Part shown: piece by piece, positions 1-38,288 of the stretch | How positions within the stretch are numbered: position 1 is the stretch's first letter | Layout: each line of letters starts with the position of its first letter | Source: Candidatus Saccharimonadota bacterium | GTDB lineage: Bacteria; Patescibacteriota; Saccharimonadia; Saccharimonadales; Saccharimonadaceae | Assembly (NCBI GenBank): GCA_027493025.1 | Contig: JAPUDQ010000038.1 | Span: 1-38,288 of the forward strand | Direction: 5' to 3' | Length of the DNA stretch: 38,288 bases | The notes under the pieces: generated by a model | Seen by the model: the letters and a program-made list of their open reading frames with translations, nothing else | Told to the model about the DNA's origin: nothing | The model's database searches: none | Position numbers and translations under genes: made by a program

Positions 1-124
1 CTACTTAACTTGCTGCGAAAGGAGCGGCAGAGGCTGAGTTAACTAGTCTTGAACCATGTTTTATTCTCCCCCTTGATAGTGCCAATAGCGACCAGGCTCT
101 ATCTCTGGCTTAGGAAGTAGTGTA
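1..124. other. no gene recognised at left edge
   Basis: I see no supported gene here. On the minus strand there is a good ribosome-binding-like purine run followed by ATG near position 56, but the frame closes after four codons (TAG), so it is not a convincing gene. This stretch lies just downstream of the stop of the TIR/deoxyribosyltransferase-like gene and may hold its 3' untranslated region or the edge of a neighbour outside the window. Confidence 0.4.
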
Positions 125-3622
<3,498 letters not shown>

Positions 3623-3623
3623 A

Positions 3624-4496
3624 TTACATTTTATCGCCCATATTACGAAGGCGAGCTACCCTATCCTCTACGGGAGGATGCGTACTAAGCATTGCCGCAA
3701 AACCACCCGATAGCGGGTTAGCAAAAAACAGATGAGCCGTTGACGGGCTTTGTCGCTGCATAGTAGAGCCGTACTGCCCAATCTTTTCTAGAGCTGTTGC
3801 CAGTCCTTCCGGATCGCGCGTCGTCATAGCGCCGGTTGCATCCGCAAGATACTCGCGCTGTCTGGAAACAGCTGCCTGAACAAACATCGCAATAAGGGGA
3901 GTAACGACTGCCGCTACAATTCCTAGGATGAGAAAAATCGGATTATTATCTTCTTCATCTCGATTACCACCGAAAAACGAAAGATTCATCAGGATATCAG
4001 CAATTAGCCCGATAGCACTCACCAGACCAAATACAATCATCATGACTCGAATGTCATAGTTTTTAACATGACCCATCTCGTGCGCCATGACTGCTTCTAG
4101 CTCTCGATCAGTCATCAGCTCCAAAATCCCACTCGTGGCCGCAACGTGCGCATGCTGGGGGTCGCGACCGGTTGCAAAGGCATTCGGTGCCGGATCATCC
4201 ATGATATATACTTTTGGCATCGGCATACCGTTTGTGATCGCCAAGTTCTCGACAATTCTATACAGGCGCGGGTTATCGCGTTTCTCAATCTCCTTAGCTC
4301 CATTCATAGCAATTGCCATCTTGGCTGCAATAAAATACTGGATAAGCGCGTAGACACAAGCACCGATCAGCGTTCCCCAGAAAATACCAATTCCAAACTG
4401 AAACGATGCCAAATAACCCAAACCAGCAATCAACAAGATAAAGATAAGGATGATCAACACCGTATTACGTTTGTTCGCGGTTATTGCACTATACAT
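3624..4496 (-). CDS. htpX: HtpX-like M48 membrane metalloprotease
   Basis: Membrane-embedded zinc protease of the M48B family that degrades misfolded membrane proteins. The zinc-binding motif HEMGH is seen in VMAHEMGHVKN near residues 138-148, with the downstream Glu ligand expected in the REYLADATGA segment near 215. Two N-terminal transmembrane helices (residues 10-55) and two more after the catalytic motif (155-210) give the usual HtpX topology, and 290 aa is a normal length. It follows lemA by 26 bases on the same strand; lemA-htpX is a common bacterial pairing. It leads into the membrane-protein gene with a two-base spacing. The family call is solid; the exact substrate set is unknown. 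Confidence 0.95.
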   Translation of the reverse strand: MYSAITANKRNTVLIILIFILLIAGLGYLASFQFGIGIFWGTLIGACVYALIQYFIAAKMAIAMNGAKEIEKRDNPRLYRIVENLAITNGMPMPKVYIMDDPAPNAFATGRDPQHAHVAATSGILELMTDRELEAVMAHEMGHVKNYDIRVMMIVFGLVSAIGLIADILMNLSFFGGNRDEEDNNPIFLILGIVAAVVTPLIAMFVQAAVSRQREYLADATGAMTTRDPEGLATALEKIGQYGSTMQRQSPSTAHLFFANPLSGGFAAMLSTHPPVEDRVARLRNMGDKM

Positions 4497-4522
4497 TTTA
4501 TCTCAGACTACGTATTAACTGA

Positions 4523-5089
4523 TTAGAACTTTACTTCGACTGGCTTTTCGATTGAAGCCATGTCTTCGACCTCGAAGAACTCACGTTTTACAAAGTTGAA
4601 CATACCGGCAATGATATTGCTCGGGAACTGCTCGATCTTTGTGTTGAGATCACGTACGCCACCATTATAAAACCGACGTGACGCTTGGATTTTGTCCTCA
4701 GTGTCGACCAGTTCGTTCTGGAGTTGCTGGAAATTCTCGCTAGCACGGAGCTGTGGATAGGCTTCCGCAACCGCAAACAGACTCTTGAGTGCACCTTCAA
4801 ACTGTGTCTCCGCCTTAGCGGTCGCAGCCGGACCTTGAGTTGTAGCGCTCAACACTGCCGCACGAGCATCTGTGACATCCTGAAAAACTTGCTTCTCATG
4901 CGCCGCATAACCCTTGACCGTCTCAATAAGATTCGGAATCAAATCAGCCCGACGTTTCAGCTGAACCGTAATATCACTCCACGCCTCTTCCACTCGCACC
5001 TTAAGACTAACTAAACTATTGTACGTCAACCACAAAAATATCAAACCCAGTACGACAACACCAAGCACGATCCATATAGCAATATTCAT
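4523..5089 (-). CDS. lemA: LemA family membrane protein
   Basis: A 188-aa protein with one N-terminal transmembrane helix (residues 3-22) and a LemA-type helical domain. It carries the hallmark segments LVSLKVRVEEAWSDITVQLKRRADLIPNLI, YPQLRASENF, and the YNGGVRDLNTKIEQFPSNIIAGMF ending (the typical YN..v..yN..i..fPs.l.a pattern). LemA proteins sit with the helix in the membrane and the domain outside or in the envelope; their precise biochemical role is not settled. First gene of the lemA-htpX-membrane protein-ligA-TIR-like run on the minus strand. Confidence 0.95.
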   Translation of the reverse strand: MNIAIWIVLGVVVLGLIFLWLTYNSLVSLKVRVEEAWSDITVQLKRRADLIPNLIETVKGYAAHEKQVFQDVTDARAAVLSATTQGPAATAKAETQFEGALKSLFAVAEAYPQLRASENFQQLQNELVDTEDKIQASRRFYNGGVRDLNTKIEQFPSNIIAGMFNFVKREFFEVEDMASIEKPVEVKF

Positions 5090-5392
5090 AGTTTTCCTTG
5101 TTTAGATTATAAGTATAGTATAGCAAAATCCTGGTAGGGTATCAAAAACTATTACTCAAGCCCCACAGATAATCTGTGATTTCATGTCCTGTGATTTTAT
5201 TATTAAGAAACAATTGATTGCAATTCATTAAAAGAACCCCAACCCGACATAACACCACTATAGGATCCGAAGGCGACTAGCAAGCGATAGCGCAGCCTTT
5301 AGGGGCGGGTGAGCCCGCCCCTTGAGAACCCGATGTCTTAGATCGGGTTCGGGTTAAAAGAAGAAATAGCGAGGCCAAAGCTAATTTCGACA
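5090..5392. other. intergenic region with two strong hairpins
   Basis: No gene is seen here. The region upstream of lemA is AT-rich to about 5240, then contains two near-perfect hairpins: GGGGCGGG/CCCGCCCC at 5302-5309 and 5314-5321 with a TGAG loop, and GAACCCGAT/ATCGGGTTC at 5326-5334 and 5342-5350. Neither is followed by a T tract, so they are only weak terminator candidates. The last bases, up to the TGGTG core at 5393, are the putative chromosomal flank of the integrated element. Confidence 0.5.
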
Positions 5393-5643
5393 TGGTGTCC
5401 TTGTACGACAAGGCTAGAACCTATTTTGAGGAAAACGGCTGAGCCGTGCAGACTCAGCCCCAACGCCTGCGGGCGCACGCGCCCGCTCGCCCCACCAGAA
5501 AAATCCCTTTGCCCTTATTTTGATATTTCCCCCGCCGAATTTCTTTTTTAGTTGAAAAGGGTGTTTTCTGGTGGTTCGGCTACTGCATAAGCAGTAGAGG
5601 CGTTGGGGCTTCGCCTAGGCGGCAGAGCCGCCGCGCTACGCGC
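5393..5643 (+). repeat. inverted repeat arm A (recombinase tail Y plus fold-back structure)
   Basis: 251 bp, by eye identical to the reverse complement of 13630-13880. It starts at the TGGTG core, encodes the tail SLYDKARTYFEENG and a TGA stop, then a nested set of inverted repeats: GGCTGAG/CTCAGCC (5437-5443/5453-5459), GCCCCAACGCC/GGCGTTGGGGC (5457-5467/5599-5609), GCGGGCG/CGCCCGC (5469-5475/5480-5486), CCACCAGAAAA/TTTTCTGGTGG (5492-5502/5564-5574) and CTACTGC/GCAGTAG (5580-5586/5591-5597). The left flank differs from that of arm B, where the upstream part X is still attached. Confidence 0.9.
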
Positions 5644-5685
5644 CCTCCCGCACAGTTATCCTCTAAAATCCGCTGCTATTGGTAT

Positions 5686-6213
5686 TTAATCAGTGTACGC
5701 GCTTCCAGGTTTAATATTATGGGTTTCTTTAAGCGCTTTCAATATTTCACCCTGATAGGCAGGCATGGTGCCATCGGGAAGACGCTCTTGTTCGCCTAAT
5801 TTCGTAAGCTCCATCCGCGCCGGATCAGCCAGACCGCGATGATCGTCGCCCACGACCAGCAGCACGAGCGAATCGTCTTCGCCTGCATATATTGCGTGAG
5901 GAACGAAGCTTTCAACCATATAACACTTTCCAGGATACAGACTGTTATCTATACCGTCGTACTTAACTACACCTAGACCTCGTAGAACAAAGAGCACATG
6001 TTGTCCAATATGTCTGTGTTCGGCTACGCCCTCATTGGCTCCGAAGCGAATAAGATCGGTTCCAAAGTTCCCATTTTTGAGAAGCGGAAGGCCAGTGCCA
6101 TCGCTATTTACCATTTGTATTGGTAATCGCTCTCCAGTTACAGAAAGATTGCCGTGCTGAAAATCTGCCCACTCAGCGCTCTGTAAAGGAGTGCCTTTAT
6201 ATTGCTCTGACAT
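5686..6213 (-). CDS. cupin-domain protein
   Basis: A 175-aa single-domain cupin. Motif 1 is seen as GVAEHRHIGQHVLFVLRGLG near residues 80-100 (HxH kept, the usual Glu replaced by Gln), and motif 2 as PGKCYMVESFVPHAIY near 115-130. Cupins bind a metal and act as isomerases, epimerases, dioxygenases or sugar/ligand binders; the reaction here is not identifiable. Start ATG 6213 has GGAGA 7 bases upstream; GTG 6216 is an alternative. It has its own promoter (TTGTAA, 17 bases, TAATAT) and is separated by about 300 bases from the next gene of the cluster, so it is probably a separate transcript. It is the first cargo gene inside putative element 1. Confidence 0.8.
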   Translation of the reverse strand: MSEQYKGTPLQSAEWADFQHGNLSVTGERLPIQMVNSDGTGLPLLKNGNFGTDLIRFGANEGVAEHRHIGQHVLFVLRGLGVVKYDGIDNSLYPGKCYMVESFVPHAIYAGEDDSLVLLVVGDDHRGLADPARMELTKLGEQERLPDGTMPAYQGEILKALKETHNIKPGSAYTD

Positions 6214-6241
6214 CACTACTTCTCCGTAAAGTATTTTCCAT

Positions 6242-6270
6242 ATATTACTATACTTTTCTCATTATTACAA
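6242..6270 (-). promoter_or_regulatory. promoter of the cupin gene
   Basis: On the minus strand a -35 box TTGTAA (6270-6265) and a -10 box TAATAT (6247-6242) are separated by 17 bases, about 30 bases upstream of the cupin start codon. Good match and spacing for a sigma-70-type promoter. Confidence 0.6.
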
Positions 6271-6511
6271 GAGCGTTTTCAGGGTAGAGTTTTTTGCTGT
6301 CGGTAAGTATTTGTAGGTAGCCTTGTTTAAAGTGCGAGACGAGACGCGGCTAAGCGAGAGGTGATGACCATGAGATCAGCGGTTCAATTCTCGAGGAGTT
6401 GGTTAGGGACAGGAAAAAATGAAATCCAAACGAGGGCCGCTATTCGACCCATCCGATACTGCTAGACTATCTTGGATTAGTCGAACTCAATCCTGCTGCT
6501 TCGTCCCTCAA

Positions 6512-7126
6512 CTAAGGAGAAAAGTTCCATCTTTGATCGAGCGATACCTCTACATTCGAGGTGTCACTCACTTCAATTCCATGGGTATTGAGGAGAGTGA
6601 GTATGTAATCGGCCTTTTCATATTCTTTGTCGCTTCTAAGGTGGTCGCGCTCGGCTATCAACGATACAACCTCATCATAGCTTATAATTTTAGGTAGTTT
6701 ACGTTTTTTTTGTGCAATTGAGAGTATCTCAGAAAATACTTCGATAATATTCTCACTCTTGCATATGCCTAGGTTCTTCCCATATTCGGTTAGCAGCTTC
6801 CAGACACCGTTCTCTTGTCGCTCAGCGTAAGATGGAACGAAGCGAAGGTTTCGTATAATGAGGTTAGTGAGTTCTTTATTTTCTTCACGATTATTAAGCA
6901 GCTGGAGTGTATCCGATAGTCTATCTCTGCGATTATTCGACAAAGAAAGTGCTTTACTAGCGATATAGGTATCTCCGAATAATACTACAAACATATCTCG
7001 GAAATTATTTAATTCTGTTATGAGGGTGGGGGTGTCTAGGCTTTCTACTGTATCGCTGGGCCAACGCAGAGAAAGCCACTGGATAAAATCACTAGGTCGT
7101 GCATCTTTAATTGGTTTAGATTTCAT
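6512..7126 (-). CDS. protein with CysRS C-terminal-like helical domain
   Basis: A 204-aa protein from ATG 7126, chosen because GGAGG stands about 12 bases upstream; longer in-frame starts run into the preceding gene. The C-terminal third contains IAERDHLRSDKEYEKADYI followed by LLNTHGIEVSDTSN, which closely follows the cysteinyl-tRNA synthetase C-terminal signature (ER..aR..KdfA.AD.iRd.L...Gi...Dt). The N-terminal two thirds are helical and I do not recognise them. No HIGH or KMSKS motif is present, so it is not an active synthetase by itself; it may bind tRNA or partner the ProRS-like protein encoded five bases upstream. Third gene of the HPr-kinase-like/ProRS-like operon. Assignment of the C-terminal domain is moderately sure and the role is unknown. 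Confidence 0.6.
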   Translation of the reverse strand: MKSKPIKDARPSDFIQWLSLRWPSDTVESLDTPTLITELNNFRDMFVVLFGDTYIASKALSLSNNRRDRLSDTLQLLNNREENKELTNLIIRNLRFVPSYAERQENGVWKLLTEYGKNLGICKSENIIEVFSEILSIAQKKRKLPKIISYDEVVSLIAERDHLRSDKEYEKADYILTLLNTHGIEVSDTSNVEVSLDQRWNFSP

Positions 7127-7131
7127 ATAAA

Positions 7132-8649
7132 TTACACCCTCCTCCCAATAAAGCCAAAAGTATTGCACATCTTTTCGCATGCGAGGCACGGCCTGCTCTC
7201 TTCTGATAGCGTAAGCTGGCTGCCAAGATACTCGCCACCTGAGATATTTTGAACAGTATCAATACATTCGTGAGAGCTATGCACATATATCTGCGCACAG
7301 GCTGGGTGTATGTTTTTTAAGGCATCTACCGAATCGATAGAGGCGGTATTATTGCGTCGTCTTTGTGATTGTTCTTCGACAAGAACGGCATCTCCTCTTA
7401 AAAGCAACGGAGTGAAGTCTGCGTCAACGCCTACTGTTTCTATAGATAATGTACGTCGGTCTAGAACTTCAAGAATACCTTTTCCTGCTAACTCCGAATC
7501 AACATATGCGATTAAGGGTGTGCCGGCTGTGATTAGTTGTCGAGAGACACCCTCTTCTTCATGCTCGTAGTAGACTGCAACGCGTATGTTTTGTGCAGTA
7601 ATAGAGGCAACGAGCGTTTCCGCCGCCTCGACCGTTTTTGCTCTGTTATCTCGAGCAACAACCGCAATTTGTATTGGTGCGAGTTTTTCGGGGATGCGTA
7701 GCCCAAGTGGATCAGCATGTATAAATAAAGTAGTATACAGTGTTCGCTCGGTCATTCCGTAGGTAACTTGATAAGTATAGTCCTTTGAGTCTTTAGATTT
7801 AACATTGAATGGGCGTGAGAAGACTTGGCCTTGTTTATATGCTAAGAGTGTCTGTATCGTTTTTCCATTAGGAAGCAATGTGTCATATGCGACCGTCTCT
7901 TCGCTAACTGGTTTATTGAAGCTGATCGGGCGCGATACCACGTATGCATCCATACATAGTGCGCTTGCAACGCTTTCGCATAGCTTGACAGACCTAGCGA
8001 ACTCTTTATTCATGGCTACTCTATTTTTGAAAAAACCATGTGCTTCAAGCATTAAGGCTGAATCCATGGGACGAAGATAAGGATGTGGCGCTGATTTATA
8101 TCGATAATATGGACCAGTTTGGAATATTCGTAAGGGTAATTTGCATTCTTCGTTGCGTAGCCACGAAGCAACAACGGGGTAAATGATAGCTTCACCGGTA
8201 GGCTTTAATACTGCCTTGGTACTGCCCCTTGATACCAAAAACGCGTTCCCCGTAAAATCGTAGATATTGTCTGCGAGAATGTCGAAGTTTTCGGGCGAGA
8301 CGAGTCCCGGGAAGACGTATTCTTCATATCCAAGCTTAAGCACCTCCTGCTTAAATGTATTGACAAGATGATTCATGAATTTTGTTCCACTCGGTAGCCA
8401 TATCGTTGATCCGTAATTGGTGTTTGTAGTGTCGGCGAACCCTGTAGTTCTTAAAAGGGAGAGAAGCGCTTGGATATCACCGTCGACAACCGCACGATAC
8501 GGTGTATCCGCTAGGAGCTGTAAAAGTTCAGAAAGAGGCCTTGCGAGTTCGAAGTTTTGTGTATTTCGCAGCTCAAGGATACGCCCATAGATATACTGCC
8601 TTGTGAGCGCAAGATGATCATCATTTTGACTAGAAACAGATCGACTCAC
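7132..8649 (-). CDS. prolyl-tRNA-synthetase-like protein (archaeal-type, altered active site)
   Basis: 505 aa, close to archaeal-type ProRS length. Class II features: motif 1 region EYVFPGLVSPENFD, LKPTGEAIIYPVVASWLR (canonical RPTSE..iYP..s.WiR), motif 2 region FQTGPYYRYKSAPHPYLRP (canonical FRyE..h.RpliR, here Glu to Lys), LEAHGFF (canonical wqEgHtaH, Trp and second His lost), the ProRS-specific YGMTERTLYTTLFIHAD followed by PLGLRIPEKLAPIQIAVV, an anticodon-binding-like domain, and a C-terminal Cys cluster (CLACEKMC). The scaffold is clearly ProRS, but substrate-pocket residues differ, suggesting a paralogue with changed amino acid or acceptor. It starts 3 bases after the HPr-kinase-like gene. 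Alternatives: a divergent true ProRS, or a small-molecule/peptide aminoacylating enzyme. Confidence 0.8.
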   Translation of the reverse strand: MSRSVSSQNDDHLALTRQYIYGRILELRNTQNFELARPLSELLQLLADTPYRAVVDGDIQALLSLLRTTGFADTTNTNYGSTIWLPSGTKFMNHLVNTFKQEVLKLGYEEYVFPGLVSPENFDILADNIYDFTGNAFLVSRGSTKAVLKPTGEAIIYPVVASWLRNEECKLPLRIFQTGPYYRYKSAPHPYLRPMDSALMLEAHGFFKNRVAMNKEFARSVKLCESVASALCMDAYVVSRPISFNKPVSEETVAYDTLLPNGKTIQTLLAYKQGQVFSRPFNVKSKDSKDYTYQVTYGMTERTLYTTLFIHADPLGLRIPEKLAPIQIAVVARDNRAKTVEAAETLVASITAQNIRVAVYYEHEEEGVSRQLITAGTPLIAYVDSELAGKGILEVLDRRTLSIETVGVDADFTPLLLRGDAVLVEEQSQRRRNNTASIDSVDALKNIHPACAQIYVHSSHECIDTVQNISGGEYLGSQLTLSEESRPCLACEKMCNTFGFIGRRV

Positions 8650-8652
8650 TAA

Positions 8653-9606
8653 TTACCTCTTATCGAGCCATTGAGTTATATCGCCATACTGTCCACCAAC
8701 AATACTTTTTTCTTTAGCATGATTCAGTAAATATGTAATTGTTTTTGTGCGATTTTGGGTATCGCCAGAAAAGAGAACAGAGGGAATGATATCATTATTC
8801 AGAATCACAGGACTAGCGATTTTTTCACTTGAGACTTGCTGGAGACATCGAAGGACAAAATCAGAATCTTCAATAGCAGCACCATCCTTAAACCGCTCAT
8901 CGCCAAACTTCATGAGCGCGATGGTGAAATTATTCCCTAGCTGGACCTGGGGTTCCTTGAATTGGTATTGCGTAAGATCTGCGAGCGACTTGCTACCAAT
9001 GGGCTCTACCATCTTTCTATCTTCGAATAGTGTTGCCTTGGGAAGTGCGTTCTTTATAAAATCGAGAGCTTGCGGCGTAATATTGTCGTATGCATTTCCC
9101 ATATACAATTGTCCGTCGCTGCTAACAAGCACATGTTCGGTTGCAATGAGTTTCCATCCCTTGCTTAATGCGTTTGATACGAGAACGCTTTTGCCTGAGC
9201 CGCTTCCACCAATGCCTATGACAACGTGTTTTGTTGTGGGGTGAATAATGGCGCATGCATGTAAAACTGAGATGCCATGTTTTTCGAGCTCACTAAGGAT
9301 GAGGTGGTTTACGATGCCCTTGTTGCCAAACAGGCCGAATTGCTTATTGAATTGTGGGTTAGTCTGCGCGGAATAGTCACCCGATACGATGATTTCTTCC
9401 TTGACTCTTGTTGCAGACGATTCGTCTATAGTGTCGCATACTTTGAGTTGTACGGTATGCTTGAGTTTATCTTCAGCGTATTCCTGAATATAAAAGCTTG
9501 TATTTAGGTTGTAGGGTTGTGGATCGAACAGGTCTTTTGTATCTAATGCCATATCACTAAGAACAGTAATATTTAAAGTAGCTACTGAAAACTGAAGGCT
9601 ATTCAT
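8653..9606 (-). CDS. HPr kinase/phosphorylase-like P-loop protein
   Basis: 317 aa. The P-loop IGIGGSGSGKSVLVSNAL lies at about residues 131-148 in the arrangement of the HprK C-terminal domain (G.SG.GKS....L...G..l...D), with GWKLIATEHVLVSSDG following, where HprK normally has Asp-Asp. The preceding 125 residues lack an obvious family. No PTS genes are in the window, so a role in HPr regulation is unlikely. HprK-like kinases are also known as tailoring enzymes of ribosomal peptides, including ones that phosphorylate a C-terminal serine of lasso precursors, and as free-serine kinases. First gene of the operon with the ProRS-like and CysRS-C-like genes (3- and 5-base spacings). Substrate unknown. 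Confidence 0.65.
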   Translation of the reverse strand: MNSLQFSVATLNITVLSDMALDTKDLFDPQPYNLNTSFYIQEYAEDKLKHTVQLKVCDTIDESSATRVKEEIIVSGDYSAQTNPQFNKQFGLFGNKGIVNHLILSELEKHGISVLHACAIIHPTTKHVVIGIGGSGSGKSVLVSNALSKGWKLIATEHVLVSSDGQLYMGNAYDNITPQALDFIKNALPKATLFEDRKMVEPIGSKSLADLTQYQFKEPQVQLGNNFTIALMKFGDERFKDGAAIEDSDFVLRCLQQVSSEKIASPVILNNDIIPSVLFSGDTQNRTKTITYLLNHAKEKSIVGGQYGDITQWLDKR

Positions 9607-9723
9607 TTGTAAATCTCACTTTAACTTTCTATAGAAATATTATACAATATATTAAATTAAAACGACAGACTTACGTACTTAGCTTATCACACTATTAGAT
9701 CTCGAGGAAAGGAAACGACACAA
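9607..9723. promoter_or_regulatory. AT-rich divergent promoter region
   Basis: The 117-base gap between the two divergent cargo transcripts. On the minus strand a perfect TATAAT lies at 9644-9639, about 33 bases upstream of the HPr-kinase-like start; a -35 is not clear. On the plus strand TACAAT (9643-9648) overlaps it, with TTAACT 16 bases upstream, which would drive the dehydrogenase gene. Overlapping -10 elements imply the two directions compete or are co-regulated. The dehydrogenase start at 9724 has an AAGGA-type site about 10 bases upstream. Confidence 0.55.
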
Positions 9724-10710
9724 ATGAGTATAAAGCCGTACCAAACCATTGAAGTTAGGAGAGACGACTTAAAGCACGAGAGTGCGAGAGCACTCGAAAA
9801 GAGCTTGGCGATTTCAAGTGAGTCTGCCAGTGAAATTATTAATCAGTTCGAATACGCAGAACTATCTGGAAAAAGAACACATGGCTTTGTCCGTGTTCCA
9901 TGGCTTATTAGCCAAGAGCTTGGTGGTGACGAGCCTATTGTATTTGAGCGCAGAGGTTCGGATACTGATCGAATATCTCACATCGACTGCACGCGATCAA
10001 TTGGATATTTGGCACTTAATCAAATAACTGACTTCGTACGAGATCGGGCGGAGCAGTACGGCATGCATACAGCAATAATACATAATGCCTTTCCGACGAA
10101 CACACTAGGCTACTACATGCGCAATTTAACGGCAGCAAATGGATCTACGGGCATCTTACTTGGTTCAACACCAAAACTATCCTCTGCTCCTCGTGATCAA
10201 AAAAGAATTATAGGAACAAATCCACTCGCAATTGGTGTTCATGATGCGAATACTCAGTTAATTACAGATATAACGGGGGCACCTAGTTCGTTCGGGGAGG
10301 TCTTGGTAGCAAAGTATTGGGGTGAGTTGCAGCTCGAGCACTACCGAACGTCAACAGGGGGTCGGCCTCGATCAATCGATGATCTATTCGAAGACGGTGA
10401 GTTTACTGGATATATTGAGCAAAAGGATGATCAAAAAGGTGATCGCAAGGTGTATGCGATTTCTCTGGCGTTACAGGCGATGCTATCAACACTTGCAGGT
10501 GATCGCAAGGGTCGCGGGAATATGGTCATGATTGCTATTAATGCACAGACACAGGAGGGCAACTACTTGGCACCTGAACTTATAGAAGGTCTAAAAAACG
10601 AACAGCTACCAGGCGTCATGAGTCACGATCGATATAACAAAGCACTCGAAACTCCCTCTATAGTCATTCCAGAAAAATTATGGAATGACATATGTACTAC
10701 TGCGCGGTAG
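9724..10710 (+). CDS. malate/L-lactate dehydrogenase (Ldh_2) family oxidoreductase
   Basis: 328 aa. Family features of the Ldh_2/YlbC group: an N-terminal helical domain with ELSGKRTHGFVRVPWLI (canonical d..G..sHG..r.p.y), the central HNAFPTNTLGYYMRNLTAANGSTGILLGSTP segment, RIIGTNPLAIGVHD (canonical GTNP...g.P) and a D..TGA..F segment. The family reduces 2-oxo acids or cyclic imines with NAD(P)H; members include malate, lactate, sulfolactate, ureidoglycolate and piperideine/pyrroline-2-carboxylate reductases. The last activity makes proline or pipecolate, of interest next to a ProRS-like gene, but the link is inference. Divergently transcribed from the kinase-like operon. Slightly shorter than typical (about 340-360 aa). 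Confidence 0.8.
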   Translation: MSIKPYQTIEVRRDDLKHESARALEKSLAISSESASEIINQFEYAELSGKRTHGFVRVPWLISQELGGDEPIVFERRGSDTDRISHIDCTRSIGYLALNQITDFVRDRAEQYGMHTAIIHNAFPTNTLGYYMRNLTAANGSTGILLGSTPKLSSAPRDQKRIIGTNPLAIGVHDANTQLITDITGAPSSFGEVLVAKYWGELQLEHYRTSTGGRPRSIDDLFEDGEFTGYIEQKDDQKGDRKVYAISLALQAMLSTLAGDRKGRGNMVMIAINAQTQEGNYLAPELIEGLKNEQLPGVMSHDRYNKALETPSIVIPEKLWNDICTTAR

Positions 10711-10718
10711 GGCGTAAA

Positions 10719-10748
10719 TGGACATTTATGGGGGTAATTTGATATAAT
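10719..10748 (+). promoter_or_regulatory. leuS promoter, leaderless type
   Basis: TGGACA (10719-10724), an 18-base spacer and a perfect TATAAT (10743-10748). The leuS ATG begins only 11 bases after the -10 box, leaving a leader of about five bases and no room for a Shine-Dalgarno site, so the transcript is probably leaderless or nearly so. Confidence 0.7.
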
Positions 10749-10759
10749 ACCGATTATCC

Positions 10760-13183
10760 ATGAAATCTTACGATCCCAGTAGAATTGAACAGAAATGGCG
10801 GCGGATTTGGGTTGACGATAAGCGCTATGAGACAACCGAAAACTCAGACAAGCCAAAATATTACATCACGAACATGTTCCCATATCCATCGGGAGCGGGT
10901 ATGCACGTCGGTCACATCTTTGAGTATGCAATCATTGATGCGACGACTCGGTTTTTTCGAACTCAAAACTACAATGTTATGTATCCAATGGGATTCGATA
11001 ATTTTGGTCTTCCAGCTGAGAACTATGCGATAAAAACCGGCGTTTCTCCGCAAGAGAGTATTAAAGCGAATATCGCTAAATTCAAGCATCAGCTCGATAA
11101 AGTTGGAGTAAGTATCGACTGGTCTCGTGAAGTCCAAACCTCCAATCCAGAATATTATCGCTGGACACAGTGGATTTTCACCAAATTCTTCGAGCGGGGC
11201 TTGGTCTATCAAAAAGAAAGCTTGCAGTGGTGGTGTCCGGTTGATAAGACCGTGCTTGCCAACGAGCAGGTAGAAGCGGGCAAATGTTGGCGCTGTGGCA
11301 CTGAAGTTGTGAAAAAGTCGATGAAGCAGTGGTTTTTCAAGATTACTGAATATGCCGATGCACTGCTTGAGGGGCTCGATGACCTCGACTGGCCAGAAAA
11401 AATCAAGACGGCGCAGCGTAACTGGATTGGCAAATCGGTCGGTGCAGAGATTGATTACAAGCTTGCCGATAACGACGAAATTATTACGGTCTTCTCGACC
11501 CGTCCTGATACGATCTTTGGCGCGACGTCCCTTGTCCTTGCGCCCGAACATCCACTCGCTCGCTCGCTCGCTGTCGGTGATCACGCCGAATTTACATATC
11601 AGTATATCGATGAAGCGGTCAAAAAATCAGAAATCGAACGCACCAATGATACGAAAGAAAAAACAGGCGTCTTCACGGGTAGCTACGCTGTCAATCCTGC
11701 GACAGGCGAAAACGTGCCAATCTGGGTCGCCGATTACGTGCTCGGTGGCTACGGCACCGGTGCGGTGATGGCGGTGCCGGCGCACGACGAGCGCGACTAT
11801 GCATTTGCGGAGAAATACGATTTGCCGATTGTCGAAGTCGTTGAAAAACCTGAAAATAACCCAGATGCGGGCGTGTACCGCGGCGAGGGCTTTCTCGTGA
11901 ATTCAGGAGTATACGACGGCATGGAATCGAGTGACGCGCGTGAGGAAATTGTGGCCTGGCTCGAACAGCAAGGTCTTGGACGAGCCAAAACGACATACAA
12001 AATGCGCGACTGGCTCATCAGCCGCCAGCGCTACTGGGGTGCGCCGATTCCGATTGCCTACGACAAAGACGGCAACGCGCACGCCATCCCCGAAGACCAG
12101 CTCCCTGTTATGCTGCCAGAGGTTGAAAATTACGAACCAGACGGTAGCGGTAAGGGCGTACTAGCGCGTGACAAAGACTTTGCCAAGGTCGTCATCAACG
12201 GCGAGGAGATGACGCGTGAAACTGACACGATGGACGGCTACGCTTGCAGCAGCTGGTATCTGCTGCGTTACACCGACCCGCACAATGCCGAGCAAGCGTG
12301 GGATCCTGAGAAGGCTAGCTACTGGTCGCCTGTTGATATGTATATCGGCGGTGATCACGCCGTCGCACATTTGCTATACGTGCGGTTTTGGAACCGAGTA
12401 TTCTTCGATATGGGGCTCGTACCAGAGCCAGAGCCAGTCAAAAAGCTGGTGTATCACGGTCTGATCCAAGCCGAAGACGGCACCAAGATGAGCAAAAGCA
12501 AGGGCAATGTCGTCGATCCGATCGACGTGATTGATCAGGGTTACGGCGCTGATGCACTGCGGACGTTTGAGCTTTTCCTCGGTCCGATTAACGAAAATTC
12601 TAGCTGGAACAGCCGCGGTATCGCTGGTGTCTATCGCTTCCTCAATCGCGTCTGGACATTGACGCAGGAGTATCTCGAGAGCCAAAAAGTGGAGGGCGAG
12701 TCGAAAGCGTTGCAAACGCTCACGCACCAAACGATCAAAAAAGTTACTGATGACTATCGTCGCTTGAGCTTCAATACTGCTATCGCTGCGCTAATGGAAT
12801 ACGTCAATGAACTCTATAAGCTCAAGACTGACGGTTTCAGTGAGCAGTGGCAAGAAGTCCTCGAGACACTGGTCAAGTTAATCCAGCCGACCGCGCCACA
12901 TATGGCCGCAGAACTCTGGAGTCAGCTTGGCCACGACAGTCAGCTCGATTTTGAGCCGTGGCCAAATTGGGACGAAGCGCTCCTTGTGACAGAAACCATC
13001 AAGCTCGTTGTGCAGGTCAACGGTAAGGTTCGTGCGACGGTTGAAATTGACAAAAATGCCTCAGAAGAAGAGGTGAAGGCACTCGCGTTGGCGCAAGAAA
13101 ACGTCCAAAAATTCCTTGAAAACAAAGAGCCGACCAAGGTGCTATATATCCCTGGTCGCCTCGTCAGCATCGTTGTGAAGTAA
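10760..13183 (+). CDS. leuS: leucyl-tRNA synthetase
   Basis: 807 aa, full length for a bacterial LeuRS. HIGH-type motif PYPSGAGMHVGH at about residues 41-52, zinc-binding-like CPVDKTVLANEQVEAGKCWRCG around 157-178, the CP1 editing domain with STRPDTIFGAT (about 245) and GTGAVMAVPAHDERD (about 333-347), KMSKSKGNVVDP at about 575-586, an anticodon-binding domain and the C-terminal VQVNGKVRATVEI domain. It charges tRNA-Leu with leucine in the cytosol. It has its own strong promoter and follows the dehydrogenase by 49 bases. Its base composition looks higher in GC than the cargo to the left. It lies inside the inferred boundaries of element 1, which is odd for an essential gene. Family identity is certain. 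Confidence 0.98.
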   Translation: MKSYDPSRIEQKWRRIWVDDKRYETTENSDKPKYYITNMFPYPSGAGMHVGHIFEYAIIDATTRFFRTQNYNVMYPMGFDNFGLPAENYAIKTGVSPQESIKANIAKFKHQLDKVGVSIDWSREVQTSNPEYYRWTQWIFTKFFERGLVYQKESLQWWCPVDKTVLANEQVEAGKCWRCGTEVVKKSMKQWFFKITEYADALLEGLDDLDWPEKIKTAQRNWIGKSVGAEIDYKLADNDEIITVFSTRPDTIFGATSLVLAPEHPLARSLAVGDHAEFTYQYIDEAVKKSEIERTNDTKEKTGVFTGSYAVNPATGENVPIWVADYVLGGYGTGAVMAVPAHDERDYAFAEKYDLPIVEVVEKPENNPDAGVYRGEGFLVNSGVYDGMESSDAREEIVAWLEQQGLGRAKTTYKMRDWLISRQRYWGAPIPIAYDKDGNAHAIPEDQLPVMLPEVENYEPDGSGKGVLARDKDFAKVVINGEEMTRETDTMDGYACSSWYLLRYTDPHNAEQAWDPEKASYWSPVDMYIGGDHAVAHLLYVRFWNRVFFDMGLVPEPEPVKKLVYHGLIQAEDGTKMSKSKGNVVDPIDVIDQGYGADALRTFELFLGPINENSSWNSRGIAGVYRFLNRVWTLTQEYLESQKVEGESKALQTLTHQTIKKVTDDYRRLSFNTAIAALMEYVNELYKLKTDGFSEQWQEVLETLVKLIQPTAPHMAAELWSQLGHDSQLDFEPWPNWDEALLVTETIKLVVQVNGKVRATVEIDKNASEEEVKALALAQENVQKFLENKEPTKVLYIPGRLVSIVVK

Positions 13184-13345
13184 ATAGCAAGATATTTGCC
13201 ACAAATCCCTTGCAGCAACCGGAGGCTTGCTATACTTACAGTAAGTAACTACGATACTGTAAGCAGTATGAGTGTGTTTTGTAGGGCAACCATTTGAGAT
13301 TGTTAATAACTGTAAAGATATGAGGGTACTTTGAAATGCTCAATG
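13184..13345. other. convergent intergenic region with inverted repeat
   Basis: Between the convergent leuS and 64-aa peptide genes. It contains an interrupted inverted repeat around 13232-13270: ATAC plus TTACAGTA on the left and TACTGTAA plus GTAT on the right, separated by about 11 bases. It could be an operator or a bidirectional transcription end; there is no clean T tract. No gene is seen. Confidence 0.35.
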
Positions 13346-13540
13346 CTAGCTATGAAAATCTCCATATGTATTTGGGCCAAACGCACTAACGCGTATCGGA
13401 CCGTAGTCGGGCAAGTTCTCAGATTCGTTAGCTACTTGACCTGTATTAATTCGCGAATCCTCTGGCGCGCTATCAACAGAAAGCGCAATATCTTTGACTT
13501 CCTCAGTCTCCAGATGAGTTTGTTGATTTAATTGCTCCAT
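13346..13540 (-). CDS. 64-aa peptide, possible precursor peptide
   Basis: A small gene supported by signals rather than homology: AGGAG about 10 bases before ATG 13540 and a strong promoter TTGATC, 17 bases, TATAAA just upstream. The N-terminal 45 residues are acidic and rich in Glu, Asp, Gln and Asn (a leader-like composition); the C-terminal 20 residues switch to Gly, Pro, Tyr, Phe and Ser (LPDYGPIRVSAFGPNTYGDF then His-Ser). It ends in serine. No signal peptide, transmembrane segment or cysteine. The two-part composition and its place in a cluster with an HPr-kinase-like enzyme suggest a modified-peptide precursor; this is inference, and it may equally be an unrelated small regulator. Confidence 0.6.
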   Translation of the reverse strand: MEQLNQQTHLETEEVKDIALSVDSAPEDSRINTGQVANESENLPDYGPIRVSAFGPNTYGDFHS

Positions 13541-13577
13541 CTCGCAACCTCTCCTTGTCCATTAACTAATGTAGCTA

Positions 13578-13606
13578 TTTATATCATACATACGTGGTAA
13601 GATCAA
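13578..13606 (-). promoter_or_regulatory. promoter of the 64-aa peptide gene
   Basis: On the minus strand TTGATC (13606-13601), a 17-base spacer and TATAAA (13583-13578). Strong sigma-70-type match, about 38 bases before the start codon, with a good ribosome-binding site between. Confidence 0.65.
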
Positions 13607-13629
13607 GTTTTGCGTTTCTACTTGCAGAC

Positions 13630-13880
13630 GCGCGTAGCGCGGCGGCTCTGCCGCCTAGGCGAAGCCCCAACGCCTCTACTGCTTATGCAGTAGCCGAACC
13701 ACCAGAAAACACCCTTTTCAACTAAAAAAGAAATTCGGCGGGGGAAATATCAAAATAAGGGCAAAGGGATTTTTCTGGTGGGGCGAGCGGGCGCGTGCGC
13801 CCGCAGGCGTTGGGGCTGAGTCTGCACGGCTCAGCCGTTTTCCTCAAAATAGGTTCTAGCCTTGTCGTACAAGGACACCA
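13630..13880 (-). repeat. inverted repeat arm B
   Basis: Reverse complement of arm A (5393-5643) over 251 bp. Beyond the shared core (CACCA at 13876-13880) this copy continues into X, the inverted copy of the recombinase 1 3' end, so together they make an intact X-Y junction that reads LPSLVSLYDKARTYFEENG on the minus strand. Confidence 0.9.
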
Positions 13881-14010
13881 AAGACGGTAAAAAATTGAAT
13901 TGGTCGCCCGAATGGGCGGCTTTTTCTTTAGTTTTGCGGAGCAAAAACCAAATGTTCTCAGGGGGGAGAAAAGAACTTTGGGCAGCCGTAGGCTGCGCCT
14001 GTTTGGTTTT
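13876..14010 (-). repeat. 135-bp inverted repeat X, left copy
   Basis: Reverse complement of 15567-15701, no mismatch seen by eye. It reads as the C-terminal 45 codons of recombinase 1 on the minus strand but lacks a start. Identity stops abruptly at 14010. Confidence 0.9.
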
Positions 14011-14032
14011 AGCCGCCATTGGCGGTTTTTGG

Positions 14033-14038
14033 TATAAT
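14033..14038 (+). promoter_or_regulatory. extended -10 promoter of recombinase 1
   Basis: TGGTATAAT at 14030-14038 is an extended -10 element, placed so that transcription would start near 14045, the first base of stem 1 of the leader structure. A GCCGCC-ATT-GGCGGT hairpin lies where the -35 would be. The same arrangement, TGGTAAAAT, is found before recombinase 2. Confidence 0.6.
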
Positions 14039-14044
14039 ACAAAT

Positions 14045-14159
14045 GCACACAAGTTTTGAGAAGGCTATTTTTGTTGGCTTAAATGGCCGTCTAGTACAAT
14101 CTAGTCTTTTCTAGCTTGTGTGCAACTAGGCGGTCATTTAAGTTTTAGGGGGTAACACT
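14045..14159 (+). ncRNA. predicted pseudoknot leader of recombinase 1 mRNA
   Basis: Two interleaved inverted repeats. Stem 1 pairs GCACACAAG (14045-14053) with CTTGTGTGC (14115-14123). Stem 2 pairs a 17-mer at 14078-14094 (CTTAAATGGCCGTCTAG) with 14126-14142 (CTAGGCGGTCATTTAAG), with two G-U-type mismatches. Because stem 2 opens before stem 1 closes, the fold is an H-type pseudoknot. The 3' strand of stem 2 ends just before the AGGGGG ribosome-binding site and the ATG at 14160. The leader of recombinase 2 keeps both pairings although stem 1 has an unrelated sequence, which supports selection on structure. Likely role: control of recombinase translation. Confidence 0.7.
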
Positions 14160-15719
14160 ATGCAAAGCCAACAAAAATACTTTATCTATGCTCGTAAGAG
14201 TACAGATGTTGAGGACAAACAGGTTTTGTCCATTGAGGCGCAACTCGTAGAGTTGCGAGCATACGCCAAAAATGAAAACTTGCAGATAGTGGACGAGTTG
14301 GTTGAAAAACAGTCAGCCAAAACACCCGGACGCAAGATTTTTGGCGATATGCTCAAACGCATTGAAAACGGCGAAGCAAACGGCATTATTGCGTGGCATC
14401 CCGACAGGCTGGCTAGAAATAGCGTGGACGGCGGACAAATTGTATATTTACTCGACCAAACGCATGTGCAAGCTCTGAAGTTCCCGACCTTTTGGTTTGA
14501 GAACACATCACAAGGTAAGTTCATGCTCTCAATAGCGTTTGGTCAGTCAAAATACTATGTAGACAATTTGTCTGAAAACACCAAGCGTGGGTTGCGCCAA
14601 AAAGTCAGGCGTGGTGAGTTTCCAGGCAATGCGCCTGTTGGCTACATAAATGATGTGAGGACAAAAACTATTGTTGTAGACAAACGGCGTGCGCCGTTTG
14701 TGGTTGAGGCATTTGAGTTGTACGCCAAAGGCGATCAAAAGTTGCAGAACATCGCCGACTTTTTGGCAACCAAAGGCATAACAACATCAGGTGGCTTGCC
14801 CTTAAAGAAAGACCAGATTAAATATATGCTCACCAACCCCTTTTATTATGGTCATTTCCGTTACTGTTGCGAGATATATGAGGGCAGGCACACCCCGATT
14901 GTTGAAAAGAAACTATTTGACACTGTTCAGGCTGTTGCCGAGCAGCGAGGACATAGACAAAAAGGCACGACTGCGCCACAGATATTCTGTGGGCTTTTGC
15001 GTTGTGCAACGTGTGGGCTATCCATCACTGCCGAAAAGAAAGTTAAGCACCAGAATAATGGCAATGTTCACGAATATATCTACTATCGCTGCACACGCAA
15101 GCACAAAACCATTAAATGCACCGAACCAGCCGTAACTGAACCAGATTTAGCGGCGCAGTTGTCGGACATCTTGCAGGGCTACGCCCTGCCTGAAAGTTGG
15201 GCGACAGAGTTAGAGAAAATGCTTGCAGAGGACGAACGCAAACTAGAACAAACATCTGGCGTGTTTGTGGCAAGCGCACAAACTAGACTTGCAAACTTAC
15301 AAAGCAAGTTACAGCGACTTTTAGATAGTTATCTTGACCAAGATATTGACCAGCAAACCTATCGCAATAAACAAGCCGAACTAATGTCCGAGAAAAAGTC
15401 GCTGAACGAGCAAGTCAGTAAGCATACGCTTGCCGCCAATGTTTGGGTTGAACCTATGAGGAACTGGCTAAAAACAGCAGTTTCACTCTGTGAAACTGCC
15501 AAGAGTGGAAGTTTTGCGGAGATTAAACAAGCCTTGGTACAAATTGACGGATTGAACCTGTTTCTAAAAACCAAACAGGCGCAGCCTACGGCTGCCCAAA
15601 GTTCTTTTCTCCCCCCTGAGAACATTTGGTTTTTGCTCCGCAAAACTAAAGAAAAAGCCGCCCATTCGGGCGACCAATTCAATTTTTTACCGTCTTTGGT
15701 GCGCGGGGCGGGACTTTGA
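14160..15719 (+). CDS. large serine recombinase 1 (3' end replaced by att site)
   Basis: 519 aa. N-terminal resolvase domain with the nucleophile serine at residue 14 (YFIYARKS), WHPDRLARN near 78-86, then a recombinase domain (about 160-260), a zinc-ribbon-like segment (RCATCGLS, then C..KHKTIKC, about 280-325) and a coiled-coil region (about 345-430). It performs site-specific strand exchange at short att sites. ATG 14160 has AGGGGG 7 bases upstream. The last five codons (RGAGL, stop TGA) come from a tRNA-Leu 3' end remnant; before integration the tail would have been SLYDKARTYFEENG, still present at 5398 and, inverted, before 13876. Close relative of recombinase 2. Confidence 0.95.
   Translation: MQSQQKYFIYARKSTDVEDKQVLSIEAQLVELRAYAKNENLQIVDELVEKQSAKTPGRKIFGDMLKRIENGEANGIIAWHPDRLARNSVDGGQIVYLLDQTHVQALKFPTFWFENTSQGKFMLSIAFGQSKYYVDNLSENTKRGLRQKVRRGEFPGNAPVGYINDVRTKTIVVDKRRAPFVVEAFELYAKGDQKLQNIADFLATKGITTSGGLPLKKDQIKYMLTNPFYYGHFRYCCEIYEGRHTPIVEKKLFDTVQAVAEQRGHRQKGTTAPQIFCGLLRCATCGLSITAEKKVKHQNNGNVHEYIYYRCTRKHKTIKCTEPAVTEPDLAAQLSDILQGYALPESWATELEKMLAEDERKLEQTSGVFVASAQTRLANLQSKLQRLLDSYLDQDIDQQTYRNKQAELMSEKKSLNEQVSKHTLAANVWVEPMRNWLKTAVSLCETAKSGSFAEIKQALVQIDGLNLFLKTKQAQPTAAQSSFLPPENIWFLLRKTKEKAAHSGDQFNFLPSLVRGAGL
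15567..15701 (+). repeat. 135-bp inverted repeat X, right copy
   Basis: The 3' end of the recombinase 1 gene, repeated in inverse orientation at 13876-14010, ending at the TGGTG core. Includes the KTKQAQPTAAQSSF coding segment. Confidence 0.9.
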
Positions 15720-15723
15720 CTCA
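15695..15723 (+). repeat. direct repeat of tRNA-Leu 3' end (att site), left copy
   Basis: 29 bp identical to 18413-18441. The segment from TTGGTGCGCGGGGCGGG onward matches the 3' end of the intact tRNA-Leu at 18610. This copy overlaps the last codons and stop of recombinase 1 and bounds the restriction-modification cassette. Confidence 0.9.
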
Positions 15724-15729
15724 AGATAG

Positions 15730-16314
15730 TTAATCTCTACCCAGTAACTTCATCAAACGATTAGTCGCTGCTTCGTCTTTTGCTATTTCAATACTTAAAT
15801 TAGAGTTGATGACATTTAGCCTTTTGAGTTCGGCATCGTTGATAGGCATCTTCGATTCAATCAGCCTGCGAATAAGTGAAGTTAGCGGCTCGCCAATAGC
15901 CTGTTTAAAGTTAAACCCAATGAGCTGCATGACTGTAATCGTTTCTTTGGACAAAACGGCTTTAATTATATCGAGATTTTCCTGATTTTTGGCACGTTCC
16001 GTTTCGTCCTCTGTTTTTTCGATAAACTTCTCTGTCAACGGTATGAGCGTAGTAGTAATATATTCTATATCTTCATCCGATATCTTCTGTGAAACAAGTT
16101 CTTGTTCGTATGCCTGCGCAATACGGACAAGCTCATTTTTATCGTCCAGTAGATTATTGACGATGTCTTCAAGTTCTCGAATTGTCTGCTTATCATCGCG
16201 CTTTGCTTTGATGCTGGATATTTTGTCCGAAATTGCCCCAGCAGTGTTGCGTACTGCTGATTCTGTTAATTTCACCCCCAGTTCTGCTAGTAGCTTTGTG
16301 TTTGCTTCGTCCAT
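15730..16314 (-). CDS. coiled-coil protein of the RM cassette, unknown function
   Basis: 194 aa with no family that I recognise. A long helical, charged region (about residues 30-125; DKQTIRELEDIVNNLLDDKNE and later EKFIEKTEDETERAKNQEN) looks coiled-coil; no transmembrane segment. Its ATG overlaps the endonuclease stop by one base (TAATG), so it is translated with the endonuclease and is likely part of the system: a specificity, control or immunity accessory. It is the last gene of the cassette, ending a few bases from the att repeat. Confidence 0.7.
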   Translation of the reverse strand: MDEANTKLLAELGVKLTESAVRNTAGAISDKISSIKAKRDDKQTIRELEDIVNNLLDDKNELVRIAQAYEQELVSQKISDEDIEYITTTLIPLTEKFIEKTEDETERAKNQENLDIIKAVLSKETITVMQLIGFNFKQAIGEPLTSLIRRLIESKMPINDAELKRLNVINSNLSIEIAKDEAATNRLMKLLGRD

Positions 16315-17300
16315 TATTTCTCCGCTCCCTTGTAAGGTCCCATAAACTTATCGCCATTGAAATGAATCAAGTGAGTTGGATTATCGGCAATCCAAACTTC
16401 TGTTTCCCACGCAATATCTTTTACCCAAGTGCGAAAAATGGTTCTATCAAGAAAAGCCGTTATGTACACAATATCCGCTTTGCAATTCTTGGTCAGCTTC
16501 TTCAACTCAAGGAGACGATTTTCTGATATTGGCCCAGATGAGTGGACTGCTTCTATGAGATAAAGCCAGTTTTTACTTTGCGAATAAGCGACAACATCGG
16601 GTAGTTCGCCGTGGTCGAGTTTGAAAAAGCCAAGTTCATCAAGTCTCTCTTGTGCCAAATGTAAGTATTTATCTGCCGTGTCGCCGATATATAATACTTC
16701 CGCACTATACCCATAAATCGGCAAAAACTCTTCGACTATGGCTTTCTGTAAAACATTATGCTCGCCATTTGAGAACTCTAGTGTTTTACCCTCGATAGTT
16801 ATAGGGATTCTGACTATATCGCGAGTACGATCGAGTAAGTCCGTTACGGAACCATGCGTATCAACAAACTTTTCTACTTCATGCGCCCAACTAGCTGTTC
16901 CATAACTCTGAAAAAGTGGCGCAGCCGAGTGATTTAGTGCGTACCCTCGCGTTGAATCATTGCGAGCGAGATTTTCGTTTGTTCTCATAACTATTGAGCC
17001 TAAAATCAATTGTTTGAGGTCTTTACGGCGAATATCATCGTATGAGCCAGATGAGATATCTTCTCCAAAATGAGAGTTCATGAAGTTGATAATATCTCTC
17101 GTTTTCATAACTATGCCGTCATCTATTGTTTTTGGGTGGTTAACTTTGCTCGTGGAGTCAATATTTGCTGTCGCAAGCAAAGCCATCTCTACGCGCTCAC
17201 TTCTTCGAGGAGTTAGATCTTGTATGGGAAAGCCTATCACGGTCAGTATCTCGGTTGCGATCTCTATCAGTTTTTTAGTTTTCTTTGTCTTCCTGCTCAT
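16314..17300 (-). CDS. BsuBI/PstI-type restriction endonuclease
   Basis: 328 aa. Resembles the BsuBI/PstI family: an N-terminal helical part (IVMKTRDIINFMNSHFGEDISSGSYDDIRRKDL), and a C-terminal catalytic region with YIGDTADKYLH, GELPDVVAYSQSKNWLYLIEAVHSSG and RLLELKKL, which hold the acidic and lysine residues expected of a PD-(D/E)xK-like nuclease. It would cut unmodified DNA; CTGCAG is the site of the founding members, but specificity here is unknown. It overlaps the upstream C5 methyltransferase stop by four bases. The founding members pair with an N6-adenine methyltransferase, so pairing with a C5 enzyme is noteworthy. Confidence 0.85.
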   Translation of the reverse strand: MSRKTKKTKKLIEIATEILTVIGFPIQDLTPRRSERVEMALLATANIDSTSKVNHPKTIDDGIVMKTRDIINFMNSHFGEDISSGSYDDIRRKDLKQLILGSIVMRTNENLARNDSTRGYALNHSAAPLFQSYGTASWAHEVEKFVDTHGSVTDLLDRTRDIVRIPITIEGKTLEFSNGEHNVLQKAIVEEFLPIYGYSAEVLYIGDTADKYLHLAQERLDELGFFKLDHGELPDVVAYSQSKNWLYLIEAVHSSGPISENRLLELKKLTKNCKADIVYITAFLDRTIFRTWVKDIAWETEVWIADNPTHLIHFNGDKFMGPYKGAEK

Positions 17301-18331
17301 ACGGACAATGCCAACTTTTCTTGCTTATCTCTTATATAGTTTCCGTTAATGAAAGTGTGTGCTGTCTGGTCGTCAAGGTAGCTAATGAGGTGGTTTGCAA
17401 TTGCAAAAGCCAAAAGAGGTGGTACAGCGTTTCCGATTTGATTAAAGGCACTTAACTCTGTTCCTTCGAAATTGAACCAATCAGGAAATGACTGTAAGCG
17501 AGCTGCTTCTCTGACGGTAACTCTGCGTCTGCGCCCATCTTCAAGTTTAACGCGAAGCATATCACCCGTTGCGCCTGCAAGATTGCGACAGGTTACGGTA
17601 CGAGCAGGCTCATCTAGGTAAATATCTCTTGGTCTAACGCACTGTGATGCTTTTTCATATTTTGCGATATAAGCGTCTTGGCTCAACGTCAGAAACTTTG
17701 AATTCTCATCAAACTGACTAACTATATCACCGATTGCGTCTCCAGCAGAGTGCCTGAATTGACTTTTTGGCGGTGGAAAACCTATTGGAGTATTGAGGCG
17801 TGTGCCGAGTACGACAAAGCGCTGTCTTTTTTGAGGGACACCATAATCATCAGCTCGTAGTATACCCGCCGAAATTGTGTAGCCTAATCCCTCAAGCTCT
17901 TCCAAGACAGAGTCAAGATATTGTTTGTTTTTGTACGTCATGCCTCTAACGTTTTCAAACATGAATATCTTGGGGTTGACCTGACGAACAGCCTCGATAA
18001 ATGCAGGAAAACCGTTCCTTGTGTCATCATTGCCTTTTTGGCTGCCGCCAACACTAAACGGCTGGCATGGTGGTCCGCCAACAATGATATCTGCTTTCGG
18101 AAAAACCGTTTCTGTCGTTATGGTTGTTAGGATATTTTCGCCATGCAAGTTTTTGTTATAAGTTTCGACACAGTTTTTGTCAAACTCCATGCCAATTGTC
18201 TTAAAGCCTGCCGCCTCAAAGCCTAATGCTAACCCGCCGGTACCTGCAAACAAGTCTAACACTACCTCCTTGCGAGTGATCTTTGGAACCAGCTGGCTAA
18301 TGATATCTAGATACCCCATATCTGCTATCAT
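17297..18331 (-). CDS. DNA (cytosine-5) methyltransferase
   Basis: About 344 aa from ATG 18331. All major C5-MTase motifs are visible: motif I DLFAGTGGLALGF (residues 26-38), motif IV GGPPCQPFS (85-93, catalytic Cys 89), ENVRG (motif VI), PQKRQRFVVLG (VIII), a target-recognition segment, EAARLQSFPDWF (IX) and QIGNAVPP (X). It protects the host DNA from the co-encoded endonuclease. The open frame extends to 18442 but its first residues (MSQSPAPRTK) are just the translated att repeat, so I start at 18331, 14 bases after an AGGAG; 18319 is also possible. First gene of the cassette. Confidence 0.95.
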   Translation of the reverse strand: MIADMGYLDIISQLVPKITRKEVVLDLFAGTGGLALGFEAAGFKTIGMEFDKNCVETYNKNLHGENILTTITTETVFPKADIIVGGPPCQPFSVGGSQKGNDDTRNGFPAFIEAVRQVNPKIFMFENVRGMTYKNKQYLDSVLEELEGLGYTISAGILRADDYGVPQKRQRFVVLGTRLNTPIGFPPPKSQFRHSAGDAIGDIVSQFDENSKFLTLSQDAYIAKYEKASQCVRPRDIYLDEPARTVTCRNLAGATGDMLRVKLEDGRRRRVTVREAARLQSFPDWFNFEGTELSAFNQIGNAVPPLLAFAIANHLISYLDDQTAHTFINGNYIRDKQEKLALSV

Positions 18332-18412
18332 TTTACCATGATTTACTCCTGCTTTACTTCGTAAACGCCACCGAGTTGCTAAAGCGACAGCGCACCCGAC
18401 CAAAAAGCGATT

Positions 18413-18441
18413 TTTGGTGCGCGGGGCGGGACTTTGACTCA
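18413..18441 (+). repeat. direct repeat of tRNA-Leu 3' end (att site), right copy
   Basis: 29 bp identical to 15695-15723. It matches the tRNA-Leu 3' end for about 20 bases but is not itself part of a tRNA. Marks the right boundary of the restriction-modification cassette. Confidence 0.9.
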
Positions 18442-18609
18442 CAAATAATTTTCCTGACGGAAAATTTTCGCGAGCCCGGCTCGCCGTCTTCTCCTTTCGC
18501 TTCGCTCAAACTCAGACAAGGCTGCGCCCGTTCAAGTCCGTTGCAGGCAAAGCAGTTTGCTTGCTGCTCCGGCACCAAGTTAAAACCAGCCTCACGGCTG
18601 GCTCTAACT
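18442..18609 (-). terminator. tRNA-Leu downstream region with terminator-like hairpin
   Basis: Directly after the tRNA-Leu 3' end on the minus strand is CCAGCC-GTGA-GGCTGG followed by TTTT, a terminator-like hairpin. The stem extends outward (CACCAAGTTA with TAACTTGGTG) so that it includes the tRNA CCA end. The rest, to 18442, holds no gene. Confidence 0.55.
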
Positions 18610-18695
18610 TGGTGCGCGGGGCGGGACTTGAACCCGCACGCTTTATGGGCAAGAGATTTTAAGTCTCTCGTGTCTACCGATTCCACCACCCGCGC
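18610..18695 (-). tRNA. tRNA-Leu(TAA)
   Basis: 86 nt. Acceptor stem GCGCGGG/CCCGCGC, anticodon stem AGAGA/TCTCT with loop CTTAAAA (anticodon TAA), a long variable arm as expected for tRNA-Leu, T-arm with GGTTCAAGTCCC, and an encoded CCA. Its 3' end is the source of the att repeats at 15695 and 18413 and the likely original integration target of element 1 and the RM cassette. Confidence 0.97.
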
Positions 18696-18750
18696 GCGAT
18701 GGTACTATTGTATCAAATACTTTATACAATTATACGAAAAACATGGATCT

Positions 18751-18774
18751 CCCGCCCGGCATATACCGGGCGGG
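18751..18774 (-). terminator. GC-rich palindrome downstream of L,D-transpeptidase
   Basis: CCCGCCCGG (18751-18759), loop CATATA, CCGGGCGGG (18766-18774). Perfect 9-bp stem 11 bases after the transpeptidase stop, likely a transcription end although no long T tract follows. Its GC richness matches the transpeptidase gene, suggesting that both came together. Confidence 0.6.
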
Positions 18775-18784
18775 CGACCTTCTC

Positions 18785-19648
18785 CTAGAACGAACTCTTA
18801 TTCCACACCTGAGTGCCGCCATGGTAGACGACAACCAGATCCCAAGGCTTCAGCCAGTGATAAACACGTGTGGCATCATCCAGTGAGGCGATGTTGACAC
18901 AGCCATGACTCCAGCTGCCATACCCTTGCACCGCGAAGCCGTCCGACTGATGGAAGGCAATGCCGTTGTTGAAGTAAACCGACCGCGGCATGGGAGCATC
19001 GTTGAATTCCCGAGATATATCCTGCCAGACATGACGGCTAACGCGGAACTTGCCCGGATAGGTGGGGTTACTCGGTCGCCCCACCCGGATAGGCACCGAG
19101 AACTGCACGACACCGTTGTAGCAGAAGTAGGCGCGTAGGTCAGTCAGACTGACACAGGCAACCCTCTCCAGCCATTCGTAGTCGGTCAGCGGCGGGAAGT
19201 GTGCTACGTAGCGCGTCTGATATTGCAAGTTGACGCCAAGAGTCAGACGCTCCCACATCAGCTGGCTCCATTGCTGGCTACCGACTGCGACCTTACCCGT
19301 CACTGGGTACTGTGCTGCCATCTGCCAGTTCATCAAGGCCATGGCAGTAAGACCAGCGAAGGTTCCCGTTGACCGGTAGTTCAGGAACTTGGCCCTCCAG
19401 TTGAGCCGAAGGGCGTCCTGAAGCAATCGGATTTCCGCGGGGGCATATACTCCTTGCTGAAGCACCAAGCCATTGCGTAGTGTGGGTAGCGACAGGCTGG
19501 CTCCGGGAACCATCATGGAGCTAGGCAGTTGAGACGAGGGCGTAGCATACGCAACCGATGAGGGCAGGATAAGTCCACCCAGACCTGCAGCCGCACCCAA
19601 AATTAAACCTCGGCGCGTGATTGTATTCTTCGAACCTGAGAAGGACAT
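18785..19648 (-). CDS. L,D-transpeptidase (YkuD) with Tat-type signal
   Basis: 287 aa from ATG 19648 (AGGAG about 10 bases upstream; GTG 19651 is in frame). The N terminus has a twin-arginine-like motif (TITRRGLILGAAAG) then a hydrophobic stretch and AYA cleavage-like site near residue 35. A peptidoglycan-binding-like segment (about 75-120) is followed by the YkuD domain with the catalytic SHGCVNI (Cys about 250) and the preceding His in GIAFHQS. It would make 3-3 cross-links or attach proteins in the cell wall, outside the membrane. It is clearly more GC-rich than its neighbours, with its own promoterless gap and GC-rich terminator, suggesting transfer, perhaps from an actinobacterial host. 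Family call is firm. Confidence 0.93.
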   Translation of the reverse strand: MSFSGSKNTITRRGLILGAAAGLGGLILPSSVAYATPSSQLPSSMMVPGASLSLPTLRNGLVLQQGVYAPAEIRLLQDALRLNWRAKFLNYRSTGTFAGLTAMALMNWQMAAQYPVTGKVAVGSQQWSQLMWERLTLGVNLQYQTRYVAHFPPLTDYEWLERVACVSLTDLRAYFCYNGVVQFSVPIRVGRPSNPTYPGKFRVSRHVWQDISREFNDAPMPRSVYFNNGIAFHQSDGFAVQGYGSWSHGCVNIASLDDATRVYHWLKPWDLVVVYHGGTQVWNKSSF

Positions 19649-19750
19649 CACAGCCTTCTCCTTTCTTGGTTTGTTCCAGGGTAAAGCTATGACCTATATA
19701 TTATATAATTATTCGTATATAAAAACAAATAGCTACAGAGGTAGCCATCA

Positions 19751-19824
19751 TGGAGGCACCGAGCAGAATCGAACTGCTGTACGAGGTTTTGCAGACCTCT
19801 GCCTAACCACTCGGCCACGGCGCC
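19751..19824 (-). tRNA. tRNA-Cys(GCA)
   Basis: 74 nt. Acceptor GGCGCCG/CGGTGCC with one G-U pair, anticodon stem GAGGT/ACCTC with loop CTGCAAA (anticodon GCA), T-arm GTTCGATTC, encoded CCA. Stands alone between the transpeptidase and the ABC transporter operon. Confidence 0.97.
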
Positions 19825-19850
19825 ATATAGCTATTATACCTGATTAATTC

Positions 19851-20957
19851 TTATTCCCAACGGAAAAGGACTGCTGCGCCAACGTAGGTAATAATAACCC
19901 ATATACCCATAATGGCAATTTCCGGTCCAAGTTGTAGCAATGAAGCGTTTTCAGTCATGATGCGTCGAAATCCATCGACAACAGGGGTCAAAGGTACATA
20001 GGAAGTGATATTCTGTAGCCACTCCGGATACAAAAACCGCGGAAAGAAAACGCCAGACAAGAACATCATTGGAAATGCGAGGAGATTTGATAGGGGAGCT
20101 GCTTGATTTTCATTGCGCGCCCACGAGCCTATCAAAAGTCCAAACCCCAAGATCATAACGGCTGCTAGAACCGCAAATATCCCAAAGGTTATCCAGTCAC
20201 CACGCATATTGAACTTGAAGACCATGATACCTACCGCAATCATCGTAAGAACGCTAAGAATAGTCAGTACGAGATAATACAAAGCATTTGCAATGACTAA
20301 TTGGCTAGAACGAAACGGAGACGCTCGCAACCGGCGAAAAGCACCTTTTTGTTTCTCCTGCGGCATGGAAGTTGCAAGTCCAAATATCCCCATGCTCATG
20401 ATGCTAAATCCGAGCAGCCCCGAAAAGGTATAGTCAAAGGTCGAGAGGCCTGTTTTGTCAGTTGATTTTTGGTTGACTTTTAGCGCCGGATCGGGCCGTC
20501 CCATTTGGCGGTTTATATCATCGAGCACGTTCTGCATGACTGCGCCGACTGTTTTGCCTGACTGCTCGGCACCTTTTTGGTAGTAGACATTCATTTCACC
20601 CGATGGTGCATTTGACTGGTTTATCTCACCAAAACCTTTTGGTAGTTCTAATATACTATCGATTTCGCCGCGGCTCATTTTTTCGAGCGCTGCGGACATA
20701 TCTTTGACGTTATCTTGTACCTTAAATGTTTTGTCGTCTTTTTGGGCCTGTTTGACAAATTCGCGCGCAAACTCCGTATCAGAATTATTGATAAGCGCTA
20801 CTTTGAAACTAAGCGTATTACCGCTAAAGATCGCGCCAAAACAAAACAGAAAGAGGAGCGGAAACAAAAAGGTAAAGAATAGCGCTATCTTGTCACGAGT
20901 AAACCGCTTAAGATAGGCCACCACCAAACCATTCACGCCCGAAATATACTTCCTCAT
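19851..20957 (-). CDS. ABC-2 type transporter permease
   Basis: 368 aa. One transmembrane helix near residues 23-45, a large loop of about 120 residues predicted outside (KVALINNSDTEFAREF, then a coiled region), and five transmembrane helices in the C-terminal half (about 180-365), with the cytoplasmic QEKQKGAFRRLRASPF segment typical of ABC-2 permeases. Forms the membrane channel of an exporter with the ATPase encoded three bases upstream. Substrate (drug, lipid or polysaccharide) unknown; the ATPase is of the drug/Na+ exporter class. Confidence 0.93.
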   Translation of the reverse strand: MRKYISGVNGLVVAYLKRFTRDKIALFFTFLFPLLFLFCFGAIFSGNTLSFKVALINNSDTEFAREFVKQAQKDDKTFKVQDNVKDMSAALEKMSRGEIDSILELPKGFGEINQSNAPSGEMNVYYQKGAEQSGKTVGAVMQNVLDDINRQMGRPDPALKVNQKSTDKTGLSTFDYTFSGLLGFSIMSMGIFGLATSMPQEKQKGAFRRLRASPFRSSQLVIANALYYLVLTILSVLTMIAVGIMVFKFNMRGDWITFGIFAVLAAVMILGFGLLIGSWARNENQAAPLSNLLAFPMMFLSGVFFPRFLYPEWLQNITSYVPLTPVVDGFRRIMTENASLLQLGPEIAIMGIWVIITYVGAAVLFRWE

Positions 20958-20960
20958 ATG

Positions 20961-21719
20961 TTACTCCCGTATTGCCTTTCCGGTCAGATCAATGAACACA
21001 TCTTCGAGATTTGCCTGTTCGACGTGCTGCTTTTTCTTAAATCCGCGTTTCAGTAGACTTTTTATCAGATTTTTCGGTGTATCAATGACGAGTATCTTGC
21101 CATTATCCATAATCGCTAGCCGATCACAAAGCAGCTCTGCCTCATCCATATAGTGGGTTGTTAAAACAATCGTCACGCCACGATCACGAATTTCTTGTAT
21201 CAGATCCCACAGATTTCGCCTTGCCTGCGGATCAAGCCCGGTAGTTGGTTCGTCAAGGAAGATAACTTTTGGTTTATTGACCAGTGCGGTGGCGATACTA
21301 AAGCGCTGTTTTTGACCACCTGAAAGATTCTCGACGAAACTTTTGGCCTTGTCCGTTAGTTGAACGTCAGCGAGCAATGAGTCAACATCTGCGTTGGTTG
21401 CATAGAGACTATCGAACATCCGGAGCTGCTCGCGCAAAGTTAATTTGTCGAAAAATGCCGTAGCCTGAAGCTGCACGCCTATAATCTCTTTGATCTCCAA
21501 CGAGCCTTCATAGACTTTTTTGCCATCAATTGTTACCTCGCCGTCATCAATCGGACGCAACGCCTCAATCATCTCAAGCGTTGTTGTTTTGCCCGCACCA
21601 TTTGGTCCGAGAATTCCAAATATTTCGCCTCGTTTTACTTCAAAACTGATCCCATCGACAACATTTTTGGTATCGTATCGTTTCGTAAGATTTGTTACCG
21701 AAATAATAGTATCAGCCAT
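20961..21719 (-). CDS. ABC transporter ATP-binding protein
   Basis: 252 aa. Walker A GPNGAGKT (residues 38-45), signature LSGGQ (132-136), Walker B VIFLDEP (152-158) then D-loop GLD and H-loop TTHYMDEAE. A CcmA/DrrA-like ATPase that powers the ABC-2 permease encoded next. Promoter TTTACC, 18 bases, TATAGT (21757-21728 region) puts transcription start about two bases before the ATG and there is no ribosome-binding site, so the mRNA is probably leaderless. Confidence 0.96.
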   Translation of the reverse strand: MADTIISVTNLTKRYDTKNVVDGISFEVKRGEIFGILGPNGAGKTTTLEMIEALRPIDDGEVTIDGKKVYEGSLEIKEIIGVQLQATAFFDKLTLREQLRMFDSLYATNADVDSLLADVQLTDKAKSFVENLSGGQKQRFSIATALVNKPKVIFLDEPTTGLDPQARRNLWDLIQEIRDRGVTIVLTTHYMDEAELLCDRLAIMDNGKILVIDTPKNLIKSLLKRGFKKKQHVEQANLEDVFIDLTGKAIRE

Positions 21720-21727
21720 CAGGCTCT

Positions 21728-21757
21728 ACTATACACAGGTTTTAGATATATGGTAAA
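21728..21757 (-). promoter_or_regulatory. promoter of the ABC transporter operon
   Basis: On the minus strand TTTACC (21757-21752), an 18-base spacer and TATAGT (21733-21728). The ATG at 21719 follows the -10 box by 8 bases, so the transcript would be leaderless. Confidence 0.5.
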
Positions 21758-21796
21758 GACTTTTTACAATTCGACATACGTTATATCATAAAGGAA

Positions 21797-24157
21797 ATGG
21801 ATAGCTCTTTTTTCTTTAGCGTTCTACGACGAAACATCATAACACCCGTCGTTATCGCCACATATACCTTGGCAATTATTTTACTCATAATTGGCGAAAT
21901 AAGAGACGCGGTGTTTATCTCAAGCGTGATCACGTTTAACACACTGTTTGCAATCTTTCAGGAAATCAGAGCTCATCGTATGCTCAAAAAACTCGAGCTC
22001 ATGAACGCCCCGACTGCTCGGATACCCCTACCTGATGGCACCTACCGCAATATTTCCTACGAAGAAGTAGAGGTAGGGATGACTCTTGGCCTTATCGCTG
22101 GTGATGATATTCCCGCCGATGGCGAGATCATTGAGTCGCATGGATTTGAAGTCAACGAGAGCATCCTGACCGGTGAATCACGACCAATCGAAAAACCAGT
22201 CGGCTCTAAAGTCCTCTCATCGAGCGCCGTCTCAGCCGGTAGTGCTCTTATGCGCGTCACAGCCGTCGGCGAGCAAACTCATGCCGGACAAATGACTGCC
22301 AAGCTCAAAGCCTATCACCCACAACTAACACCCCTTCAGCAACTTATAAACAAGCTTATATTCTACCTGACGTTTTTTGCCCTCGGACTCATTGTTCTTA
22401 TTGCCGTCGTCTACTGGTATGATGGCCACGACACGCGAGTGATCTTCAAAACAATCACCAGTGCTGGTATCGCCGTCATCCCAGAGGGTCTGCTCCTATC
22501 AAGTACTGTACTGCTCGCGTTCGGCTCCATCAAACTGTCTCAGGCCAAAGTATTGCCGCAAAAGATTTCTGCTATCGAAGGCATGGCGCTCCTGCGCATA
22601 TTATGTACCGATAAAACTGGTACGCTCACAGACGAAGCGATCCGCTTTGAAAAGCTTGAGGTCCTTGATTCATCGTGGCAAGAAAAAGATCTAAAGCACG
22701 CGATCGGTACAGCGTTTGAGCTAATTGGCGACGACAATAGTACGAGCCGCGCTATCCTCCAAACATTTTCTCCGTTCAAAGATGCTACCGCTCAGGAAAT
22801 TGTTGCGTTTTCATCTGATCGTAAATACAGCGCCGCACGATTCTCACACCAAAAACATACCTATTCGCTTATCATTGGCGCACCAGAATTCGTCAGCATC
22901 TACGCACCACTCAATAGATCTCAGCAGAACATTATTAAAGAGTACGCTTCAAAGGGTATGCGCGTCTTGCTCGTTGGTGAGGTGATCAACGCTGCCACAA
23001 AGCTCAAAGATATCAAGAAAAGCTCTGCTCAACCAATTGGCCTGATCCTTCTGAGTAATGCCTTGCGGAGTGGGGTTGTCGACAGCATAACCTACTTGCA
23101 GAATCAAGGAGTCGAGCTAAAAGTTATCAGTGGAGATAATCCGCAGACCGTCCAAGCTGTCGCTGTCTCTGCGGGAATTCGCGGCACTGAGCACTGCATA
23201 ACAGGCGCGGAGCTGGCCACACTTACTGATGCAAAATGGGATGAGGCAGTCCAAAACACCACTATTTTTGCCAGAATATTACCTGAGCAAAAAGAACGTA
23301 TCATTACAGCGCTTCAAAAAAACGGTGCCTACACCGGCATGGTAGGCGATGGCGTCAATGATGCACTGGCTCTCAAAAAGTCCGATCTTGGCATTGCGAT
23401 GTACGCCGGTGCCAGTGCCTCTCGCCGAGTAGCTGACATCGTTTTGCTCAACAATTCATTTAATGCCCTCCCGCTCGGTATGCGTCTCGGCAACCGAATC
23501 ATGCAAGCTATCGAGATTATCAGTGTACTATCTTTTTATAAAATAACCTTTGGGGTGACGATTTTGTTCATTACTTTGCTCTTTGGCCTTCAGTACCCGT
23601 TTGCGCCGCGGCACAATACCTTTATGAACATTTTCATCATGACCCTCCCTACTCTTATGTGGACATTCTTTTTGCCCGAACCACAGCATCGTGTTGATCC
23701 GCGGCATTATTGGCGCGATACCCTCAAAGCTATCTTGCCCGTAGCATTGATTTCTGGTGCCGCGGTTGCCTTTTGTTATATCTATATGGCAGAGCAGCTA
23801 GAATATGGCTATACCGAAGCCGGCACTATAACCGTCCTCCTCACAACCGTCGCCTCAGCCTCATTAGTATTATTATCCGGACGCATCATGAACGTTCACG
23901 AAACAAAGAAAAATCTGATTGCCCGCATCCTCTACGCCTGTGTCGCCATTGCGCTCGCACTCGTTGTATTTGGTATCGGCCCCATCCGCCACTTCTTCGA
24001 TTTTCAAGCCCCAGATGTAGCTAGCCTCGCTCAACTCTGGCCAATTGCCGCAGCAATTGTGGGCATGATCATCCTCCAGTTATTATTCGTTGAAAAAGCC
24101 CGCCGCGCCATTATCCGTAATTATTCTCACCGCAAACATTCTGGATATCCTCGCTGA
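21797..24157 (+). CDS. P-type cation-transporting ATPase (P2-like)
   Basis: 786 aa. Actuator TGES (ILTGESRP, about residues 122-129), the fourth transmembrane helix with AVIPEGLL, the phosphorylated Asp in CTDKTGTLTDE (D about 272), nucleotide-binding domain, and MVGDGVNDALALKKSDLGIAM (about 515). About eight to ten transmembrane segments, with the last block at 570-780. PEGL is typical of Ca2+/cation pumps of the P2 group, so Ca2+, Mg2+ or Mn2+ is likely, but the ion cannot be fixed from sequence. The N terminus lacks heavy-metal-binding domains. A GGA lies only two bases before the ATG, too close for normal use, so this start is either leaderless or slightly off. Divergent from the ABC operon. 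Confidence 0.95.
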   Translation: MDSSFFFSVLRRNIITPVVIATYTLAIILLIIGEIRDAVFISSVITFNTLFAIFQEIRAHRMLKKLELMNAPTARIPLPDGTYRNISYEEVEVGMTLGLIAGDDIPADGEIIESHGFEVNESILTGESRPIEKPVGSKVLSSSAVSAGSALMRVTAVGEQTHAGQMTAKLKAYHPQLTPLQQLINKLIFYLTFFALGLIVLIAVVYWYDGHDTRVIFKTITSAGIAVIPEGLLLSSTVLLAFGSIKLSQAKVLPQKISAIEGMALLRILCTDKTGTLTDEAIRFEKLEVLDSSWQEKDLKHAIGTAFELIGDDNSTSRAILQTFSPFKDATAQEIVAFSSDRKYSAARFSHQKHTYSLIIGAPEFVSIYAPLNRSQQNIIKEYASKGMRVLLVGEVINAATKLKDIKKSSAQPIGLILLSNALRSGVVDSITYLQNQGVELKVISGDNPQTVQAVAVSAGIRGTEHCITGAELATLTDAKWDEAVQNTTIFARILPEQKERIITALQKNGAYTGMVGDGVNDALALKKSDLGIAMYAGASASRRVADIVLLNNSFNALPLGMRLGNRIMQAIEIISVLSFYKITFGVTILFITLLFGLQYPFAPRHNTFMNIFIMTLPTLMWTFFLPEPQHRVDPRHYWRDTLKAILPVALISGAAVAFCYIYMAEQLEYGYTEAGTITVLLTTVASASLVLLSGRIMNVHETKKNLIARILYACVAIALALVVFGIGPIRHFFDFQAPDVASLAQLWPIAAAIVGMIILQLLFVEKARRAIIRNYSHRKHSGYPR

Positions 24158-24437
24158 ATACCGCCACTGTTATAATCCTGTACTAGCAATGTTCTGATGT
24201 TGAGCTTTATCCGAATTGTCAAAGTTCTTTCATCGCTAGTAGCATTTTACTGATGTAATAGGTGATTGTGCGGTCACGACTGTTCTAAGGGGTTTTCTGT
24301 TCCCTCTGAGGCTTCAAACACGAAATTGAACCCTCGTTCAGAAATAAAAAACTCCACTCGTGGGAGTGGGTCATGCCTTTATGAGGCATTTGCAGCTACC
24401 ACGGGTATGATAGATATGCTATACTATTCTTCGTTAC
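24158..24437. other. intergenic region before tRNA-Gly
   Basis: No gene seen. On the minus strand at 24368-24346 there is a bulged hairpin (ACTCCCAC/GTGGAGT) followed by TTTTTT, a weak terminator for leftward transcription. A second small hairpin ATGCC/GGCAT lies at about 24373-24389. An extended -10 TGCTATACT (24417-24425) stands 12 bases before the tRNA-Gly 5' end and is its likely promoter. Confidence 0.45.
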
Positions 24438-24514
24438 GCGGGTTTAGCTCAGTTGTTTAGAGCGCGTCCTTGCCAAGGACGAGGTCGAGAGTTAGAGTCT
24501 CTTAACCCGCACCA
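24438..24514 (+). tRNA. tRNA-Gly(GCC), integration target
   Basis: 77 nt with CCA. Acceptor GCGGGTT/AACCCGC, anticodon stem CGTCC/GGACG with loop TTGCCAA (anticodon GCC). Its last 13 bases overlap, on the opposite strand, the stop and last codons of recombinase 3 (GAG, stop TAA). The CCGCACCA at 24507-24514 is repeated at 35672-35679. Confidence 0.96.
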
Positions 24515-26151
24515 AGAACGAAATCATTGGTATCAACGAACCCTTTCCAGGGTTCGTTTAGTTTATAGGCTACTGTCGACCCCCGAAAAGTACCGTCTTT
24601 TTCTGGATGAATAGTAAAGTTAGAGAAGAAAATTCTTAGTAGTGTATTCATAGTCTCCATATTGCGTATTTTACCGAGAATAACGGGGGTCGTTTCTAAA
24701 AGTTTAAGATATTCTTCAAAAGTTGGGATTGTAGCCTTTAGGTTATCTTTTTGTTTAATAGCACGCCTATAGTCGGTCTTAAGTTTATTGATGTGCTTCG
24801 CGTGCTTATCTAGATCATAATGCTGTTTTAAATCAGGGTTTTTTCTGACTAATTCTTTTGTTTCTTCGTATACTTTTTCTTTATTGGCGATAAGTGTTTT
24901 TAACTTAGCTACGGACGAGTCAAGCTCGGTAGTCTTCCTTTTTAGCTCAATATTGGCCTGCTTGAGATACTCTGCGTAATTACTCTTTGTAATGAATAGG
25001 TATTGTTTAAAAAAGTCTTGAGCGGCATTTATAATAAAGCCACCTCGTGCGGATTTATCGAACATAGTGCAGTCTTTAGTTTCGCACTTATAGTAGTACC
25101 GTTTCTCTTTAATTTCACCGGTTTGCTTATCACGCTTCGGTATTAGCATCGAAGTCATAGTCTTGTTGCACCTACCGCAGTAAACCATCCCTCGAAGTAA
25201 ATCTGCATGTATATTGCCCCCACGAGGTCTGTGGATAGCTAGAACCTTCGCGTCGTCGAGACTATCTATCTTATTTATAGAAAGAAATTCGTTGACAGTA
25301 AGCATTGGCTTAAACTCATATAGGCTAGTTAGGTCGGTGAAGGTTTTGCCCCATTTGTGAACGCCGACATAATGAGGGTCACGAAGTAGCTTTGATACAT
25401 CATCCTTATCCCACTTATGGGGCGTATACAGACCGCCCTGACGCTTCTGAACGGTATAGTTTTGCTCATTTATCCAAAGGCGTATGTCCTTTTGTGACTT
25501 TCCGTTGAGCGCCATCTCGAACATGTGCTGGACCTTCTCAAAATTAAGAGGATCTGGTGTAAAGTATCTATTGATATCTACAATGTAGCCATGCTTAAAC
25601 TTTCCAATAAACTCACCGTCTTCAACAGCGCGTCTATTGCCTCTTTCTACGCTCTCAGCAAGGTGTTCCGAGTACTGTTTGGCCATAACGAAGGTGATAC
25701 CTAAAAGCATCTTTCCTGCTGGTGTATTTTCGAATGTGAAAGTTGCGAATTGGAGGTCTTTTATTGCACCCCTGTCGACGAGATCTATAATAGACCCAGC
25801 CTCTTTCATATTTCGAGAAAGTCTGTCCGGATGCCAGGCAATAACCCCATCAATATTACCGCATTCGATTTCCTTGACCATCGCATTGAACTGTTCTCGT
25901 AAATCGGCGACTTTAGCCGAGTAGCTTTCCTGATATGTCTTCACGACGTTGAGGTTATTCGGAATGATAACCTTGTCGTAACAATCATCTACCTGGTCCT
26001 CGATCGAAGAAGCCTGTCGGTCCTCACTCGTGGTGGACTTTCTGGTGTATAGGGCATAGCGAAGAGTAGATGTATCAACATCTTTAGGCGCTTTCGGCTG
26101 ACCTGACTGGAGAAGCTTTAATAGGTCCTGGGTGTTACTGAGTTCGGCCAT
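24502..26151 (-). CDS. large serine recombinase 3 (integrase of the defence island)
   Basis: 549 aa as integrated. Resolvase domain with nucleophile serine at residue 39 (YALYTRKS), WHPDRLSRN near 107-115, recombinase domain (about 190-290), zinc-ribbon CGRCNKT ... CETKDC (about 335-370) and a coiled-coil (about 395-490). Integrates into the tRNA-Gly 3' end; its last codons (GAG) are the antisense of that tRNA. The natural tail, about 38 residues, lies at 35674-35562. The ATG at 26151 follows a TATAAT (26163-26158) by six bases with no ribosome-binding site, so the mRNA looks leaderless. Distant in sequence from recombinases 1 and 2. Confidence 0.95.
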   Translation of the reverse strand: MAELSNTQDLLKLLQSGQPKAPKDVDTSTLRYALYTRKSTTSEDRQASSIEDQVDDCYDKVIIPNNLNVVKTYQESYSAKVADLREQFNAMVKEIECGNIDGVIAWHPDRLSRNMKEAGSIIDLVDRGAIKDLQFATFTFENTPAGKMLLGITFVMAKQYSEHLAESVERGNRRAVEDGEFIGKFKHGYIVDINRYFTPDPLNFEKVQHMFEMALNGKSQKDIRLWINEQNYTVQKRQGGLYTPHKWDKDDVSKLLRDPHYVGVHKWGKTFTDLTSLYEFKPMLTVNEFLSINKIDSLDDAKVLAIHRPRGGNIHADLLRGMVYCGRCNKTMTSMLIPKRDKQTGEIKEKRYYYKCETKDCTMFDKSARGGFIINAAQDFFKQYLFITKSNYAEYLKQANIELKRKTTELDSSVAKLKTLIANKEKVYEETKELVRKNPDLKQHYDLDKHAKHINKLKTDYRRAIKQKDNLKATIPTFEEYLKLLETTPVILGKIRNMETMNTLLRIFFSNFTIHPEKDGTFRGSTVAYKLNEPWKGFVDTNDFVLGAG

Positions 26152-26520
26152 GTGTTCATTATATAATTCATATCTAAAGTTAGAGCTACTTTAGGCTATA
26201 GATTAAAAAACTATTTTGTAACCATCTTTGATTAAGTACGGCCGTTCTTGCTCGCTACTTTCGGTGTAAATAGTGAGTAGGCGAAGAAGAGATACTAGCT
26301 CTAAATCAATGTTATTGTGCAACGAAAAAACGGGCATTTCGTGACTCCATGAAGTGAAACACTCCAGTTAGTCCGCGTGGTAAGCCCGTTTTTACCGAGT
26401 CGTTCTCGTTACTTACATTTCACGCATTAATGCAGCCCCGTTGTATTTTGAGCGGCCCGTCTCCGCTATCTAGCTACTACATGAAATACGGTAATTTTTT
26501 AATGTGAATTCAGTATAGTA
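26152..26520 (-). other. intergenic region with long-stem structure
   Basis: No gene. Contains a 10-bp stem AAAAACGGGC/GCCCGTTTTT (26326-26335/26384-26393) around a 48-nt loop, extended by AACGA/TCGTT (26321-26325/26400-26404). Read on the minus strand it ends in TTTTTT and probably terminates transcription from the 141-aa gene, but its large structured loop is unusual for a simple terminator. The recombinase 3 promoter lies at 26158-26163. Confidence 0.55.
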
Positions 26521-26946
26521 TTAATTCGATGATTTAACTACTACCAGTTTTACGCTGTCTCCAGTTTGCTTTAGATTGCCAATGACAAAAGCATCTACGG
26601 ACAGTCTATTATCGGTATCGTTCTCATCGAGCGGTTCAAATAGATCCGATGCTTCGCCGTTAATATCAGTCAGCGTTTCATTCTCAAATTCTGCATTAAC
26701 CGTATATCCTTGAGATTTGAGGTCTTTATACACTATAAGTCCTTCTTTTCCTTCGTAGTCAGATGCATTCAACTGCGGTAGGCTCGCTACTGGATTTGCA
26801 CCCTGTTCCTTTGTAGTAGTGTCAGTGGAATTATCGGTGTTGGCATTCTCGCTACCTGATTGACCAGCCGCACCAATTGCACCAAGCACAATCACGCCGA
26901 CTATCACCCAGAACCACCATTTTTTGAATATTGCTTTGTCTTTCAC
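26521..26946 (-). CDS. small membrane-anchored extracytoplasmic protein
   Basis: 141 aa. N-terminal basic residues then one transmembrane helix (KKWWFWVIVGVIVLGAIGAAG, residues 8-28), a low-complexity Ser/Thr/Asn/Asp linker (30-50), and a C-terminal domain of about 85 residues with a PASTA-like start (EGLIVYKDLKSQGYTVNAEF). No catalytic motif is seen. Likely anchored in the membrane with the domain outside. AGGAGG lies about 6 bases before the start. It stands apart from the defence operon, behind a terminator. Possibly host-surface or superinfection-related cargo, but the function is unknown. Confidence 0.75.
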   Translation of the reverse strand: MKDKAIFKKWWFWVIVGVIVLGAIGAAGQSGSENANTDNSTDTTTKEQGANPVASLPQLNASDYEGKEGLIVYKDLKSQGYTVNAEFENETLTDINGEASDLFEPLDENDTDNRLSVDAFVIGNLKQTGDSVKLVVVKSSN

Positions 26947-26984
26947 TCAGAACCTCCTTTAATTTTGTAGCAGGTCCATTCCAT

Positions 26985-27009
26985 AAAAAAGGACGACCCG
27001 CAGGTCGTC
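26985..27009 (-). terminator. intrinsic terminator of the defence operon
   Basis: Minus strand: GACGACC, loop TGCG, GGTCGTC, C then TTTTTT. Perfect 7-bp stem with a T tract, downstream of the UvrD-like gene; it isolates the operon from the 141-aa gene. Confidence 0.85.
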
Positions 27010-27106
27010 TAAAACCAGTACCAGCTTACGCCGAATACTTTTACGCGAGTCGCCCATTTTTTGGCATAAACACGCAAAAAGCGATGAATTGATACTGGTT
27101 TTAGAC
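27007..27106 (-). ncRNA. structured RNA-like element next to the terminator
   Basis: A perfect 14-bp inverted repeat (27093-27106 and 27007-27020, GTCTAAAACCAGTA on the minus strand) encloses 72 nt with smaller hairpins such as CGC-TTTTT-GCG. Its 3' strand shares three bases with the terminator stem, so the two can compete. It may be a small RNA ending at the terminator, a 3' UTR structure, or a remnant of an inverted-repeat element. No family recognised. Confidence 0.4.
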
Positions 27107-27271
27107 ACTTTTGATTATATATTCTTTAATGCTTTAGCGCTAGTAACAGATGTATTTTTAATAAATTACATTGCATAAGCGAAAAACGCGTCGGGAATGT
27201 TGCGCCCAAAAATTCGGTACTTATACGGCGGAGTCTGTTTTTACAAAAAGAAAGGTGGTCTACCCCCGTAT

Positions 27272-29074
27272 CTAAAGGGTAGTGTCATATGCAAAAGAGT
27301 AGTCGCGAAGAATTATAGTCGCTGGATACTCACCAAAGCTGCCTCTTGTACGACCTGTTTCGGATATGAGATGCAGGTTCTTTCTTGCCCTGGATGCAAT
27401 GACGTATAGCAATTTTTTCGCAGAGTCCACGCGATTAATATCAGAAAAGTGCGGGACCATGCCTTCTAATAAAGAAAATGCGATTACGGTATCGAACTCA
27501 GCGCCTTTTATTCCATGGATTGTCGATATAGTAATACCCGAGTTCTCTTTAAACACACGACGGAATGAGTCAATATCACTGAAGTCGACTCCGTCTCTAC
27601 TAAGTTGTTCGACTCTTTTGGTGCTAGAAAGTATAAAGCTGTCTTTTTGAAGCTTTAAGTTTTCATGTGCGTCAATATTGATCCCTAGATACTGAAAAAG
27701 TTCAGAGAAAAAAGCCTGCAAGTATAGCATGCCATCTGTTTCTGAGATTGAAATAGAGTTTGAGGCAAACAGTAAAGATTTATTTGTAAGAGAATTATCT
27801 TTTAACAATCCGTATGCTGAAAGGTCATTTATTATTTCTCTTGCCCAGCGCATACGTCTTTTGTACATCGTTGGAGAGGCGCTTGTTAGTGCTATTTTTG
27901 AAACCTTGTACCAAAAATTGTCAAGGTCTCGAGCAAAAGGCACAGTTCCCGGACCATCGAAACTATACTGAGGTAATCTTGCAACCAATCTTCTTGTTAT
28001 TGTTGAAAGCTGAGTCCACCATGGTGCTAGTACACATATTTCATGAGGTGAAACACCGAGGATTTCAATATTGTACTGAATTAGGTTCACCAGGCGGTCT
28101 TCAAGCTCGTATCTATCAACCTGATTATCATAGGTGATTAAGGTATTGATATCTTCCTCTTTCACAAAATGAGTGATTGTTGACTGGTGGACATTGAAAG
28201 CGCTGAAGTATCGAATGATGCGCTCTTCGGAACGATAGTTAACAGATAATTGGCGCTTATTGATCGTAACTTCAGTAAGGCTCCTCAAATCAGGTAAGCT
28301 AATCGGGTAGCCGCCTAATCCCTGAAAGATTGACTGATTAGGATCTCCAACCATGAAAAGTCTAGTACTATCATGACCCGCACGGATGATTGAGCCGATG
28401 ATGAGATACTGCAGCTGGCGAGTATCTTGGTATTCATCAACTAGAACTATCGAGAAGAGTCCCGACAGCAACTTAGAAATATTTGGATTTTGTTTGATAA
28501 GTTTATAGGCATAATTAAGTATCATCTCGTAGTCGATGAGGCGTCTGTCATAGAGAATACTGAAATACTCATCTAAAATCGCTTTGATGACCGGATGTTT
28601 TCGCGTGTCCGAAGAAGAAATTTTATAACCATTTTCATTAAAGTAGTAGCCGCAGTCATAATAAGTTACTCCACTGCCTGAATGATTTTGACAAAGACTA
28701 TTTAACAGGGTTTCTTGCTCCATTGAGTCAATAACCCTAAAGCCATATTTAAGTTCTTCGGCATAGATATAATACGGGCGAATAATCCATTCAAGGCAAA
28801 AAGAGTGGATAGTTCCAATCCAAAGATTTGAAGTATCTACTCCTATTGATTGTACTCTGTCTTGTATCTCGTCGGCTGCGCGATGTGTATAAGTTAGGGC
28901 AATAACAAATTTTTTGCCCGTTTCGTCTAGTGATAGCTGCTGAGCTATCTTCGATGTTAGAGTGCGTGTTTTTCCACTTCCTGGGCAAGCTATTAAAAGA
29001 ACGCTCTGCGAGTCTAGGACTGCATCGATTTGGGCTTGGTTCAAGCCCTTAAGATAGGACTCCTGTTCAGGCAC
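27272..29074 (-). CDS. UvrD/Rep-like superfamily 1 helicase (defence operon)
   Basis: 600 aa, start GTG at 29074 overlapping the preceding stop (TAGTG). SF1A motifs in order: Q motif LNQAQ (11-15), Walker A ACPGSGKT (29-36), Ia ALTYTHRAADE, II VDEYQDT, III VGDPNQSIF, IV VNYRSEE, V STIHGIKGAEFDTV, VI LLYVIASRARKNL. A 3'-5' helicase translocating on DNA. Paired with an OLD-type ATPase-TOPRIM protein, as GajB is with GajA in Gabija defence, though this helicase is longer than typical GajB. Last gene of the five-gene operon. Helicase identity is firm; the Gabija-like role is inferred from the pairing. Confidence 0.93.
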   Translation of the reverse strand: MPEQESYLKGLNQAQIDAVLDSQSVLLIACPGSGKTRTLTSKIAQQLSLDETGKKFVIALTYTHRAADEIQDRVQSIGVDTSNLWIGTIHSFCLEWIIRPYYIYAEELKYGFRVIDSMEQETLLNSLCQNHSGSGVTYYDCGYYFNENGYKISSSDTRKHPVIKAILDEYFSILYDRRLIDYEMILNYAYKLIKQNPNISKLLSGLFSIVLVDEYQDTRQLQYLIIGSIIRAGHDSTRLFMVGDPNQSIFQGLGGYPISLPDLRSLTEVTINKRQLSVNYRSEERIIRYFSAFNVHQSTITHFVKEEDINTLITYDNQVDRYELEDRLVNLIQYNIEILGVSPHEICVLAPWWTQLSTITRRLVARLPQYSFDGPGTVPFARDLDNFWYKVSKIALTSASPTMYKRRMRWAREIINDLSAYGLLKDNSLTNKSLLFASNSISISETDGMLYLQAFFSELFQYLGINIDAHENLKLQKDSFILSSTKRVEQLSRDGVDFSDIDSFRRVFKENSGITISTIHGIKGAEFDTVIAFSLLEGMVPHFSDINRVDSAKKLLYVIASRARKNLHLISETGRTRGSFGEYPATIILRDYSFAYDTTL

Positions 29075-31209
29075 TAGTATGCCTCTAGGAGTTTGTTTAA
29101 TTGTTCATTGGGAAATTTATCTATGTAGGATAATTTGAGGGTATCGAAATCTAAAGAGTTTGACTGATATAAGTTAAGTTGTGATTGGAACTCCTCTATT
29201 CTTGCTTGGTCAACCCCAGCGTCGTGAGTAAGAATATTTAGTCGATGCTTAAATATATTTACCCATACATTATTCTTGATACCAGAGATAGTAAACGCGA
29301 GCGCTCGCATTATATAAGAGGGGATGACTGTATCTTTGTCGACTTTTTCGCTTAGTAAAATCGCAAACCATCCTTTACCGGCATTATTTGCCATCTGTAA
29401 AACTCTTTTACCTGAGATGCCTATGTCCGTAGATGCTAGCTCAGTAGTAGCTGATCTGATTTTTGCTTCAGTTTCATAAATACTTGATAGGACTGAAGTA
29501 ACTAAATTCTTATTACCGGCACCCAGCAACTCTACTTCGAATGTATGTTGACCAAAAAAAGGCGATACCCACTCATTACCCAGAGTGTAAGCCTCAAGTA
29601 TAGTCCTTCTTGCCAATCCTGAAGCCTGTGATCTTGCCAGAGCTTCTTTGTATGCTTTAAGCTTATCGCTATCGGCTTCAGCTGGAGTGGTGTCGATAAT
29701 TGACTGGTCTAAGTCGGTAATAATTGCGCAACGCTTTTTAACTCGCTCTTCATTGAAGATGTTTGCAATGTTTTCAAATCCAGTACTACCAACATTCACA
29801 AGGCTGACCCCAAGTTCGTCAAGGGATGTTCCAAGCACCTCTTTTACAATCATTGGTAGTAATATCTCTTCCGCATCACCTTCAACAAGCATCACACTTC
29901 TCGAAAAGAGCAGATTACTCCTTATAGCATCCAGGTATCTCTCTAGGTGATTTATCTTCTCGTCATTTAAGCCAGTGGCTGGTTGGAACGCTACACAGCC
30001 GGATTTATCGCGTCCAAGAATGTTCATATTTCGTATCTTGCTAACTTCAGAGATCTGAGTAGAGTGTGTTGAATATATGATTTGTGCATCGTCATAGGAT
30101 AGTTTATTAAACAAAGTCTTCTGTATATGGTTATGGATATGAGCCTCGGGTTCTTCGATGAAAAGAAAGTTTGCAAATGAGATACCGGGTTTTTGGTATT
30201 TGAATTCTAGTAACTTTAAGGTTAAGTAGATGAGATTTGCACCACCTAAACTTAGTTCGTTTATGTCGCCTTCGTATTCATCAACACCTTCGCTGATAAA
30301 AAGTTTTAGCGACTGAAGAAGCTTATCTGCCTCATTCGAAAGCCCCGATTTAATCGACATCGATGAGGGGGAATATGTTTCGCCAGCAGCGTCTTTAATT
30401 GTTTTTGTTATGTCTTCGCCTACGGACTTCACTTCGTCAAGTGTCTCAATTGAATTATTAAGGTTTTGAACTTGGCTAGAAATTGCACTGAACGCTACAG
30501 GATCGATTGAACCACTCTTGGTATTTAAAAGATTTTTTAAAGGATTATTGCGGTTATTCTTGAACTCAGAGATTACGTCTCGCAAAGCTTGGATGTGGGT
30601 AAAGCTTACTTCTTTAGAGATAGAGAACTGATTGTTGGTCTTTGTACCAATCCTAGGGTCATCTACTTCCTCTTGGAAGATGGCATTTTCAAAATCACCA
30701 GCTAGCTCTTTGTAGACATTATCGTCCGCAAAGTCTGCGGTACTTCTACCTGTAAATATTGTTTCGTAGTCGTCGATTGTAATTTCTTCGATTATACGCT
30801 GCATACCCGCACGATCGCCTTCTGAAAGCGATGCGAACTTTAATCGTATTTCTTTGTTTGGTCTAAATATTAAATTGTATGTTGCGCGCTCAACAGCCTC
30901 CTGATCAGTGTCGCCTGTAGTATGGAGGAAGAGGGCTTGCACAGACTCTTCGGCGGATATATCCATAAATTCAACACTAATGATGATCCAATGCCCTCTC
31001 CAGTCGGGAAGATTTCGACTGAAGTCGGTTTCTTCGAGATGGTAAGCTGCTCTAATCATAGTATCGTCCAATACTAATCTCGCAGCTCTAAATAAGTTCG
31101 TTTTACCTATACCATTTTCGCCAATTACTGTATTCACACCCTTTTGAAAGAGAAGCTGTGCTTTAACAAAGTTACGGTAGTTTCTGAGTTGTAGTTTTGA
31201 TATGTACAT
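29074..31209 (-). CDS. OLD-family ATPase with TOPRIM nuclease domain (GajA-like)
   Basis: 711 aa. ABC-type ATPase: Walker A GENGIGKT (30-37), signature LSLGG (319-323), Walker B FLFIEEPE (348-355), switch His STHS (380-383). C-terminal TOPRIM: LVEGDAEE (441-448, Glu 443) and DLD (499-501). The family nicks or cuts DNA, with the ATPase sensing nucleotides or DNA; tandem OLD plus UvrD pairs are the core of Gabija-like defence. A 128-base gap separates it from nurA, with TACAAT 8 bases before the ATG and no ribosome-binding site, so it may have its own leaderless promoter in addition to read-through. Its stop overlaps the helicase GTG. Confidence 0.93.
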   Translation of the reverse strand: MYISKLQLRNYRNFVKAQLLFQKGVNTVIGENGIGKTNLFRAARLVLDDTMIRAAYHLEETDFSRNLPDWRGHWIIISVEFMDISAEESVQALFLHTTGDTDQEAVERATYNLIFRPNKEIRLKFASLSEGDRAGMQRIIEEITIDDYETIFTGRSTADFADDNVYKELAGDFENAIFQEEVDDPRIGTKTNNQFSISKEVSFTHIQALRDVISEFKNNRNNPLKNLLNTKSGSIDPVAFSAISSQVQNLNNSIETLDEVKSVGEDITKTIKDAAGETYSPSSMSIKSGLSNEADKLLQSLKLFISEGVDEYEGDINELSLGGANLIYLTLKLLEFKYQKPGISFANFLFIEEPEAHIHNHIQKTLFNKLSYDDAQIIYSTHSTQISEVSKIRNMNILGRDKSGCVAFQPATGLNDEKINHLERYLDAIRSNLLFSRSVMLVEGDAEEILLPMIVKEVLGTSLDELGVSLVNVGSTGFENIANIFNEERVKKRCAIITDLDQSIIDTTPAEADSDKLKAYKEALARSQASGLARRTILEAYTLGNEWVSPFFGQHTFEVELLGAGNKNLVTSVLSSIYETEAKIRSATTELASTDIGISGKRVLQMANNAGKGWFAILLSEKVDKDTVIPSYIMRALAFTISGIKNNVWVNIFKHRLNILTHDAGVDQARIEEFQSQLNLYQSNSLDFDTLKLSYIDKFPNEQLNKLLEAY

Positions 31210-31337
31210 CTAGGTATATTGTAGGTCAAATCTTAGAAACAATCACTCAATTTGCAGGAAATCAGTCAAGCTAGTTAGATTTTTCAAGTCTGGCATAAGT
31301 CGCGGTAGAGTAATCGGTGGCTGCAAGCTATACACTA
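31210..31337 (-). promoter_or_regulatory. gap with possible internal promoter of OLD-UvrD
   Basis: The only sizeable gap in the operon. TACAAT on the minus strand ends 8 bases before the OLD-like ATG; the -35 is weak. It would allow the OLD-UvrD pair to be expressed apart from Dam-HerA-NurA. Confidence 0.35.
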
Positions 31338-32651
31338 TTATCCTTTATCGAAAGAGTCTGCAAATATCTGAAGAATACGCGCTGATGGGTAGGTAGATAG
31401 TGATGCTACGCCATTAGCAAGCTCTATCGGCAATAGCGCACCTTCAAACCGACTACTTAAAATCGTCGGTAATGTACTAAATATTCTATCCGCGCCTATT
31501 AGATCGTCTAGCGTTGGATTGGGCTTAAACGTCCCGGTTGGGATACTGAGAACCATATGATGGTAGTCGTCAATTTTCATAAAGATCTTTGATCCATAAT
31601 TTGTATCTACGCCGTACGCCGCACCATCTTCTGGTCGGTGCTGAACCTCTTCTTTGATAAATTTATCACCCGGTATGAAAATACTTCCTATAGGAGCGTT
31701 ACGGTAACTTACGTCAAGAAAATCGACAAAGCGTCCTGTTTTTTCCTGACCCATAAGATGAACTGTAATCCCTTCGCTTTTAGCAAAAGCAAAAAACCTG
31801 CGGATAGGCGCAACAAGTTTTGAATACTGCGCTCGTATTGATAGCGGACCATCTTTGATAAATAGACAGTCATTCAATATTTCTCGATTACTTTCCCAGT
31901 ACAGGCGTATTCCGGTGAACAAAAGCATAGTTTCATGGATTAACATGTAGGATGTACCAACCGTCTCCGGAGCAAACTCCTCAGCCATATCTTGATGGAA
32001 GCCGAGCATGTCAGTTATCAAAAGTTCACCGCCACAGCTTGTACAGTTACCCTTTTCTGCACCGTACGGCAGCGATGCGGCTTGACTCGGACAATGAGGG
32101 CATTTAAAGGGTGGTATAGCCTTTTCTTGGCCGTCCCATTTTTCGTAGACCAACCACTTTAATGTTTCGAGAGGTTCTCCATTTAAGGAGTCATCCTTCA
32201 TCGACTCGAAGATTACCTCTCTTACAGAGTCTAGGACGCTAACACCGGGTACGCGTACGTTTTTAAGTGGTAGAACTGTTGCGTGATACAGTGCCGCGTC
32301 GGTCATGATTTTTTTTAATGCGAATGGGTGCGGATTATTTTTATCAATTTTTGCTAAAGCTTGCTGATCAAGGCGCAGTAACGCGGTCTTGATGAATGAC
32401 ATTTCCTTGCGAGGGACCGAGTCTCCTTTTACTGTTTGGATAGAGCCGTCAACTCCAAATATGATTGGCAGAGGTTCATACCCGGTAGGATACGGCTGCC
32501 ATATAAGCTCCTGTGAAGTAATGTCCTCATCTTTTGCTGGCAGCTCAAAATTACTGCAGAGCTTATTAACTAGCTCACTTTTTAAAACCTCAAGGTGACC
32601 AAGCTTACTGGCTTTTTCTCCTGGGAGTCTACTGCCGGATTGGTACGGCAT
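31338..32651 (-). CDS. NurA-family nuclease
   Basis: 437 aa. NurA features: the first metal-binding Asp in FGVDGSIQTVKGDS (about residues 65-78), FIKDGPLSIRAQYS (canonical fi.DGpL), and the C-terminal segment with EDGAAYGVDTNYGSK and SIPTGTF. It contains an inserted zinc ribbon (CPHC at 184-187 and CTSC at 203-206). NurA is a 5'-3' nuclease acting in complex with a HerA hexamer. The ATG directly follows the herA stop (TAGATG), as expected for partners. Longer than archaeal NurA (about 330-350 aa) because of insertions. Confidence 0.88.
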   Translation of the reverse strand: MPYQSGSRLPGEKASKLGHLEVLKSELVNKLCSNFELPAKDEDITSQELIWQPYPTGYEPLPIIFGVDGSIQTVKGDSVPRKEMSFIKTALLRLDQQALAKIDKNNPHPFALKKIMTDAALYHATVLPLKNVRVPGVSVLDSVREVIFESMKDDSLNGEPLETLKWLVYEKWDGQEKAIPPFKCPHCPSQAASLPYGAEKGNCTSCGGELLITDMLGFHQDMAEEFAPETVGTSYMLIHETMLLFTGIRLYWESNREILNDCLFIKDGPLSIRAQYSKLVAPIRRFFAFAKSEGITVHLMGQEKTGRFVDFLDVSYRNAPIGSIFIPGDKFIKEEVQHRPEDGAAYGVDTNYGSKIFMKIDDYHHMVLSIPTGTFKPNPTLDDLIGADRIFSTLPTILSSRFEGALLPIELANGVASLSTYPSARILQIFADSFDKG

Positions 32652-34637
32652 CTATTCAGTTTCCTGTGATTTTGTTGGCTCAAACTTCTTAGCCTGAACA
32701 GGTATAGCAAAACGGTGAGAGCGCGTGAGCATCCTGACGTATCCTGGTTTTTTTGCACTTAAGATGTCTGCGCGAAGACTTTCGTAAGCAATGTTCAGTT
32801 TTGCAAGCGCTTCAACCTCATCTCGGGACGAAAGGTGCGCAATAAAGAAGTTTTCTGTTTGTGCTAACAAGTCTTTACTTACCGTTGTAGGTGACTGCGT
32901 AGAGTAAACCATACCTATATGGTACTTTGCGCCTTCTTTGGCAAATCGGTTATAGATGGTAGTAACGTCCTTGCTGCTATTAGGGAACAAATTGTGAGCC
33001 TCTTCAAAGTACAGCTGAACAAAGTGGTCGCCCAGCTTATTATTACTGAACTTATCAACTTGATGGTTGAACACCGCCTTTGACAATGAGTCGGAAAAGT
33101 ACGTTACTAAGCTAGGCTCTGCATTTCCTAAGTCTAGAATTACAGTTTGACCTTTATCAAGTAATCCAAGAATTTCATTAATGAAGTCGCCTGCTTGCTT
33201 GTCATGGTACTTACGATAAGAGGTGATTATACTTGGTCCACTTCCACTCCTTGGTAGTAGAAATTCCATTAGGTAAGCTAGATCAGCATCCATCTCATTG
33301 AAATGTTCGGAAGAGGCGTTATTATGACGATACGTATTAATTATTTTAAATTCATTTACCATGCCCCTAAGTGTCGTTGGAGCGGGTGGAACACTATCGC
33401 TTTCAGCGTATGCTGCTTCGCGTAGTTTTTCATTAAATCCTGGGTTGAAGGCCCGTACTGAGGGGTTTGGATAGGCACTAGGTGCCTTTATCCTTAAGTC
33501 CTCTTCTTTAGCATCAAAACCTGCTTCGCTTAAGATTGCCCAGAAACACTGGATTTTTCGCACAGCTCTTACCTTGTCCCCAACGGACTCCATGCTTGAT
33601 ATGTCTACAATAGAAGGTAATTGAACGCTCATGAAAGATTTCACATAATTCGAGGTGATATTGTCCAGCCCTAGAAGTTCATCAATAACACTCTTAGCGC
33701 TCGTTGGCTGTTCGTAGAAGTTGAGCTTCAACTGCTTGGAGTCAGTTGACTCCTTCTTGGTTAGTGCGTAAACAGTGCATCTGTCACTGTAAGCACTCTT
33801 CAAAGAGCTGTTGTTATCTTGAGGGTTATCATTTGCGTACTCTCCATTAATATCAAAAATCAGCTGGCCTACACTATTTTCACTTGCGTATGTCTCTATT
33901 AGACTCTGTGCGATAAGCTTTACAATATTACTCTTTCCTAGGCGTGTCTTTCCGAACATAGCAGTTCGTGCGCCTCGAAAATCATCCGTAGATACATTAA
34001 CGTCAACATTTGGTAGGTTTTTAGTCGGTAGGGGTAGGCGATTTTCAGTAAGGCGTAGTTTACCCATCGCAAACCGATGATCGGTTGGAACTAAACAATT
34101 AACTATCAAGTCAAGGAGCGGGTCTGTTGGGGCATAAACCATATACTTATGCGCGCTAACGAAGTTGTTTAAGTCACCCGAAAATTCAACCTCTTTCCTT
34201 TTATCAGGATTAGGGTAGAACATGCCTAGAACCTCTGTTTTAAGAGCGCCCCACTGCAGCTCACTCTGAGTGAAGATGTCCAACTCAGGCATTGATTTCT
34301 TTTGTAGCTCGAAGTAAGTTTGCTGTACATCTCTTGCTAAAGGTGTTGGAGCTGACTCAAGAACACGCAGTAACGTAAAGTGGGGAGGTAGTTGTCCGTC
34401 CAGAATGGCAGGCACCATGATGAGTAACGAATTGCGCGGAACCCCGCCCACGGCAACTTTAAAAGGGTCAGATGTAATGATTGTGGCCTTGTCATAGCCC
34501 GCTTCGAGTACGTAACCGACAAAGCGCATTTCATCAAACTTTCCCGCGGCCTCGTTTCCAGCTTCATTATTCAAAAAATCCCCTAAAACACTTAGAGGGT
34601 TGTCGCTTAATGCTGCTGTATTAAAAAAATCTTTCAC
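32652..34637 (-). CDS. HerA-like hexameric DNA translocase
   Basis: 661 aa with GTG start at 34637 (AAAGG about 10 bases upstream). An N-terminal HAS-barrel-like region, then the FtsK/HerA ATPase: Walker A GKTRLGKS (229-236), Walker B LIFDINGEY (259-267), a second acidic strand VQLYFEEAHNLFPN, and a sensor segment YSTQSPTTVSKDLLAQ with RDEVEAL near the C terminus. It pumps DNA through the ring towards the NurA nuclease encoded directly downstream. Bacterial HerA-nuclease pairs are known from defence loci. Follows the Dam-like gene by 13 bases. Confidence 0.92.
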   Translation of the reverse strand: MKDFFNTAALSDNPLSVLGDFLNNEAGNEAAGKFDEMRFVGYVLEAGYDKATIITSDPFKVAVGGVPRNSLLIMVPAILDGQLPPHFTLLRVLESAPTPLARDVQQTYFELQKKSMPELDIFTQSELQWGALKTEVLGMFYPNPDKRKEVEFSGDLNNFVSAHKYMVYAPTDPLLDLIVNCLVPTDHRFAMGKLRLTENRLPLPTKNLPNVDVNVSTDDFRGARTAMFGKTRLGKSNIVKLIAQSLIETYASENSVGQLIFDINGEYANDNPQDNNSSLKSAYSDRCTVYALTKKESTDSKQLKLNFYEQPTSAKSVIDELLGLDNITSNYVKSFMSVQLPSIVDISSMESVGDKVRAVRKIQCFWAILSEAGFDAKEEDLRIKAPSAYPNPSVRAFNPGFNEKLREAAYAESDSVPPAPTTLRGMVNEFKIINTYRHNNASSEHFNEMDADLAYLMEFLLPRSGSGPSIITSYRKYHDKQAGDFINEILGLLDKGQTVILDLGNAEPSLVTYFSDSLSKAVFNHQVDKFSNNKLGDHFVQLYFEEAHNLFPNSSKDVTTIYNRFAKEGAKYHIGMVYSTQSPTTVSKDLLAQTENFFIAHLSSRDEVEALAKLNIAYESLRADILSAKKPGYVRMLTRSHRFAIPVQAKKFEPTKSQETE

Positions 34638-34650
34638 CCAAGTCTGCCTT

Positions 34651-35475
34651 TCAGTAGTTTGTTATTAACACCTCCCCTGGGTTCTCGTCAATTATTCCTA
34701 GACGCGAGCCGGTACCGTGGGGTATTTGTGTTATTTTACAACTTTCCAGATAAAGCCTCAATACGTCAGGGTGTGAAGAGGTTGTCATTGCCCATCGTAC
34801 GCCGCGCTCACTAGCCGAGTGTAGTGCATCTGAAAGCCGCTGCTGGTCCTTAAAGCTAAAACAGCCGTACTGATAGTGGCCATCGTCCATCTCTTTAGCG
34901 CCTGGTTTGTAAGGTGGATCGAGAAAAATGAAGTCACCCTCATTACTCATGTTTATTACATGTTCAAAATCTTTATTTAAGAGCGTTGCGTCCTTAAGGT
35001 GACTAGAGACGTCTCTCAGACTCTTTTCCGAAATAGCCCATCTTCGACCTTGTCCGCCATATCCAACGTTGAACTTTCCTTTAGAGTTGTAGCGCCACAT
35101 TCCTTTGAAGCAAGTCCTATTTAGATACAAGGTTCGAGCAGCTTTTAATTCAAGGGGACCGTCATCTTCGGCACGTATCGCATAGTAGTCTTCTTTCGTA
35201 TCTGGAAATGATTGAAAATAATCCCACACAGCATCGGAATTAATTTTTAATCCCGCGTAAAGGTTAATTAGCTCTTTGTTCCTGTCGGATAAAATTGCTT
35301 TATGTGGAGTTAGGGCAAAGAAAACCGCTCCTCCACCGAGGAAAGGCTCAAAATATGCTCCTTTGATATCATCGGCCACAGGGAGGAGTGGCAGCAAGAA
35401 TGCAAGCATACGCTGTTTACCACCTGGGTAGCGTAAAAATTTAACATGTGTTGATTTTGGGGCTACTGTTTGCAT
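34651..35475 (-). CDS. Dam-like DNA adenine-N6 methyltransferase (D12 class)
   Basis: 274 aa from ATG 35475. Motif X FLRYPGGKQRM (about 10-20), motif I YFEPFLGGGAVFFAL (about 40-54), DRNKELINLY, and catalytic DPPY in FIFLDPPYKPGA (about 180-190). It methylates adenine in DNA, perhaps marking self for the downstream HerA-NurA/OLD-UvrD effectors. The open frame extends to 35559, where the ATG overlaps the TAA of the displaced recombinase 3 tail (TAATG), but a good promoter (TTAACA, 18, TACAAT at 35529-35500) inside that extension favours 35475. First gene of the five-gene operon. Confidence 0.93.
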   Translation of the reverse strand: MQTVAPKSTHVKFLRYPGGKQRMLAFLLPLLPVADDIKGAYFEPFLGGGAVFFALTPHKAILSDRNKELINLYAGLKINSDAVWDYFQSFPDTKEDYYAIRAEDDGPLELKAARTLYLNRTCFKGMWRYNSKGKFNVGYGGQGRRWAISEKSLRDVSSHLKDATLLNKDFEHVINMSNEGDFIFLDPPYKPGAKEMDDGHYQYGCFSFKDQQRLSDALHSASERGVRWAMTTSSHPDVLRLYLESCKITQIPHGTGSRLGIIDENPGEVLITNY

Positions 35476-35499
35476 TTTTTTGTTTTTTAGCTTTTCACT

Positions 35500-35529
35500 A
35501 TTGTAGCATAAGCTTAATTGTAATGTTAA
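35500..35529 (-). promoter_or_regulatory. promoter of the defence operon
   Basis: On the minus strand TTAACA (35529-35524), an 18-base spacer and TACAAT (35505-35500), about 25 bases before ATG 35475. In the excised circle the recombinase 3 gene would run into this promoter and the operon in the same direction. Confidence 0.6.
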
Positions 35530-35558
35530 CTGATGTGTAAGCAAGTTGTTGCCCGGCA

Positions 35559-35674
35559 TTAGTAGATGACTGTCTCGCTCATGGTCGACGGCTCCCTAAT
35601 CTTCAATGTATCAATGCTATTTAAGCCGCCTTCGACTATGGCATTAAAAAGTTTAAGTAAATTCTGTAGCTCCG
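35559..35674 (-). pseudogene. detached C-terminal tail of recombinase 3
   Basis: Read from the core at 35679 leftward in the frame of recombinase 3, this stretch is open for 37 sense codons (starting GAELQNLLKLFNAIV, ending MSETVIY) and stops at TAA 35561-35559. It has protein-like composition and no start of its own. It appears to be the original end of recombinase 3, separated by integration into tRNA-Gly. In the recombinase 2 frame the same bases give only 13 codons. Confidence 0.7.
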
Positions 35675-37213
35675 CACCAGAAATGGACTTTCGGAAAAAT
35701 TGTCGCCCATTTGGGCGGCTTTTTCTTTGGCGGCGCGGAGCGCCAGCCAGATGTTTTCAGGGGGAGAAAAAGAATAATGGGCAGCCTTAGGCTGCGCCTG
35801 TTTGGTTTTTAGAATGAGGTTTGAGCCAAAGATTTCCTGGCAGAGTTCCTTTTTGGCAAGCAGGTCATCACTCTCGGTAATTCTACAAATAGAATTGGCT
35901 GTTGTGACCCACTGGCGAGCAGGTTTGAGCCACGCATTAGCGGCAAGAGTTAGCTTGCCAGATTGCTCTTCCAGCGACTTCTTTTCGCTCAACAGCTCGG
36001 CTTTCTTTTGCAGATAAATCTCACGCTCAATATCTTGGTCTAGGTAACTGTCTAGAAGTCGCTGTAACTTGCTTTGCAAGTTAGCAATCTTTGTCTGAGC
36101 TGCTGCTATGAATACGCCAGATGTTTGCTCAGCTTTGTGTTCGTCAGTGCCCAGCATTGTCTCGAGTGGCTTTAGCCAACTATTTGGCAGAGCGTATTCA
36201 TTAAGCAGATCAGACAGCTGCTCGTCCAGCAGCTCCGCTCTAATGTGTGGTTCTGGGCATTTCACGCTTTTGCGCTTTTTCGTGCAGTGGTAGTAGGTGT
36301 AGTAGCGAGTAATACCGTTCTTTAGGTGTTTCGGTATGGTATCTGCGGTAACCATCATACTGCACGATCCACAGCGCAATAAGCCGCACAGCGGCTTTGG
36401 CGTGTTGGTTTTGGTGGTTCTTTTATGCCTACGCCTGTCAAACACTGCCTGCACTTGGTCAAATAGTTTCTTTTCAACTATTGCCTTGTGTTTGCCCTCA
36501 TATACCTCGCCACCATAGCGGAAATGTCCATAATAAAAAGGATTGGTCAGCATTTTGGCTATCTGGTCTTTTTTGAGGGGCAAACCGCCAGTTGTTTTTA
36601 TGCTTTTACTTGCTAGAAAGTCAGCGATATCTTGCAGCCTTTGGTCGCCTTTGGCGTATAACTCAAAGGCTTGTAGGACAAGCGGGGCAATTCGTTTGTC
36701 TACAATAATAGATTTTGTTCGTACATCATTTATGTAACCGAGTGGTGCAAGTCCGGGCATCTCACCCCGCCTGACTTTTTGGCGTAGCCCTCTCTTTGTG
36801 TTTTCGGACAAGTTGTCTACATAGTATTTGGACTGTCCAAACGCTATTGAGAGCATAAACTTACCTTGGCTGGTGTTTTCAAACCAAAACGTGGGGAACT
36901 TTAAGGATTGCAGGTGCGTTTGGTCAAGCAAGTAGATGACTTGTCCGCCGTCGATGGAGTTGCGGGCTAGACGGTCGGGGTGCCATGCCAAAATGCCGTT
37001 TGCTTCGCCGTTTTCTATGCGTTTTAGCATACTGCCAAAAATAGGCCTGCCAGGAACTTTGGCGGATTGTTTCTCGACCAACTCATCAATTATTTGTATG
37101 CCCTCATTTTTGGCGCATGCTCGCAACTCTACCAGTTGTGCCTCAATGCTTAAAACTTGTTTATCCTCTACATCTGTACTCTTGCGAGCGTACAAAAAGT
37201 ATTTTTCGTTCAT
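35636..37213 (-). CDS. large serine recombinase 2 (3' end replaced at att site)
   Basis: 525 aa from ATG 37213 (AGGGGG 8 bases upstream; GTG 37222 is in frame). Resolvase domain with serine 12 (YFLYARKS) and WHPDRLARN, recombinase domain, zinc ribbon (RCGSCSMMV ... CTKKRKSVKC), coiled-coil at about 340-430. A close homologue of recombinase 1 over the whole length. The natural tail after the core (LV then DFYNEIQTYFTSRS) survives at 37509-37553 next to the inverted copy of its 3' end; the present tail (RSYRIYLNFLMP) is read from the end of island 3. Points toward tRNA-Gly, as recombinase 1 points toward tRNA-Leu. Confidence 0.94.
   Translation of the reverse strand: MNEKYFLYARKSTDVEDKQVLSIEAQLVELRACAKNEGIQIIDELVEKQSAKVPGRPIFGSMLKRIENGEANGILAWHPDRLARNSIDGGQVIYLLDQTHLQSLKFPTFWFENTSQGKFMLSIAFGQSKYYVDNLSENTKRGLRQKVRRGEMPGLAPLGYINDVRTKSIIVDKRIAPLVLQAFELYAKGDQRLQDIADFLASKSIKTTGGLPLKKDQIAKMLTNPFYYGHFRYGGEVYEGKHKAIVEKKLFDQVQAVFDRRRHKRTTKTNTPKPLCGLLRCGSCSMMVTADTIPKHLKNGITRYYTYYHCTKKRKSVKCPEPHIRAELLDEQLSDLLNEYALPNSWLKPLETMLGTDEHKAEQTSGVFIAAAQTKIANLQSKLQRLLDSYLDQDIEREIYLQKKAELLSEKKSLEEQSGKLTLAANAWLKPARQWVTTANSICRITESDDLLAKKELCQEIFGSNLILKTKQAQPKAAHYSFSPPENIWLALRAAKEKAAQMGDNFSESPFLVRSYRIYLNFLMP
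35675..35812 (-). repeat. 138-bp inverted repeat X2, left copy
   Basis: 3' end of the recombinase 2 gene; reverse complement of 37371-37508, no mismatch seen by eye. Confidence 0.9.
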
Positions 37214-37222
37214 AGTTTTCAC

Positions 37223-37336
37223 CCCCTAAAACTTAAATGACCGTCCTGGTGCAACCAACTTAGGAAACCTAAATTGTCCAAGACGGCCATTAAAGCCCTC
37301 AACAAAATAAAAAAGTTTCCTGTAAGTTGGTTGCAC
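37223..37336 (-). ncRNA. predicted pseudoknot leader of recombinase 2 mRNA
   Basis: Two interleaved pairings as in recombinase 1. Stem 1: 37336-37315 with 37268-37249 (20 bp with a two-base bulge; GTGCAACCAAC pairs with GTTGGTTGCAC). Stem 2: 37295-37278 with 37249-37232 (CTTTAATGGCCGTC pairs with GACGGTCATTTAAG, G-U pairs included). Stem 2 is conserved in sequence with recombinase 1, while stem 1 is unrelated in sequence but keeps pairing and position. Extended -10 TGGTAAAAT (-10 hexamer 37346-37341) would start the RNA at stem 1. Confidence 0.7.
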
Positions 37337-37370
37337 TATCATTTTACCAAACATAAACCGCCAATGGCGG

Positions 37371-37508
37371 CTAAAAACCAAACAGGCGCAGCCTAAGGCT
37401 GCCCATTATTCTTTTTCTCCCCCTGAAAACATCTGGCTGGCGCTCCGCGCCGCCAAAGAAAAAGCCGCCCAAATGGGCGACAATTTTTCCGAAAGTCCAT
37501 TTCTGGTG
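37371..37508 (+). repeat. 138-bp inverted repeat X2, right copy
   Basis: Inverted copy of the recombinase 2 gene end, still joined to its natural tail (Y2), which runs on to a TAA at 37551-37553. Confidence 0.9.
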
Positions 37509-37700
37509 GACTTCTACAACGAAATCCAAACCTATTTTACCTCAAGAAGTTAAAAACTGAAAGATATAAGCTCAGCCCCGCCGCCTAGCACGGCAAGCCG
37601 TGCTGCGCCCCGCCAGAAAAACCGTCCCTTGATTCATTTTTGAATTTCCCTCGCCGTATTTTTCTTTTTAGTTGAAAGGGTTGGATTTTCTGTCATAAGT
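37509..37700 (+). repeat. diverged Y-type tail and fold-back structure
   Basis: Homologue of arms A/B. After the tail codons and TAA there is a perfect hairpin AGCACGGC/GCCGTGCT (about 37587-37604), a GCCAGAAAA ... TTTTCTGTC outer pairing and CCCTT/AAGGG inner pairing, with the conserved core between them (TTTCCCTCGCCG then TTTTTAGTTGAAAGGG, compare TTTCCCCCGCCG and TTTTTTAGTTGAAAAGGG in arm A). The structure is kept although the outer hairpin sequence is different. Confidence 0.6.
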
Positions 37701-37738
37701 GACTTGGTTTACTAAAACAGCTTTTGTGGCAAAGGTTG

Positions 37739-37766
37739 TTGCAAGACGGATATTTTTTGCTATAAT
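37739..37766 (+). promoter_or_regulatory. promoter of the DUF1801 gene
   Basis: TTGCAA (37739-37744), a 16-base spacer, perfect TATAAT (37761-37766), about 68 bases before the start codon. Confidence 0.6.
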
Positions 37767-37834
37767 TATGCTACTGATTAATTTGAGTTCTCTCTACCTG
37801 ATCAACACCAAATAATTCTAAAAAGGAGTCTACT

Positions 37835-38173
37835 ATGGACGACCATAAAAAGAATGCCGGTACTGATGAGGTGCTGGCTAAAATCGTAAAGTTTTCGGAC
37901 AAATACCGTCCGATTGCTGAGGAACTGCACGCAATCATTATCAAAGAAGCACCTACCGCAGAGCCCAGGTTATGGTACGGTATGCCAGGCTATGCGCTGA
38001 GTAAAGATGGGCCGGTGGTGCTGTTTTTCCGCGAGGACAAATACATCTCCTTTGGCCTTACCGAAAATGCCAACGTATCCGTTGACGGATTGACAGAGAA
38101 CGCTTGGTTTTTGACTTCTCTGGACGATGCTTCCAAGCAAAAAATCGCCTCGATAATACGAAGTATTCTTTAA
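37835..38173 (+). CDS. DUF1801 (YdhG-like) family protein
   Basis: 112 aa. Matches the DUF1801/YdhG pattern: an N-terminal helix pair, IIKEAPTAEPRLWYGMPGYALSKDGPVVLFFREDKYISFGL (canonical W.mP.y...g..v.......hisl). Small cytosolic single-domain protein; some members bind iron or act in stress responses but the molecular role is not established. AAGGAG stands 7 bases before the ATG and there is a good promoter upstream. It lies just outside the Y-type structure of module 2, so it may be cargo of the element continuing to the right. Confidence 0.85.
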   Translation: MDDHKKNAGTDEVLAKIVKFSDKYRPIAEELHAIIIKEAPTAEPRLWYGMPGYALSKDGPVVLFFREDKYISFGLTENANVSVDGLTENAWFLTSLDDASKQKIASIIRSIL

Positions 38174-38204
38174 CAAAACAGTAGCTCATACGAAAAGGAA
38201 AACT

Positions 38205-38243
38205 TATGGAAAAAAGCAATAAGTCATTGTTTAGGGTTCACTA
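38205..38243 (+). other. 12-codon open frame with ribosome-binding site
   Basis: ATG GAA AAA AGC to TAA, 12 codons, with AAAGGA about 7 bases upstream. Either a tiny peptide or the start of a gene broken by frameshift; the frame beyond is not recognisable before the window ends. Confidence 0.25.
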
Positions 38244-38288
38244 AACTAATCCGGAACACCCGTATACTTAGAGATGTAAAGCAACTAA

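Follow-up and report, generated by a model that had tools for sequence, protein, structure and literature searches.

In the agrocin 84 cluster, a second LeuRS, AgnB2, serves as the self-immunity enzyme (PMC5059758). Second copies of SerRS, IleRS, and TrpRS act in self-resistance, and acquired synthetases that confer resistance are also known (PMC9437257). Streptomyces possesses a duplicated ProRSx with its tRNA-ProA beside the housekeeping ProRS (PMC9437257). In lasso peptide clusters, HprK homologues phosphorylate the C-terminal serine of the precursors, whose sequences otherwise have little in common (PMC8498205).

We analyzed a stretch of 38,288 nucleotides (the window) from a Candidatus Saccharimonadota bacterium. 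In it, a tRNA-targeting serine-recombinase element of approximately 10.3 kb (about 5393-15701), inserted at the 3' end of a tRNA-Leu gene, carries a cluster of unusual genes as cargo (Table 1). All parts of the cluster lie inside this one element, between its att junctions, and in a relative (G081), where tRNA-Leu stands 73 bases from lemA, the site is empty, with no element there. The two observations bear out the preliminary description, in which the cluster was regarded as mobile cargo. The element reaches beyond the region considered at that time, as far as the recombinase (15719), so that a second LeuRS gene and a gene for a small peptide also belong to it. As with other integrative elements that target tRNA genes by means of a large serine recombinase, insertion is at a tRNA 3' end and an att half marks each end of the element. 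It differs from them in having a further, inverted att copy next to the recombinase and in that two elements of the same genome have synthetases among their cargo. The 29 nt of the B' fragment recur unchanged at 18413-18441. The recombinase is 69% identical to another one in the window (35636-37222), and its kin in viral contigs were N-terminal matches only, without useful cargo. Foreign base composition was rejected as a mark of the cluster: the GC3 of the cargo (0.36-0.41) falls within the genome range (49 ORFs; mean, 0.43; SD, 0.056), with the LeuRS gene (0.58) as the outlier.

Table 1. Features of the element and its target site (window coordinates)
Feature	Position	Strand	Basis and remarks
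Element left end: B/P' att junction and P' arm	5393..5643	+	P' arm of 251 nt, repeated without mismatch in inverted orientation at 13630-13880
Cupin, 176 aa	5686..6216	-	Pfam Cupin_2, 34.4 bits (cut-off, 27.2); apart from the operon
Tail protein, 204 aa	6512..7126	-	C-terminal ~54 residues weakly CysRS C-terminal-domain-like
ProRS-like paralogue, 505 aa	7132..8649	-	GTG start; ~57-residue N-terminal extension; NCBIfam TIGR00408
HPr-kinase-like P-loop protein, 317 aa	8653..9606	-	TIGR04352 over residues 110-192, below cut-off
Ldh_2-family oxidoreductase, divergent, 328 aa	9724..10710	+	Pfam Ldh_2, 68.3 bits (above cut-off, 38.8)
Second, complete LeuRS, 807 aa	10760..13183	+	TIGR00396, 1012.7 bits (cut-off, 548.4); own promoter-like site TGGACA-18-TATAAT (promoter scan)
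Candidate precursor, acidic 64-aa peptide ending in Ser	13346..13540	-	AAGGAGAGG site and promoter-like TTGATC-17-TATAAA (by eye)
Complete att site, inverted copy (P' then P)	13630..14010		Upstream of the recombinase
Large serine recombinase	14160..15719	+	ORF and att structure; the att P arm forms the 3' end of the gene
Element right end: P/B' junction	15695..15723		B' is a tRNA-Leu 3'-end fragment
Intact target tRNA-Leu (TAA)	18610..18695	-	tRNA scan of the window

The core of the cluster is a tight operon, as had been proposed, with spacings of 3 (8650-8652) and 5 (7127-7131) bases; the positions previously given for the cupin, tail protein, ProRS-like, HprK-like, and Ldh_2 genes are all correct. 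The ProRS-like protein had been called an aberrant paralogue, and this holds: the genome has its own canonical ProRS, of family II (at G000:C14), and the terminal branch of the paralogue in the tree has a length of about 10, where the median is 0.35, so it is neither the cell's sole ProRS nor a member of the canonical group. Its resemblance is to the archaeal-type (family I) enzymes. The structure model aligns with the archaeal ProRS 1nj1 (Z score, 33.8; 3.0 A over 435 residues) across residues 57-505 and is thus compatible with a whole ProRS fold, and the alignment indicates that several substrate and ATP residues are kept (T151, E153, R183, E202, H204, Q266, and R302). Among these, the residues T151 and E153 of the TXE proline loop are invariant, and so are the arginines of class II motifs 2 (R183) and 3 (R302) over the 34 aligned rows. 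The protein differs from family I in its match to TIGR00408 (E value, 5e-46), which at 157.6 bits is below the curated cut-off of 437, in its identity of 19-22% with the majority of the 33 canonical rows (lowest, 18%), in the replacement of the near-invariant motif 2 glutamate by K185, in the loss of the GFKFNEWE stretch of the anticodon domain, the TSH loop, and the C-terminal signature, and in the extra N-terminal stretch. The latter had looked CysRS-tail-like by eye; this was rejected, as residues 1-80 matched 0 Pfam families. Searches of 294 genomes of the order, 379 of the phylum, GTDB contigs, and viral contigs gave no close relatives, with nothing closer than about 31%; since the contig scans require exact 8-residue stretches, they miss distant kin. 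Only distant ProRS-type matches (20-27%) were obtained in phages and plasmids, and the top matches in a fold search of a viral library were canonical synthetases. No second copy of the cluster, with neighbors to compare, was found in the order and phylum genomes, GTDB and viral contigs, and plasmids searched.

The assignments of the two other operon proteins stood only in part. The upstream gene had been said to encode an HPr-kinase-like enzyme; there is an HprK-type P-loop match (TIGR04352, HprK-related kinase A; E value, 3e-5), far below the family cut-off (23.2 versus 200 bits), with no Pfam match and a single-sequence structure model of low confidence (pLDDT, 39). Among 61 relatives and 379 phylum genomes it was found in its own genome only, and plasmids and viral contigs gave none. 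The tail protein, which starts at the ATG at 7126 behind a GGAGGAGGG-type Shine-Dalgarno sequence and not at the start of the longer ORF (7189), had been described as CysRS C-terminal-like. A weak likeness does exist in about 54 of its 204 residues (NCBIfam CysRS, E value of 4.6e-5; the genome's own CysRS, 31% over 42 residues, E value of 0.005), but the scores against Pfam CysS_C (13.2 bits, E value of 0.1, for the whole protein; 15.8 bits, E value of 0.015, for the C-terminal piece) are below the cut-off of 23. Family searches gave no convincing match for its first 134 residues, and a search of plasmids gave no relatives. A putative tRNA remnant seen by eye near 6360-6420 had no Rfam or ARAGORN match.

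Between the LeuRS gene and the inverted att copy lies an ORF for a 64-aa peptide with an acidic front, a tail rich in Gly, Pro, Asn, Ser, and Tyr, and a C-terminal serine. Its codon score is at gene level, reached by 1 of 126 false ORFs, and it is the sole one of 32 intergenic ORFs with an ATG or GTG start and a Shine-Dalgarno motif, which makes a convincing prediction of a real gene. No relatives were detected in the searches made. Its position near the HprK-like gene and its terminal serine are reminiscent of lasso precursors (PMC8498205). The likeness to lasso systems comprises the HprK-type P-loop region and a candidate substrate ending in serine, while the kinase score is far below the family cut-off and no lasso processing genes were recognized. 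A lasso peptide cluster as such was rejected, with no leader peptidase or cyclase family among the cluster proteins scanned. Instead of a precursor, the peptide could be a regulator or a recombination factor.

The genome holds two LeuRS and two ValRS genes, one of each inside elements of the same build. Genomes this small can rarely afford to duplicate essential genes. The second element, on contig C12, shares the arm architecture and carries the second ValRS together with phosphatase and kinase-like genes. The other LeuRS is at G000:C10; both LeuRS are far above the family cut-off, and this genome is the only one among 41 with two separate LeuRS loci. The cargo LeuRS belongs to the normal family lineage, and it is the LeuRS in native gene order that is the odd copy. 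The cargo copy lacks a clear resistance signature, departing at 7 conserved columns (0 to 41 in the other rows), and a separate history from the rest of the cargo is possible, since its GC3 differs. As in the agrocin 84 cluster with AgnB2, a second complete LeuRS lies on mobile DNA alongside unusual enzyme genes (PMC5059758); unlike AgnB2, the LeuRS here bears no recognized resistance mark, and the likeness rests on LeuRS, no other agrocin gene having been compared. The parts of the phosmidosine and agrocin literature available to us contained no ProRS-like biosynthesis gene.

We tentatively favor, as a possibility well short of probable, a compact, self-protected biosynthetic cluster that makes a small modified peptide, with LeuRS as immunity. 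The 64-aa protein would be the precursor, and the HprK-like protein would phosphorylate it, plausibly on the C-terminal serine. The ProRS-derived enzyme may form the adenylate of proline, or of an amino or imino acid resembling it, and ligate this unit to a small molecule or to the peptide, the tail protein perhaps aiding tRNA or peptide binding, and Ldh_2 and the cupin might synthesize or modify the unit. LeuRS would be the target of the product or of an adenylate-like form to which it breaks down, and the extra LeuRS would be a resistant copy that protects the cell. The location of all parts in one element, with an empty site in a relative, supports this proposal, as do the retained residues and compatible fold of the ProRS-like protein and the synthetase, phosphatase, and kinase-like genes of the second element. 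The translation signals and gene-like codon use of the peptide gene support its role as precursor, its terminal serine, as in lasso precursors, supports phosphorylation (PMC8498205), and the two LeuRS genes, along with documented self-resistance synthetases, support immunity. The proposal is weakened since the element has no recognized gene for a leader peptidase, a transporter, or a lasso cyclase, the searches gave no second cluster, the kinase is only weakly assigned to the HprK type, and the C-terminal serine is one residue; the immunity role is weakened by the absence of a clear resistance signature, the normal lineage, and the differing GC3 of LeuRS. A natural-product or tRNA-derived modification pathway had been suggested earlier: the former remains plausible, strengthened by the precursor-like peptide gene and the duplicated LeuRS, while tRNA modification gained no direct support, no odd tRNA being present among the loci examined. 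The statement that no described pathway has this gene set agrees with the literature searched, where none was found.

Somewhat unlikely is that elements of this family spread additional synthetases, LeuRS here and ValRS on C12, as protection from synthetase inhibitors of neighbors or hosts, the ProRS-like operon being separate cargo. The presence of a second class I synthetase in each of two elements with the same arms, the promoter-like site and different GC3 of LeuRS, and the known resistance from acquired synthetases (PMC9437257) are consistent with it, but it leaves the ProRS paralogue, kinase, Ldh_2, cupin, and peptide gene in the same slot unexplained, and LeuRS shows no identified resistance residues. 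Defense islands typically hold rare, divergent, mobile genes, and the cargo genes fit such islands; the window also contains Gabija, a HerA-like ATPase, and a restriction-modification system. A defense or toxin-type module, in which the ProRS-like protein, kinase, and tail protein would act on tRNA or translation upon infection, is nevertheless doubtful: 0 of 5 cluster proteins matched PADLOC families, no toxin or nuclease family was found in family scans of the cluster proteins, and metabolic enzymes such as Ldh_2 and the cupin fit it poorly. We consider it improbable that the ProRS-like protein has remained a tRNA-charging enzyme for proline or an analogue, like ProRSx of Streptomyces (PMC9437257). 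The two cases share a duplicated ProRS alongside the housekeeping enzyme, but here the operon is different, the paralogue belongs to another ProRS family than the housekeeping enzyme, no dedicated tRNA was found (no Rfam match in 5050-10860; tRNA-Pro only with TGG and GGG among the 31 of 33 genome tRNAs named), and the anticodon-domain features and motif 2 glutamate are lost. Equally improbable is a noncatalytic ligand sensor or scaffold, like HisZ (PMC9437257), which would agree with the low identity, long branch, and lost glutamate but not with the retained TXE, motif 2 and 3 arginines, and E-x-H pair or with the long, intact reading frame with a positive codon score.

Returning to the modified-peptide proposal, we regard as unlikely, yet worth stating, its extension to a tRNA-3'-end-targeting element family in ultrasmall bacteria that trades duplicated synthetases (LeuRS and ValRS) to provide miniature clusters with immunity, the ProRS-derived ligase and HprK-like kinase here acting on a ribosomal precursor peptide to give a synthetase-poisoning product. 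Such chemistry was not found in the literature searched and, if real, would be a new use of the synthetase fold. Few products have been described from this group, and if the extra LeuRS and ValRS are immunity genes, they would point directly to weapons or shields of an antibiotic-like kind in it.

The two side genes had been described as a divergently placed Ldh_2 reductase with a cupin next to the operon, and both exceed their Pfam cut-offs. The Ldh_2 family is present in 20 of the 379 phylum genomes, the copy here having the lowest by-genome score. The contig scan gave no cupin relatives in GTDB contigs; kin with 37-44% identity are carried by Pseudonocardia and Gloeobacter plasmids, and the Pseudonocardia relative adjoins an adenylate-forming enzyme and a polyketide synthase.

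The mobility of the gene cluster was assessed from its borders. Two sets of perfect inverted repeats lie here, one of 251 nt and one formed by copies of the 3' end of the recombinase gene (see table). Reading the repeats as att halves gives B|P' for the left junction (5393) and P|B' for the right one (approximately 15701), P being the recombinase gene's own 3' end. The att core is TGGTG, and B' is identical to the 3' end of tRNA-Leu; 29 nt of B' recur near the intact tRNA-Leu(TAA). In the relative G081, 73 bases separate lemA from tRNA-Leu(TAA), which is followed by tRNA-Cys, i.e., the window order without the 13.5-kb insert; this empty-site comparison is with a single relative, as the contig of G303, the other candidate, stops at that spot. 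Given the att junctions and the insert-free order in G081, the cluster is therefore the cargo of an integrated element of about 10.3 kb, as the preliminary description had proposed. The restriction-modification module is an additional insert at the same tRNA-Leu.

Coordinates of features of the element in the window and of related loci elsewhere in the genome
Feature	Location	Strand	Remarks
251-nt perfect inverted repeats	5393-5643; 13630-13880		att halves
Cargo LeuRS	10760-13183		complete; TIGR00396, 1012.7 bits
64-aa peptide gene	13346-13540	-	between LeuRS and inner att copy; overlooked in the preliminary description
135-nt inverted copies of recombinase 3' end	13876-14010; 15567-15701		
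29-nt copy of B'	18413-18441		
tRNA-Leu(TAA)	18610-18695		intact
Other LeuRS	contig C10 (region L131), 7789-10710		990.6 bits
Second element	contig C12 (region L194, G000:C12:1-9000), 291-5407		att arm 80% identical
170-nt inverted repeats, 99.4%	C12, 291-460; 5238-5407		
ValRS	C12, between repeats		765 aa; 872.8 bits vs 704
Histidine phosphatase	C12, between repeats		
APH-like protein	C12, between repeats		score below cut-off
YgjV-type membrane protein	C12, between repeats		

The cargo genes are ordered cupin, tail protein, ProRS-like, and HprK-like (all on the minus strand), then the divergent Ldh_2, and the tight three-gene operon described before is present, with gaps of 3 and 5 bases. The window makes up the entire contig C38 of a genome (909,652 bases, 45 contigs, 98% complete) that we take, judging by size, gene content, and recombinases, to be of the Saccharibacteria type. 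A PF00587 profile search of this genome found five class II synthetases. Contig C14 encodes a family II ProRS of 411 aa (406.1 bits with the TIGR00409 profile, whose cut-off is 306.7) next to what we take to be greA, lysS, and a CAAX protease, while the best match of the ProRS-like protein is family I ProRS, at 157.6 bits far below the cut-off of 437. The genome thus has its own ProRS, and the protein in the window is indeed an aberrant paralogue. A similar proS neighbourhood, by eye presumably CAAX protease, greA, and lysS, holds a family I ProRS in several genomes of the order and family II in the window genome (regions L004, L007, L009, L010, and L013), which suggests in-place gene replacement.

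Relatives of the ProRS-like protein were sought in the order (294 genomes) and the phylum (379 genomes). In the order, 73 genomes, the window genome among them, gave any match at an E value of 0.001, and apart from the window genome seven of these reached 1.2e-19 or better, each 24 to 29% identical; in the phylum, 64, again counting the window genome, did so at 1e-15 (best, 1.9e-27), with identity no higher than 31%. The matches that were checked were canonical ProRS in length and sequence. In a tree of 37 rows the terminal branch of the ProRS-like protein measured about 10 changes per site versus a median of 0.35, and its placement is unsure because the branch is so long. Aligned with 33 canonical family I proteins (18 to 22% identity), it keeps T151 and E153 (TXE loop), R183 (motif 2), R302 (motif 3), E202, H204, and Q266, while the near-invariant motif 2 Glu is Lys185, and replacements also affect the proline-pocket Trp, the TSH loop, and, in the anticodon domain, the stretch GFKFNEWE; the roles of these residues are presumed from ProRS structures. 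A PDB search by sequence alone placed archaeal ProRS at the top (E value, 1.6e-33). Nine relatives found in viral contigs went into a structure model (pLDDT, 71.6; residues 1 to 57 poor), which superposed over residues 57 to 505 on archaeal ProRS 1nj1 (Z, 33.8; rmsd, 3.0; 435 residues). Because true ProRS proteins are part of the alignment on which it depends, the model shows compatibility of the sequence with the ProRS fold and is no independent proof of that fold.

For the neighbouring proteins the earlier assignments stood in part. The HprK-like protein matches TIGR04352 (E value, 3e-5) across residues 110 to 192, which include a GGSGSGKS P-loop, but the assignment is remote, with zero Pfam families matched; no relatives were found in 378 other genomes of the phylum, in plasmids, or in viral contigs, and its single-sequence structure model was of very low confidence (pLDDT, 39). 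The final ~54 matched residues of the tail protein weakly resemble the CysRS C-terminus, and that label is tentative since XerC/XerD models score little worse on the same stretch. Ldh_2 is a genuine but divergent member of its family, in keeping with the reductase first proposed: members were found in 20 of 379 genomes of the phylum, the window copy having the lowest best score, and in comparison with 18 other proteins from this search (19 loci were tried, one lacking a BLAST match being left out) the T-N-P stretch and D182 are kept, while several otherwise conserved positions are changed.

The genome encodes two LeuRS. Matches to LeuRS were obtained in 39 of 41 genomes searched, and only the window genome had two separate loci; two-row cases elsewhere were halves of one gene, on the same contig or across contig ends. 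Among the matches listed for 295 family genomes (287 with matches), three rows occurred only in the window genome and G694. In 16 of the 19 relative regions fetched first, plus two fetched later, leuS lies beside nusB-nudix-rnc, these gene names being assigned by similarity. The C10 LeuRS holds this place but groups with G304, G195, and G015 (tree support, 100/100), whereas the cargo LeuRS falls within the family's own clade (100/98). This pattern would point either to capture of a native-type LeuRS by the element, with a foreign one in its place, or to an element from a close relative. No clear resistance mark was recognised in the cargo LeuRS sequence. The C10 LeuRS has a NUDIX-like insert (recognised by eye) and stands in native gene order, yet its clade differs from that of the family's usual LeuRS.

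Contig C12 holds another element built in the same way; its recombinase would sit past the contig end. The genome's other ValRS, on contig C19 (906.1 bits), is 36% identical to the C12 copy, and its neighbours are presumably core genes. A second class I synthetase thus occupies both readable cargo slots of this element type, two being a small number.

The 64-aa peptide gene has AAGGAGAGG seven bases ahead of its ATG and, by eye, a promoter-like TTGATC-17-TATAAA site that is absent from the promoter scan's list. It was the only one of 32 intergenic ORFs of 30 to 110 aa in the window with ATG or GTG plus an SD motif, and its codon score (0.190 per codon) matches that of real genes, pieces of which average 0.154, and was reached by 1 of 126 false ORFs. 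The peptide contains 12 acidic residues, mainly within the first 45, and 3 basic ones (manual count), and its tail is rich in Gly, Pro, Asn, Ser, Tyr, and Phe. An acidic front with such a tail is the typical leader-core layout of a precursor. In lasso clusters, according to PMC8498205, HprK homologues phosphorylate precisely the C-terminal Ser of the precursor, and Ser is likewise the last residue of the 64-aa peptide. It had no family or relatives in the searches made, whose scope was short of other genomes, and it could be a recombination factor or regulator rather than a precursor.

We favour a self-protected peptide cluster, a possible though rather doubtful reading, above all because the genes form one physical unit, LeuRS is duplicated, one gene resembles that of a precursor, and HprK offers a precedent; its weakest points are that the enzymes are assigned only remotely, that no second example was found, and that a transporter and a peptidase are missing. 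Among open-licence papers, none was found that joins HPr kinase, prolyl-tRNA synthetase, and a gene cluster, or synthetase homologues with RiPP precursors.

Other mobile genes share the window. Each of two related recombinase genes (segments 13876-15701 and 35675-37508) lies between perfect inverted copies (135 to 138 nt) of its own 3' end, an arrangement that could let the recombinase segment invert or select between two att sites. In 37571-38288, the P' arm of the third recombinase is followed by the contig end, so that the sole visible content of its cargo slot is, we presume, a DUF1801-like ORF. The 3' end of tRNA-Gly(GCC) is the insertion site of another serine recombinase (24438-26151), the end of whose gene is fused to that of the tRNA. 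The same island carries defence genes for type II restriction-modification, Gabija GajA/GajB, and a HerA-like ATPase adjoining a 437-aa partner (16314-18442, 27272-31209, and 31338-34637).

Follow-up and report, generated by a model that had tools for sequence, protein, structure and literature searches.

Integration appears to sever a conserved C-terminal tail from large serine integrases of Saccharibacteria

The "suicidal" integrases of the archaeal elements SSV1, pTN3 and pT26-2 carry attP inside the integrase gene, the pieces of which flank the integrated element until excision restores the gene (PMC8371274). These enzymes are tyrosine recombinases, and integration cuts the catalytic part away from the remainder of the protein, leaving two inactive pieces; a review of the archaeal systems describes self-disrupting recombinases as exclusively archaeal (PMC8371274). 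Among bacteria, the 3' end of the Dehalococcoides gene dsiB always overlaps attL, and McMurdie et al. (2011; PMC3146451) speculated that DsiB may reach full function only as part of the circle, or when an adjacent island supplies the missing 3' fragment. The accessible text of that paper describes DsiB as a CcrB-like serine recombinase that targets the tmRNA gene (ssrA) and works beside DsiA; in that text the 3' fragment is neither identified nor shown to be conserved. Mycobacteriophages with integration-dependent immunity (BPs, Brujita and prophages of M. abscessus) have attP in a coding sequence, and truncation by 20-35 residues switches the protein (PMC8092301; PMC4557955). The gene switched in these phages is the repressor, and their integrase is a tyrosine recombinase.

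The locus described here lies in a window of 38,288 nucleotides, the whole stretch of DNA that was analysed, to which all coordinates refer. Integrase 3 (IntA; 24502..26151, minus strand) is a large serine recombinase whose gene runs into tRNA-Gly(GCC) (24438..24514, plus strand; ARAGORN and Rfam), the integration target on the attL side. The 3' end of the tRNA gene is the core CCGCACCA (24507..24514, plus strand), and a second copy of this core at 35672..35679 (plus strand) marks attR. The chromosomal product has 549 residues and ends in FVLGAG. Directly beyond the attR core, 37 codons and a TAA stop (35559..35671, minus strand) encode ELQNLLKLFNAIVEGGLNSIDTLKIREPSTMSETVIY; the first G of the GAG codon of this tail is supplied by the core, and its stop (35561-35559, minus strand) overlaps an ATG at 35559-35557. 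Joined in phase across the core, the two frames would give a protein of 585 residues that reads NDFVLGA and then ELQNLLKLFNAIVEGGLNSIDTLKIREPSTMSETVIY, in place of the VLGAG of the chromosomal form. attP would thus lie within the integrase coding sequence, with pieces of the gene at both ends of the element, and by its sequence integrase 3 is a gene split by its own integration. The island would comprise 24515-35671 plus one core (about 11.2 kb). The sequence-only reading had proposed the split, the two core copies as boundaries of the island and a different C-terminus for the circle, and all three proposals are borne out as far as the frames go, the circle being a predicted form.

The domain order of this enzyme is that of the phiC31, Bxb1 and A118 integrases, namely an N-terminal domain, a recombinase domain and a zinc ribbon with an inserted coiled coil. 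In those large serine integrases attP is outside the coding sequence, and direction comes from a separate directionality factor. The N-terminal resolvase domain of integrase 3 matches Pfam PF00239 (E=3.3e-20) and has the invariant catalytic serine, S39, in a YxRKST motif; PF07508 and PF13408 (recombinase and zinc ribbon) are also matched. There is no match to PF16795, and as a serine recombinase the protein falls outside the archaeal tyrosine superfamily. It resembles the archaeal integrases in having attP inside the gene, in the partition of the gene by integration and in the pieces that flank the element. It differs in being a bacterial serine recombinase that would lose a short C-terminal tail alone and keep a complete predicted fold. 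With DsiB it shares the bacterial serine recombinase type and a 3' end overlapping attL (PMC3146451, as far as its accessible text goes). The targets here are tRNA-Gly, tRNA-Pro and tRNA-Gln, the island in the window has no second small recombinase gene, and the fragments were found and compared. The split gene is a recombinase and not a repressor, which separates it from the immunity systems. The literature searched, which took in few subscription journals, held no earlier report of tails in Saccharibacteria integrases.

The window alone is suggestive of a split but does not prove it, since an open frame of 37 codons has a chance of about 1 in 6 ((61/64)^37). Nor is the 8-mer CCGCACCA diagnostic by itself, because it is present five times within the window. 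A scan of 84,980 species genomes for homologues of IntA yielded 11 loci, all but one labelled Saccharibacteria, TM7 or Patescibacteria, the remaining record being titled just "bacterium". In 10 of the 11 the integrase ends in tRNA-Gly(GCC), and in the remaining one (L024) at another TGGTGC site; the core common to L020 and L023 is reduced to TGGTGC (minus strand). All 11 have a homologous tail at the distal end, directly after a TGGTGC core; it lies upstream of the integrase, shares its strand and phase, and has the pattern (E)LQNLLKLF...IIY before the stop. Homologues without the tail would have spoken against the split proposed in the sequence-only reading, and none of these Gly-type loci lacked it. 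A coincidental open frame across the core, conceivable at odds of 1 in 6 for the window by itself, is refuted by these tails. Most of the 11 also have a terminator-like hairpin on the outer side of the core, as expected if that side is the original downstream flank of the tRNA gene. At L024:11620-11700 the Gly-type integrase occupies a TGGTGCACC site other than tRNA-Gly, and the tail at the far end is intact; this may be a secondary target. Past the core, the integrated proteins stop at once or read antisense tRNA, and that extension is not conserved.

A tail-specific profile matched many more genomes. With the core-encoded GA included, the 17 distinct Gly-type tails are 37-41 residues long; LQNLLKLF or EQNLLKLF is present in nearly all, (I/V)IY ends every one, and the stop codons TAA, TAG and TGA are all used. 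Their pN/pS is 0.37 over codons one to ten, a stretch that overlaps the att half-site, 0.75 for the middle and 0.20 for the last four codons. The conserved end lies about 105 bp away from the core, farther than any att half-site of a serine integrase extends, and so cannot be att DNA.

Two chromosomal remnants carry an integrase end and a tail in one frame. In G066 KVTYKLKEPWDGFLKANELVLGA is followed by TEQNLLKLFEW...IIY and a stop, and in G003 IILNPQYDLMADLEKVPSGR is followed by EKNAPAEPIIEALHQLL...IEFVR and a stop. Judged by their reading frames, both appear to be natural copies of the predicted circle junction, and both fit a younger island that inserted between the tRNA and an older integrase and donated its own tail. 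These remnants also bear on the idea that the tail does not belong to the integrase and is a small gene of its own or an att arm conserved at the DNA level. Intact tails are found in units without an integrase gene, as that idea would have it, but the tails have no conserved start codon, their phase always matches that of the integrase on the other side of the core, their substitutions are codon-like and the two remnants read through in a single frame; we regard a separate gene or arm as highly improbable. A full-length tailed integrase was found in none of about 390 genomes. Tailed relatives were likewise absent from viral contigs queried with the 585-residue protein, a 60-residue junction, an alignment of the family and a recombinase of clade B, and from phage records queried with the junction. 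None of these searches turned up a circle, a read pair or a free element. The absence of full-length copies from chromosomes, despite the arrays in which these units occur, is faintly suggestive of a form that does not persist.

Searches across the class revealed many more integrases, and most of those examined end in tRNA genes. A clade at tRNA-Pro, with 35-46% identity to IntA, has the tail GR....LEL... in all six islands with enough flank, compared with 1 of 424 control cores. In a third clade (tRNA-Pro and tRNA-Gln), six islands have the tail L..LY.LL.NY...K..L..L...FLL. Further pairs of integrase end and tail were listed, each within one genome and one orientation. Islands examined with both pieces thus number 25 (13 Gly-type, 6 and 6). 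No tail was present in the 16 kb searched at L039, where the contig ends, and the search at L047 gave no clear one. A comparison of Gly-type with Pro-type tails gave no significant homology; from these alignments, each of the three recombinase clades appears to have its own conserved distal tail.

Tails and integrase bodies do not always diverge together. Integrase bodies of L017 and L018 are 95% alike and their tails 66% alike, and for the window and L016 the values are 88% and 43%; correlation with the body is 0.49 for the tail and 0.76 for the body's own last part. Such strong differences between tails on bodies 88-95% alike, and the freely varying tail middle, are what would be seen if the tail had no present role, attP just happening to overlap the gene's 3' end and the two protein forms behaving alike. 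We consider this quite unlikely, because length, frame, the first ten and the last four codons are conserved across the 17 Gly-type tails with all three stops in use, because the three clades have clade-specific tails, and because the conservation reaches beyond any att half-site. The divergence may also be read, tentatively and with some doubt, as a sign that the tail is an exchangeable part of the integrase in integron-like arrays at tRNA-Gly, where an arriving unit would reactivate the integrase already present and tails would be shuffled among the integrases. Each unit inserting beside the tRNA would then pass its own tail to the integrase behind it, and tails would be borne both by islands and by small integrase-less cassettes with a single gene. 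Fast drift of the tail middle is the alternative to such exchange. Intact tails without an integrase do occur at tRNA-Gly, in units with one small gene.

These cassettes (L021:4924-6246; L063, reverse complement, 9306-10080; L119; L123; L130) consist of the core, an intact tail and one small gene, often DUF1801-like. Their conserved right end reads AAAAATACGC...GCGTATTTGACAAAT...TAAAAT and is followed by the next TGGTGC. The window has a DUF1801 gene resembling that of the cassettes at 37835-38173, to the right of the unit that adjoins attR, and no tail is present past it up to the contig end at 38288.

The unit that abuts attR (35675..37508), called module 2, had been taken for a further island that begins at the core. 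It is instead a recombinase unit of 1.83 kb bounded by perfect inverted repeats of 138 bp (35675-35812 and 37371-37508), and this interpretation replaces that of a second att-bounded island. Its recombinase gene (35636-37222, minus strand) has its stop just beyond the inverted repeat. A second 1.83-kb unit at 13876-15701 has a large serine recombinase gene between perfect 135-bp inverted repeats; the repeats are 100% alike inside a unit and about 81% alike between the two units of the window. All 11 relatives examined (L138-L148) likewise have inverted repeats; these measure about 107-139 bp and are 77-100% alike. In appearance the 1.83-kb units resemble an IS or an invertible recombinase element, of no nameable kind.

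The cargo of the island (27272-35475) is a complete Gabija pair together with a methylase, an ATPase and a protein without a family, all on the minus strand. GajB, the helicase (27272..29074; PADLOC E=3.7e-238), and GajA (29074..31209; PADLOC E=1.6e-295) are accompanied by a 437-residue protein of unknown family (31338..32651; no Pfam or PADLOC match), a HerA-like ATPase (32652..34637; Pfam DUF87/HerA, PADLOC HerA) and a D12 (Dam-type) DNA adenine methylase (34651..35475). A 141-residue ORF at 26521..26946 (minus strand) also belongs to the cargo and has no family match in Pfam or PADLOC. From the TAATG overlap it had been suggested that the integrase and the methylase operon are coupled. The Pfam and PADLOC matches of the methylase begin at residue 39-44 of the longer frame; because the D12 domain begins at residue 44 of the frame from 35559, ATG 35475 is the likely start, and the FLRYPGGK motif fits it. 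A promoter-like TTAACA-N18-TACAAT for this operon (35500..35529, minus strand; a consensus match of which about one is expected by chance in the region) sits past the tail stop and ahead of ATG 35475. The next gene converges on the tail in five other islands of the Gly type (L016, L017, L018, L022 and L026). On these grounds the coupling is rejected for the island of the window. Five of the six Pro-type islands have a same-strand gene 7-63 bp past the tail stop, so coupling of tail and gene may hold there. These small genes (L040, L042, L043, L044 and L046; upstream loci L069, L071, L072, L073 and L075) could encode a directionality factor or be expressed from the circle.

An AlphaFold model of the 549-residue form (mean pLDDT 78; pTM low at 0.39) has a catalytic domain, a recombinase domain, a zinc ribbon (323-369), a pair of coiled-coil helices (389-474) and returning strands (509-531); sequence matches to structures are limited to catalytic domains (3g13, 3bvp). 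By the standards of the serine-integrase family the truncated protein is complete in this model, and the tail would therefore be an added C-terminal element. It is placed right behind the zinc-ribbon and coiled-coil region, where directionality factors act on phiC31 integrase according to the accessible text of PMC5814800.

We propose that the large serine recombinase mobilises its island from an attP that its own coding sequence contains, 36-37 codons upstream of the stop. The intact gene of the circle would encode the 585-residue protein. Recombination with the 3' end of tRNA-Gly would restore the tRNA, sever the gene and move the last codons to the distal attR, and the chromosomal copy would produce the 549-residue protein, with the complete canonical fold and no tail. 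The frames indicate that tail and integrase would be joined only in the circle or once another unit inserts in front. The conservation of the tail as protein in 25 islands of three clades points to a need for it in the circle. Its position directly behind the direction-controlling region makes productive attP x attB synapsis or directionality the most likely way in which it helps the circle to integrate. Loss of the tail after integration would make the process self-limiting, and the integrase would regain a tail by excision or by the insertion of a further tail-bearing unit between it and the tRNA. Integration probably acts in this way as a built-in switch on the integrase, in 25 or more related islands spread over several tRNA genes. 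Beyond the split itself, its phase, its conservation and the two chromosomal fusion remnants, all of which are observed, we put at roughly 0.6 the probability that integration works as a covalent switch, the circle requiring the tail and the enzyme being limited once the tail is gone; the existence of the circle, of both protein forms and of a loss of activity is inferred.

Besides the absence of any free form from the searches, and of a tail at L039 and a clear one at L047, two points count against a switch: with every canonical domain present, the truncated form could be fully active, and canonical serine integrases already require a directionality factor for excision, which makes self-truncation unnecessary to stop it. 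The switch could also have the opposite sign, the sequence being compatible with a tail that helps or one that inhibits. As an inhibitor or degradation signal, the tail would leave the circle integrase restrained or unstable, and integration would stabilise or license the enzyme. The geometry of integration-dependent immunity, with attP inside the gene and a product 20-35 residues shorter (PMC8092301), is an analogy for this, and the short hydrophobic endings IIY, IKL and FLL and the complete fold of the truncated form agree with it. An inhibiting tail nevertheless seems unlikely, because the N-terminal half, amphipathic in appearance, is conserved as well as the end, because the ending is not of the ssrA-like -AA type, and because an integrase destabilised just when integration is required is less plausible.

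If a tail that helps integration is the right reading, the self-disrupting logic of archaea would now extend to bacterial serine integrases, across a whole class of organisms whose genomes are very small and in which little gene transfer is known. The split would explain the stray antisense-tRNA peptides that end annotated recombinases of Saccharibacteria, and a search for the tail offers an exact way to locate both ends of an island. Enzymes cloned from integrated copies would lack their natural C-terminus. Should the tail control direction or activity, it would be a covalent one-shot switch of possible use in engineered integrases.
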